DNA of 64,000 bases from contig CM048845.1 of assembly GCA_026545225.1 (NCBI GenBank), positions 101,304,033 through 101,368,032 of the forward strand. The letters run 5' to 3'. Under the pieces are notes generated by a model. It searched no databases, was not told the origin of the DNA, and was given only the letters and a program-made list of their open reading frames with translations. The DNA is from Cornus controversa. Its lineage: Eukaryota > Streptophyta > Magnoliopsida > Cornales > Cornaceae. The position numbers and the translations under genes are program-made. Below are positions 1 through 64,000 of this stretch, in pieces; position 1 is the first letter of the stretch; each line of letters starts with the position of its first letter.

Positions 1-1248
1 AGCCAAGGGTTACGTGAGAGCACGTGGTGGGAGGTAGGACCTGCCGGTGCGTCGCTCTCTTTCTCGTGACGGTGTCACGTGGGGATGAGAGAGAAAAGCG
101 GGACCCACCTAAAAACCCGTCGAAAAGAAGGCAACTTAGTGGGGGCATGTGCTTTCCTTTCCTAAGTGACCTGTCGTTTCGGGGTCATTGAAGTCCAAAA
201 GCTGTCTGACGTGGCAAGTCTCACGTGCTCCCCCTCTCATCCTATTTTGGCTGGTCCTCGTACAACATACGTGCTCCCTCATGTTGCTAGACAAGTGTCA
301 GCTGCTATGTGGGGGAGCTTTTTCAATTGCTCTTGTTCGTGAAGGCCTGGCCCACAATACAGCCCCTTTGGAGTATAGTAGAATATTGGGCTTTATAATA
401 TATTGCCATTGATGGGTCAGTTCATGACATTGGATCAGAAGACGATGATCCAAAATGAGTCATTGATGGGTTAGTTCATAATCGGTATTGGACAGAAACT
501 AGAATGCAAGGGGAGGAGATTCATACTCAAGATTGTCATTGATGTGAAATGAATAATAACAAATACAAATTCACAAATTTGGTTATAAGTAGCATGCATA
601 GTTTCCTAAACTATTGCCAAAAAAAAAGTATGAATGATAACAAATACAAATTCACAAATTTGATTATAAGTAGCATGCTATATATATATCCCTTATGACG
701 AAAAGAAACTTGATTGCTCTCTTTGTACGATGCACTGGTGGGTCTCGACGCGTGTACTATGCCTAGGCCTGTGATTATTCTGGTGCAACGAGAGTAACCA
801 AAATTTTCTCCCTGTGACGAGACAAATGTTAATTTACGAATGTTAAAGTTCGGGTGTAACTTAGATAGATTGAAGGAGTCAACTCAAGCTCAATAAAAAA
901 TTGTAGGACCTTGCCCAAACTATCTAACCCAGCCAACATCCTTTCAATTTATTTACTTGAGTAGAGCTTGAGCTATAAAAATCAAAAGTACAGTTTATCT
1001 AAGATTAGCCTTACAACTCATAAAAATTCTAAAAACTAAATATAAATATATAAAATACTAAAAAAAAATCTTAAAGAATTAATTCTCCAAATGATTGATA
1101 TACATTACATCAATATTTAAAGAAAAATAAGCTGAAAAATAAAATTTTCAACATGATTATAAATATATGCTATATATAATAGTTAAAATTATAACTTTAT
1201 AAGGCAATGTTAAAATTCAAGTTTAGGGTAGGTTTGTGTTGTCGTACC
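1..1248. other. Intergenic, no gene recognised
   Basis: I see no coding region or known element here. The only structure I can point to is a direct duplication of about 42 bases (roughly 556-597 and 636-678), sharing a segment that ends in TATAAGTAGCATGC. The remainder becomes strongly AT-rich after about 1000. Confidence 0.6.
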
Positions 1249-1818
1249 TGTAGTAACCCTTGTGGACGGGTGTGAGTAGGCGGGTGCAAAGACAGACACT
1301 GGGCTGAGCTACCACACTGACAGGGTACAAGGTACTCAATCCCACATCTCCTGGGTGTGAAAAAAGAGATGTGCTTATATATAGTATGTTCTCTTCAAAT
1401 GGTATGAGGCCTTTTGGGGTAAAACTCAAAAGCAAAACCGTGCGGGCTCAGTCCCAAAGCAGACAATATCATACCATGTGTTGGAGCAGGGTATCACAGT
1501 TGGTATCAGAGCTTGAATCCAGCCGGAAGTGTGCCAACGAGAACGTCGGGCCTCGTAGGGGGGTGGATTGTAGTAACTCTTGTGGACGGGTGTGAGTGGG
1601 CGGGTGCGAAGACAGACACTGGGCTGAGCTACCACACTAACAGGGTATATGGTACTCGATCCCACATCGTCTGGGTGTGAAAAAGGAGATGTACTTATAT
1701 GTAGTATGTTCTCTTCAAATGGTATGAGGCCTTTTGGGGTAAAACTCAAGAGCAAAACCGTGCTGGCTCAGGCCCAAAGCGGACAATATCATACCATGTG
1801 TTGGAGTGGGGTATTACA
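1249..1818 (+). mobile_element. TRIM (terminal-repeat retrotransposon in miniature), copy 1
   Basis: Two 250-bp direct LTRs (1249-1498 and 1569-1818) each begin TGTAGTAAC and end in CA. They flank only 70 bp of internal DNA. Just inside the left LTR is a tRNA-iMet primer-binding site (TGGTATCAGAGC, 1501-1512), and a purine-rich tract (GGGGGGTGGA) precedes the right LTR. A 5-bp target duplication GTACC flanks the element (1244-1248 and 1819-1823). It has no coding capacity, as is normal for TRIMs, and looks structurally whole. A second copy lies on the minus strand at 35187-35735. Confidence 0.93.
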
Positions 1819-2423
1819 GTACCTCAGTTTGACCCCAACCAAAATTAAGTTTAGTTTATTTTTCAACCTAAGTCCAACTATAATTTTAAAATTTATTGTC
1901 CACAACAGTGACAAATCGGATTAAACTCAAACTAGGTTCGAGTTAGCCTGGCCAAACTAAGTTAAAGACCCCAAACTCAACATTTTCATAAACCAAAAAT
2001 GATATTAGACCCAGATTATGTTATATATATTCTAAAGGTAGTCTAGCCCATTAGTACTTCCTTATTTTTCAAAGTAGAAGGTTGAGAGTTCAAGTTCTCA
2101 TCGAGGCAAGTGGGTGTGTGAGTGTGTTTCTTGCTAATGTTAAAAAAAAAAATTATAGATCAATTAAGAGACGATTTAGTAATTGAAATAGTTTTATGTT
2201 TTGTAGTCACCAAAAGGTAGTGATTCTAATTTTCTAGAGTTGAAATAAAAAGAAAAATCACATCTAGATTCCACAATCCCTTTCATTGTTTCTTCTGTTC
2301 ACCTTGATTCCTCTCTAGCACTATTAGTAGCCTGATGTTGCCATCCACTTAATTTTAGAGCTACCTAATATGTAGATTTGACCATGAATGAACCATTCGC
2401 ATTATAAATCCACCATTGCTTGT
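1819..2423. other. Intergenic with one SINE-like copy
   Basis: No gene is visible. The stretch contains the SINE-like unit described separately and otherwise AT-rich DNA. Confidence 0.5.
2034..2152 (+). mobile_element. SINE-like short element
   Basis: A roughly 120-bp unit shows a possible pol III A-box region (AGCCCATTAGTAC), a B-box-like GAGTTCAAGTTCTC about 45 bases further on, and ends in an A-tract (TTAAAAAAAAAA). This is the layout of a tRNA-derived plant SINE. I could not define a target duplication, so the call is tentative. Confidence 0.4.
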
Positions 2424-3684
2424 TGTCACAGGCTTAGATTTTCACGCGCCCGGTAACCCTAGGTGTTTAGCACCTACGCCAGGGCTCAGCCTTACACATT
2501 CTGCCTTATCATAGATCACATGATGAGTAATTTTAGCCTCTTCAGGAACAACTCCAGTTCTCCACCAGTTTGTGCAGGGATGACCAACTCCCTTCATAGT
2601 CAAGTCTCTGACTAGTGACAAGCTCCCTATGCTGCAAACTTGGGTCGCCTTGCCTAACCCTAAAGTGACACTCATATGCCCCTGCACGCCTCTTTTCTGG
2701 AACCACTCTCAGCCATCTGAGTCCCCATGCTAGCCAACATGTGCATATACTACGTTGTCATGACAGGCTGAAGCAAACTCGTCTAACATTCTCCCCCACT
2801 CAATCCTGTGAAGCCCTCGTCACAACAGTTCAATAGCATCCCAACTCCCTCAAAAACTACAAAATTCCCTTTCCCTTGAATCTTGTATGCTCGCCTTCAC
2901 TCTAGACCAAAGGGGATGTTCATTGCCTCAGGCGTGACTCTATGTTATGCCACCCGTGCGGCATCCCGAGAAATCAATAACTTCTACTCAGTTAGAAGCT
3001 GGTGAAGACTTGATTCCCATCACTCACAATTAGCTTACATACCCCTCTTCTCGAGTTCGAACTTTGGTACACTCCTCCATCGCTTTCTTGTGCAACTATT
3101 TTCATGCACTCGCCCAATAGAGATGGTGCCACATCACCATAAAGCACTATTTTATGGAATGCATTGTGCTTCTTAGGGATAGCACCCTTGTGCTTTGAAA
3201 TCTTTGCCTCGCCTAGATTGATGATAGGCGCACCCCTGTGCTTTTGCGCGGCACTCTTCTTGCGCGTTTGCCTAACATCCAAGCTCTGATACCATTTGTC
3301 ATGGGCATAGATTTTTGTGTGCGTGGCAGCCTTGGGTGCCTAGCACCTGTGCTAGGGCTCAACCTTACATATCCTGCCTTGTCATAGATCACATGCTGAC
3401 TGGTTTCAGCCTGTTTTGGCCTCTTTAGGAGAATAGCTCCAATTCTCGATCAATTGTGCAGGAATGGCCAACTCCCTTCATAGTCAAGTCTCTGACTAGT
3501 GATAAGCTCCCCATGCTACAGACTTGGGTCGCCTTGCCTAACTCTGAAGTGACACCCTCATATGCCCTCATACACCCCTGCATGCCCCTTCTCTGGAACC
3601 ACTCTCAACCCTTTGAGTTCTCATGTCAACCAACATGCGTATAGACTGTGTTGTCATGAAAGGCTGAAGCAAACCCGTCTAACA
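2424..3684 (-). mobile_element. Miniature non-autonomous LTR element (TRIM-like, 1.26 kb)
   Basis: Direct repeats 2424-2788 and 3297-3684 both start TGTCA and end TCTAACA. Read on the minus strand, the tRNA-iMet primer-binding site lies just inside the right-hand LTR (complement of TGGTATCAGAGC at 3283-3294), and a polypurine tract (complement of CTCCCCCACT) abuts the left LTR. The target duplication CTTGT is exact (2419-2423 and 3685-3689). The internal part is only about 508 bp and has no recognisable gag or pol domain. It is unrelated to the TRIM at 1249 by LTR sequence and looks older, because its two LTRs differ in length and at many positions. Confidence 0.88.
2992..3282 (-). other. Open reading frame inside the miniature LTR element
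   Basis: This is a 96-codon frame on the element's own strand that begins immediately after the primer-binding site. The product is basic at its N-terminus (many K/R), with no zinc knuckle or protease motif, and I recognise no family. It could be a remnant of a gag start or a chance frame; I favour non-functional. Confidence 0.3.
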
Positions 3685-5930
3685 CTTGTCCACTCCTTCT
3701 GTTACTCTAAGTTGAATATGCAAATTTCTCTTCTAATCTTGCCTTCTGAAAAACTTGTTATATCAGATTTAAGAGATGAGATCATACCTGTTATATATAT
3801 GCATATATAAAATACCATATATAGATATATAGAGAGATGGGGGTTTACAAAAAAATATCTATATATATATATATAAAGTCATGTTTGAGGAGGGCAAGAG
3901 AAAAAGTGTGATAGAAGAGGCTGGCCACAAGCCTAATCAAATCTGGCAAGAGTTGTAGCTACGCTTGTGTGGGCACGAGGCCCAGACCAAATATGTTAGC
4001 TCGCTAGCAAATATTAGTTATAATAAAGTATAACCCATAATGATATGCATTTAGATGACATCAAAGAAAATACACATCAAGTTAATTATAAAAATATGTT
4101 AACAAAGAGTAGTTTGTATTTTAACATCTTGTTTTGTATATGCTTGCAAGAAAGAGAGAGCATGTCACGAAAATATAGAATGACTTACAATCTCTGACAA
4201 AGGTACCACATTCTTGGCCCCCGCCAACTATATTATTACATTGCATATCAAATTATCAGCCAATACTAATTGAAATCGCCTGAAAGTTTCATGAATTAGA
4301 GCATCCATAATGAACTCTCTAAATTTTTACTTTTCAAATTTGTCACGTCAGCATTTTTCAGAGTCCCGTCAAACATTTTGGACTCTTCGAATTTTAGCTT
4401 GCCAAGGCACTACAATTGTGTGCTTTTGCTAACGAATAATAATAATATTTCATTTTTTATGATAATATATAGTTTTTCACTAAAAAAGAGAGATGATGAA
4501 TTATTTAATTTTGTATTAATTGTACCGTAAAATTTTCCAACAACTATTTAAATTAAATTTGTGGCTTGCTTTGACTAGCGTAGAGATGTTTAGCTAATGT
4601 CATCTAAAAGAAAAATTAACAATAATTAGAAGCCAAATGTATAAAATATTTACGAGTTAAATTTAACATAGTAAAGAACTTATCCTATCATCATTGTTGT
4701 AGCTACTGATCCAATTCATTGTGATCGTAGCTATGCATCCAGAAAAAGCATTGTTATTTCGAGAAGATAGAGCACGAAGATGTTGTGAAAAAATTTCGTG
4801 AATTTCATTCCATAACTTTGACATCTGTTTGTTTGAACTGGTTATTGCATCAAAGCTAATGGTTAACCATACATAACATAAAATCTCTATTAAGAATTGT
4901 GTTTCAAATTTCTATTGTAATTTAGTTTTTATTTTAGAGTTGTAATTTATTTGGTAATTTCTTGTTAGGTATGTCTTAGAATTCAAGTAATTGTAGTTGT
5001 TTTGTAACAAGAAATGAGTTTAGAGACTCTATAAATAAAGGTAGGGACGTTAACAAAAAAAAGAGAGTGAGAAAGAGAAAAGATGTAAGGGGTTAATCAG
5101 TGCTATAAAGAAAGGAGAGAGCATATGTAATTCTGAAGGAAATATGTCAAAAGAAAGAATTAAAGAGTGTGTGTGGTATGCATGCTTTCCGTATGTTGTA
5201 TATTCTTTTCTGAATTATAGTGAAATCTATCTTTCTCTATTGACGTAGTCCTAAAGTTGGGTGAACCGTATAAAATATTGTGTTGTGCGTGAATGTGTTT
5301 GATTGTAATATCCATACATGCGTGTATGATTTTGATGTGATGATATATTTTCGCTATGCCGAACGAAAGGTGATTAATTTCCAATAGCCTCATCTTCGAC
5401 CGTGGACTAATTGGGATACCGGATAACAGTTTGCTTTCTGGAAGGTTGGGAGTTACTGGATTGCAGCACTTCAATGCAACAAAATTGGTATGGTTGATGA
5501 GATATAAACTGAGATCCTCCATTGGAAAATCTGTAAAGTTGGTTCAATAGTGGTTGTGAGTGGGATGCAAATCGAATATTATCTTTGTTAAATTATGAAA
5601 ACACATCGTTTGAGCTGGGGGGTTGTAGTTGTAATATAGTGATCAAGAATCCATGAAATTGGATTGAGTATTAAAAAAACTAAAGAATGAAAAAATAAAA
5701 AATTTGTAACTTAAAGGAGTAGAAAATATAGATAATTTGGATGTGAGATAAATCGTGGTACGAATTGATAAATTTATAGAGATGAAAAGAAAAAAATATT
5801 AAGCCAATTTTTTTACAATAAAGTTGTTTAGACATTGTTTATGTCAGTTGCCTAGCAGATCTTATTTCCGAAAAAAAAAAAAAACACTTTTTGGGTTTCG
5901 ATCAGGTTAAGACCGTTCCCTTTAAATTTT
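3685..5930. other. Intergenic, AT-rich
   Basis: No gene is recognisable. The first 400 bases hold one copy of a dispersed repeat (listed separately). Around 4900-5060 there is a TATA-like string (TATAAATAAAGG), which could belong to an old solo LTR, but I could not find its ends. Confidence 0.5.
3820..4105 (+). repeat. Dispersed repeat, copy 1 of 2
   Basis: This segment matches 14115-14410 in the same orientation. Shared landmarks are a TA-microsatellite followed by AAAGTCATG, then TGGCCACAAGCC, GACCAAATATGTT and GCATTTAGATGACATCAAA. The copies are diverged and neither has a reading frame. The family is unknown to me. Confidence 0.75.
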
Positions 5931-5932
5931 AA

Positions 5933-6660
5933 TTAAAATTTTTTTTTTTGACAACTGCGGACTCTGGGAAAAAAAGGGAAACAGGCCCACAATCGCGGGC
6001 TGGGTATTCGCAGAGGTGGGCTGCGAGCTGGCGATTGGTCTCCACCATCCGCAAGGCGATTAGTGTCTCTTACTCGCCCAAAAGGGCAGCCCAATCGCCA
6101 AAACTGGGTTTCGCGATTGGGCTGGAAATTCTCCCATCGTCTTGGCACTTTTTCTGGTGCATGTTAGAGGAGGAAGAAATTTCCTCGAAGTTGCGTATCA
6201 TTTTATATACAGTATGTATATATATTCGAATCCCTGTGGCTTTCACAAGCTCACAACTGCGTCTTCCTCTTCTATTATATATAGATTACACTGGTAAGAT
6301 TTTACTCCCATAAACCCTTAAAACTCTCTCTCTCTCTCCTCCCCAAGAGAACCCTGCAATTGGGGCTGTGTACGAATTGTACGATCCGTGTGTCGGCAAA
6401 ATCAACCGAATGGCGAAGTTTTCGATCTCTTTTTCTCTCTCTCAATTCCGCAACCCCTTTCACAAACATCATTCGCTCGTCGCCCTAAAATCTCTGCTTC
6501 TCTCTCATTTCCTCCTCTTTCTTCTCTACTCTCTCCAATCGGCCGGCGTCTCACCGCTGTAAATGCGGTTAAAAAACCTTCATTTTTGTGGAGCTTCTGC
6601 TCTTTAGCTTACAGACACCATCAACGCCCCAATAATCGGTAGACGCCCTCTCTTCTCTCT
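5933..6660 (+). pseudogene. GC-richer gene-like segment with possible orphan first exon
   Basis: This stretch is clearly richer in G and C than its surroundings and has the look of a plant promoter plus 5' leader: TATATATA near 6220, a CT-rich leader (CTCTCTCTCTCTCC near 6325), then an ATG at 6410. The frame from that ATG runs 50 codons (starts MAKFSISFSLSQFRNPF, ends SAGVSPL) and is Ser/Phe/Leu/His-rich, as in an organelle-targeting or signal peptide. No downstream exon can be recognised, and an inverted-repeat element starts 20 bases further on. It may be a captured or truncated gene start. I do not recognise the gene. Confidence 0.3.
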
Positions 6661-6679
6661 ATCTCTCTTATAGGATCGG

Positions 6680-7153
6680 GCGTTGTTCAGTTGCTCCTGG
6701 TGTGTGGGAGCAACATACGCGAATTCAATTTCAGTCATTAGATTTCATCTAATCATCTAATGACTGAAATTGAATACTACCAATTAAACACAAATTCTAA
6801 TTTTTTGAGTACAAAACCACCTAAAAAAGTATTTTAAATGAAAAAACTCTCTAAAACAAATAAGAGAAATTATTATATACCACGGAATTCTGTGTATTGG
6901 GGGAATACTACCATTAATAAAATTTCACCTTGTATTTGTTCTTATAATAATGGAAAAGGGAGTTTTATTATTGGTCCTATTTGTTTTGGATTTTTTTTTT
7001 ATTTGAAATACTTTTTTGGTAGTTTTGTGCAGTCAAAAAATTAGAATTTATGTTTAATTGGTAGTATTCAATTTCAGTCATCGGATGAAATCCAACGATT
7101 GAAATTGAATTGCGTATGTTGTTCCCTACACACTAGAGAGCAATTGAACAGCG
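6680..7153. mobile_element. Non-autonomous TIR element (foldback-like), about 474 bp
   Basis: The two ends are inverted repeats of roughly 130 bp: the left end begins GCGTTGTTCAGTTGCTCC and the right end is the near complement. Each arm contains a sub-terminal hairpin (TTGCTCC...GGGAGCAA). No transposase is present, and no clean target duplication could be defined. Confidence 0.7.
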
Positions 7154-7172
7154 CTTTATATATATATATATA

Positions 7173-8070
7173 TAATAGTATTCAACTGTTCCTGATTACC
7201 GGGAACAGTCTACTTACTATTAATCCTAACCTTAGGATTAGATTCTAATACTACAATTAAATAGGATTTATTTTCTTTATTTTAAGAAACTTGTAATTCT
7301 TTCTATTTTTATTAAATTGAATCCACAAACTTGCCATCCTCTCCTGTGTGTGTATATATATAACTCCGTCAGATGTATTTATTATAATCAGGAAAGTTCG
7401 TAGAACACCTATTAACTTTTAAAAAAAATAATTCAATTATGCAACCGCAATTATCTAAAATGATTTAAAAATCAAGCAAGAAATAATTTACTCAAACAAA
7501 CAATTTGATGGACTATCTTTAGTTTGTCACTGTGTGAGATTAAGGTATATTTGATGATTTATGTGAATAAATACCTCTCAAATTACTCTTTTATTTCTTG
7601 AATTTATCACAATATTTCATTAACAAAAGAAATCTGATATAATCCACGTATTTCAGTATTTCTCAAGATAAATCTGGATCACCTCCAAACTATATATATA
7701 TTCAGATTTGAGAAGTAGTTTTATGTCTGCTAGAGGCTTTGTGGTTCCTATTATTACCTTTTGTTTTTGTATTGTTCAGTATGTTTGCATCTAATTTTTG
7801 AAAAAAAATGCTTGCAACTACCAGCGGCAGACATGCTTCTGTTACACTCGATCTGATCTGAATCTATATTGTTAACAGTGTGAATGAGAAGGAGAGAGAG
7901 AGAGGCAGAGGAAGGGCAAGTTTGTCAATTCAATTTAATAGAAAATAAAATATTTTTTAAAATAAGAAAAAAGTCCTATTTAATTGAATTTCTAGGATCT
8001 AATTCTAAGGTTAGAATTAATAATTAGTAGACTATTTCTTACTCACTAAAGAACAGTTGAACACTATTTT
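7173..8070. mobile_element. Non-autonomous TIR element, about 900 bp
   Basis: Inverted arms of about 130 bp: the left end reads AGTATTCAACTGTTCC and the right end is its near complement (GAACAGTTGAACACT). The arms continue through ATTAAATAGGA. The flanks ATATATATA and ATATTTATA could be an imperfect 9-bp target duplication, which would suit a Mutator-like element, but the flank is simple-sequence DNA. It sits 20 bp from the previous TIR element, and its ends share the GTTCAayTG core. Confidence 0.7.
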
Positions 8071-8503
8071 ATATTTATATACCTATTAGTTGTAAAGAAA
8101 AATTTTCTTACATGTTTTTTTTTTTCTTTCTTGTATTTATTCTGAAGATCCGTTGCTAGGAGATTTTTCGGGAGTGATACTGATATGCCTCCACGGTCCT
8201 CAGTTAGCTAATTCCATGCATTCTTATGATTGTGATGTTAGTATATGTTATCAATAGAATACTTCAACTATTGACGTCCAATTTCAAAAATAATTTCATG
8301 TTTTCTTCGTTTTAACCCAATTTAAGTTTACTTGCGGGAAGAGAAAAATCTCAATGGATCAAGTGGAATCAGAAAAAGTATTTAGGTATGTTTTTTAATT
8401 ATTTTTGTTAATTAAAGATCTACATTTTATTTATTGTTTATATAGGTATGTTTCCTAGTTTTTTTTATTTTTTTTTGTTAATTAAGGATTTACATTTTAT
8501 TTA
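8071..8503. other. Spacer with a short tandem duplication
   Basis: No gene. About 60 bp (AGGTATGTTT... to ...TACATTTTATTTA) is repeated in tandem at roughly 8385-8433 and 8446-8503. The second unit ends in the sequence that became the target duplication of the Mutator-like element starting at 8504. Confidence 0.6.
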
Positions 8504-11028
8504 GGGTACTGAAATTTGCGCTCTAAAATTATACGTAGTCGCTCTACTTCTATACTTTATTAAACATAATAACAAAAATAACCTTAAACAACACAAATAC
8601 ACAAACACAATACCTATCGTCTTCTCTTTTCTTTTCTTTTCTTTTCTTTTTTTCTCTCTCCTCTCTGATAGATAAGGGCTCACTCTCTCTTCCGTATCTT
8701 CTTTGTCTCTCTGCTTTCTCTCTACATACTTCCTCTTTACTCCAATATAACTATCAAATGACCATGCCCACCTTACCCAAAGGCAGCGGCGATCTTGCCA
8801 TAACAACCAATTAACTGAACCCACGGTGCCATGCAAACTGTAGCGTCCAAGAATGTGAGGAACAGTAGCGACCTATCGAACACAAACTACAACAATTCAT
8901 GTTAAATAGATTCAAATCAATAAAACTAGTTTGGAGAAATAAAGGGTAGTAGAAGGTACCAAACTACCAATCATCCTCGCTGATATTTTTTTTGTTAATT
9001 ATTAATGTATAATATTGACAGAATCATATATTCTCAAAGTTATGAATTACACTAAATCAGGGATTGCACCAAATTTTTAGGCATTTGTTACAATTTTATT
9101 TTTTCTTTACATGTAAATTTGCATACTTAGTTTCATTGTACACCTATATATTTTGTAAAGTTAAATACAGAAAATATACTGAATTATTCAAACACTTCTC
9201 CCTTCTCTTTTAACATAGTATCAGAGCAAGAAAAAATAGATCTTGCATCCCTCTCTTCCCCTTATCTTCTTCATCCCTCAGATTCACCAAGCTTAATCCT
9301 TGTCAATGAACTTCTAACCGGTGACAACTATCCCAAATGGCAAAAAGCCATGACACGGGCTCTCAATGCCAAAAACAAACTTAGTTTTGTTGATGGTACT
9401 CTCAAAACCCCTGAGCCTAACACACCCGCATACACCCAATGGAATCAAATAAAGGATATGGTTCTTACCTGGATCCTCAATTTTATCAGCCCCTCTCTTG
9501 CCAATTCTCTTGAATACCATACCAACCCACGTGATGTTTGGGTTGATCTTTCCTTCCGTTTTTGTCATAGCAATAATGTCTGAATTTTCTAACTCAAACG
9601 GGCCCTTTCTTCCCTACAACAAACCACCAATTCAATTCATGATTATTACAACCAAATAAAACAAATTTGGGATGAACTCGGTCACCTCCAACAGAGCACT
9701 GACCTCAAAGCTTTACAGCAGCAAGCCGATGATGAAAGGGTGTTCCAGTTCCTCCTCGGCCTCAACAATTCCTTCGCCTCCCTTCGCACTCAAATCTTGG
9801 CCATGGATCCACTTCCACCCATAAGCAAAGTATTCTCTATTCTGTTTCAGGAAGAGCAACAAATGATGCTCCATATTTAACCACCTGTGAGCTCACTTGG
9901 CTAAAACAACTTCTCACTGATCTTGGCATCCCTCATCCCGAGCCTTTCAATCTCTACTGTGACAATCAGTCTGCACTTCATATTGCCCACAATCTAGTGT
10001 TCCATGAACGTACTAAACACATTGAGATCGATTGTCACCTCATTCGCGATAAAATTCGCTCCGGTCTCCTCAAAGCAGTTCACACTTCTTCCCATGAGCA
10101 AATTGCTGATATCTTCACCAAAGCTTTAGGCCAAGACCTTTTCCATCATTTCTCATGCAAGTTAGGCATTACGGATCTTCATGCGCTAACTTAAGGGGGA
10201 GTATTGACAGAATCATATATTCCCAAAATTATGAATTGCACCAAATCAGGGATTTCTTATTTTTAGGCATCTGTTACAATATTATTTTTTCTTTATATGT
10301 AAATTTTCATACTTAGTTTCATTGTACACCTATATATTTTGTAAAGTTGAATACAGAAAATATACTGAATTATTCAAACATTTCTCCCTTCTCTCTTAAC
10401 ATTTATTCAAACACTTCCCCCTTCTCTCTTAACATATAATTTCAGCAAACCGACCACTGTCACAAAATTTTCTTGCCAAATCCCTTTTCTCTAAATTTTA
10501 GGATTAGATGCAAAAAAAAAAAAAATTTGAAAAGCATTGAGTATACAATATACATCTCTGTCAAGAGAAGAAGCTATCAAAGTACGAAAGCTATACTTAA
10601 CAAAAAAAAAAAAAATTGGTAAGCTATTGAAGAAAGAAAATACTATTTAGAATTATGATTATAGTGGATTTGATCTAATTAATCTTTATTCTTTATTTCA
10701 AGTTGATATAGTGTTTACAATGATTTCTGTTTGACGTTTTAAGGGTGATCTAGATGTTAGTAGAAGAGGGAATACGGTAGGGAGAGAGAGATGTTAGATA
10801 GAGCATAGAGTAGAGAAAAAAGGAATGAAATAAAGAGGAGAAAATAACAAGGAGATTTTTCCTCTGAAGTTTTACGTTAGGAATGTAATGGGAAGAAGGT
10901 AAAAGAAGAGATGGAAGAGAGGAAGAAGTATTGTATTAAGTTAATTTAAGGTTATTTTTGTCATTATGTTTAATAAAGTATAAAAGTGGAGCACCTAACT
11001 ACATTTTTGGATTGTAAATATCAGTTCC
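8504..11028. mobile_element. Mutator-like (MULE) non-autonomous element with a nested copia
   Basis: Long terminal inverted repeats: the left end starts GGGTACTGAAATTTGC and the right end is its near complement (TATCAGTTCC). The clearest matching part is the segment TTTAATAAAGTAT and its flanks, within about 110 bp of each end. An exact 9-bp direct duplication TTTTATTTA flanks it (8495-8503 and 11029-11037), the hallmark of Mutator transposition. There is no transposase. A copia fossil (about 1.4 kb) sits in the middle; without it the element is close to 1.1 kb. Confidence 0.87.
9014..10435 (+). mobile_element. Internally deleted copia-type LTR element
   Basis: LTRs of about 200 bp (near 9014-9216 and 10203-10435; the right one has a short duplicated tail) begin ATTGACAGAATCATATATTC. 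A primer-binding-like site TAGTATCAGAGC follows the left LTR, and a polypurine tract AAGGGGGAG precedes the right LTR. The internal part keeps the start of a copia gag (NYPKWQKAM, QWNQIKDMV) and the end of the copia RNase H (LYCDNQSALHIA, FHERTKHIEID, ADIFTKAL). Protease, integrase and reverse transcriptase are absent. The target duplication is probably ATAAT; boundaries are uncertain by about 3 bp. It is broken, with a major internal loss. Confidence 0.85.
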
Positions 11029-11037
11029 TTTTATTTA

Positions 11038-13080
11038 TTGTTTTTTCTCATGTATTTACGAAAATTTGCATTAATTAATCAAATCTTTTAATTTATTGGA
11101 CAAAGTAAACTATGACCCTTGCTCGAAAATCTTTTGAATTGAACTTTTCATTGAGTCTCAAGTATGAGATGGAGGCTTTTTCTGTATCCTGTCCATCCTA
11201 CGAAAACTGCAAACAGCATAAGCTGGTGACATTGGGCAAATACACTTGTTAACATATAGTGTGGGCCATGGATCAAGCCCTCTATATTTAACTTTAATTA
11301 GCTTTATACTACTCTATTTACTATTTGTTTTATTAAAGGTTTTTTATTTTCTGTCTTGAAATTTTTTATTTAGAATGTTTGGATTGGTTGTGTTTGGTTT
11401 TCTAATTGTATTGAAGTTGACTATCGACAACTTAATTATGAGTAAAATAACATTACTTTGATGTTTGGTTCTTTATAATAAATTTGGCTCTTTTCTTTCC
11501 TTTTTGTGATTTATGGTGCTAATTAATGGATTAAACAATATTTTTTTATCGAAAGAATGAAAACTCCTAACTCAAAAAGGCTTTGTTTTGTGAACCTACC
11601 CAATAAACAATTTAGTTGTTAAATTAGGTAATAGTTGGCTGGTCAATAGAGTGAAAGCCAACTTACTTAGAATTGTTAAGAAAAAGAAATTCAATAAAAA
11701 AATGAGTGATTGTTTATGTGTTACTTTAATGTTATTTATTCTGCATGTTTTAGTCAAATAAATTTGATTAATTATTAGTGATGTTGGATTGCATACACAT
11801 GAATTTGTTAGATGAATTTTAAAATTTTAATAAATTTTGTAAGTTGAAATTTGTGTTTTGAATCAGTTGGAAGTTCAAAATTTTTTGAACTTTCCCTCTT
11901 CAATTCTAGGAGTTAAAAACACTGAAACGGAATTTTTTCTGAACTAAAAAACTAAAACAGATTTATTTTTTCTCTAAAAATAGAAATTTATCCCTCTGTT
12001 TTCAGAACTAAAACTGAATTTTAGTAAAGTGAAAACACTAAAACAGTGATGTTTGTGCCTCTGTTATATTCCCCTTTTGTTCTGTTTAGGTTAATTTGTT
12101 AATTTTGTATTTTGTTCGATTATTGTCTCGGAAGCATGGACACGCTTAAAAGGTCGAAGAATCCGTGTCTATACACATGAAAATACGTGTCAAATTTTTT
12201 TTTTATAAAATTTTTGGACACACTGCGGACACAGTATAGACACTCCATGGACACGTGTCTGCCATGCGTGTCATATTGTTAGAGTTTTAATAAAGTTTTA
12301 AAAAGAAAGATATGTTAAAGTGTAAATATGATGACTTTGAAATTTTTTAATAAAATATGGAACATATAATATTTTCAAGTTTTTTTTGTTTAAAAAACAA
12401 CTATTATTATTGTTGTGAATTAGATTCAATTGTGTAGTTTTTTAAATGATAAACTAATTATTTTTATAAATCATTAATTATTATGATTTGTGAAATTTTT
12501 CATTGTTAGATTGATGAAAAATAATATTATTCTTAAAATATAGGATTATATATATAAAAAAAAATATTTATTATGAAATGTGATGTCGGATTTTCAATCC
12601 AAACTCACCGACATGCAATCAAAATTTTGAACTCGGGTTAAAAAATTTGGGTTAGATAGTCCAAGAAAATTATTATACCTCAAATATTATGAAGTAGTAA
12701 AAAAGTCTTTCAAAATAATATTTATGACATTAGATGACCGAATAAGAATTGGACTAATAGATCCCCTAAATTATTAATTATTTCAAGTATCGGAATAAAT
12801 TCAACATCCAACCATGGACAAACTTTATAATGAATTGTTAGGATTACTGTTCAATCGGAGCAAATACTCCTAATTTTACTGTTCAATACTTTTTGATATA
12901 AACAATTTCAAAATCAATGCACAAAAAGGCTTTTTTTTATATGTGGGATAGACTTGTGAGTCCCAAATTAATGTAAAGGCAGCTTCGGAATACTTTTAGG
13001 GTGTGTTTGTTTATGTAGAATAGGAATTGATTTGGATTAGAATTCCACTTAATTAGAATTCTATTGTTTGGGTCAAGCAT
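11038..13080. other. Intergenic, AT-rich, nothing recognised
   Basis: I find no gene, RNA or definable element in this 2-kb stretch. Around 12130-12280 there is a segment with repeated GGACACG/CGTGTC words resembling an old interspersed repeat, without clear ends. Confidence 0.5.
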
Positions 13081-13082
13081 AG

Positions 13083-13430
13083 AATTCATTTGAAACTGAA
13101 TCCAAAATCCAATTTTCTCATTAAGATAAAATTTTATTATATTATCCAAATCAAAAAATAAAATAATAAAAAATTCTAGAATTAATGTTACCATTATAAA
13201 AAATATTCTTGTTAACTGACAACATAAAAAAAATTGTATGTGTGTATAAGAAAGTGTGTGTATGTGTGTTTTCTTTATATATTTATATATATATCATGGA
13301 TTGCTCTAGGTTAAGTGAGGAGAAAATTTTCAAGCAAATTACTAAAATCAAATAGTAGTTGGAAGTGGGGGATCAAACCATGGAGTATGTTACCAACTCA
13401 TCCACATTATGTAGTGAAGATATGGTTTCT
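13083..13430. repeat. Dispersed repeat, copy 1 of 2, with SINE-like part
   Basis: It matches 38454-38760 in the same orientation (shared words ATCCAAATCAAAAAATAAAATAAT, TATCATGGATTGCTCT/TATCACGGATTACTCT, and CTTTCAAGCAAA-like). On the minus strand the right part has a B-box-like GGTTTGATCCC, so a SINE contribution is possible. Confidence 0.6.
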
Positions 13431-13559
13431 TAAATCTCTACGAAACCCCATCTTTAAGATGGTTAAAAGTTGATAAAATCTTGTAATTAAACAAAATAAA
13501 TAGTGCCACAGAGAGAGGGGATATAATTTGAAATTTTGCTGCACACAAGGTGTTATTGG

Positions 13560-13562
<3 letters not shown>

Positions 13563-13597
<35 letters not shown>
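13563..13597. repeat. (TA)n microsatellite
   Basis: Perfect TA dinucleotide run of about 17 units. Confidence 0.95.
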
Positions 13598-13599
<2 letters not shown>

Positions 13600-13826
13600 T
13601 TGTGTAAATATACATAATTTTTTAATTATTTGCTTAATAATGACAACCCGATTTATATATTGACAGGTTGGAACTTTAAAAACATTTTGTAAGAGTTTGA
13701 GAGCAAGAATGGTGGAGTTATCCATGCAGGTGCCATTCGCTACGCGATTGTGGTTTGGTCGGGTCCAGCCTAAGTTCCTGCCCAGCCCACCACTTACACG
13801 GACTGCGACTCCTGAGATTCACCCCT

Positions 13827-13827
<1 letters not shown>

Positions 13828-13866
<39 letters not shown>

Positions 13867-13878
13867 CACACACACGCA
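13828..13878. repeat. Compound (CT)n(TA)n(CA)n microsatellite
   Basis: Contiguous CT, TA and CA tracts. Short reading frames running through them are low-complexity artefacts. Confidence 0.95.
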
Positions 13879-14114
13879 CACAAGTGATGCATAGGAATTC
13901 CACTGTCGGAGAAAGCTTCATGTGGGAACAAATTCGTTTCGCCCCCATTTATTTGGAAATGTTGCCACTTTTGAATCATATTTACATCAACCAAATTTAC
14001 TTTAGTATTGCACCATATTTACTAATGTAATATTGTTCAGTTAATATACCACTGGTTCATGAGCATTAGAGAAAGGAGGATGCAATTGTGCAATTGAGTG
14101 CACCACAGGTAAAT

Positions 14115-14137
14115 ATATACAGAGAGATAGGGTTCAC

Positions 14138-14177
<40 letters not shown>

Positions 14178-14410
14178 ATGTCTAAAGAGGAGGAGGAGGA
14201 GAGAGAAAAAGTGAGAGAAGAGGTTGGCCACAAGCCTTGTCAAATTCGACGAGACTTGTAGTTAGACTTGTGTTAGCGAGGCCTAGACCAAATATGTTGG
14301 TTCCTAGCCAACAGGCCCAACACCATCTACAATATGGTATAACTAGCGGATCCCATGATGATGTGCATTTAGATGACATCAAATAAACTACACATTAAGT
14401 GAATTATAAA
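14115..14410 (+). repeat. Dispersed repeat, copy 2 of 2
   Basis: Partner of 3820-4105 in the same orientation, again beginning with a TA-microsatellite (14143-14172) followed by AAAGTCATG. Confidence 0.75.
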
Positions 14411-15750
14411 AAAGATTAATTTAATTTATGAGAGTGGTCTAATTACAAATACGTCAAGTTTCAAATAATATTATATAGTCAAAAAGCAACTTATATAAAA
14501 GTATTTACGTATTTAACACTTTTCATTGTTCCTCAATACATAGAGATCAAATTACCCAATTACCCCTCTATAGTGCTGAAACGAATCAAATTTTGTGCAG
14601 TAACACTTCATCTTAATAAAGTTAAAATGTTACAACTATATAGTGAAACTTTCACATTTTGCTTACATTTTGCGCTTTACATTTTCATAAAGTATAAAGT
14701 GATTTGCCAAATTTAAACATGGATGGTTATAACAAGACGAATACAATGAATCTGAACTATTCACATATGCAATAAAACTCAAATATCACATGTGATGAAG
14801 CAGAAATCGACACACGATCAATTAATGTTAGACTCCCAATTCATCTAGAAGTAGAAGAGTTTCGTTAAGATTTACTGCCACTGTTCTTCCTCCACGTTAC
14901 TCATATGCAATTGGACAACTCATACACATTTCAACACGTACTAATTCTGTGAAGTTGCTGAACCATTGGTAATAAAAAGTGTCTAATATTAGTTCATTTA
15001 ACAATATTGTATCAAAATTCTTCATCTGTGCACATGACTGTATTACTTCTAAAATGTTTCAAATTATATGTAGTAATACTTTTACCTAATGCACTAAAAT
15101 TTGTATATTTATACCATAAAAATTTAACATACTGCAGTTAAAGTCTTACATTTATTCTGTAAAAATAAAAATTTTAATAAAATAACTTTACATCTACACA
15201 TTTTGTGCACATTCACTTGTTTTTAAGGAGGTCAACGAGAAAGTTTGGGACAGGCACCCCTATCTCAAACTCACCCCATGAGTAAAAATTTCTTTCTCAA
15301 ACCCGTTTCGAGGCGCCCCGATATATGAAAAATACAATGCAAATTTGAACGAATTTATGATGAATTTTGTAAAAAAAAAATTTAAATATAGACAAATACT
15401 TAAAAATGATAGTAAAAAAAATGTTGTTAGAATTATCATAAAAAAATGAAAGAAAAATAAAAATTATAGCTAATAAAAGAATATTTATTTATATATTTAT
15501 CAGGCGAGTTTGAGACTTGACATGTTTTAAATTCTCTTTTCAAACCCGTTTCATTAGGGACGGGGTGTAGACAGAACTGGTTAAATTGGCATCTCTATTT
15601 GTCTTTTCACTGCAATTTATACCACCTAGTGACATTCACTTATTTTGTGAACCATATAATATCATAAAATGCATAAAAATTCATGAAAAAAGGAACTACA
15701 CATTAAAAAATATGCCGACTGCACATTTCATGGATATCACACTTCGTATG
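14411..15750. other. Intergenic, nothing recognised
   Basis: AT-rich DNA with no gene. Around 15225-15570 the words CAAACCCGTTTC and GGGACGGGG occur near both ends of a 330-bp stretch, suggesting an old hAT-like MITE whose boundaries I cannot place. Confidence 0.45.
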
Positions 15751-16060
15751 TATTGGTTATTACCAAGGGAAAGTTAAGATTCTATGGGTTTGGTGCTGCC
15801 TAGGCAGCTTATCCTCTTTGGTTATGTTAAATGTATGTAGAAATTAACAATTTTGTTAGTGTAGCTGGAAGCATTTGCAGACGACTTTCTCAGCTTAAGA
15901 TCAGATATTCTTCCAAGTATAGAGGAATTATATGCAGATGACTGCCGACCATTAATTAAAAGCCTGGCTGATCTATCTAATGAAGTACGGTTCATTGCGG
16001 AAGCTAGCTTACATTCACTAGCTAATTGCTTTACGCTGTTAGATGATCAATAGAGTGATA
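15751..16060 (+). pseudogene. Relic of a TNL leucine-rich-repeat exon
   Basis: DNA-level similarity to exon 4 of the TNL gene at 34518-56498. Both read TTACCAAGG...GATTCT-TGGGTTTGGTGCT, then AACAATTTTGTTAGT, and end GCTAATTGCTTTA-GCT-TTAGA. In pieces it translates like an LRR end and post-LRR linker (for example LPSIEELYADDCRPLIKS). About 90 bp present in the intact gene between the first two blocks is missing, the frame is interrupted, and no TIR or NB-ARC part is nearby. It is a decayed fragment of a paralogous TNL. Confidence 0.75.
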
Positions 16061-16541
16061 TTAATGTGGCTGGTTGTTGTAAATGGCCGAGTTAGTATTT
16101 ATTTTACTGTAAGAATGATTCCGGAGATAAGTGTAGAATCTATGCAACTGCCTCAAGATTGGTGTAACAACAGGTTTGCTGTGTGTCCTAGCTGTTTATG
16201 ATTTTGGAACTGCAAGTTCACATCCTCGTATGAATCTTAAGTTTAATTTAATTTATATATAATCGGGGCGGCTCAACATAATTTGAGGTCTTATGCGAAA
16301 AATATAAAAGTAGCTCTTCAACATATAATATTTTAAAAATATTAGTTAATAGTGTTTATATAAAAGTTATTCTTATTGAAAATATTATATTTAATTGGAC
16401 CATTTTCTACTAATAAATCTTTTAATTTTTAATGATATTTTTTTAATAAGATCTTCATTATTTTTTTACTTGGTTCATTTTCTTTCATTCTTTTTTCATG
16501 TTATTCGCAAATAAATTTTTTTTTATCACACATTTGATTAT

Positions 16542-17778
16542 GGAAAAACTACGCTTATATAATGTTAGAAGGCCTAAATTACAAAGTGGTTTATTTTAAA
16601 AATATATTTTTCACTTTGATTGAATTAAGCAAAATAATTATATATACATTGAAAATTATTATTCAGGTTCAAAATATCTTTTAATCTCTTATTCCAAAAT
16701 ATCAAATTATCCTTCTTAAATCAAATAATTTTTTCATTCAAGAAATTAAGAAAATATTGAAACTCCATTTGGTTTATGAAAATTTGTAGGAATATAAAAA
16801 TAATCGAGTAAAAGTGAACAAACTCATAAAGAAAAGAAAAATATAAGTTATACAAGCACTTGTGAGCATGCTATTATGTCGTAAAGTAATCAAAATTAGA
16901 TCGTCAGATATGGCCTTGAATGGCAGTCAACTTCTTTTTCCTCTTAAATTAATGTAAATGGATACACTTGTGGTATTACAACACATCAACTATATCTCGA
17001 TTGGAATGAAGTAGATTTTTCAGATGTGTCTGAGTAACTTTTCGGTCTAGCTAATATGCCTAAAAAAATATGAGCATCAAGAAAAGATATTGCATCAAAA
17101 CATGAGGCACAAAAATAAGGAAAATCCAAATTTCACAAGTAAACTTCTATAAACTTCAAGTATGCATGATTTTGAACTTTATTAGCAAATAAGTTATGGG
17201 TCATTCTACATAGAATATGTTTGTTCACTAAATCAAATTAAGAATATATTTGAACAAATAAATATGAATTAGATAGTTGATAATGATAACTTAAAAAAGC
17301 GACTAGTGAAACTGTTCATCACAATTAAAACACCTCAAAATTAATAATCATTGGCACATATAAATTTTTCATACAATTCAAAAATTAGTTCACTAATTTA
17401 TTGTTTTTAAAAAGTAAAAAACCAGTTCACTAAAGCAAAATAAGAGACCATATTTTTGTGATAAGGAATAATCAACGACCAATAATTTATTCAGGTAGTA
17501 GTGCTTTGTAATGAATTCGATTTTCTTCTAGTGAGATGAAAAGACAATGATCTGTTGAATTTTCTTCAGTCATGCACAACGCTCATTCAGTCGTACAGAA
17601 ACCCAATAGAGTTTAGTGTGGGTTGAAATAAGAGATTGAATGACATTTTGGACTTGAATAATAATTTTCAATGCATTTGTGATTATTTTGTTTAATTCTA
17701 CCAAAGTGAAAAATAAAGTTTTAAAATAGACCACTTTGTAATTTAGTTCTCCTAACTTTATTCAAGTGTAGTTTTCCC
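16542..17778. mobile_element. Mutator-like TIR element nested in the hAT element
   Basis: Inverted arms of about 130 bp: the left end GGAAAAACTACGCTT and the right end is the near complement (AAGTGTAGTTTTCCC). The arms share AAATTACAAAGTGG and GAAAATTATTATTCA. An exact 9-bp duplication TTTGATTAT flanks it (16533-16541 and 17779-17787). The sister hAT copy at 62453 has the uninterrupted sequence at this point. No coding content. Confidence 0.85.
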
Positions 17779-18039
17779 TTTGATTATCGTTATGAATTTA
17801 AGTCGCTAATATATTTATCTTTCATTATTGTATTATCTTCTAATTATTCTTTTAGATCACTTGGTTATTCATTTATTGATTTTTCACCTAAATTACTTGT
17901 TATTTTACTACTAATAAAAAATTGTTGAAATGAGAGAAGATGAGGAGTGACATAGAGAAAAAAGAGGAAGGTTTTGAGATAAGGATAAAAGTTAGAAGTT
18001 TTAGAATAAATTAAATTATTTGGGCCTATTATTAAATTT

Positions 18040-19043
18040 AAAAAAAAATAGATTTAAGTGACTAAAATTAAAGATAATTATTCTATAGTGACCATAAAGT
18101 TACAAAAGACGAATAATTACCAATTCTAAAACTATATTGTTCTTTAATCACCATTTTAGACTCAATTACAAAAATACCCTTCCCCCATCTCTCTCCCCCA
18201 ACTGAAAACATTCCTCATGCACATACCCTTGTACTACTTCCGTCCCATAATTCTAGTCCATTATTCCATTTTAGGATGTCCCAAAATACATGTCCATTCC
18301 TAAAATGGATATACTATCTTTTATATGATTCCTAAACTACTATTTTCAAACTTCACTACCCTAAAAGTTAGCCCCCACCATATAATACTAATACTAATAT
18401 TTAAATAAGGACTAATGTGTAAATTCATTCCTTACCACAATAATAAAATACATTAAAACTCCACTACCATAAAAAGTTGAATTCTCCGAACATCCCAAAA
18501 ATTATAAGACGGAGGGAGTATATACTATGTATATCAAATAGTAATAATATAAATATGGTGAATATAGATTCTATATACGACTCCAAATCATTCATTTTTT
18601 TAACTTTCACTCGTATGGTACTTATCCATTATTAACTATTTCTTGTTCAGTTAAACCTTTAAATATGATAAATATACAATGAGGATTTCTGCAATTTTGA
18701 ACTATCGGCCTTAACTGTGTATCTCCATAAAATATAATCAAAACCCTAACTTTATATATATATTTCTATATTTTTATAATGCAGAGTTGGGTTTAATTAT
18801 GGTTACAGTTTCTAATGCTATTTTAGGTTAGATGCATAATAGAAAGTGAGAAGTATTAGGTTTAATATGTTTAATTAATTAATTTCTTTAGTAACTATAT
18901 AAAACACTTTGACAAAACTATCCTCAAAAAGTCATTAAAGAGCAATTTAGTTTTAAGATCGGTGACTATTCATCTTTTTATATCTTTAGGGTCACTTTAA
19001 AGCAATTACTTTTTAATTTTGGTCACTAAAATATAAATTTTCC
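18040..19043. mobile_element. TIR element (Mutator-like) nested in the hAT element
   Basis: Terminal inverted arms of about 120 bp (shared core GTGACnAAAATTAAA, then TAGTGACC/AAGTGACC and CAATTCTAAAAC-like words). The 8-bp duplication TTAAATTT (18032-18039 and 19044-19051) could be one base longer with a mismatch. Sister hAT copies lack it. A Stowaway MITE has inserted inside. Confidence 0.8.
18234..18518. mobile_element. Stowaway (Tc1/mariner-type) MITE
   Basis: The termini CTACTTCCGTCCCATAAT and the complement ATAAGACGGAGGGAG are the classic CTCCCTCCGTCCCA-type Stowaway ends. TA target dinucleotides lie on both sides. Length is 285 bp, non-coding. Confidence 0.92.
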
Positions 19044-19452
19044 TTAAATTTTTATCATTGGTTGAAGTTTATCACTACAAGGAACACAACATTTTTAGAA
19101 AGTCTAATAATATTAGAAAATAAAAAATTTAGGAACTCTTATTAAAGAAATAAAATAATTTGAAAGCCTTCTATTGGCTAGAGTCTTAGGCAATCGCCTA
19201 ATTTGCCTAAGGATTTAGCCCACCCTATGTATGACCCGTGATCATAACTAGGGAATGTACTTTTTCTTATACTTGCTGTAGATTTCTTGCCAAAAGGAAC
19301 ATTGATTTTGATCATATATATATATATCTGGCTGAGTTATACTTCCGACTGTTCACATTCAGCCAATTAACACCATGATGAAGCAGTAGGCAATGGAAAT
19401 GCCTCCTGCATGTGATGATATACATAGTCAGTAGGTAGTTTATATATGTGTA

Positions 19453-20668
19453 GGGGCTGTTTGGTAATGATGTAGGATTTCATTTTTTAATTTCTAAAAA
19501 ATAAAATCTGAAAATCTACTGTGCTGTCATTTTTGTCAAAAACATAATACGTTTGATACTGTCATATGCTGTTGAAATTTTGAAAGCACAAATCTAAAAA
19601 TATGTTTCGTAACTCAAAATTAATTTTTTTAAAAAAATAGTAGTATCTTTGACTAAAAGTTGTGTTTGAGTAATATGATTCCAACTTATTTTAACCAACA
19701 TAAATGTAATATTACATATTTTATGTATATTCTTTCCTCCGAAATTATATTTGTTAGGACTTTATTTTAATTAAAAAATTATTTTTAAGCATTTGCATGT
19801 TTTTGGTAATTGTCATAAATTCTAACTATTTATATGTTTTTGGTAATTGTCATATATTATTATACATACTTTTTTATTTACTTTTATATTTTTATATTAT
19901 ATATAATTTATTTATATATAACTCTTATTTTATTGTATTTTCTTCTTATATCTCTTTATATATATTATATATATTTACATTTATATATTGTTTTATTTAT
20001 TGTATTTTATAAAAGTTTTATATTATATATAATTGTATTTATATATAACTCTAATTTTATTGTATTTTCGTTTTATATATATCTTTATATATATATATTA
20101 TATTTATTTATTATTATATATATATATCTTATTTATTTCTTTATATTTCTATATATATATATATATATTATTCTATTTTATAAAATATTTTTATTCTTAT
20201 TGACTTATAATTTTGTATTTATTGTATTTTATTTATATTATTTTATTTATATTTATATTATATTATTTTTATTTATAATTTTTTATTTATTGTATTTTAT
20301 TTTTTTATATTTATATTTTTTGAGTAACCAATTTTTTATTTATTGTATTTTCTAATTTTTTTTATTCTTGTTTTTTATAAAATTTTAATTTATTGTATTA
20401 TATTGTATTTTTAAGCAAGCAAAATTTTTATTTATTATATTTTATAAAAAAATCAGAAATGAAAAGTTGAACTGAAAAATGAAATCTGAAACTGAAAGCT
20501 TTGTTACGAAGCTTTCAAATTATGTCTGAGGATTGTTAAAATTTTGACATCACTTTCATTTTTTTCAGAAATAAAAATTGTGTTACAAAATGACATTTCT
20601 GCTGTGACTTCCAAAAAAGTAAAAACGAAAGTTAAAATCTAGAATCAAAAGTGTTATCAATCACGGCC
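19453..20668. mobile_element. TIR element with AT-rich tandem core (possibly PIF/Harbinger-like)
   Basis: Imperfect inverted termini GGGGCTGTTTGGTAATGA and GTGTTATCAATCACGGCC, with a 3-bp duplication GTA on both sides. Three-base duplications suit PIF/Harbinger elements, although TTA/TAA is the usual target. The centre (about 19790-20440) is almost pure AT with tandem variants of TTTATTTATTGTATTTT. Long reading frames in it are low-complexity artefacts. Confidence 0.6.
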
Positions 20669-20796
20669 GTAGCATTCCAGTTCCCGAAATGCTTCCTCTG
20701 TTATATCAGAAAGATATTAAGTTTTGATTACATTTCCATACAAGGATAGTCAGTGTAGGTAGCATATACAACCTGTTACTAATTAGAACGTTCATG
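20669..20796. other. Spacer
   Basis: Short unassigned stretch between the AT-rich TIR element and the duplicated flank. Confidence 0.5.
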
Positions 20797-21138
20797 CTTT
20801 ATTGTTTTTCTTTTTCCTTTTCCTTCTCTTCTTTTATTGTTACGCTTGAGAAAAAATTGATGGGCCATTAATATCTTTCTCTTTTAATTAGTTTGAGGAT
20901 ATGGAATAATCAGTACATTGTAATATATGGGTTTTGTAATTAAGCCCCTTCAAAAAAAAAAATGGAAATGGGCCACAAAAGGAGGTTTAATTTTACTTTG
21001 GATAAATATCATTGACACTCCCTGAGGTTTAAGGTATTATCAGGCTGCTACAACTCTGTGCAATTTTGTCACCAACACCCCTATCATAAATTCTAATATT
21101 TAATAAATGAAATGTCCTAATTGCCCTTGATTATTCGA
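20797..21138 (+). repeat. Duplicated flank, left copy (includes the TIR of a Pack-MULE)
   Basis: About 340 bp nearly identical to 31304-31640. It starts CTTTATTGTTTTTC and ends GATTATT. It includes the sequence TTTTACTTT that is the Pack-MULE target site and the first ~140 bp of the Pack-MULE left arm. The two copies bracket the gypsy composite at 21139-31303, far too long for an integration duplication. Confidence 0.88.
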
Positions 21139-21248
21139 AAGGACACCTTGAAATAGTCGAGCGAGGTGCCTTATGGTGAGGAGCTCGAACTTGGACTCCG
21201 AGGTGTGTACGAGGACCTACATGTAGGACCTCGCACAAGGGGGCTAAT

Positions 21249-22626
21249 TGTTGGTATGAGCCATTTAGGGTTTGCCACATATGTCTGCGTGGCAATGAGC
21301 CCACTTTGACTTTTCTACCATTTCAAGCTACCTCAGCATGTCTACGTGGCAATAAGTCTACTTTGACTTTTCCATCAAATCGAGTTCCTTCTCGGGTAGA
21401 GGATTCTAATTGAGCTCCTCCGAGGAGAGAGGGTCTTCATCGAGCTTCTTCTCGGGTAGAGGATTCCAATGGAGCTCTTCTAGTAAGAGAAGTTTTCCAT
21501 CGAACTTCTTCCCTCATTCTGTACGGCACGCCTTAGGGGTATAATCGCCCTTTTTCGCGAGTCCTTCTCTACTAATACAACTTCGCGAAGGTCAGCTCAA
21601 TGGATCAACCTCCATTTTTGTAAGGAAGCACTCCTCTCTACAGATAAAACCTTGCGAGGAGTTTCTCTATATGGATAAACCTCAAACGAGCCTCTTTCCT
21701 TTCATTTGGATAAGTCTCGGATGGTGATGAGTTCCTCTCTACGGATAAACATCATGGGAAGTCCTCTCTACGGATCAACTTCTTCGAAGTGAGGAGGCAC
21801 TCCTCTCTATGGATAAAACCTCGTGGAGGTCCTCTATACGGATCAACCTCCATTGTGCAAGGAGGTACTCTTCTCTACGGATAAAACCTTGCGAAGAGTT
21901 CCTCTAAAAGGAAACGAAAGATGAAACATAAATCATGGATCAACTAAGCCCTCTCGGGGACTTGCTTAAGAATAAGAAAGAGGAACCTCATGTAAATACC
22001 ATCGAATAAGGTAGGTCAAGCCGACACAATAGCCATTGCGATGCCAAGAGCTTTGCTTGGAAAAATAGAAGGAACGTAATGGATAAACCTTATGGCATTC
22101 CGAGCTCTTATGGGGGGGGGGGGGGGTAAGAGCTTAGATCACTACCTTATGGGAACCAAGGGTTTAGGTTTGGTGGCTTAAGCCCAAGGTACGCTGAATC
22201 CATGATGAACCCCATCTCTAGCTAGGATGAGGTCATTACATCTTTGATTGGCCTGTTACAGAGGAAAGAAGAGAACCAGGTGAGGTGAGTGGATCCCCCT
22301 TCTTTCTGTCAGTGTGATCTCAGCCCTTGCTGAGTAGATATTTACCAACGTAAAACCTCGGCCATTGGTGAGAGGGACATTCCTACCTATAAATAAAGAG
22401 AGGAAAGTAGAAGTAGGAGGGGAGGAGGATCGGGAGAAAAACATAACAAAAAGAACCTTTTTTTGAAGCCATTCACATCAAAGATTTCCTCTTTTCCTCC
22501 CCTCTTCTAAGAATCCACATAGAACAGTGGACCCTTTTGTGACAGCTTGGACTCCTACTGGGACCTGCACTCTCTGGTGACTATCGTGGAAAGTTTGACT
22601 TTAGTTTAACAGAACCTACCACAAAT
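21249..22626 (+). repeat. LTR A of the gypsy composite
   Basis: About 1.38 kb, from TGTTGGTATGAGCC to CCTACCACAAAT. Its U3 part carries many imperfect copies of CCTCTCTACGGATAAA (about 21560-21910) and a poly-G run (about 22110-22125), both conserved in the second LTR. Confidence 0.8.
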
Positions 22627-22639
22627 ATTTGGCGACTTC

Positions 22640-25279
22640 ACTGGGGAAGTAATCTTTGCCAATATGAGTCTGCGAAGACAACGAGTGAGCCAAACGCAGC
22701 CCGTCGACCACGGGAGGTGCTTATTTCTTCAGTAGATGGAACGTGGGTTCAGGTTGATATGTCATCGATTGCTATTGCCATGGGCTGTCCTCATGAATGC
22801 CCGACTGATTTGACTAATATCTACACTCCTCTACCCGATGATTTGTCGGTGGGTAACTTAGTTGCACGTTTGTGTGCTAACCAATTCTCCGGGCCAAAGC
22901 GTAATGAAGCTTCAAAGTCTTTTATGCCAAATTATTTATAGTTTTTTGATGCTGTTTTGTTTAAGAATATATGTCCCATTAGATATAAAATTGAGAGACA
23001 TCAAGAGTTCCTTAGAGCTTTATATGTCATACATTTTGGGCATTGGCTATCATTCCCATAGATTTTCTGGGGTCAGATTGAGAAATTATATTCCAAGGTT
23101 GTGGCCAAGGCACCGGACAGTGCAAATGACTAGGAGTTTCCATTCCCTACTATCATTCATTAGTTACTCATTGCACAGGGATATGTAGTCGAGGAGGACG
23201 AGCTTGCTTTCCCACGTGATATTCATTATGGCACACATGACTGAAATTTGAGCTGATCTCATATACATCAAAGAGTCATAGTTGCGCCAAGTGAAGTGTC
23301 TCGATTGGCTCAGGGAGGGGAAGCTGTAGATATACCACCACCGGTGGAAGATCCAGAGGAGATGGAAGCAGAAGAGGATGTCCATGCACAAGCTGGTGGC
23401 CATGATTATCCTTATTTAGAAAGGCAGATTGCTGGATTGACCGCTCAGTTTGGCACCCTACAAATAGAGGTTTTCACACAGTTTGGAGATATGCGGATAG
23501 AGATGGCGCATCACTTTCGTGAGACTCGCCAGGATCAGCTAGAGATGAGGAGGATGCTGCGTGCACTGATACGCCAGGCAAACTTGGATCCGGATGCTCA
23601 ATCACCACCACATCCTTGACTGGAAGGTAACTCTCTTTTGTATTTTATTTTTTTCTTAGTTTTTTTTAATATTTTTTTATTATTTTAGTTTTATTTTTTT
23701 TTTCTGTAATTTGATTTTTCTTATTAAAAAAAATTATATATTTTATTTTTTAGGATTTTCTTATTTCATATTTATTATCACCCATATTATTTCACTTGGT
23801 TTTTGGGGTATAGTGGTTTGTTTTGACAAGTTGTAACTTTCAAGTTTGGGGGTGTGCTTGCATTGCCTTCAGCCCATTAGTGTGCTCTATTTTCTTGCCA
23901 CTACTCTCCAGATTCCTGGTATTCTCGTTCTTACCCTTCTCTATGTTTCAATTGGTAGTACATTGAGGACAATGTACAGTTTAAGTTTGGAGGTGAGGCA
24001 ATGCCTTATTTTTGTGCTTTATTGCAATATGGGAAATTTTTTTGTGAAATTCTTCTTGTTTTAGGATTTTATTTTATTTTATTTTCTTAGTTTGTTTATT
24101 TATTTTCTTTTGTTTCGTTTTTAGGTAGAATGTTTTTACATTATTCAAGGGATTAATACCTTATGTAGGTGCATAACTTACAATTTTTGAGTATGTTTTA
24201 AATTTTTTAAAAACTGTGGTTTAAATTAAGTGATTTTAATCATGGTTTGCATTGACATGCCTTGGGGTGATTAGTTTTAGTTTCCTCACATGCACAAACA
24301 CACTAGCATAATCTTGTGAGGTATAAACTTTGGCTTTGAGTTTTTGAGTTACATATGCTTGATATTAAGTAGTATCTCTTGAGAATGAGTACCGATGATG
24401 TGTTTTACTTGACTTCAATGAGAAAAAAAAAGAGAGAAAAAGAAAAAAAGAATGTGATGAATAAGCAAATCAATTTGATCCTTTTCATGAGTAACCGGGC
24501 CTCTATGCCTCAGGAAGCACGGAGTATTCGCATCAAAAGTGAAAGGGTAAGAAAAGATGAGCATTGGTTGTCTTGATTTATAGCCTGACTGATTCGAGTA
24601 ATTAGGTTCTTCGGGGTGTCTTAACGCTTAGTGCCCTAAAGTCATCTGGTTTGGGAGTCACTGACTAAAAGTTTGCTACATGGATCTTTTAGAAAGCTTA
24701 ATAGATTAAGACATTGCACAACCAATAAAGTAATGAAAAAGAAAAAAAATGAAAAAGAATGAAAAAAATGGAAAAGTCATGTAATCATGTTTGGAAGTAT
24801 GATTTCAATAAGGGGAGCTAGTGAGTTGAAATGGTATGTGCCTTAATATATTCGGAGTTTGGTTATTGTACATGAGATGACTGTTAGTTCACTTTACATG
24901 AGGGAGCTAGAGTTGATTATTTTGAGATATGTTGATGTGAATTATGTGTGGGGACCATTGCTTTGAATTGTGGAATTTGAAAGTTTTGAATTATTCTTGA
25001 ATGCAGGTTTGTAACTATGTATTGTAATCTTCTTCTTGATTAATGTTTAAACAAAATTTTGAATGTTTGTGGGTAACATTTCTAGAAACCCTCACGAGAC
25101 TATAACTCGTCCACTAGGGGGAACCTAAGGATTTAAAGGCTTGTTGCATATGCTAAATGCAATCATTTTTTCCACGGAAGTGGAGTTTGGGTAGTTTAGT
25201 TAGTATTTGTTAGTTTCTTTCGTTTTAGTTTTATTTTATTCTATTGCTAAAGGACTAGCAATATGTAAGTTTGGGCGTG
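22640..25279 (+). mobile_element. 3' internal part of an Athila-like gypsy element
   Basis: The translated region from about 22700 to 23620 resembles the Athila ORF that lies downstream of pol (motifs such as AMGCPHECPTDLTNIY, a GHWLSFP-like string, and a Glu/Arg-rich C-terminal coiled segment ending DAQSPPHP). It is followed by Athila-style polypurine tracts (AAGTTTGGGGGTGTG at 23840 and AAGTTTGGGCGTG just before the LTR). Broken, with several interruptions; no pol remains. Confidence 0.55.
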
Positions 25280-26695
25280 TGATCGGCGTTGAATGTTACA
25301 CATTCTAACCTCTTAACTTACATATTTTATTCTCTTAAGGATAGATTATTTTGTGATTTTACTTCATTTTAGTGTTTTCTATATTTTCAGGGTCTTAATG
25401 ATTATTTTAGTTAAAACCATGATTTTGGGCTTTTAAAGATGACATCCAAGAGGGTTAGATGAAACTTACATCAAGTGGATCCATTCAACACCTTATTTTA
25501 ACTCAAAACAGCTCAAGGAAGAGGCCCAAGAGAATTATAACTGCTGAAGGGTATTTCGGGCTGAAATTTAATTCTGCGCGTAATACAGTTTTAATTTCAT
25601 TTTGGAAAACAGCACGTAACTCTTATTTTCGAGCATCAAATTGACTTAATTGTCACAAAGGTTGAACAAAATTCGATTCTGGACACTTTTATATTTCATG
25701 TAAATTTTGTGAATCGAACTTCTACTGGGTCAAACTTTGGGCCGAAAGTCAGCAGAAAAATCCACCTGATTAGGGGCTGCGGGAAATCCTAATTGTCTCC
25801 TAATTAGGTGGGGACTCTTCATATTCTCTTGGCTATTAATAGTGACAAATTGGGGCTATATTGAGGAGACTTAGCAGCAGATTTGAAGAGCTTTTGGAGT
25901 AGAGAATCATTGGAGAACAAGGCGTATCATGAGCAGCTAGTTCAGCCACCAGGGTTTTGATGTAGCCCTAACTAAACATCACTGGTTTGATTGTTCTAAT
26001 CATTGGAGATTTTTGTATTCATTCATAGATTGTGTAATTTAGAGGATTCTTATTATAGAATTGAGAAATAAAAGTCTTATAAATTCAGTTTTAATGATTT
26101 CTTATCTTGTCTTAGATACTTGATTGTTGTTATTGAACTCGTCCCTCTTGTTTTCTGTGATCATGAGAATGATTATTACACAATGGTTTTTATTGAATAT
26201 ATCATTAAAAGCTTTGATGGATTATGTCTAGAAAAGATAAACCATACTGCACCCTAGAGTAGAGTAATTAGGCAGATGGCCCATGCCAATCGAAGATAGT
26301 CCATGACTTAGCCTTAATCATATGTTATCTTCTTGACGGATGAAGGTGAGCTTGTAGCCACCGACACCACTTATGCATGATATGATTCCCCATAGTTAGT
26401 TTAATTGACCATTGATTGTGAAGTTAGTGGTGAAATCAATAACCCTAGATTTATCTTATATTCTCTACACTCAATAATTTTTCTTGCTTTTGTTCAATTG
26501 TTTCATTAGTTAATTTAGTTATAAAAATCATAATTCTTTTCTCTTAAATTTAATTAGAATTAATTCCGTATATCCAACTTAGTCAGACCACAGTCCCTGA
26601 GGTTTGACACCCCTTTCAATAGCCCTATTCTGCAAGGAATTCGTTCTATTGCGAAGTGTAGTAATTTTAATTAAGACGCACTCACACACGAATCA
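25280..26695 (+). repeat. LTR of the Athila-like element (1.4 kb)
   Basis: Begins TGATCGGCGTTGAATGTTAC and ends CACACACGAATCA. It is the same family as the inverted solo LTR at 29007-30505. It directly follows a polypurine tract, so it is a 3' LTR. Confidence 0.82.
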
Positions 26696-28478
26696 CCCAA
26701 CTTCCCTTCCTCATACTGGAGGGCACCACTAGCTCTGCACGGGCCATCACCAAGAGTTCGGATTGACTTTCCAAGAAGCGAGCTAAGGCAGATGAGAAAT
26801 TCTGAATCTCGAGCTCGTCGTGGCCCCTGGGGATGGTCTGGTCATAACCGAATTGGCGAGCTACCCTATCAGAGCGATAAATCTTGCTAACAGTTGTAGC
26901 AAGAGTGGCAAAGCCAGGAAGGTTTCCAGGGGTAATGAACGCCAGGTTGGTGAGGGCCTCGTTGGAATATAGGTTATCTCTTCTGAGAACCTAACCAACG
27001 GTCGAGCTATAGAAGGGACGAGGGGGCCTAGTAAAAGCAAAAGCTCTGAAGTGATGCTCTTTGTCAATAAATTGTGAGAATTTCTTGCAAGGAACGACCA
27101 CTTTGTTCCACCTGGCCGAGCGGTGGCTACCACTTTCGGGATTTATTCGAGGAGCATAAGAGGGAAAATGTTCATATATGAACATTTGTAGGAAGGTGAC
27201 TGAACCAAACTAAGCAATATGAAGCTTGGCCATGCTCTGTTTATAGCATGTGTTAAAATTATCCAAGGCATGGTAGAGGGTGCCCAAGAACAAAGGGGCG
27301 AGGGGGATATGTACTCCTCAAGCCAGTTTCACCACGAGCGGAATAAGGTCAGGGCTCGAAGTGTCCTCGGGAGGTTCGGGAAAGATAGAGCGAGACAGCC
27401 AAGAGAGGATATAGGCTGCCAAATGTAAATGATTCTCACTTCGAGGCCCTGCCACCCACTTGCTCTTGTCATTGTGGGAGAAATCTCTAAAAAAATGGTG
27501 AAGAAGAGAAACCCAAGTACACTTTCCCCCAGTTTCAGGAAGGGACTCATGAACCACCTCGCCCTTTTTGTTAAAGCGAGTTGCCAGCTTGGAGACAGCC
27601 TGAATTTCCACTTGAAGAGCTGCCACACGCTGCTCCTCGACCTCAGAGAAAGCCCATGTGGAGGGGTCAGTTGTGCCAAAAACATTAAGTCTCAAGAGAA
27701 CGTTAACATCTTCGAGGGTAGGGATGAACTTACCCCAGGAAGTAATGAAGGTATGTGAATGAGTACTCCACCTCGAAATGAGAACTTGAAGTTCTATTGC
27801 ATCCCTGTTTATGGTGAGGCTTCGAGTGTTCTCAATGGCCTCGAGGATCCCAGCATTAGTTAGGCATTTTACATAGTCAGAGACAGAGAAAATAAAGTCT
27901 GTCCATTCTTCCCACCCTATACAGGCAGTGGTGGGGATGGGAAGGTAAAGGAAGGAGTAGGGAAAATCGCCACACACGATCCTAAAACGAAGAACAGAAT
28001 CTGAGGGAAGTCGAGGACCTTCTATGACGGGAGGTCTTGAGTCAATGGCCACTGGCTCGCCCACCAGCTCGTCAATGTCTGTTAAGTTTTGTGTTTGATC
28101 GCAAAAAATGTCATCAGAGCATAATGGAGCTATTCTCCAATCCTCGAAAGGAGGTACCTTGAAAGCATCGTGGGAGCTAGTCTTCGACTTGTCTTGAATA
28201 AGTTTGAAAGGAAGGGGGAATTGAGAGCTCGAAGTTTGCTCTAAGAAAAACAGAGACTCAAGGCAAGAAGTGTGAAAAATGAGATTTCTCTAAGACACCC
28301 TTTTATAGTAGAGGCCTTTTAACCGACAAGATATCGAAGCGATGCAATGCTCCAAATTTGAGGCATTGAATAGTCTCAAAGCACAAGAAATAAAGTGACA
28401 AAGCGCTGCCTGAATCGTTATCAGCCATTAATGACGATCTGAAGAGACGCCGACTTTGCAATTTTTGAAGAGGTCAAA
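26696..28478 (-). mobile_element. Antisense plant-mobile-domain (PMD) region of the gypsy composite
   Basis: The longest frame is 27318-28064 on the minus strand (about 248 codons), opposite to the LTR direction. It reads like the plant mobile / aminotransferase-like domain of MAIN and MAIL1: a GWEEWTDF motif, then AGILEAI, TINRDA, LISRWSTHSHTFITSWG and FIPTLEDVNVLL, then a Trp-rich HHFFRDF-like part. Such domains are known to have been picked up by gypsy elements. The minus-strand sequence from 27317 to about 26750 looks like a broken continuation. Fossil. Confidence 0.72.
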
Positions 28479-28587
28479 AGGACACCTTGAAATAGTCGAC
28501 CGAGGTGCCTTTTGGTGAGGAGCTCGAACTTGCACTCTGAGGTATGTATGAGGACCTACACATAGGACATCGCACAAGGGTGCTAAT

Positions 28588-31303
28588 TATTGGTATGAGC
28601 CATTTAGGGTTTGACACATATGTCCTCGTGGCAATGAGCCCACTTTGACTTTTTTACCATTTCAAGCTACCTCAGCATGTCTACGTGGTAATAAGTCCAC
28701 TTTGACTTTCCATCAAATTAAGCTTCTTCTCGGGTAGAGGATTCTAATCGAGTTCTTTCGAGGAGAGAGGGTCTTTATTGAGCTCTTTCTCGGGTAGAGG
28801 ATTCCAATCGAGCTCCTCTAGTAAGAGAAGTTTTCCATCGAGCTCCTTCCCTCATCTGTACAACACACTTTAGGGGTGTAATCGCCTTTTTTCACGAGTC
28901 CTTCTCTACTAATATAATTTTGTGGAGGTCCTCTTTATGGATCAACCTCCATTTTTGTAAGGAAACACTCATCTCTATGGATAAAACCTTGCGAGGAGTT
29001 CCTCTCTGATTCGTGTGTGAATGCGTCTCAATTAAAATTACCACACTTTGCAATAGAACGAATTCCTTGCAGAATAGGGCTATTGAAAAGGGTGTCGAAC
29101 CTCAGGGATTATGGTCTAAATGAGTTCGTATACGGAATTAATTCTAATTAAATTTAAAAAGAAGAAAATCTGATTTTAATATTTAAAATAATTAAAAAGC
29201 AAAATAAAATAAAACAAAGGAAATAGAGAGTGAAGATAATATGAGATAAATCTAGGGTATTTGATTTTCCCACAAACTCCACAATCAATGGTCAATTGAA
29301 TTAACTATGGGGAATTATATCATGTATAAGTGGTGTTGGTGGCTACAAGCTCAACTTCATCCGTCAAGAAGATAACATATGATTAAGGCTAAGTCATGGA
29401 CTATCTTCGATTGACATAGTTAGAGAAGATAACTACTCTAATCTAGGGTGCAGTATGGTTCATCTTCTCTAGGCATACTTCATCAAAGCGTATAATGATA
29501 TATTCAGTGATTACCATTGTGTAATAATCGCTCTCATAATCACAGAAAATAAGAGAGATTGAGTTCAATAACAACAACCAACTATCTAAGACAAGATAAG
29601 AAATCATTGAAACTAAATTTATAAGACTTGTATTACTCAATTCTATAATAAGAATGCTCTAAATTACACAATCTATGCATGAACATAAAGGTCCCCAATA
29701 ATTAAAACAATCAAACCACTTATGTTTTGTTAGGGTTACATCAAAACCCTAGTGGATGAACTAGCCGCTCATTGTAAAAGAAGAAGCTTCAACAATTGAG
29801 GAAGAATGCATCATCTTCATGAATTATGCGTAAGACTTCGTTCTCTAATGATTCTCCACTCGAAAAGCTCTGCAAAGTATGTTTTCAATTCTGTCCAAAA
29901 GCTCTCTCCCACTCCCCCAAAATACTCTTTAATTCGCCACTTTATTGCCCCAAGAGAATACACCAAAGTTATAATCCAATTAGGAATTAATTAGGTTTTC
30001 CAGTAGCATTAATCAGGTGGGTTTTTTCTGCTGATGTTCAGCCCAACTTTTGACCCACTAGAAGTCCGATTCACGGAATTTTCGTGAAATACAAAAAGTG
30101 TGCAGAATTGAATTTCGTTCAACCTATGAAAAAATTAAATCGATTTGAGGCTCAAAAATAATACTTTTGGTCCATTTTTCAAAACGGAATTAAGACTGTA
30201 TTATGCGTAGAATTGGGCTTCAGGCCCGTAACCTTCTTAATCACCTGTAATTCTCTTGGACCTTTTCCTTGGGCTAATTTGAGTTAAAATATGGAGTTGA
30301 ATGAATCCATTTGATGTAGGCTTCATCTAACCCTCTTGCATGTCATCTTTAAAAGCCCAAAATCATGGTTTTAACTGAAATAATCATTAAGGCTCTGAAA
30401 ATACAGAAAACACTAAAATAAAGTAAAATCACAAAATAATCTATCACTAAGAGAGTAAAATATACAAGTTAAGAGGATAGAATGCGTAACATTCAACGCC
30501 GATCACTCTCTACGGATAAACCTCAACAAAACTCTTTCCTTTCATTTGGATAAGTCTCGGATGGTGATGAGTTCCTCTCTATGGATAAACATCATGAAAA
30601 GTCCTCTCTACGGATCAACTTCCCCGAAGCAAAGAGGCACTCCTCTCTACGGATAAAACCTCGTAGAGGTCCTCTCTACATATCAACCTCCATTGTGCAA
30701 TGTGACACTCCTTTCTATGGATAAAATCTTACGAGGTGTTCATCTCTACGGATAAACCTCATGGCATTCCGAGCTCCTATGGGGGGGGGGGGGGTAAAAG
30801 CTCGGATGCCTTATGGGAACCAATGGTTTGGGTTCGGTGGCTGGAGCCCAAGGTACGCTGAATCCATGATGGACCCCATCTCTAGTTAGGATAAGGTCAT
30901 TACATCTTTAATTAGCCTATCACAAAGGAAATAAGAGAACCAGGTGAGGTGAGTGGATCCCCCTTCTTTTTGTCGGTATGATCTCAACCCTTGCTGAGTA
31001 GATATTTACCAACATAAAACCTCGGCCATTGGTGAGAGGGACATTCCTACCTATAAATAAAGAGAGAAAAGTAGAAGCAGGAGGGGAAGAGGATCGGGAA
31101 AAAAACATGACAAAAAAAAAACTTTTTTCGAAGCCATTCATATCAAAGATCTCATCTTTTCCTTTTTTTTTCCTCCCCTCTTCTAAGAATCCAGATAGAA
31201 CAATGGACTCCTCTATGACGGTTTGGACTCCCACCGGGACCTACACTCTCTGGCGACTATTGTGGAAAGTTTGACTTCAATTTAACAGAACCTACCACAA
31301 ACA
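28588..31303 (+). repeat. LTR B of the gypsy composite, split by a solo LTR
   Basis: The left part 28588-29006 and right part 30506-31303 match LTR A in order, including the CCTCTCTACGGATAAA subrepeats and a poly-G run (30781-30794). The interruption is the solo LTR at 29007-30505. Confidence 0.82.
29007..30505 (-). mobile_element. Solo LTR of the Athila-like family
   Basis: Inverted copy of the LTR at 25280-26695 (starts TGATTCGTGTGTGAATGCG, ends AACGCCGATCA). An exact 5-bp duplication CTCTC flanks it (29002-29006 and 30506-30510). No internal domain. Confidence 0.9.
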
Positions 31304-31499
31304 CTTTATTGTTTTTCCTTTTCCTTCTCTTCTTTTATTGTTACGCTTGAGAAAAAATTGATGGGCCTGTAATATCTTTCTCTTTTAATTATTTTGAGGA
31401 CATGGAATAATCAGTACATTGTAATATATGGATTTTGTAATTAAGCCCCTGCACAAAAAAATTGGAAATGGGCCACAAAAGGAGGTTTAATTTTACTTT
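31304..31499 (+). repeat. Duplicated flank, right copy
   Basis: Partner of 20797-21138; together with the first 140 bp of the Pack-MULE it completes the ~340-bp duplication. It starts immediately after the LTR end. Confidence 0.88.
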
Positions 31500-31817
31500 G
31501 GATAAATATCATTGACACCCCCTGAAGTTTAAGGTATTATCAGGCGGCTACAACTTTGTGCAATTTTGTCACCAACACTCCCTGTCAGAAATTCTAATTT
31601 TTAATAAGTGAAATGTCCTAATTGCCCCTGATTATTTAAATAAATTTTAATATAAAAATATTAGAATTGAAAAATGACAAAATTGCGCTCAATTTTATAT
31701 GCACACCATTTTTCTCTCTACCTTCTTCAACCAAAATCAGAAACCCTAACCAACACCACCAACCACAACCACAACCACCACCACCACCAGTATACACACA
31801 CACATCACAAAGAACAA

Positions 31818-32015
31818 ATGACCAATCTCGTAACCACCGTCAACCCTGCTGTAAACCACCTCTTCGCCGCTGTGGACATAGGAACCAACACCTTCAAACT
31901 CCTTATCGTCCGCACCGGCCCCACCACGGGAAAATTCTTGGGCATCGACTACCTCAAAGAGCTAGTTGTTCTCGGCTGCAACATCCTCGCCTCTTCCACC
32001 ATCTCCGCCACCATC
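31818..32015 (+). pseudogene. Captured fragment of a Ppx/GppA phosphatase gene
   Basis: From an ATG at 31818 the frame reads MTNLVTTVNPAVNHL, then FAAVDIGTNTFKLLIVR and GKFLGIDYLKELVVLG. This is the N-terminal ASKHA-fold phosphate-binding start of plant exopolyphosphatase/GppA-like proteins (family pattern AAIDxGTNSFKLLI...LKExVxLG). Only about 65 residues are clearly similar; the frame then runs into unrelated Thr/Pro-rich sequence. The rest of the enzyme, including its catalytic residues, is absent. A GTGAGT donor-like site near 32099 and a TTGCAG acceptor-like site near 32121 hint that intron edges came along. Confidence 0.75.
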
Positions 32016-32149
32016 ATTTTCAACCCAACCATCAACACCGCCACCATTATCACCAAAACCCAAACCCCAACTTGTCATACAAGTAGCGACCGATCTGGTG
32101 AGTTCTCATCATTGTTGTTGCAGAGCCGGTAACTCTCGGTCACTTGCGC

Positions 32150-32372
32150 TTTCGAGAACTCCGACGAGCTGATCCGGCAACTCATCTCTGGTCTCGAGTC
32201 GAGTTTAATCGATGATCAAAAGCAAGCGGTGATGGAGATCAGATTCCTCGTGAAAAATAAATCAGATAACCAAATCAAGATTGCACGCGCGACGTGATCA
32301 AATAGTTTATTTCGCTGATCTCGTCGCCCGATCCTCAGCTTCAAGAGAACGACGTCACAATAATTCTAATCT
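32150..32372 (+). pseudogene. Captured fragment of an ARM-repeat (U-box-type) gene
   Basis: Translation shows ENSDELIRQLISGLESS, QKQAVMEIRFLVKNKSDN, then IKIARA. After a frame change it continues FISLISSPDPQLQEN. This is the start of the armadillo-repeat region in plant U-box/ARM proteins (family pattern MEIRLLAKNKPENRIKIA, IKPLISLISSPDPQLQEYGVTAIL). It has an in-frame TGA soon after IARA and a frameshift, so it is not a working gene. It lies about 135 bp after the phosphatase fragment, same orientation, inside the same Pack-MULE. Confidence 0.75.
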
Positions 32373-32617
32373 CCGGCGCCTCCACCTACTCCGACCAGTA
32401 CTTAGTCGATGCCAGCCTCAGTTAGGTTGTGATTGAAGTGGTGGTGGTGGTTGGTGGCAATGGTGGTGGTGGTTGTGGTTGGTGACAGTTGGCTTGGGTT
32501 AGGTTGCGATTGAAGTTCAACAATGGTGGTGGTTTTGTCGCCTGTGGTGGTGGTGGTTGGTGGGTGCTCGGTGGTTTCCTCCCCCCTCCTCTATATATCT
32601 ATAAATATATATGTGTA

Positions 32618-32672
<55 letters not shown>

Positions 32673-32958
32673 CAGTGAAATGTGTATGTAATAATAGGGC
32701 ATAATTGAGGGCATTTTGGTCCATTAGGTAGGGTTAAATAGGTAATTTTAATATTAAAAAATATTATATCAAAAATCAAAGGATAACATGATCTTTTCAT
32801 CATCAAAAAGTGATACGACATACTTTTAACAAGAGAGAGTGTATGTGATATACGACACAAATTTCAGGAAGTATTTGTAACAAAAAATTATAAAATTATA
32901 GTTGCGTGATAATATATCAAACTCTAGGGAGTTTCAATAAAATTTATTTTTTTACTTT

Positions 32959-33183
32959 TTAAAAGAAAGTCCAAAAAAAACAACAAAATGTAAAAGTCCT
33001 GCTACCCGATGGAAAATGATATAGAACGCCCATAGCCGCAAAAGTGGCTTTCATATGAAATTTCTTCTTTTCATACTCCATAAAGTGAAGGACCACCGAA
33101 TGTTCCGGTCCTTGTTCCCTTTAAATTCCTATCTCTCCACCGTGATTTGCGTACACACCCACAACCTTGAAATTTACCGAGAA
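32959..33183. other. Spacer, possibly remains of a TNL promoter
   Basis: No element recognised. It directly precedes a TNL exon-1 relic and may hold its degraded upstream region. Confidence 0.35.
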
Positions 33184-33372
33184 ATGACATCTACGAGCAC
33201 ACAGAAAAACGTCTTCCTCTTCTAACCCTACCCTTACCCCTACCCCTACCCCTAAATGGAATTAGGAGGTACCAATTAGGAGGTATTCTTGAGCTTCAAG
33301 ACCATCAGTATTATGTTTTGTATCTTAAATGAATTTACACATTCAAAGATTGTGAAGAACTCAGAATTTGGT
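33184..33372 (+). pseudogene. Relic of a TNL first exon (TIR start)
   Basis: It begins ATGACATCTACGAGCACACA, matching the start of the intact TNL (ATGGCTTCCACGAGCACACA). It then shares CTACCCCTAAATGGAATTA and GTATTCTTGAGCTTCA, and further on GAAGAACTCAGAA. The frame stops early, a TACCCC hexamer is expanded four-fold and about 15 bp (GGAGGTACCAATTA) is duplicated. Most of the TIR domain is gone. It lies 1.3 kb upstream of the intact gene, same strand. Confidence 0.82.
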
Positions 33373-33784
33373 ATCTAATGAAATAAAAACCAAAAATAGA
33401 GAAATTATAATAATCAAACATTAGAAAGATTAAAATTGATAATTTGAGAAATTTATAATTATATGAAAACATGTATAAAAAGTAATAATTTTGTATATAG
33501 ATGAAATTCAATAAGACTTGTTAGTTCCTAAAAAAAAAGTTGAAATTGTTATTAATTTTATATAAAAAATGATTTTTCTGTTTTACATGATCACACCACA
33601 AAGTTGAAGTGAAAATAATTCTATTTTTTTTTTCTTTTTGTAGTTAAGATATTAAATTTTAATGAAATTTGACCAGACTTCCTAGTTCTTATAAATAAAA
33701 GTAGAATTTATAATTAATTTGGGGCATTCACGACTTTCATTGAAATTCTTTTTTTTTTTTTATTGTAAAAAAAGCACGCGAAAA
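33373..33784. other. Spacer, AT-rich
   Basis: Nothing recognisable. Confidence 0.5.
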
Positions 33785-34175
33785 CATTGAGAATCATACC
33801 TTAGGAGGACTTTACAAAGAACTTAGGGGGACTTTACACAGAAATATGTCTTACGCCAACTGACATTGACTATATATATATATATATATATAATGCCATG
33901 ATTACACGAAGACAAAGTGTCGTGCGATTGAGAAATATGTCTTGCTCGAATATATCTTATTCGCCCAGTTTATATAAAATCAATTTCAGTTCGAATAAGA
34001 CATATTGTATATATACAAAGGCAAGACATATTTCTCAATCGCGTGAGGCTCTGTTTTCGTGCGTACATATATAAATATATATAAAGTCAATGTCAGTCTG
34101 CGTAAACCCACCGTAACCGTTACATTAAGTAACTGTAGATTGTTTTTAGCATGAGACATTTGCCAACTTTAAATG

Positions 34176-34217
<42 letters not shown>

Positions 34218-34369
34218 GTACCTATTAAATATCGAATGAAGAAATTCCATGATTGCACGATGACAAACTCTCACGCGATTGAGAAATATGTCTTACGCGA
34301 ACTGACATTGACTTTATTATATATATAAGTTTGTCATCGTGCAATCATGGAATTTCTTCCTTCGATATT

Positions 34370-34372
<3 letters not shown>
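33785..34372. repeat. Cluster of inverted repeats upstream of the TNL gene
   Basis: The motif GATTGAGAAATATGTCTTaC followed by GAACTGACATTGACT occurs in direct and inverted orientation several times (near 33838, 33925, 34030-34100 and 34265). The sharpest hairpin is 34226-34369: arms of about 41 bp (core GAAATTCCATGATTGCACGA and its complement) with two mismatched positions at most, around a ~58-bp loop. It may be a foldback MITE cluster. It ends about 150 bp before the TNL start codon. Confidence 0.75.

Positions 34373-34422
<50 letters not shown>
34373..34422. repeat. (TA)n microsatellite in the TNL promoter
   Basis: About 24 TA units, less than 100 bp upstream of the start codon, where a TATA element would be expected. 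Another long TA run lies at 34178-34214. Confidence 0.93.
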
Positions 34423-34423
<1 letters not shown>

Positions 34424-34517
34424 TGACACACAAATCCCTAACAGAAAGGCAAGAACATTCCAAGTGTTCCTTCTACCTCTCAAATTCGTTACACAATCAC
34501 GAGAATTTTGGTTCCCA

Positions 34518-35023
34518 ATGGCTTCCACGAGCACACACTTAGCGTCTCCCTCCTCTACCCCTAAATGGAATTACGATGTATTCTTGAGCTTCAGAGGCGA
34601 AGACACTCGTAAGAACTTCGTAGACCATCTGTTTGCTGCTTTGTCTCAGAAAGGAATCCACACCTTTAAAGATGACGAAGAACTCAGAAGTGGGGAAGAA
34701 ATTTCACCCGCACTCTTGAAAGCAATCGAAGAATCGATGTTTGCTCTCATCGTTTTCTCCAAAAACTACGCTTCCTCCAAGTGGTGTTTGGATGAACTGG
34801 TGAAAATCCTTGAATGCAAGAAGATGATGGGCCAAAGAGTCATACCAGTGTTCTATGATGTGGATCCTTCAGAAGTGCGGAAACAAACAGGGAGCTTTGA
34901 ATCAGCCTTTGAGATTCACGAGAAAGCTTTCAGTGGGAACATGGAGAAAGTGCAGACCTGGAAAACAGCTCTAGTGGAAGCAGCAAATATAAGCGGATAC
35001 AGCGTTCCGGATACAGCAAACGG
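34518..35023 (+). CDS. TNL exon 1 (TIR domain)
   Basis: Encodes residues 1-168 plus two bases of codon 169. It ends ACGG before the donor GTAATT. The donor itself creates an in-frame TAA (35025-35027), so unspliced message would stop after residue 169 and give a TIR-only protein. Confidence 0.92.
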
Positions 35024-38000
35024 GTAATTACTTAGCTTTGACGCATGTTTAGTTAGTTCCACTTCTCTCGTAATTATATCTGGTTTTCGGATAATTGAAA
35101 AATAAAAATCAATTATATATATATATATACACATTAGTGAATAGTGATATCTTGTTCACCTCGAAATTTAATCACATCTTCTATAGTGTAATACCCCGCT
35201 CCAACACATGGTATGATATTGTCCGCTTTGGGCCTGAACCCGCACGGTTTTGCTCTTGGGTTTACCCCAAAAGGCCTCATACCATTTGAAGAGAACATAC
35301 TACATATAAGCACATCCCCTTTTCCACACCCAGGCGATGTGGGATTGAGCACCTTGTACCAGTGTCTGTTTATGCACCCGCCCACTCACACCCGTCCACA
35401 AGGGTTACTACAATCCACCCCCCTACGAGGCCCGACGCCCTCGTCGGCACACTTACTTCCGGCTGGGTTCAGGCTCTGATACCAACTGTAATACCCCGCT
35501 CCAACACATGGTATGATATTGTCCGCTTTGGGCCTGAGCCCGCACGGTTTTGCTCTTGGGTTTACCCCAAAAGGCCTCATACCATTTGAAGAGAACATAC
35601 TACATATAAGCACATCCCCTTTTCCACACCCAGGCGATGTGGGATTGAGCACCTTGTACCCTGTCAGTGTGGTAGCTCAGCCCAGTGTCTGTTTATGCAC
35701 CCGCCCACTCACACCCGTCCACAAGGGTTACTACATATAGTGACAGTTATTCCAAATCTACTCATCTCCTTTTCCAAAAACAACAAAACAACTTTCTTTC
35801 TTTCTGTTTTAAATTAGTCCTTACCTAAGAAAAGTAATTAATAACCAAAAAAACATTGGAAAATTTTCATACCTTTATCCCTGGGCAGCCTCAAATTTCA
35901 GATTTTGAAAGCAAAATGATTGGATGGATAGGTACTCAATATTTAAATGATAGAGAAATTAGAAATAAGTAGAATTTATGGTAGGGGCTAAACTAATTAT
36001 ATGTCTCACGTTATTTACCGGAAAAAAATATTGTATGTATCACATTCACAAGAAGCAAAAGCTGTAAGATTAATAGCGCTATCAAGGTCTTAACCTTCTA
36101 ATCAAAATCCTATTCATTGTGATAAGTTTCCACATAGCTTCACCCTGCATCACTAGCAGCATACTTTTATGTCTGAAGGTTTCAAGTTCAATTAGTCATA
36201 AATTGAAATGTTGTATACTTGAAAAAGATTCGCTGCATAGTCTTCTAAATGAGTGGTCATTGTTGGCTTGTATTGTTTGAGCTTTTCTTGCTTGATTCAG
36301 TGGCCAGAAAAAATATTCTCCTCAAGAATATCATTTTTTTCCTTTTGGTAGATACCAACAAAATCATGGTCCTCTTGTATAATCATGTTATTCTAGTTTC
36401 AAATACATAATATATCAAAACAAAGTAAAGAAGGAAGAAGAGGCAAAGAAAATAATTCCTTTAGCCTGTGATTATCGTCTAAGATCCTGAAGTTGGGTTG
36501 ACTGGATGTTTATTGGGCTTTGCTGGGACTAGACAGATAAAAATCTACCCTTCATTTTCCTTTTAGAAGTATGAAGTTTGAGGTTTGACAAATGTTTGAA
36601 ATTTTTTTGATGTGTTTTCATCATTATCTTTCTATTTTTTTTTTTTTTTTTACAATAGCATTGGTAATATTAATTTTAAAAATTTAAAATAGGGAGAAAT
36701 GATTTTATGATTTTTGGAAAGGAGATAAGTGAGTTTGGAATTTGATTGTTAGAGGTTACTATAGAAGGTGTGACAAAAAGAGATCACTATTGTCAGTTGC
36801 AGCTCAACATAATTTGAGGTCTTAGCCGAAAATATAAGAGTGACCCTTTAACATGTAATATATTAATATCAAATATTAGTTAATAATGTTTATATAAAAA
36901 TCATTCTTATTAAAATTATTATATTTAATTGGACCATTTTCTATTAATAAATCTCTTAATTTTTTAACAAGATATTTCCGGTGAATAAATATTTGTGGGA
37001 ATATAATATGATTTTTGAATAAGATCTTCATTTTTTTTACTTGGTTAACTTTTCTTCTATTTTTTTTTCATGTTCTTCGTAAAGAATTTTTTTATTATCA
37101 TTATGAATCTAAGTCGCCAATATATTTTTCTTTCATTATTGTATTATCTTCTAATTCTTTTAGATGACTTGATTGTTCATTTGTTGATTTTTTATCTAAA
37201 TTTCTTGTTATTTTATTATTAATTATAACAAAAAAAAACGTTGTAATGAGAGAAGAGGAGAAAAGGTGAGGAATAGGAAAAAAAAGATAAAAGTGAAAAT
37301 GAAAAGTTTTATAATTTTCAATTTTTTACAAATATCCGTTAAGTATTATATTCAACAATTCATAAAAAAATGTGAAATGACGAGTGAGATAAGGATAGAA
37401 ATTAGAAGTTTTAAAATGAATTAAATTATTTGTCCTATTATTAGATCTTCACCATTGGTTGGGGCCTAATCATACGTGGAAACAGAAATTTTACAAAGTC
37501 TAATAATATTAGAAAATAAAATTTTTAAGAACTCTTATTAAGGAAATAAAATAATGTGGAGACCTTCTATTGGCTGGGGCCTTAGGCGAGACTCCTAAGT
37601 CGCCTAAGGGTCCAACCGCCCTGACTATTTTGTGTGTATATATATATATATATATATAAAATAAAATCAAGTTTCGAAAATGGAATTTTTGGATAACATT
37701 CTATAATTATTCTCTCAAAACTTTTTTTTTTTTTTTTTGTCTTTACAAATAACTCCCACAATACTTTTGGAACACTTAAGCCTTATGTTTTTTTACTTTA
37801 AAAAAAGAGCAGATACCACTATTACTTTGAAAAAAGCAGGAGATACCATTAGATCTTAGACATTGGTCAAAACTCACATTTTGAATATATATATTCTTGA
37901 ATTACTGCTGATTCATATTCATATACACGCGACGATAAACGTTTATCCAGATATTTTTACTTTTCACTTTTCAGGGAAAAAAATACACATGACAATATAC

Positions 38001-41000
38001 ACTTCAATCCAATTATATAAACATTTACCAATGGGCACTAACCCAGATAGGTTGAGAGTTTTAGCTATGTTAGGGCAATATTATGGATGTGCATTTGCTT
38101 TATTTTTTTAAAAAAAACCTATTATATAAACATTTCAATTATACTTATATCTAACTTATTCTGGAAAAGAATAACTAATCAATCTCTAGTTCGGAAACTA
38201 ACCACCTTTTATTTGTTCTATAATAACGTGAGCACTCCTAATTACAAAAATATCCATAAATAATTATAACTATAAGAAATTCAAATTGAATGGAATATTG
38301 ACTCTAATTATGACGTCTCATATTGTTTGGAGGGTGGAGGGAGAAGTTGCAGACAATTAATTATATGTGTGGATGCTACACATTTTGAAAATCGTGAACA
38401 CGAAGATTGTGCAAAGTGTGGTGACAGATGGTATGAGGACTCTCGGTTCCAAGAGTTCATTTGAAATTGAATCTAAAATCCAATTCTCTCACTAGAATAA
38501 AATTTTAATTAATTAATTTATTATGTTATCCAAATCAAAAAATAAAATAATCAAAAAATCTAAATTGTTCCTATTATAAAAAATATTATTGCCAAGTGAC
38601 AACATGTATTGTTTGTGGATACAAGTGTGTGCGTTTTGTGTATATAAACATGTCCATGTTTATCACGGATTACTCTGGGTTAGCTAAGGAGAGAACTTTC
38701 AAGCAAAAGGCAAAAGTCAAATAGTTGGAGGTGGGATCAAGATATTACCTTATTTTTCAAGAGTTTGAATGATAAAAATGATTGAAGGAAGCTGACGAAA
38801 TTGTTGGAACACCAGAAGCAAAAATACATGGAGATCTAAGCACAAATAATAATCCAATCACACAAGAACACAAGGTTTAACGTAGTTCGGCATGACCGAC
38901 TTGCGTCTATAAATAAGAAGAGATTTCACTATAGGTTTTGTAGAAAAATTATTACGGTAGAGAATACTCGATATGGAACTGTGTACACTACCTCCCGCTC
39001 TAGGGTATGGTGGCCAATACCTGAGCTTTTCACATGTACTAATCCACGAGAATTTGTGTTGGTGTTGGCACCTAATCTTGGCGCCACTTGGCAGCCGAGG
39101 ATGAGGTGGTTGTGACTAAGGGCTGATTAGGAGTCCATTCCTACAAAAACTCTAAGGGTTGAGAGTTGGTAGCAAGGTTGTCCTAAAGAAGGTGCTGGCA
39201 TAAATATATATATGGTTACTTAAATGCATGTATATGTGTGTTTTTTATTACTGTTTTTACAGATTGGAAGCAAGGAGTCCAGGATGATTTGGACTCCAAT
39301 TAATTTGGTGCAGAGTGAAAGACTGAATTAGTGCATGATGCGAATAGTTAAGCCTAAAACAGGACTCTGGGCTGATAGCCATGAACGATGGGTCAATTTG
39401 GGTAAAGTCTAAGCTGAATATGTGAGTTAGAATGCAACTTGAACTCTACTGGAGTATAACAGATAGAGTCATTCACACCTTAGACTCTAGGGAAGTCCGA
39501 GAATTGGTAAATTGTTTGTGGATAAGGACTTTGATGATCAAGCCACTATCGTGAAGTCGGCTAAGCAGAGTATACATGTAAAGTTGTGCATTGACAAGTT
39601 AGTATTGTACAAGGACTCCTACGAGCTTGGGCTGCATTGGAAGACTTTGGTGTAGTATGAACTCTTTCAAAGAGGAGCTGATTTGCTACTAAAGACACGA
39701 GACATTAGAATAGGGATAGTTCATTTCCTTTTATTTTTTCTTCTGCATTATCTTGTAATTTAAAGTTAGAAGCGAGTAGTGATGTATCTCTCTTTACTAT
39801 AAATAAATACAAAGGGACTTTGTATTAGGGGTTCCCAACAACCACAATTCAACAATTGCGTCGCTTGCAATTTGTTTCTCTCCCTCAATATTCTCCTAAA
39901 TATTGCTTTGTTTCTCACTCAATCTACATCTCTCCCATTTTTTTTCTCTCGGCCTCCTCTAATCAGTCTGTTCGTCTATCTCTCTCTCAATTTCTACCTC
40001 CCCCCTTGCTCTGTCCCTCCTTCTACCTCCCTCATTGCTACGATTTAGTCTTGCAATTCTTTGCACACAGATAAAATGTCCTCTTGATTGAGGCAAAAAA
40101 AGAACTCAATAGGGAGTTTCGTATTCTCTCTTTAGTCAATCGCCTGATCCAACACGACCTTCAAAGGAGATATTTGTATTCGACCATCTGTTTACATCGA
40201 GCCGATATCACGGCTTTGGCACGTAAACAATCGGCCTATCTGGCTCATTAATTAAGAACAAACATATTTTGACATGCGCGGTGGGACCCGAAAAGTATTA
40301 AAGAATTGAGAATATGCCGCCTAAGCTAAGGTTCGGACAGAACTCAGCCACTGGCGATGATGAGCAAGAGGAAGAAATTCCTCAGCCTGTAGGAGACCCT
40401 ATGGCTGACCCGTCAGATATGGCAGTCTTGATGGACGCCATGCATGCAATGCGTGTTCAACTTGGTGAGGTTAGCACCAACTTAAGATGATTGGACAAAA
40501 GGATCACCTAGATTGGTGTTCAAGCGAATGACCGAATAGACGAATTAATGAGGCAATCGACCATCCAGAATAGATCGATCGTTCAGGGCTCCAATGCCCA
40601 AGAGTCTTCCCTCCAACCAAGGGCTCAGCAGATCGACAAGGAACAGAAGGGCCCAATATTACCTCTGCCTTAGCCTTCTGTACAAAGCAATCTGCCGTCT
40701 AGCAGTTCTCAGCCCGATGAAGCTGAAAACCAGCTATCAATCGAGACTATGAATAGACGGTTGCCTGAACCTCATCAGATACATGCTATCGAGACCTTTG
40801 ATCACGGGCCGAATAGGTAAGTGGTCATTGGCCTTGATGGAATTTAACTTTGTTTATGTCCCTCAGAAGTCAGTCAAGGGTATGGCATTGTTGAATTCTT
40901 GGCTGACCACCTGTCGACTGATATTGACCCATACATTTTAGACGAACTAGAATCGGCAGCCTTGTTCATGACACCTTGCGTTGATGTTTGACGGTTCTAG

Positions 41001-44000
41001 TACCAGCGATGGTGCAGGAGCAAGAATAATGATCGTCTCCCCAAACGGAAGAAGGATAACCTTTTCTTTCTTCTTAGATTTCAAGTGCTCCAATAATCAA
41101 ACGGAATATGAGGCCGTGATCATCGGTCTAGAAATCCTGTTAGAAATGTCGATTAAGGATGTACACATAATAGATGATTCGAACTTAGTCCTTAGCCAAA
41201 TATCTAAGGATTTTCGATGCCTAGCTTGGCAGTTGAGGCCATTTCACTCATTGGCTCTTCAATTGGTTAAATAATTTGATACTATCAAACTGGAATATCG
41301 GCCAAGGGAATTCAACAAAGAGACAAACGATCTAGCCCAAATAGCCTCAGGGGTAAGGGTCTCGAAAGGATTGACTGAGAGACTAATCAAAGTATCACGA
41401 AGAAACCTTCCATAGGCAGAAACATGGAATGCAACCATAGCCGATCCATTCGCAGTAGATATCGACTCATTAGAGGATAATAACTGGAGGCATCCTTTGG
41501 TAGATTTCCTAAAAAACCTTAATCGGCCTGTGGACAAAAAGGTTAGAAGAAAAGTCGTGAGGTATTTGTTGTTAGCTGACAAGCTCTATAAAAAGAGCAC
41601 AGAAGATGGGCTCCTGCTCCAATGCATTAGTAAAACAGAATGCTTGAGGATTCGGGTTGAGGTCCACGAAGGCACTCGTGAGGCTCATCAAGCAAGGATA
41701 AAAATTTGTTGTCTAATAAGAAGGTACGGGTATTATTGGTCAAGAATCTTGAAAGATTGCATAGAATATGCTAAAGGCTGCAATGCCTGCCAAAAGCATG
41801 GGCTGATTCAAAGGGTTCCCGCCCGAGAGATGCAACTGAATGTCAAACCATGGCCATTTAGAGGATGGGCCATGGATCTTATCGGCAAGATCAATCCACC
41901 ATCAGCTGGCAGACACCATTGGATCATCGTAGCTACAGATTATTTTACAAAATGGGTGAAGGCCATGGCTTATCGGTCAGTGGACCAATGGGTAGTGATC
42001 GATTTTATCAAAAAACATATTTTTTATTGTTTTGGCCTTTCGGAGTCCATTGTGGCAGATAACGGAACTGATTTCAAAGCATTAGAGGTGCTGGCCTATG
42101 GAGAAGAAATGAGAGTTAAGATGGTAACCTCGACACCCTATTATGCCCAAGGTAATGGGCAAGGCGAGGCATCAAACAAAGTGCTCATCAGGATTATTGA
42201 AAAGATGATTGACAAGAAGCCAAGGTTATGGCATGAGTCGTTATCAGAGGTTTTTTGGGCTTATAGGAATTCCAAGAGGACAAGTAAAGGCGTCCCTCCA
42301 TATCTGTTGACTTACGAACATGATGCCATTCTTCCCATGGAATTGAATGTCCGATCGACCAGGGTGGCACTACAGCAGAACTTACAACCAGCCAAATACA
42401 TCTTGCCATGCTAATCGAGTTGGAGGACTTGGATGATATCTGCTTGAAAGCTCTGGATCACATTAGAGCCCATAAGCGAAAAGTGATGAAGGCCTATAAT
42501 AAAAGAGTAAGGTCGAAATCATTTGCTGAAGGTGACCTCGTCTGGAAAGTAATCTTGCCAGTGGGGAAACATGACAGAGCTTATGGTAAGTGGTCCCCAA
42601 ATTGGGACAACCCTTATTTGGTACACCAGATTGTGAATCAAGGTGCATACAGATTAAAATACTTAAATGGAGGGGTTCATCCTAGGCCGATCAATGGCCT
42701 TTATCTAAAGGAGTATCGGCCGACTTTATTTGAGCGGTTAGCAGAAGAGTTTGGCTAGGCCACTTGGTCCATCTGAGAGTAGCCAGTGGCAGGATCTTGA
42801 GAACAGTATATGGTTACATTTTTTTTCTGTTTTATTGTTTCTTTTATCTTAAAGTTTGTTTTGCAATGTTTTTTTTTAGTACTTTTCATAAGATAATAAT
42901 AAAAAAAGGGCCTTATCAAAAGGTCAGTTACAGTCCATAGTTCATAAGAGTACAAATTTTTTTTATGGAAAATAGTTCTATTAATCTTCACAATTCGTCA
43001 AAGTTTGACTTCATGTTGTCCCAGAAGAGCCTGTTTTGTTGCAAGACAAGGTCAGCAAGAACTTTGTTCTTCTGCAGCTCTGGAAGTTCAGCCTTCAGAG
43101 CAGAATGCTGGGTAACTAACTAGTTAGTTTTCTCTAATAGGGTGTTAGCCCTGGAAGTAACATCAACCCTGGCAGATTGAACCCGGGCAAGCTCTTCATG
43201 AAGCTTTTGTTCTTCCCTTCCAAATTCTTTGTTCATTTGATCAAGTTTGCCAAATTCAGCCGCGATCTCCAGAATTTTGGTGCCCAGTATCTTCTCGGCC
43301 TCGTATTTCTCTTCAATTGAGAAAGCGCGTTGGTGGCCTCAGAAATGAAGTCGACCATCGCAGGCAACTGTACTTGGAAAGAAGCCACTACAGCTTGCAT
43401 GACTAGGGAAAGGTCCCCATGCAGGTTGATGTTGGCTAACAGGGTCGAGATCTCATTTGCCATGGAGGGAAGGTCCAGGAGATCCCGTTCAAAGATTTTC
43501 TGTAGGGCCCCTTTGGCTTCTACAAATGTTTGGGAAGGAGGAGTTAGAGTAACGGGAGGGTTAGCATTAGACGAAGAACTATCCGTTGAGACTGCGGCGA
43601 CCAAAGACTGAAGATAATTTTTCATAGCAGAGAAGGATCCGCCAGTAGGTCGCGGAGAGAAAGATTGGACTTGTTTCTGAAAATAGAAGGCACTGTGAGA
43701 GAACTAAAGAACCAGGTGAGGCATAAAGAAAGCTTTAAGGGAAGAAATACACACCTCTTTGATAGGGGTAGGAAACTCGGCCACGTTTCTTGTGGTTGAA
43801 GTCGCTGGTTGCACTAGTAAAGGTGCTGGAGAAGGGTCCGGGTCTGGGTCCTTGACCGATTTGCCGCTACCTTCTAAGACGAAAGGAGGTAGTTCGGCCC
43901 CTTCTGCTACAGGAAGAGGCTGACACTGAAGTCCACCTCTGACATCAGCCTAGAGAAAAAATAAACGGATTTTGAACAAGGATCAACAAACAAAGCAGGA

Positions 44001-47000
44001 GAAGAGGAGGCAGGAGATATCTTGGTGTTGAGAAATAAGCCCCCAATCATGAACCACCAAATATTACGATGTGATGATAAGTAAACAAGCACAAAGAAAT
44101 TTGCTAGAATACAACGAGATATCGTGGTTCGGCTAAATAAGCCTACGTCCACAGAGAGCCCGATTTCATTATATAGATTGTAACAAATCAAGTTGAAGAA
44201 TTGTATCAAGAGTATGCTCAACTCTCGACCCTTAACCCTTATACACCCAATCTCACTCAAAAGGAAATCACAAATTTTAAACAAGAATTCTCTCTCTAAG
44301 TGTCCTCTCAATAACAATGAAAGTATTACCTCTACGCAAGAGTTGCCCTCTCAAAACAATGAGAGTAGCCTCTCAAATACAATGAGACTATTGCCTCTTT
44401 TCTTCTCACTCCTCTCAACCTATAATATAGGTAACTATTTATAGAGGCCAAAACCCAATTCCTTGGTGGATTAGGATTAGGATTAGAATTCCTTAGAGCC
44501 CAAGACTTGCCTAACAAGTACTTTCCTTCCTTGAGACCAAGACTTGCCTACTAAGAAATTACCTAATAAGATACAACTCTATAATAAAAACCTAATCACA
44601 ATAGGAATTTGAGCCAACCTAACACTTGGGAATGGAGCTCAGCCCTTTTTTGCTTTTCTTGACCAAAGGTTCATAATCTGAACCAGATTCTGGGTCTGGA
44701 GTGGGGTCCGCAATAAGCTTAGTACCCTTTAATGAGCCTTTGGTTGTGATCTTCTTTCTTTTTGGCTGAGATCGAGGAATTGTCATGACAGTCCCAGGAA
44801 AAGAAACAAACGACCAAAGCTTGAAGTTTACCTTAGGAGGAAGAGGCTGCGGGGCCTGGGTTTCAGGCTAAGGCTGAGGCTGACTTCGAACTTCTTCGAC
44901 TTGTGGGTCCATGTCAATAGTGAGATCGATTGGTTGATCACTGACGATGTGGCTAGAAGATTGGGCTACAAAGAAGAATAACCAGGTCGAGCACAATGAT
45001 CCAGGAAACAAGAAGTGAAACGAAGAATCAGCTTAAATAAAAAACAAATATATCACCTTGTTTAAACTTAGATCTCGTCCTGGTGGTGGTTGGGGCACTG
45101 GTGATGAGAGGGATTGTGACACCCTTTGCAATGGTTTTCCTATCTTTCTTGTGAGAAACGACTGGGGAGGGATCATCCCATGAGAACTGACTGATGAGAA
45201 CTTAAAGGAAACGGTAAGACGCTGGAAGAAAGAAGGCTCATCAACATCCAGGGCCAGGCCAAGGCCATATGGGACGCCCACCAGGTGTTGAAGGAGGGAT
45301 CGGGCTGAGGTTGAGAAGTAAAGGGTTGGAACCGAAATCGGTTTATAGCATTTTTGTTCTTGGCCGATACATCCTGAACGTATTTGGCCTCCTAAAATCT
45401 GACCCTTTTGTCAAAGGTTTGGTTGTAAGACTGATAGGGAGGCAGAGGAATCATTTGCACGAGGCCGAACTGTCTTGCAAACTGAGCCGGATTGTAGAAT
45501 TCCACCCCCACCCAACTGTTGGGTGAGTATAAGGGGGCAGAGCTGTAATGGAGGTCTCGGCCTATCAGGAAGCTAGCCCAAGAAGCATTGTAATCATCTA
45601 ATTCCTACTTAGTAGAGGAGCTGGTGGGAGTCTGAAGCCATATGGGGGTTTGGGGCAAATCAGAAAAAGGAAGAAATTGGGAGGTCGATCGGTGACAGCA
45701 ATGAAGGAAGAAGTCAACACAATCTTTGAATGATTGGGACTTGGGCAAGGCCGAAGCGTACGAGAAAGAAACTAAGGAGTCACTGGCTGAAGGAGATACT
45801 TCTGCACTCAACTCAGGGAAGTAAGCCCTCAACCAGATCTATAGTAGCCAGAAAGGACCTCCTGAGTGAACATAATGGGTCCACAAGAGGTCATGAAGAC
45901 CTCTATAAAGATAGTAGAGAACAAAAGGGGCCAAAGTAAGGGCCTTACCTTTGGCCAAGGCCAGTGCAATTTCAAGGACATCCTTAGTGACTTGGAGGGC
46001 TAGTATACAAACAAGGCACTTGTTCAGCCAATACAGCAGGAATGCGACATGCTCGTCATTCTCGACCGGCTTAGTAGTCTTCATGGTGGCTCTCATAAAA
46101 GGACTGTAGGATGATACAGTGGCCTTACTGCCTGTGGTTTTGGTAGAATAATCAAACGTCATTGTTGATTCTGGAAGAAGAGAGCTGACCTCAATGCCAG
46201 CCGCTTTTAGCCAGTTAGCATACAGACATCTCTGACCGTCGGAGAATGCATTCCACAGGATAAATGGAGAGAGTTGGTCGTAATTGACCAAAACAGGGAA
46301 GCGGAGCAGAGAAGATATTTTTCTTGAATCATGGGCATGGTGCTAAGCTTGATGACGTCATAGATGCCGCAAACTTTTCACAGTTTTCCTTTAGAAACAA
46401 GGACACGATCTACTTATGCATTCTAGTCAGAATTGATCGAATGCCAGTTCCGAAGTTGGAAGTTAGTGGTGGGAGGTTCGTTGATGGTTGTAAAACTCTG
46501 AAACATAAGGTGCTTCTCTGCCAGTGGGTAGAAAGATGAAATCGTGAGAGGCATCTCTTCCATGAAGGCAAGGCCAAGACCCTTGGAGTCGTTGGGGAGT
46601 TCAATTAGAACGTCCAAATGAAGCTGGCTAAGGGCAGTAGCGTTAATCGTCGCCTTGGCCTGCTTACCATTAGAGGAAGGGTCATCAAAGGGGAAAGCCA
46701 GATCAGCAGATTTAGGAGCCATGGAGTTTGTTGCACAGAGCAAGTGGGATTTTTGTTTTTAGAAATTGGGAGGATTACAGTTAAAAAAGCTGAAGACTTG
46801 TGAAAGAAAAGGGGGAAGGTGGCTAAGCTTATATAGCGTTTCACAAGGGTTTTCAAACGACTAAGGTGGTTGTGACCTTTTAATGAAAAAGTGCTCAGCC
46901 GATTAAGGCAACAAAGGCTCCCTAACTTATTGGGAAAACCAAACGGCTAAGGCGCTTTTCAAAATTCAAATCCCTTATAACTCACGCGAATGAGGTGAAG

Positions 47001-50000
47001 AAGCTCATCCTAAGTATTTAAATTTGGGGGGCAATTGTTGGCACCTAATCTTGGTGCCACTTGGCAGCCGAGGATGAGGTGGTTGTGACTAAGGGCTTAT
47101 TAGGAGTCCATTCCTACAAAAACTCTAAGGGTTGAGAGTTGGTAGCAAGGTTGTCCTAAAGAAGGTGCTGGCATAAATATATATATGGTTACTTAAATGC
47201 ATGTATATGTGTGTTTTGTGTAACTGTTTTTACAAATTGGAAACAAGGAGTCCAGGATGATTTGGACTCCATTTAATTTGGTGCAGAGTGAAAGACTGAA
47301 GTAGTGCATGATGTGAAGAGTTAAGCCCAAAACAGGACTCTGGGCTGATAGCCATGAACGATGGGTCAATTTGGGTAAAGTCTAAGCTGAATACGTGAGT
47401 TAGAATGCAACTTGAACTCTATTGGAGCGTAACAGATAGAGTCATTCACACCTTAGACTCTAGGAAAGTCTGAGAGTTGGTAAATTGTTTGTGGATAAGG
47501 ACTTTGATGATCAAGCCACTATCATGAAGTCGGCTAAGCAGAATATACATGTAAAGCTGTGTATGGACAAGTTAGTATTGTACAAGGACTCCCACGAGCT
47601 TGGGCTGCATTGGAAGACCTTGGTGTAGTATGGACTCTTTCAAAAAGGGGTTGATTTGCTACTGAAGACACGAGACATTAGAATAGGGATAGTTTATATC
47701 CTTTATTTTATCTTCTGCATTATCTTGTAATTTAAAGTTAGAAGCGAGCAGTGATGTATCTCTCTTTGCTATAAATAAATACAAAGGGACTTTGTATTAG
47801 GGGTTCCCAACAACCACAATTCAACAATTGCATCGCGTGCAATCTGTTTCTCTCTCTCAATATTCTCCTGAATATTGCTCTGTTTCTCACTCGATCTATA
47901 TCTCTCCCATTTTTCTTACTCTTCCTCTAATTAGTCTGTCCGTCTATCTCTCCCTCAATTTCTACCTCCCTCCTTGCTACGATTCAATCTCGTAATTCTT
48001 TGCGCACAGATAAAAGTCCTCTTGATTGAGGCAAAAAAAGAACTCAATATGGAGTTTCTTATTCTCTCCCTAGTTAATCGCCTGATCCAACATGACCTCT
48101 AAAGGAAATACTTGTGTTTGACTATCTGTTTACATCGAGCCGATATCACGGCTCTGGCACGCCTGCAACAGGCTGAGAAATTTCTTCCTCTTGCTCATCA
48201 TCGCCATGGGCTGAGTTTCGTATAGACCTTAGCTTAGGCGGCATACTCTTAATTCTTTAGCACTTTTCCAGTCCCACCGGGCGTGCCAAAATATGTTCGT
48301 TCTTAATTAATCAGTCGAATAAGCCAATTGTTTGCAGGCGTGCCAGAGCCGTGATATTGGCTCAATGTAAATAGATGGTCGAACACAAGTATCTCCTTTG
48401 GAGGTCGTGTTGGATCAGACGATTGACTAGGGAGAGAATACGAAATTCCCTGTTGAGTTCTTTTCTTGCCTCAATCAAGAGGACTTTTATCTGTGCACAA
48501 AGAATTGCAAGACTGAATCGTAGTAATGAGGGAGGTAGAAATTAAGAGAGAGATAGATGGACAGACTGATTAGAAGAGGCCAAAAGCAAGAAAAATGGGA
48601 GAGATGTAAATCGAGTGAGAAACAGAGCAGTATTTAGGAGAATATTGAGGGAGAGAAACAGATTGCACGCGATGCAATTGATGAATTGTGGTTGTTGGGA
48701 ACCCTTAATACAGAGCCCCTTTGTATTTATTTATAATAAAGAGAAATACATCACTACTGTTTCTGAATCTAAGTTAAAAGATAATGCAGAACATAAAATA
48801 ATAAAAGAAAATACATTATCTATATTCTGATGTCCTATGCCTTCAGCAGCCTATCAGCCTCTCTTTGCAAGAGTCCATACTGAACCAAAGTCTTCCAATG
48901 CAGTCCAAAATCGTAGGAGTCCTTGTACAATACAAACTAATCCGTGCATACACACAGATCATGTTTATACGCATATTCTGTATAACCAACTTCACAATAG
49001 TGGTAACTTGATTACAAGAGTCTTTATCCATGAAGAGTCCATCAGTACTTAGACTTAATCTAGAGTCCAAGTGTGAATAACTCTATCCCCTACATCCTTA
49101 TAGAGTCCAAGTAAACTCACTCTTCCACTTTGTATTAAAATCACTGGAGTCTAATTTACACTGGACTCCTTGCTTCCAGCCTGCAAAAAACAATTATACA
49201 AATATATATATACACCCATATGTATACGTGTAACCACACATGCATTTATATAGGTGCTAGCTACTTTTTAGGACAACTTGCTAAAAGTCCTCAGCCCTTA
49301 GAGTTTCTTTCGTGATAGACTCTTTGTCAGCCTTACACATTCATCCAAATGACCCCTAAAGTGGCTGCCAAGTGGCGCCATATTTGGGTGCCAACAGTTG
49401 GTCATCAGTGTTCTATCCACTAGATTCCACTCCACTAACCACTAACAACATCTATACAGACTGTGCAAGGTAGAGGATTAGAGACCTTCACACAACCATC
49501 AACTCGCTCACAAAGCTACATCTTTCTCAATCTCAAAACTAAGTGTCTATTTATAGAGTCCTAAACCAAGGATTATAATTCTTTTGAACCTATGTATACC
49601 TCCAACAAAAATTCATAAACAAAATATAAGTCTAAACTAGAAATATGGAATGCCTTTAAATGCAATTGACCACGTGACAGTGGAGAAGAACTTTTAGAAG
49701 ATGTGTAGACTTTGTTAGATTTAAATTAACAAGGGTAAATATCACCGACACCCCTTGAAGTTTGATGTATTGACACGCAACTATAACTTTGTGAATTTTT
49801 GTCATCAACACTCCCTGTGGTTTGTGCAATATATCACATATACCCCCTCCTGCTAAAAATACACCATGTCAGAACACTTTTTGACGGTGAAATGACTATG
49901 TTGCCCTTTGACTTTTGACCTAACCCATTTGAATACTAAATTTACCTATTTAGCCCTATCTAATGGTCCAAAATACCCCTTTGACTATACCTATATATAT

Positions 50001-53000
50001 ATACTATAATATATATAATTATTTATTTTCATAAATAATAATGTTTAACATAAAATAAAAAAAGTAATTAAATTTCTCTTTCTTTTTCTCTATCTATCTA
50101 TATACACAATATACTATAATATATATATAACCTATATATAATTATTTATTTTCATAAATAATAATGTTAACATAAAATAAAAAAGTAATTAAATTTCGCT
50201 TTCTTTTTCTCTATTCATCTATATATATACACTATAATATATATAACCTAATATATATAATTATTTATTTTCATAAATAATAATATTCATCTGTATATAC
50301 GCTATAATATATGTAATTATTTATTTCTATAAATAATAATATTAACATAAAATAAAAAAATTAGTTATGAATGCATATTATCATGAAGGGTATTGTGGTC
50401 ATTTTTCTATTCTCATATTTTTATATTAAAATACATTTAAATAATCAGGGGTAATCAAGACATTTCACATATTAAAAAAATGAAAAAGCTGACAGGGGGT
50501 GTTGGTGACGAAAATTCACAAAGTTGTATTTGCTTGTCAATACATCAAACCTCAAGGGGTGTCAGTGATGTTTACCTAATTAACAATTAACTTGTAGAAA
50601 TCAAGAATACATCAATAATTAAAGAGGGGATTTTAGCAATCATACTTGATTAATGATTAAACCTTTAGAATACCTTTAGTTTTGTGCAAGAGATCCTTAG
50701 AGTGCACTACTCCCTTTTTGAGAGTTGTCGTATGATGGGATTAAATAAGGTTATAAAGCACTTATATATGACAACAACAGGGGAGACGATTTCTCTACAA
50801 ACAAACATACCAAATTCTCTCTTTTCATCATGAAAACTTATATACCAATAGCTAATAATAAATCCAACCAAATAAAGTTGGAAAACCACGATCCAATAGT
50901 AAAAATTACTGCCAATCAAATTATTGATAATTACATTGCAATCCAGTTTTTAAAAAATATAGTACATAGGACCACAAAAATAATTTTATTCATTCAAAAT
51001 TTTCAACAATCTCCCACTCGGTTCATGCACTTTAAGTTTTATAAAAATGACACTATGGATTGCAACACTTTAGAAAAGTCAAGTGACCACTAATTTTATT
51101 TTAGAAAAAAATACAATTATCGAAATAAATGGATTGAAACTTTAAAACACTCTCTTCCATAGACTTCTTCAATAGTGGATCATGAATGCTTAGATAAGTA
51201 ATATATTAGTTTAAACAGTTTCATGGTCTCAAATCCGATTTCATCTAGGATTTAAGCAAGTATAATGTGGTTTTTATTGTATTTCATGAGGTGTTCAAAC
51301 TGCATGTGGTCTAAATGCGTACCTCATTATCCATCATATTTTTTACCATCGGGGTATGTCACCTGAATATATTACGACAAACTGCCAACCTTCTGTCCAG
51401 TGTAAAGGTTTACCAATAGGACTCCAATCTCATATATAGTCCAAGAGTGTGAAACACTCCCACAGACGCCGACAAACTTTAATAATTATGTTTGGATTTA
51501 CGGATGTGGTGCCAATTTCACATCTTTTTCATATTTTTTTCCCCGATAACCGGGGTGTTCAGAGCTTTGCCTCGACTAATCTCCGGGACACCGTACAAAG
51601 CATCCCCTCCACATAGGTCGGGTAAAGCTCGGCTTGCGCCGCGGGCGTGGCCCCTAAGGAATTGTTTGCACTCTAAGGGAGTCAAACCTTAGACCTGATG
51701 CTTCATGAGGTACCAAGGCCAAGTGACATTACCACTAAAGCCAAACCCTTGGGATTAAGACCCGAGATCCTTTGCTTCTTACATTATAGTCATACTATTT
51801 TATTTGAATGAAAATCTCTATAGTTTTCCTCCACTCTCACTCTTTTTTTGGTTTTTTGTTTGTCCATTATCCTTTTTTTCTAGAAAATAGTTTTGAGTAT
51901 CGACTGATATAAATTCTTCTTATGATTAGACACCTTCACATTTTGAACTAACATAAATTTATAGTAAGCATATAGATTTATATATGTATTTTATATAAAG
52001 TCTGTCCTACAGTTGGTTCAAAACTAAAATTTTTCATAATTTTATAAGCTTTTAGTCACGTGCATTGCACATATACTTTTTACTAATATTTATAGAAGGG
52101 CATCTCTAACACAAGTTTTTTCTCTCCATGTGTTTCTTCCGGTCACTGAATTACTATTATTAAATCATTCAACACTTGAATTTCCAGACCTACATTCAGA
52201 TAAACTTCAATTTTTGTTTATTTTATCCGAAAGTATGATATTCTAATGTCGTTTGAAAGGTCTCAAATAATAGGCATATAACAATTCTTTTCAGTGTGCT
52301 CAATCTTTGGACAAACTAGAGATGCTTTTGTTATTTGTAATAAATGTACTTCCCAAAGTAAGATATCTAGAGTGTGAACCGGGTCAATGTACCTACCTAA
52401 AACCTAATTACATAGGTGTCAATACACTTAGATCTATGGTTCTTTCCATTACTCTAACCATCCAATTTGTATTCAATTTGGGTGTGTTTAGTTGCAAAAA
52501 CGAAATTTAACTATCACTACATCAATTAATTCTCTCTCTCATTATGATTTATTCCAACTCGTCATATATGTATATGCAACTTTCTGACTTTGCAGGCATG
52601 AGTCAAAATGTATCCAACAAATTATTGAAGAGATATTTAGTAAATTGAACCATTCATCTCCAATTGTTGCCGATGATCTAATTGGGATAAAGTCTCGTGT
52701 GGAGGAAGTGGAATCATTGTTACATATGGAGTTGGATGATGTTCGCGCTATAGGTCTATGGGGAATGGGGGGCATAGGAAAGTCAACTATTGCCCAAGCT
52801 GTTTATGACCGGATCTCCCATCATTTTGAAGGTAGCTGCTTTCTTGCAAATGTTAGAGAAGTCGCAAAAAATAAAGGTTTGGTAGCTTTACAAGAACAAC
52901 TCCTTTCAGAAATCTTAATAGGAAGTAATATAAAGATTACTTCTGTTGGTAGAGGAGTAAATACGATAAAAGACAGGCTACGTTACAGACGGGTTCTTGT

Positions 53001-56000
53001 TGTTGTTGATGATGTGGATCAGCTGGAACAACTAGAAGCATTGACTGGAAAGCTTGATTGGTTTGGTTTGGGGAGTAGAATCATCATAACAACAAGAGAT
53101 GAACATCTTCTAACCACTTATGGAGTGACTAAAATATACAATGTGAAGCCATTGAAATGTGGCGAAGCTCTCCAACTCCTTTCTTGGAAAGCCTTTAAAC
53201 AAAGTTTTCCTTCTGAAGGTTATTTTGAGCTCTCAAACCAGATTGTAGATTATGCCAACGGGCTTCCATTAGCTCTTAAAATTTTGGGTTCCTTTCTATG
53301 TGGCAGAGAAGTGGAGAAATGGAAAAGTACATTGAGAAAGCTGCATAAAACTCCTAATGAAAAAATTCTTCAAGTGCTTGAGATCAGTTACAATGGACTG
53401 GACAAAATGGAGAAGAAAATTTTCCTTGATATTGCATGTTTCTTCAAAGGAAAAAAAAAGGATTTTGTAACGAGAATACTGGACAGTTGTGATTTCCACC
53501 CAGACATCGGAATAAGTGTTCTCATTCAAAAGTCTCTCATAACTATTAATTCAGACGATCAATTTTGGATGCATGATTTGGTACAAGAAATGGGCTGGTA
53601 TGTTGTTCGTCAAGAATCTGAAGTGTCTGGGAAACGTAGCAGGTTATGGCTTCGAGAGGATGTTTCTTATGTGTTGGCAGAAAATACAGTAAGATGTCTT
53701 TTGAAAAAGTAGCATTTTTACTAACAGACATTTTATTCACGAAACCACATTTTGTAATCCTAACAGACATTTTCTATTTTACTTGTGTTTTGTGCTACTG
53801 ATTATTAGGGGACTGAAAAAGTTGAAGGCATAGTTTTGGAACAGTTTGAAGCGGAAGATAATGCCTTTAGTACTGCTGAAGCCTTCACAAATATGAACAA
53901 ACTAAGGCTGCTCATATTCCACAATGTGTCATTTTCCCGTGGTCCTGCATATCTTTCAAATGAGTTGAATTGGCTTGATTGGCATGCATACCCTTCGAGA
54001 TGTCTGCCAACAAGTTTTCGGGCAGAGAATCTTGTTGAACTCAAAATGTGTTATAGCCAGATTGTACAGCTTTGGAAGGAAATAAAGGTAGTATGATCAA
54101 TACTGTCATGTATTTTAACTTTATTGAATACTGTCATGTTCGTGAGAGCCAGTTATTCTAATATTAATTTCGATTTCTTTCAACAGCCTCTGCCCAAGTT
54201 GAAAGTCATAAACCTTAGTCACTCCCATAGGCTATCCAGTACCCCGGACTTCACAGTTGTTCCAAATCTGGAGCAACTGATTATTGAGGATTGTACGAGT
54301 TTGTTGGAGGTTCACCCATCCCTTGGAGCTCTCAAAAGGCTTGTTCTCTTAAATTTGAGAGATTGCACAAATCTTAGGAAATTTCCAAGCAGTATTCACT
54401 TGGAATCTCTTGAGACTTTTATTCTATCAGGCTGCTTGAAATTAGGAAAGTTTCCAGAAATCTTGGGGGATATGGTATGTCTATCAGAACTTTATTTGGA
54501 TAGGATTGCCATAAAAGAACTGCCCTCGTCAATTGAACATCTCACTAGCCTTACTTTGATGGATTTGAGTGAATGCAAAAACCTTTCGAGTCTTCCAGAA
54601 ACCATTTGTAGGTTGAGATGTCTGAAAACTCTTGAACTCTCTGGCTGTTCAAAACTTGAGGAATTGCCAGACAACCTGGGAAATATAAAATGTTTAGAGG
54701 AGCTTCACGCAAATAATACTGCAATCAAACGACTACCATCCTCCGTTAATCTTTTGAAAGACCTCAGAGTCTTATCCCTCAGGGGATGCAAGGGAACAGT
54801 ATGTAAGTCGTCATTTGTTTCACTTTTTTTATCTTGGTTTTTACCAAGGAAATCGGAAGATTCTGTGGGTTTGGTGCTTCCTTGTTTAACAGGTTTGTCT
54901 TCCTTACGACTACTTGATCTTAGTGATTGCAATATATCTGTGATCCCCAGTGAGCTTGGCAATTTATCCTCGTTGCAAGGGTTGAATTTAAGAAGAAACA
55001 ATTTTGTTAGTTTACCTGCAATCTCCCGGCTTTCTCGACTTTCTATGCTTGATATAGATGGCTGCAAGAGGCTAGAAGCATTACCAGAGCTTCCATCATC
55101 TATTTTTCACTTAAGTGCAGTTGGTTGCGAATCATTAATAAGCATTGGAGACTTGTCTACAAAGTATTATAGATATCTGTGGGAGATCAGTTTCGCTAAT
55201 TGCTTTAAGCTATTAGAAAATAAATGGAGTGAAAACGTGATTGATATGTTGCTGAGATTTGCGCTGAAATTTGCATTTCAGGTTACTATCTCTCACTCTT
55301 TCTATATATATATATATATAGATAGATATATGCACATGTATATATGAATGAATGGCATGTTTTCTTGGTACAGGGGGACGTGTTTGCCTGTTATAGATTT
55401 AGTATGCTTTTACCCGGAAGAGAGATTCCAGAGTGGTTCAGCTATCAGTATTTTGGTCCTAAAGCATCTCTGCAACTGCCTCCAAATTGGTACAAGGAGA
55501 GAATTTTGGGGATTGCCGTGTGTGTTGTTTGTGACTTCATAACTAAAAAGTCACCCTTTTTTATCTCTTTCCGGTTGGCAGACCATAATAATAATTCATA
55601 TTGTGTAACCCATGAATCCTGTGTTATGCTTGAAGGTATGACGGTTGATTCGGGACATATCTGGCTGTCATATTTTTCAAATCGCTGGCTTCGGCTTCCT
55701 CGGGGTAAGAGTCTAAAGGATTTGTGCCGATTTGAGGTTTACGCAGATGGTAGAAATGGTAGTCCCGACGAGACGTTGCGAGCAAGGGAGTGGGGAGTTC
55801 GTCTGGTGTACGAGAAAGATATATGGAAGGATGGGTGCGGGAATTTGGGAATCATTGAAGAATTAATTGGAAGTGGTTGCTATGACAATGTCGATAAAAG
55901 CTATCATCACTCTGTTGATGAAAGCTATGACAATGTTGATGAAAGCTATCATCACTCTGTCGATGAAAGCTATGACAATGATGATGAAAGCTATCATCAC

Positions 56001-56498
56001 TCTGTGGATGGAAGCTATGACAATGATGATGAAAGCTATCATCACTCTGTTGATGGAAGCTATGACAATGATGATGAAAGCTATCACTCTGATTATGACC
56101 ATGAATCCCCACATGACACCACGCTATATGAAGCACGAGGCAATGGAAGTGTCTGCTCTGACTCTGATTATGACCGTGAATCCTCACATGATACCACGCT
56201 ATATGAAGCACAAGGCAATGGACGTGTCTGCTGTGACTCTGACCATGACCATAACTCTGATTATGACCATGAATCCTCACATGACACCACGCTATATGAA
56301 GCACAATGCAATGGACGTGTCTGCTCTGACTCTGATGATGACCATGACCATGACCTCCCACAACACCACCACGATGAAGCACAAGGGAACGATGTGTGTG
56401 AGGGGCATGGGCATGGAGCACCAGTGGAAGACAAAATTAATCATCTTAAGAGAAAGCGTGACGACGACTATGACCACGATGAAGCACAAGACTCTTGA
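34518..56498 (+). CDS. TIR-NBS-LRR (TNL) disease-resistance protein, 5 exons
   Basis: Intracellular immune receptor. Exons 34518-35023, 52596-53688, 53809-54087, 54187-55281 and 55374-56498 join without a stop (intron phases 2,0,0,0; all GT-AG) into 1365 residues. TIR domain, residues 17-165, with NYDVFLSFRGEDTR and the NADase glutamate E93 in SSKWCLDEL. NB-ARC, about 190-500: P-loop GMGGIGKST (225-233), kinase-2 VLVVVDD (302-308), GSRIIITTRDEHLL, GLPLAL, MHD (494-496). LRRs from about 540 to 980, then the C-JID (FSMLLPGREIPEWFSYQ, about 1000-1130), then an acidic, His-rich repeat tail. All key motifs are intact. Oddities are a 17.6-kb first intron full of transposons and the long tail. The start is the ATG before ASTSTHLAS; an upstream in-frame ATG would only add microsatellite-encoded Tyr/Ile. 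Family assignment is certain; the exact intron 1 junctions are inferred. Confidence 0.93.
35187..35735 (-). mobile_element. TRIM, copy 2, inside TNL intron 1
   Basis: LTRs 35187-35412 and 35487-35735 begin TGTAATACCCCGCTCC and end GGGTTACTACA on the plus strand. The primer-binding site is the complement at 35473-35484. The target duplication TATAG is exact (35182-35186 and 35736-35740). The shared LTR parts are almost identical (I count one difference over about 225 bp), so insertion was recent. It is oriented against the gene. Confidence 0.94.
35741..36785. other. Intron sequence, nothing recognised
   Basis: AT-rich intron DNA without a definable element. Confidence 0.5.
36794..37623 (+). 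mobile_element. hAT-type non-autonomous element, copy 2
   Basis: Ends CAGTTGCAGCTCAACATAAT and GGGTCCAACCGCCCTG. The 8-bp duplication ACTATTGT/ACTATTTT has one mismatch. It matches the hAT copies at 16264 and 62453. Non-coding, 830 bp. Confidence 0.88.
37632..38453. other. Intron sequence, nothing recognised
   Basis: Starts with a (TA)n run (about 37638-37659). An 82-codon frame at 37863-38111 has no recognisable family and poor composition; I do not call it a gene. Confidence 0.5.
38454..38760. repeat. Dispersed repeat, copy 2 of 2
   Basis: Partner of 13083-13430 in the same orientation. Confidence 0.6.
39063..40264 (+). repeat. LTR C (5' LTR of the gypsy composite)
   Basis: 1.2 kb, from TGTTGGCACCTAATCTTGGC to AAGAACAAACA. 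A primer-binding-like segment with GCGGTGGGACC follows. Confidence 0.87.
40314..40830 (+). mobile_element. gag remnant of the gypsy composite
   Basis: Starts MPPKLRFGQNSATGDDEQ, then MRVQLGEVSTN; resembles the N-terminus of Tat-lineage gag. The remainder of gag, protease and reverse transcriptase are not present before the RNase H part. Confidence 0.6.
40970..42758 (+). mobile_element. RNase H and integrase remnants of the gypsy composite
   Basis: RNase H part: FDGSSTSDGAGARIMIVSPN, NNQTEYEAVIIGLEIL, DSNLVLSQI (additional RNase H type of Tat elements). Integrase: GCNACQKHG zinc-binding end, WAMDLIGKI, IVADNGTDF, YYAQGNGQGEASNK. The integrase C-terminal part has KWSPNWDNPYLVHQI and GVHPRPINGLYLKEY. 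Fossil, with a few interruptions. Confidence 0.82.
43230..46743 (-). mobile_element. Antisense PMD-like gene remnant in the gypsy composite
   Basis: Minus-strand frames lie between integrase and the 3' LTR: 46423-46743, 45839-46291, 45605-45832 and 43233-43625. Motifs such as NDEHVAFLLYWLNKCLVC, LALAKGKALTLAPFVLYYLY and GGPFWLL match the plant mobile / aminotransferase-like domain. The last frame is a Ser-rich, coiled-coil-like tail. The pieces may be exons or broken parts; I do not assign a product. This is the same placement as in the gypsy composite at 21139-31303. Confidence 0.65.
44026..44624 (+). mobile_element. Solo LTR nested in the gypsy composite
   Basis: Starts TGTTGAGAAATAAGCCCCC, ends GAGCCAACCTAACA, 599 bp. 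The exact 5-bp duplication CTTGG flanks it (44021-44025 and 44625-44629). It carries the CGTGGTTCGGC motif typical of a widespread plant LTR family. Confidence 0.9.
47036..48170 (+). repeat. LTR D (3' LTR of the gypsy composite, 3'-shortened)
   Basis: Follows polypurine tract ATTTGGGGGGCAAT. It is closely similar to LTR C but ends at GCACGCCTGCAACA, where an inverted gag start begins. Confidence 0.85.
48171..49396 (-). mobile_element. Inverted 5' end of a related gypsy element (LTR E plus gag start)
   Basis: On the minus strand: LTR E (49396 down to 48294, TGTTGGCACCCAAATATGGC...GAACGAACA), the primer-binding segment TTTTGGCACGCCCGGTGGGAC at 48271-48291, and the gag start down to the junction at 48171. 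It is clearly more diverged from C and D than they are from each other. Confidence 0.82.
49733..50577. mobile_element. Mutator-like element sharing arms with the Pack-MULE
   Basis: Left end GGGTAAATATCACCGACACC; right end is its near complement (GGTGTCAGTGATGTTTACCT). The 9-bp duplication AATTAACAA is exact (49724-49732 and 50578-50586). Arms resemble those of 31500-32949. The centre (about 49985-50360) is a tandem array of about 115-bp AT-rich units (TAATTATTTATTTTCATAAA). No coding content. It lies in TNL intron 1. Confidence 0.92.
50587..51531. other. Intron sequence, nothing recognised
   Basis: AT-rich intron DNA without a gene or a definable element. Confidence 0.5.
51532..51755 (-). 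mobile_element. SINE in TNL intron 1
   Basis: On the minus strand: A-box TGGCTTTAGTGG, B-box GGTTTGACTCCC about 60 bases later, a GC-rich body (GGGGCCACGCCCGCGG) and an A-rich 3' tail (GGGGAAAAAAATATG). This is the layout of a tRNA-derived plant SINE. I could not fix the target duplication. Confidence 0.75.
51756..52595. other. 3' part of TNL intron 1
   Basis: AT-rich, ends in a pyrimidine-rich acceptor region (CTTTCTGACTTTGCAG). No other feature. Confidence 0.6.
52596..53688 (+). CDS. TNL exon 2 (NB-ARC)
   Basis: Residues 169-533. The acceptor after TTTGCAG completes codon 169 and reads on HESKCIQQIIEEI. It holds all NB-ARC motifs and ends ...ENT before the donor GTAAGA. Confidence 0.95.
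53809..54087 (+). CDS. TNL exon 3 (first LRRs)
   Basis: Residues 534-626, GTEKVEGIVL to LVELKMCYSQIVQLWKEIK, the conserved short third exon of TNLs. Preceded by a 120-bp intron. Confidence 0.95.
54187..55281 (+). CDS. TNL exon 4 (LRR domain)
   Basis: Residues 627-991. Repeats such as LKVINLSHSHRL, LVLLNLRDCTNL, LTLMDLSECKNL, LKTLELSGCSKL and LRLLDLSDCNIS. It ends ...FALKFAFQ before a GT donor. A relic of the same exon is at 15751-16060. Confidence 0.95.
55374..56498 (+). CDS. TNL exon 5 (C-JID and repeat tail)
   Basis: Residues 992-1365. The C-JID begins GDVFACYRFSMLLPGREIPE and is followed by the tandem-repeat tail and a basic patch KRKR (1350-1353) that could be a nuclear-localisation signal. 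Confidence 0.93.
   Translation, partial: GDVFACYRFSMLLPGREIPEWFSYQYFGPKASLQLPPNWYKERILGIAVCVVCDFITKKSPFFISFRLADHNNNSYCVTHESCVMLEGMTVDSGHIWLSYFSNRWLRLPRGKSLKDLCRFEVYADGRNGSPDETLRAREWGVRLVYEKDIWKDGCGNLGIIEELIGSGCYDNVDKSYHHSVDESYDNVDESYHHSVDESYDNDDESYHHSVDGSYDNDDESYHHSVDGSYDNDDESYHSDYDHESPHDTTLYEARGNGSVCSDSDYDRESSHDTTLYEAQGNGRVCCDSDHDHNSDYDHESSHDTTLYEAQCNGRVCSDSDDDHDHDLPQHHHDEAQGNDVCEGHGHGAPVEDKINHLKRKRDDDYDHDEAQDS
55878..56345 (+). repeat. Coding tandem repeats in the TNL tail
   Basis: Two arrays. The first: 45-bp units starting at 55899, 55944, 55989 and 56034 (SYHHSVDESYDNVDE and variants), with a partial fifth at 56079. The second: three longer units beginning DYDHES/DYDRES (about 75, 93 and about 80 bp) with HDTTLYEAQGNGRVCSDS. 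Both keep the frame. Confidence 0.95.
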
Positions 56499-56760
56499 AG
56501 TGCCTGCCTCTTCAGATTGGGTTTGTATCTATTTGACGGGCTTCTTCTGGCTGAAAATCAAGGCTGCAATAAATAAGGGAGGTGCATCCCACAACAATTG
56601 TCATAAAATGAATCACCTTCAGTTTATCACAGTTTTGAGTTTCCCACTGTAACTTTTCTCTTGGTATATATAATAAACACGCCTTTGGCCACAATATCAT
56701 TTAGTTGATAAACCCGATCCTTTTAGTAGTAAATTCAGGCAAAAACTTCATGACCCGCCG
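56499..56760 (+). promoter_or_regulatory. Likely TNL 3' UTR with poly(A) signals
   Basis: AATAAA at 56568-56573 and again at 56672-56677, within 180 bp of the stop codon. Confidence 0.55.
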
Positions 56761-58855
56761 GAGAGATGCGATTGCGATGTAGTAGTGGATGCATTCCATG
56801 GATATATTAATTTTTAAATTATTTTTTCCTCGCTAGAAAAATTCTCAAATAAAGTAACTCCTTCACGGAGAAATTATTATATACCATAAAGATTCTATGT
56901 ATTAGGAGAATCCCACCACTAATAAAATTTCACATTTTATGACCCCTTCACGAATAAGAGTAAGGTTCAATCTTTTGCACGTATTGAAATTGAGACCCTC
57001 ATGGTGTTTAACCCTTCAACGAAAGTGTTTTAATTTAACGTGTTTCAGCCATTAACGTTATCGGCTGAATATCTATTAAAAAATAAACTGGATGGGATGT
57101 ACAAATTTTAAAGTGCTGCCATCCAAGGCTTCTCATATGAGCAAAGTGAGTGTGTATTTTTTTGTCAAAATAAAAATAAAAATTTAAACTGGTGGATTGT
57201 TCAAATTTCAAACGGATTAAAGAATTTACCCCGCAGCTAAAATTCTCTCCATATGGTTCTCTTTTTTAACACAAAATTGACATCTCTAAATATCAAACTA
57301 AAATTTACTTTATGGTTTATTCATCCTCAAAAATATTAGTAATATTTATGCGTCGTTTGACAGGAAGAAAGGAAGAGCGTGAAGGAAAGATATGAGGGAT
57401 GGAACAATTTTTTTTCGTTTGACAGAGAGTAGGCAAGGAGAGAGGAGAAAATAGAGTGACTGATCCTTTCATAAATTTTCATCTCTCCAAATTTGAACGG
57501 ATCGGAAGACATGAAGAAAGAAAGATAATGCTATTAAAAATGTTTTAAATTACAAAACTATCCTTATGATTGTTTTGATAAACTCAAACAAACAAATTAA
57601 AATGAGTATAATAGTAAAAATAATTTAAAACTCTCTTTTCCCTTCTCTCCTAACAAACAAACTTTTTCTTATAGATGTCACATCCATCACTTATTCCCTT
57701 CCATCAAACTAAACGAAAAAAAAGAAGAACACAATCTCTTTTTTAGAGATGTCTCATGCATCCCTCGTGGTGTTTAACCCTTCAACGGAAGTGTTTAGAA
57801 GTTATGATAAGTGAAGAGATAACATCCTCGAAGTAAATTTGTGGATGATCATGAAATCCTAAAAGCATAAGGATGAGACTCGACTCGACTCGGGAGTTAA
57901 AAATAGAAGAGGATGAGAGAAATAAAAAATATAAAACAAGTGGTTACTCTTTAATTCGCCTATGAGACTGGATTAAAACCCTCTTCGATATAAACTTTTT
58001 TTGCAATACTCAACGGTGCGAAGGCATTGTTGGTGGTGCGTTTTAGTTTTAACGTGTTTTAGCCATTAACGTTATCGCCTGAATATTCTATTAAAACATA
58101 AAAAGAAACTGGATGGGATGTACAAATTTTAAAGTGGCACCACCCAGAGCTTCTCATATAAGCAAAGTGGGTGTGTATTTTTTTGTCAAAGTAAAAAATA
58201 AAAAATAAATAAAAATAAAAATTTAAACCAGTGGATTGTTCAAATTTCAAACGAATTGAAGATTTTATCCCAAAGCTAAAATTCCCTCCATATTTTCGTC
58301 CTCACTCTAAGTAAAAACCTTGATAAATAAAAGTTCGATAAATTAATAACCTCATTTAAATAATAAAATCTTCTCGTCCCAACTCGATCTAGTATACTAA
58401 ATTAATAACCTCGTTATGTGATGGAGCAATTTAAGTTGGATACGTCAAACAAGGAGTGGTGTGGGTAAAGTCACCTTGGACACCGTGGAAGTTCAATCAA
58501 CATGGAGTCCTGCTATGAGTTTATCATTATCTATCTCTACTATAGTTTTGATTATGATCATTTCATTCTCTCCCTTCATTATAGACTGGTACCACTAGGT
58601 AGGTACGAACAAATAAATCCATCTCTACTAAAGTTTTGATTATGATCACTTCATTCTCTCCCTTCATTATAGACCGATACCACGTCGGTGCCCGAATTAT
58701 AGACCAGTACCACGTTGGTGCCCGGAGGATTGCCGTTTACCTTTCTCAAAGCTTCCATCGAGCCGGGTCGGAACAAAATTCATCATCAAAATGCAAAAGA
58801 TAATAAGTTTTTTTTTAGAAATCCTCAAGGACCCAACCAAATATAAATTAATAAT
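56761..58855. repeat. Non-coding region with internal direct duplications
   Basis: A 230-260-bp segment occurs twice in the same orientation, at about 57030-57255 and 58040-58292 (shared GCCATTAACGTTATCG, CTGGATGGGATGTACAAATT, GTGTGTATTTTTTTGTCAAA). The phrase GGTGTTTAACCCTTCAACG occurs at 57000 and 57770. Between them, 57355-57730 has inverted TCGTTTGACAGGAAG / CCATCAAACTAAACGA ends, which suggest a MITE. A second duplication of about 85 bp (TCTCTACTA-AGTTTTGATTATGATCA) is near 58535-58615 and 58620-58700. No gene. Confidence 0.65.
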
Positions 58856-60520
58856 GGTAAAAGGATCCAAAACCCCTTGTGGTTTTAAAAAGGTGCAACA
58901 AATCTCCTTATCCTATCTTTTGGACCATATCACACCCTCACATTTGTAAAAGTGAGCAAACTAGCCCTTCAAACTAGGGGTGCACACGGTCCGATTCGGT
59001 CCGATTCTGATCTTTTTTGAACCAAATCGTATGATCCAATTCCATTAAAATTGGAAGCGGACCGAACCGTTCGTCTGTATGGAAGCGGACCGAACCGAAC
59101 CGCGAAGAATCGGTTTGGTTTGATTCAGTTCCATGGTTCACCAACTTGTATCAACCTGTTTTAAGCCTCAATTTCAAGCCTACTACAAACCAATTTCAAG
59201 CATCAATTTTAAATCTTTTAAAGTTATTATTCGTCAAGTGTCAACCTAATTAACTCATGATATAATTTCTTTAAATAACTACTAAAAACTAATACAAATA
59301 ACAGTAGAGTTATAGAATTGTTAGCAGTATCAATTATGGCCTAAAACATACTACTATATATGTATATATATATCTAATTCATGAAGGCATTTGCTTGGAG
59401 AAGATCTTGGACCATTAAGTGTGAAAGAGTTGCAAAATCTTGAGAAACAACTGGAAGGAGCTCTTGCACAAGCTAGGCAAAGGAAGGTAATTAAAATGAG
59501 TTTGTAAAACCTCTTAATTCTGCATTTTTTATATATCCATAGAAACCAACTTCAGGTTATAATTTATATATCCATAGAAACCAACTTCAGTACTCTTAAT
59601 TTTGCACAAGTTAGGCATTTTTTATATATCCATATTTAAGTATTAGATATAATATATATTTATTTTATATTTATATATATAGAAATGGTCCGGTCCGGTT
59701 CGGCTCAGTCCTGAGGGACCTGAAATCGTAACCGAACCTTTACTACATGGATCCAAAAAAATGGAACCGTGACCGAATCGGACCGCAAAAAAACGGGACC
59801 GAATTGTCCGGTCCGGTTTCGTTTTCCGATTTGGACGGATTTTTGTGCACCCCTACTTCAAACACGATTGAAGACCACTTTCCGGTTGACAGCCTACCAC
59901 ATGAATATATACTTTTGAAATATGGCAAAATTACCCTTCAATGTGACCGTTTTACCCCAATTTGCCTATGAGAACCCATATTCAACTTTTACTCAATTTT
60001 CTCTCTATGTGGTCTGCCCAACTCAAGTTCCCTCGTACAACAATTTTGTTTGCTGATTCCAAATTTATTTGTGGGTCTATAGCTGTAGTAAAAATGCCCT
60101 TCAACTTGTCATAGTATCTTTGAATTTTAGAGAAAAGAAACAAAAAAAACAAAGCACTAAGATGAAACAGAACAGAAACTGTTAGCTTGGACGATGTACA
60201 AAGTACTATGAAGATTCATCCCATGACGAAATTCTATTCAAATCATCCAATGGATAGTTAAACCAAGCGAACAAATGATATTATTCTTAATTATTTATTA
60301 CAAGCAAATATAATATGCCTGTCATTCCCACTGTCACAAAATCTGTTTCATTCTGTCGCAAAACAAGCCAAGTCACTCCAACAAGGTAGTTTAGTCATTT
60401 CATCCGAATTAAATTTTTCAACAATGATAACGTCTGAGAGGGAAATAGTGTAATTTTGCAAAGGTGAGGAGTCAAAGTAAAATAAAAGCAAATCACGTGG
60501 GGTCTAAATGTAAATTACCC
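58856..60520. mobile_element. Possible outer TIR element around a nested hAT
   Basis: The ends GGTAAAAGGATCCAAAACCCC and the complement of GGGGTCTAAATGTAAATTACCC look like diverged inverted repeats. I could not find a target duplication, so this is tentative. About 700 bp of unassigned sequence (59864-60520) lies in its right half. Confidence 0.35.
58975..59855. mobile_element. hAT-type non-autonomous element, second family
   Basis: Terminal inverted repeat TAGGGGTGCAC at both ends, with an exact 8-bp duplication CTTCAAAC (58967-58974 and 59856-59863). Sub-terminal regions are rich in CGGTCCG / ACCGAACCG words on both sides. No transposase; 881 bp. Confidence 0.93.
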
Positions 60521-60584
60521 TATTTCCTAACCTAAAGCAAAAGGGTCGTTAAATATGCATAATTAGTTTATGACTAAACTATTA

Positions 60585-61563
60585 GGGTAAATTACACTGA
60601 CGTTCCATGAGGTTCAGTCAACATACACTAACCTTTCCTCTTGTTTATTATATTATACTAACCTTTCTTGAGATTTAAATAAGAAATAACACAAACCGCT
60701 ATTCCGTTAGTAGTCAACAAAGTCAATAACGAAAAATTATAATGTTAGTAATTTGTATATTTTAAATTTCAGTTATACCCTTAAAAAACATGTAAAGATG
60801 TAATTATCTTTATGAAATCACATGAAATACTTAGATGCTTTTTTTAACCGAATAAAGTTGACAAAATTATCTTGTTCTTCTTCTTATCATTTCAAAAAGT
60901 CAAAATTTGATCTCCAACGAATTGGAGATTTTGGGTTCAGTTTATGTAATAATTTTTTTTTTCTTTTTGAATCTTGTTTTATGTTTTTAAAAGTCACAGT
61001 ACAAAAGTTTGTTATTTTGATTACATACATAAATATATATACACATATACTAGTATACAAAATTACAGAGCCAATGAAGTAGCCAACCAATATATAAAAG
61101 CTAATAGTCAGTCAACTCATTTATGCTTTTCAATTCACGGCCACATCTCTAAAAAATTACTGTTATTCTGTTACATACATAAATACAAACTCATTTCACT
61201 TCATAGATTTGTTTGTTAAATTTGTGCATAGCAGTCTTTCACTTATGTATTTAAATTACAATTGGGTTTAAGTTGTCAAAAATATTTTATTTTTTAAATG
61301 AATTGTTAAACTCACCGGTGTTGTTAATGACGGTGGAAGGAAAGGAGAAGGGTGAGTAGACGTTGGAATACAATTAAGGTAATTTTATTTTTTTGCTTTG
61401 CTTTGGTTATGAACTAAAATTATATTAAAAAAATAAGACAAAAAGGTAATTTTGTTACTTTCGTTAACGGCATCTACCAAATAAGTCTAACAAACGAGGT
61501 CAGCGTAATTTGATAAATAAGAGAGAAGGTCAGTATTTATTGACTAAAGAGTCTAATTTATCC
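60585..61563. mobile_element. Mutator-like TIR element
   Basis: Left end GGGTAAATTACACTGACG and right end the near complement of it. Exact 9-bp duplication AAACTATTA (60576-60584 and 61564-61572). Arms are loosely similar to those of the Pack-MULE family (GGnTAAATnnnAnTGAC). No recognisable coding content. Confidence 0.88.
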
Positions 61564-61572
61564 AAACTATTA

Positions 61573-62340
61573 TTATCCATAATATGATCTCTCTTTGATA
61601 TTGATTTTGAGTTATTGTAATGATTTCCCAAAAATTCTCTTTTTCCAAGTATACATCTATAAAATATAATGTCGGTGCTGTTGCTAAAATTTGATAACTA
61701 CACCGATCATATTACCAAACAAGTTTTCTTCAAACAAATTTTCTTCTCTACAAGGACCAAAACTCATAAACTCACAGTGAAAATAAAAGTTTAAAGCATG
61801 ACTGTTACAATTTGCAAGCTATAAAAAATGCTGTTACTTTTTAATTCTATTTTTTACTTGCCTTCAACATTATCCATTTCATTTCCCTCAAGTCATTCCA
61901 TAAACACGCTTCTAAATTCCCAACATCTATTACCATTTTAAAGCAAGATTTGACATGTCTTTAAAAAAAAAAAAAAAAATCTCTTCAAACTAATAGATAA
62001 TAAGGTAAACATGAAATCACAGTATACTTGGAAACTCTTATTCAAAGAAACTCCTCACAAATTATGACCATTATACCACAGGAATGACAATCCTCTCCAT
62101 CTCCAGTTCAAAGAAATTCCAACCTCACAATTTCAGTTTGTGTCAATCATTGCATGTCACTTTTTATCTATAGTAAAGTAAACATCCCATTAGAACTTGG
62201 TGTAGCCACAGCTACTATTCCAATTTCGGGGTACACAGTTCATAACTTCAGCAAATACATACTATTGTATAAGTGCTTTCAATTCTCTAATTTACATATA
62301 GATATTCATATTGTATGTGTGCTATCAATTCTTTTATTTA
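61573..62340. other. Intergenic, nothing recognised
   Basis: AT-rich, no gene or definable repeat. Confidence 0.5.
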
Positions 62341-63280
62341 CATGAACTGGTGGAGAAGAGATTGCAATTAGAACACCCATCACAGCCACCCACTCTTTGT
62401 TCACCACAATCACCACCGCAGCCGCCACCACATCAGCAATCAAACCTTCCACCAGGGCCGGCTCAATCCTTAAGCGAATTAGGCGGTTGTCTAAGGTCCC
62501 AAGCCAATAGAAGACCTCCAAATTATTTTATTTTGCTTAATAAGAGTTCCTAAAATTTTTATTTTCTAATAATATTATTAGACTTCCTAAAAATTTTATT
62601 TCCTTATAGTGATAGACCTCAACCAATGGTAAAAATTTAATAATATCCCAAATAATTTAATTCATTCTAAAACTTCTAATTTTTATCCTTATCTCTAAAC
62701 CTTATTCTTTTTTCTCTGTCACTCCTCATTTCACGTTTTTTCTCTTCTCTCATTACAACATTTTTTTGTTATAATTAATAGTAAAATAACAAAAAATTTA
62801 GGTGAAAAATCATTAAATGAACAACCAAGTCATCTAAAATAATTTCTAGAAGATAATAGAATAATGAAAGATAAATATATTAGCGACTTAGATTCATAAT
62901 GATGATCAAATGTGTGATAAGAAAATTCTTTGCAAATAACATGAAAAAGAATGAAATAAAGTGAACAACGTAAAAAAAAAATGAAGATCTTATTCAAAAA
63001 TCATATTCTATTCCTACAAATATCTCTGTACTTGAAAAATATCGTTAAAAATTAAAAGATTTATTAGTAGAAAATGATCCAATTAAATATAATAATTTCA
63101 ATAAGAATAATTTTTATAAACATTATTAACAAATATTTAATATTAAAATAGTATATGTTAAATGCCCATTTTATTTTTTGCCTAAAGCCTCAAATTATGT
63201 TGAACCGTCCCTGCCCTCCACCACCACCACCAAACAATTATTAATCAACAGAATCAGTCAGCACCCCTGTATACTTCAAC
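62341..63280 (+). pseudogene. Pro/Gln-rich coding-like fragment split by a MITE
   Basis: Before the hAT element the frame reads HELVEKRLQLEHPSQPPTLC, then a Pro/Gln/His-rich run. CCACC-rich DNA resumes after it. This could be a gene fragment or only a CCA-repeat. I do not recognise a family. Confidence 0.2.
62453..63213 (-). mobile_element. hAT-type non-autonomous element, copy 3 (inverted)
   Basis: Ends CAGGGCCGGCTCAATCC and TTGAACCGTCCCTG. The 8-bp duplication CCTTCCAC/CCCTCCAC has one mismatch. It is the inverted equivalent of copies at 16264 and 36794, and it keeps the uninterrupted sequence where copy 1 has insertions. Confidence 0.9.
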
Positions 63281-63389
63281 TCGGACCAACCCAGCTAAGT
63301 GAGAAATGAGTCTAAAAAATAAAGGGCAACCGGGTAGCCTTTTTGTCTCGCCCAGCTAAGTGAGAAGTGAGTCTGTTGTAAAAGAACAT

Positions 63390-63711
63390 GAATGTCTTGC
63401 CATAACTATGCAATAAGATTCAGAAGGCGCAGTAGCATCCACAACAGAGTTACAATTCCCCTCATAAATTGCAAAATTAATACCCCACTCAACTGCCCAT
63501 TTGAGTGATTGTCTATCCACCGAAAATTTTGCCATAAGAGGTGAGTTCGCAATTGGAAAAAAATACATACATATATAGATATAGAGCAGCCTTTAAGACC
63601 TCACTCATATAATTTCTAATAACCACTCCACCAGCAACCTCTCTTGTAGGTTTCTGAAAAGCAGCATCATAATTGGACTAAAGAAAGCCTAAAAGTGGAG
63701 GATCGCAACCT
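63390..63711 (-). pseudogene. RNase H-like (RVT_3) domain relic
   Basis: Minus-strand reading: SNYDAAFQKPTREVAGGVVI, RNYMSEVLKAA, then SPLMAKFSVDRQSLKWAVEW and NCNSVVDAT. This follows the plant RVT_3 pattern (NxDAAF...GxGVVIRD...SPLxAEAxAxxxALxWAxxxG...SDCxxVVxA). An in-frame stop occurs just upstream of the first motif, and about ten codons replace the segment between LKAA and IANSPL. It could come from a LINE or from a host RNase H-like gene. Not functional. Confidence 0.6.
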
Positions 63712-64000
63712 TGCTGTTAGTACAAGAAATTGTTTGGCTAATTTTCTCAGTTGATTTATTGCACACACCCAAAAAGTTTAAGAATACAATATCTTCCTTC
63801 AAAGAAAAAGAGAATCATTTTTCATTCATCTTTTTCAAATTTTTATACAAGTTGAAATTTGAATCTTTTTAGGACTCAATTTTTTTTATTTGTAGCTATC
63901 TTTTCTCTCAAGCAAATAAATTTCTAATAAAGTTTGGACTGATGTCTATGTTGGGCCGCTTTGGCCTTGAAAAGGGCGGCCTGACCTATTCTTTCTTTTG
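63712..64000. other. Window end, nothing recognised
   Basis: AT-rich sequence without a definable feature. Confidence 0.5.

Follow-up and report, generated by a model that had tools for sequence, protein, structure and literature searches.

A Cornus controversa gene of the TNL class with a 17.6-kb first intron of nested transposable elements

Introduction

In a 64,000-nucleotide stretch of Cornus controversa DNA (the window) a TIR exon and an NB-ARC exon are separated by 17.6 kb of sequence rich in transposable elements. The locus raises the question whether the two exons still belong to one working gene, spliced across this distance, and, if so, whether the inserted DNA has any part in the expression of the gene.

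Results

Structure of the gene and of the predicted protein

The gene occupies positions 34518-56498 of the plus strand and comprises five exons, separated by introns of 17,572, 120, 99 and 92 bp; all junctions are of the GT-AG type. Exon 1 (34518-35023, +; 168 codons and 2 nt), which is open from the ATG at 34518, encodes the TIR domain. Exon 2 (52596-53688, +) encodes the NB-ARC domain and the winged helix, and is followed by exon 3 (53809-54087, +). Exon joining and Pfam matches assigned the LRRs to exon 4 (54187-55281, +). Exon 5 (55374-56498, +) contributes the C-JID domain and an acidic, histidine-rich repeat tail. The joined coding sequence of 4098 nt (1365 codons plus stop) is not interrupted by stop codons, and TIR, NB-ARC and LRRs lie within a single reading frame of a TIR-NB-ARC-LRR-C-JID protein (Pfam: TIR, E 1.1e-57; NB-ARC, E 9.7e-30; C-JID, E 1.2e-16; winged helix WHD_ROQ1, E 3.1e-21). 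The earlier note's statement that all five exons are open and the TNL motifs intact agrees with the full domain set. The P-loop, kinase-2, GLPL and MHD motifs and the TIR glutamate could be aligned with those of Roq1.

Intron 1 (35024-52595, +) is a phase 2 intron, and the junction of exons 1 and 2 reads TANG-HESKCIQQ. The N-terminal 248 amino acids encoded by the joined exons align without gaps with the Roq1 protein of solved structure over the TIR domain, the junction (TYNGDESKCIQQI) and the start of NB-ARC (NB-ARC, E 1.5e-91), which bears out the in-frame joining proposed earlier. The break point of the TIR/NB-ARC intron is identical in the relatives checked. Coding sequence, domains, Roq1 alignment and the common history of the exon blocks (see below) support the proposal of one intact TNL gene spanning the intron, and we consider it probable that the locus is a single gene of the Roq1-like kind spliced over intron 1.

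Nested elements of intron 1

Structural analysis confirmed the TRIM, the hAT element, the LTR carrying a 10.3-kb gypsy composite and the Mutator-like element described before, and target-site duplications (TSDs) were found for four elements of intron 1. The TRIM (35187-35735; minus strand according to our own reading of a sequence resembling a primer-binding site; TSD TATAG) starts 163 bp from the intron donor. Its two LTRs differ at one of 226 sites and by one 23-bp gap, and with a divergence of 0.004 it is the youngest dated insertion of the intron. The proximity of so young an element to the donor means that the present allele is recent. The next element (36794-37623; strand not assigned) is of the non-autonomous hAT type and belongs to a high-copy family with additional matches inside the window. 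Its 8-bp TSD has one mismatch and its terminal repeats match each other weakly.

An old copia-like LTR remnant, of which the left part extends from about 38829 to 39062 and the right part from 49402 to about 49643, is interrupted by a composite of 10,334 bp (39063-49396; TSD GTTGG). An uninterrupted relative of the remnant was found and represents the empty site. The composite, which is older than the TRIM, contains LTR A from 39063 (+), LTR B at 47036-48161 (+) and the inverted LTR C at about 48338-49396 (-). Fragments of RNase H (40972-41271, +; PF13456, E 1.2e-8) and integrase (41416-42411, +; PF00665, E 8.7e-10) follow each other in the order that, in our own reading, indicates the gypsy type. 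A plant mobile domain ORF (45842-46342, -; PF10536, E 1.6e-12) is also present. That the composite represents a recurrent family was considered and rejected: among 64 matches, with 40 of 625 candidates scored, the inverted junction was whole only at this locus, each remaining match spanning one of its halves.

The Mutator-like element (49733-50576) has terminal inverted repeats of about 85 nt (89%) and the 9-bp TSD AATTAACAA. A SINE-like element with approximate limits (about 51500-51770, -) is identified by A/B-box-like sequence read by eye; an Rfam search gave no match.

C-T differences between LTRs A and B were enriched in CG (13/53) and CHG (12/65) relative to CHH (34/354) contexts (P 0.002), which suggests a trace of past DNA methylation. 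The base composition of intron 1 showed no contrast setting the intron apart.

Intron length in the genome and the tandem neighbour

In the same genome, the TIR and NB-ARC exons of 91 pairs lie a median of 1,450 bp apart. Twelve pairs had gaps longer than 5 kb and five, the focal gene included, longer than 10 kb. None of the 12 had a stop in the NB exon, and two genes other than the focal one, checked directly, have open TIR and NB exons flanking 10.7 and 11.5 kb. The length of 17.6 kb is unusual only in part: it is an extreme yet ordinary case in its own genome, and we ascribe intron length mainly to passive expansion rather than to a special adaptation.

For the TIR and the NB exon blocks alike, the closest relative seen is a tandem neighbour. 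Its NB-LRR part is broken and its TIR exon intact (TIR dN/dS 0.15), whereas the focal gene is open. dS to this neighbour was 0.55 in the TIR, 0.42, 0.48 and 0.66 in three NB-ARC pieces, and 0.56 in the main LRR piece; four other pieces of 28-91 residues gave 0.31 to 1.88. The similar values (about 0.5) in both blocks indicate that the blocks were duplicated together and share one history. An exon-shuffled chimera, suggested by the unequal identities to the neighbour (TIR 84%, NB about 62%), was ruled out by the similar dS across the TIR, NB-ARC and main LRR pieces and by the same closest relative of both blocks. dN/dS, computed against a partner that is a pseudogene, ranged from 0.15 to 0.72 over the NB-ARC and LRR pieces; for the main LRR piece together with the three NB-ARC pieces named above, the range was 0.33-0.68.

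The introns of the two genes match only in a few bases at the donor and in one 59-bp ancestral stretch near the 3′ end (52463-52521, +; 83% identity), so no common element was found. Comparison of the focal intron with that of one further relative gave no match anywhere.

Has selection kept the gene?

Neutral decay of the coding sequence since the insertion of the composite was simulated. At the LTR rate none of 5000 simulated sequences remained intact; at half, one third and one fifth of this rate P was 0.0042, 0.031 and 0.107, respectively. Stops alone gave P 0.15 at half the LTR rate. Indel and rate estimates derive from a single pair of LTRs, separated by 72 substitutions and 4 gaps, whose members may have differed already at insertion since the composite looks chimeric. 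The proposal that selection kept the gene despite its load is moderately supported by the low P at half rate (about 0.004) and by the decay of the neighbour, but the outcome hangs on the assumed mutation rate (0.11 at one fifth).

This dependence bears on the possibility that the gene was recently disabled, with no transcription across the intron and exons that look intact for lack of time. The small divergence of the TRIM LTRs and the chance of an intact sequence without selection (P 0.107), should the gene mutate five times more slowly than the LTRs, are in its favour, but the splice sites are intact, the composite predates the TRIM and the two other genes with introns longer than 10 kb keep open TIR and NB exons; we regard it as unlikely. 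Still less credible, with a very small probability, is the reading that the locus holds two separate transcription units, one for a TIR-only protein and one, with its own start, for an NB-LRR protein that lacks the TIR. An internal start for a TIR-less RPP4 was proposed in Arabidopsis and left unconfirmed by its authors (PMC7529245). At this locus, however, the three ATGs nearest the 5′ end of exon 2 (52598, 52608 and 52673) are out of frame, and the earliest in-frame one (52726) precedes the P-loop by only about 12 codons. The splice donor and acceptor are undamaged, and the exon blocks have one history.

The intron donor and a possible TIR-only product

The intron 1 donor (GG/GTAA) creates an in-frame TAA at 35025-35027, so an unspliced or early-ended RNA codes for a TIR-only protein ending in TANG. 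Heterochromatin in intron 1 might have been co-opted as a switch that decides, by early polyadenylation or intron retention, how much TIR-only product is made relative to full-length TNL, the elements being kept by selection. The same TAA is present in 10 of 10 TIR exons checked, but a phase 2 intron with a GTAA donor yields the stop automatically, and its conservation is no proof of use. AATAAA occurs 24 times in intron 1, a weak excess over the 16.9 expected from a dinucleotide model (sd 4.2; 23 of 400 simulations reach 24), the earliest copy 77 nt beyond the donor. The methylation-like signature of the composite LTRs, the neighbour's intact TIR exon (dN/dS 0.15) beside a broken NB-LRR part, and the TIR-only transcripts that RPP4 forms by intron 1 polyadenylation (PMC8116057) also fit a switch. 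Against it, the TIR domain extends past residue 169 (Pfam match to 194, RUN1/RPV1 TIR matches to 186-187), leaving a 169-residue product without the end of the domain, and no element was found to be common to the focal gene and its neighbour. Co-option is doubtful, to about the same degree as recent disabling. About as doubtful is a broader idea, in which the TNL layout (phase 2 first intron, GTAA donor and hence a stop where the exon ends) would be a ready-made switch between TIR-only and full-length products, transposon load lengthening the gap and chromatin state setting the ratio; the focal gene would be a heavily loaded case and the neighbour one that drifted to TIR-only.

Discussion

The analysis establishes the exons, the splice sites, the inserted elements and some of the order in which they arrived, as well as the common history of the exon blocks. 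For a single spliced gene, we propose that intron 1 grew stepwise by nested insertions, tolerated because splicing removes the intron. Transcription would run through it; masking of the presumably methylated element bodies would let the bulk of the transcripts extend to exon 2, and a smaller share might end early and code for the TIR part alone. The case documents to what extent an immune-receptor gene can tolerate growth of its first intron and remain readable. The 12 of 91 pairs with gaps above 5 kb in one genome form a set in which an influence of intronic heterochromatin on TNL output could be sought beyond Arabidopsis. Should transcripts that terminate in intron 1 yield TIR-only protein, intron length would become a variable of immune signalling.

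Comparison with known systems

In the open-access literature we found no direct case of a TNL with a giant intron. Conifer genes have introns longer than 20 kb with long-read support, tied to gypsy bursts, but these are genome-wide and not NLR-specific (PMC12122422). Like RPP7 and RPP4, the focal gene is an NLR gene that is intact and has a transposon in one of its early introns. Genes of the RPP7/RPP4 type are further marked by DNA methylation and H3K9me2 in the intron and by alternative use of intronic poly(A) sites under EDM2/IBM2/FPA. Arabidopsis RPP7, with the LTR retrotransposon COPIA-R7 in its first intron, was the model named in the earlier note for control by heterochromatin. Such control may also act on the TNL gene through intron 1; it is plausible, with the methylation-like substitution signature as its one line of support, but RPP7 is not the best analogue: it is a CNL, and its proximal intronic poly(A) sites precede the ORF and give transcripts that do not code for the protein (PMC8116057). 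RPP4 is, by analogy, the closer precedent for a TNL gene, because termination in intron 1 would here give a TIR-only protein by way of the donor TAA. RPP4 is described as a TNL with a Helitron (ATREP15) in intron 1, with EDM2 and H3K9me2 affecting its transcript forms (PMC8116057, PMC10241880, PMC7529245) and with TIR-only transcripts (PMC8116057, PMC10241880); its larger insertion, COPIA4 of about 4.7 kb, lies in the sixth exon. The focal gene, known here from its sequence, differs in carrying at least six insertions in a single 17.6-kb intron while its ORF is whole.

An intact TNL gene around a 17.6-kb intron

The earlier note described an intact TNL gene with a 17.6-kb first intron of nested transposons, a careful observation that proved correct. 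Exon limits were set with stop-to-stop frames and a splice script: exon 1, 34518-35023; exon 2, 52596-53688; exon 3, 53809-54087; exon 4, 54187-55281; exon 5, 55374-56498. The joined coding sequence is open (4098 nt, 1365 amino acids plus stop), and all four introns have GT-AG ends. Pfam matched TIR (residues 18-194, E 1.1e-57), NB-ARC (203-427, E 9.7e-30) and C-JID (1004-1140, E 1.2e-16) in the protein, and likewise the WHD_ROQ1 and LRR families. An intact TNL coding frame surrounds an intron grown by nested insertions.

C-terminal of C-JID lies an acidic, histidine-rich tail (55879-56345), built from in-frame tandem repeats with units of 45 bp and 75/93 bp (90-95% matches), and a KRKR motif comes after it; the tail is possibly variable between alleles. 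About 100 bp 5′ of the start codon there is a 92-nt inverted repeat (34178-34419; 91% complementary, 58-nt loop), whose left arm has a TA run as its outer 37 nt, and related repeats occupy 33840-34105. Lying in the promoter, the inverted repeat is a possible MITE or small-RNA source.

The intron length was compared with that of other TIR/NB pairs in the genome (771.7 Mb, 61 contigs; window at G000:C1:101304033-101368032). The comparison covers best-scoring candidates only (150 TIR matches scored from 385 candidates, 112 NB matches from 971), so the counts lean towards the query's relatives. A script paired 93, of which 91 were kept and two, with another NB in between, were dropped; for 19 of the 112 scored NB matches there was no TIR match within 60 kb to pair with. 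The gap, taken between match ends and therefore a few bases above intron length, had a median of 1,450 bp and a 90th percentile of 6,139 among the kept pairs. Among these best-scoring matches, focal gene counted, it exceeded 5 kb in 12/91 pairs and 10 kb in 5/91. The two longest gaps (28.5 and 33.1 kb) may be mispairings; in the two fetched of the four non-focal >10-kb pairs, the interval between the exons contained no further TIR or NB match (E 1e-5). Stops in the NB exon occurred in 0/12 long-gap pairs versus 2/79 others, and a TIR exon stop in 1/12 long-gap pairs. Within a known kind, the focal gene is an extreme case.

Contents of intron 1

The intron contains a TRIM (35187-35735; 5-bp TSD TATAG), whose LTRs show one difference in 226 sites and one 23-bp gap, a hAT-type element with weak terminal repeats (36794-37623; TSD ACTATTGT/ACTATTTT), and a copia-like LTR remnant (~38829-39062 and 49402-49643) interrupted by a gypsy-type composite (39063-49396; TSD GTTGG) with RNase H, integrase and plant-mobile-domain ORFs. 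A Mutator-like element (49733-50576; 9-bp TSD AATTAACAA) and a SINE-like stretch with A/B-box-like sequence (~51500-51770) follow. Target site duplications bear out the TRIM, hAT-type, composite and Mutator-like elements named previously; the SINE-like one was recognized by eye only.

The hAT-type family had 1702 candidates genome-wide; with 40 scored, 42 matches besides its own locus, some partial, fell within ~36783-37627 at 79-88% identity. The family also occurs in the window at 16268-18034, 19044-19212 and 62468-63203, and a second TRIM copy, ~89% identical and in the opposite orientation, at 1249-1818. Minus-strand ORFs for the PF10536 plant mobile domain lie at two places in the window, 26682-28289 and 45842-46342, the latter within the intronic retroelement. 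No relative of the copia-like remnant exceeded 78% identity among the 41 matches (40 of 59 candidates scored). L033, one of these relatives, is continuous through the insertion point of the composite, with no insert.

At each outer end the composite shows the 5′ end of an LTR, the two being oppositely oriented (TGTTGGCACC ... GGTGCCAACA); even so, its 5-bp TSD is perfect and a matching empty site exists. Only at its own locus was the inverted junction near 48161 matched as a whole (64 matches; 40 of 625 candidates scored). The composite may have originated as a chimeric cDNA from two related elements, integrated via two U3 ends.

Insertion order and signs of methylation and selection

Since the composite interrupts the copia-like remnant, the remnant is the older of the two. 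Between LTRs A and B of the composite, 1126 compared sites show 59 transitions and 13 transversions (K 0.068); the divergence of the inverted LTR C is ~0.25 and that of the TRIM pair 0.004. The TRIM is therefore the youngest of the parts covered by the dating, which are the remnant, the composite and the TRIM.

Methylated LTRs mutate faster. C-T differences between LTRs A and B affected 13/53 CG, 12/65 CHG and 34/354 CHH cytosines (CG+CHG versus CHH, P 0.002). Such a bias is what cytosine methylation would leave, an indirect trace that presumes A and B identical at insertion. By base composition alone the intron showed no contrast with the exons or the window (CpG observed/expected: intron 0.53, exon 1 0.70, exons 2-5 0.49, window 0.59).

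The suggestion that selection kept the gene was examined with a model of neutral decay since the composite inserted. At the LTR rate 3.7 stops and 7.3 frameshifts are expected in the coding sequence, and 0/5000 simulated copies stayed intact. The probability of remaining intact is 0.0042 at half that rate, 0.031 at one third and 0.107 at one fifth. About half the rate would seem fair, with transversions representing the part that methylation drives less. The indel part of the model is based on only four gaps. For stops alone P is 0.15 at half rate, so support for selection is moderate.

A possible role of intron 1

In the most likely scenario, RNA polymerase traverses the 17.6-kb intron, the donor/acceptor pair takes it out, and methylation hides its internal signals. 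Earlier work describes accumulation of intronic transposons in Arabidopsis and rice resistance genes (PMC10241880), premature ending of transcripts from genes with heterochromatic intronic elements after loss of IBM2 or of silencing marks (PMC10241880; PMC4417168), TIR-only transcripts of the TNL gene RPP4 via intron-1 polyadenylation (PMC8116057), and effects of EDM2 and H3K9me2 on RPP4 transcript forms (PMC7529245). A regulatory reading through intronic heterochromatin is partly supported for the focal gene.

With the focal donor GG|GTAA (35024-35027), a stop comes immediately after exon 1, and RNA left unspliced or ended early would thus code for a TIR protein of 169 aa. In 10/10 TIR exons checked, focal included (L015-L024), the exon ends ...NG with GGG TAA at the donor; the built-in stop follows automatically from phase 2 and a GTAA donor. 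The 169-aa form stops short of where the Pfam TIR match ends, and the excess of AATAAA in the intron (24 versus 16.9 expected, sd 4.2; 23/400 simulations as high) is at most weak. For these reasons a switch between TIR-only and full-length products is best taken as a lead rather than a finding. An internal start yielding a TIR-less product is disfavoured, since none of the first three ATGs in exon 2 is in frame.

The tandem neighbour and the exon 1/2 junction

Of the 150 scored TIR matches, the best (84% identity over 167 aa) belongs to a tandem neighbour 32 kb downstream, which spans 66921-83593 in window-extended coordinates and so lies outside the window. Its TIR exon is intact and its NB-LRR part broken: the exon-2 acceptor and first codons are missing, the NB-ARC frame breaks, exon 3 has a stop, and the LRR exon is split at ~72990-82308 by sequence carrying direct repeats of 312 bp and 99.7% identity, which resembles a recent LTR element. 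The neighbour could survive as a TIR-only gene.

Between the two genes dS was 0.55 for TIR and 0.56 for the main LRR piece; three NB-ARC pieces gave 0.42, 0.48 and 0.66, and four others, of 28-91 residues, 0.31, 0.42, 0.77 and 1.88. The similar values of the TIR, NB-ARC and main LRR pieces suggest that both blocks most likely stem from a single duplication. dN/dS was 0.15 for TIR, 0.33-0.59 for the NB-ARC pieces, 0.68 for the main LRR piece and 0.15-0.72 for the other four. With 7 TIR and 3 NB loci as outgroups and ambiguous changes left out (29 in TIR, 90 in NB), amino-acid/synonymous changes were 4/10 in TIR versus 26/14 in NB on the focal lineage (Fisher P 0.028), and 10/12 versus 41/17 on the neighbour lineage (P 0.067).

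That the TIR and NB-ARC exons join in frame, as the earlier note had it, was confirmed by comparison with other TNL proteins. Three further TNL genes in the genome (TIR-NB gaps 10.7, 11.5 and ~3.1 kb) share the break at residues 169/170 in alignments. The joined N-terminal 248 aa align with residues 6-240 of Roq1, a TNL of solved structure, without a gap (E 7.6e-81). This shared break and the gapless alignment make a chance pairing of unrelated exons very unlikely. The likeness to Roq1 runs straight across the TIR/NB-ARC exon junction, where the focal protein reads TANG-HESKCIQQI and Roq1 TYNG-DESKCIQQI.
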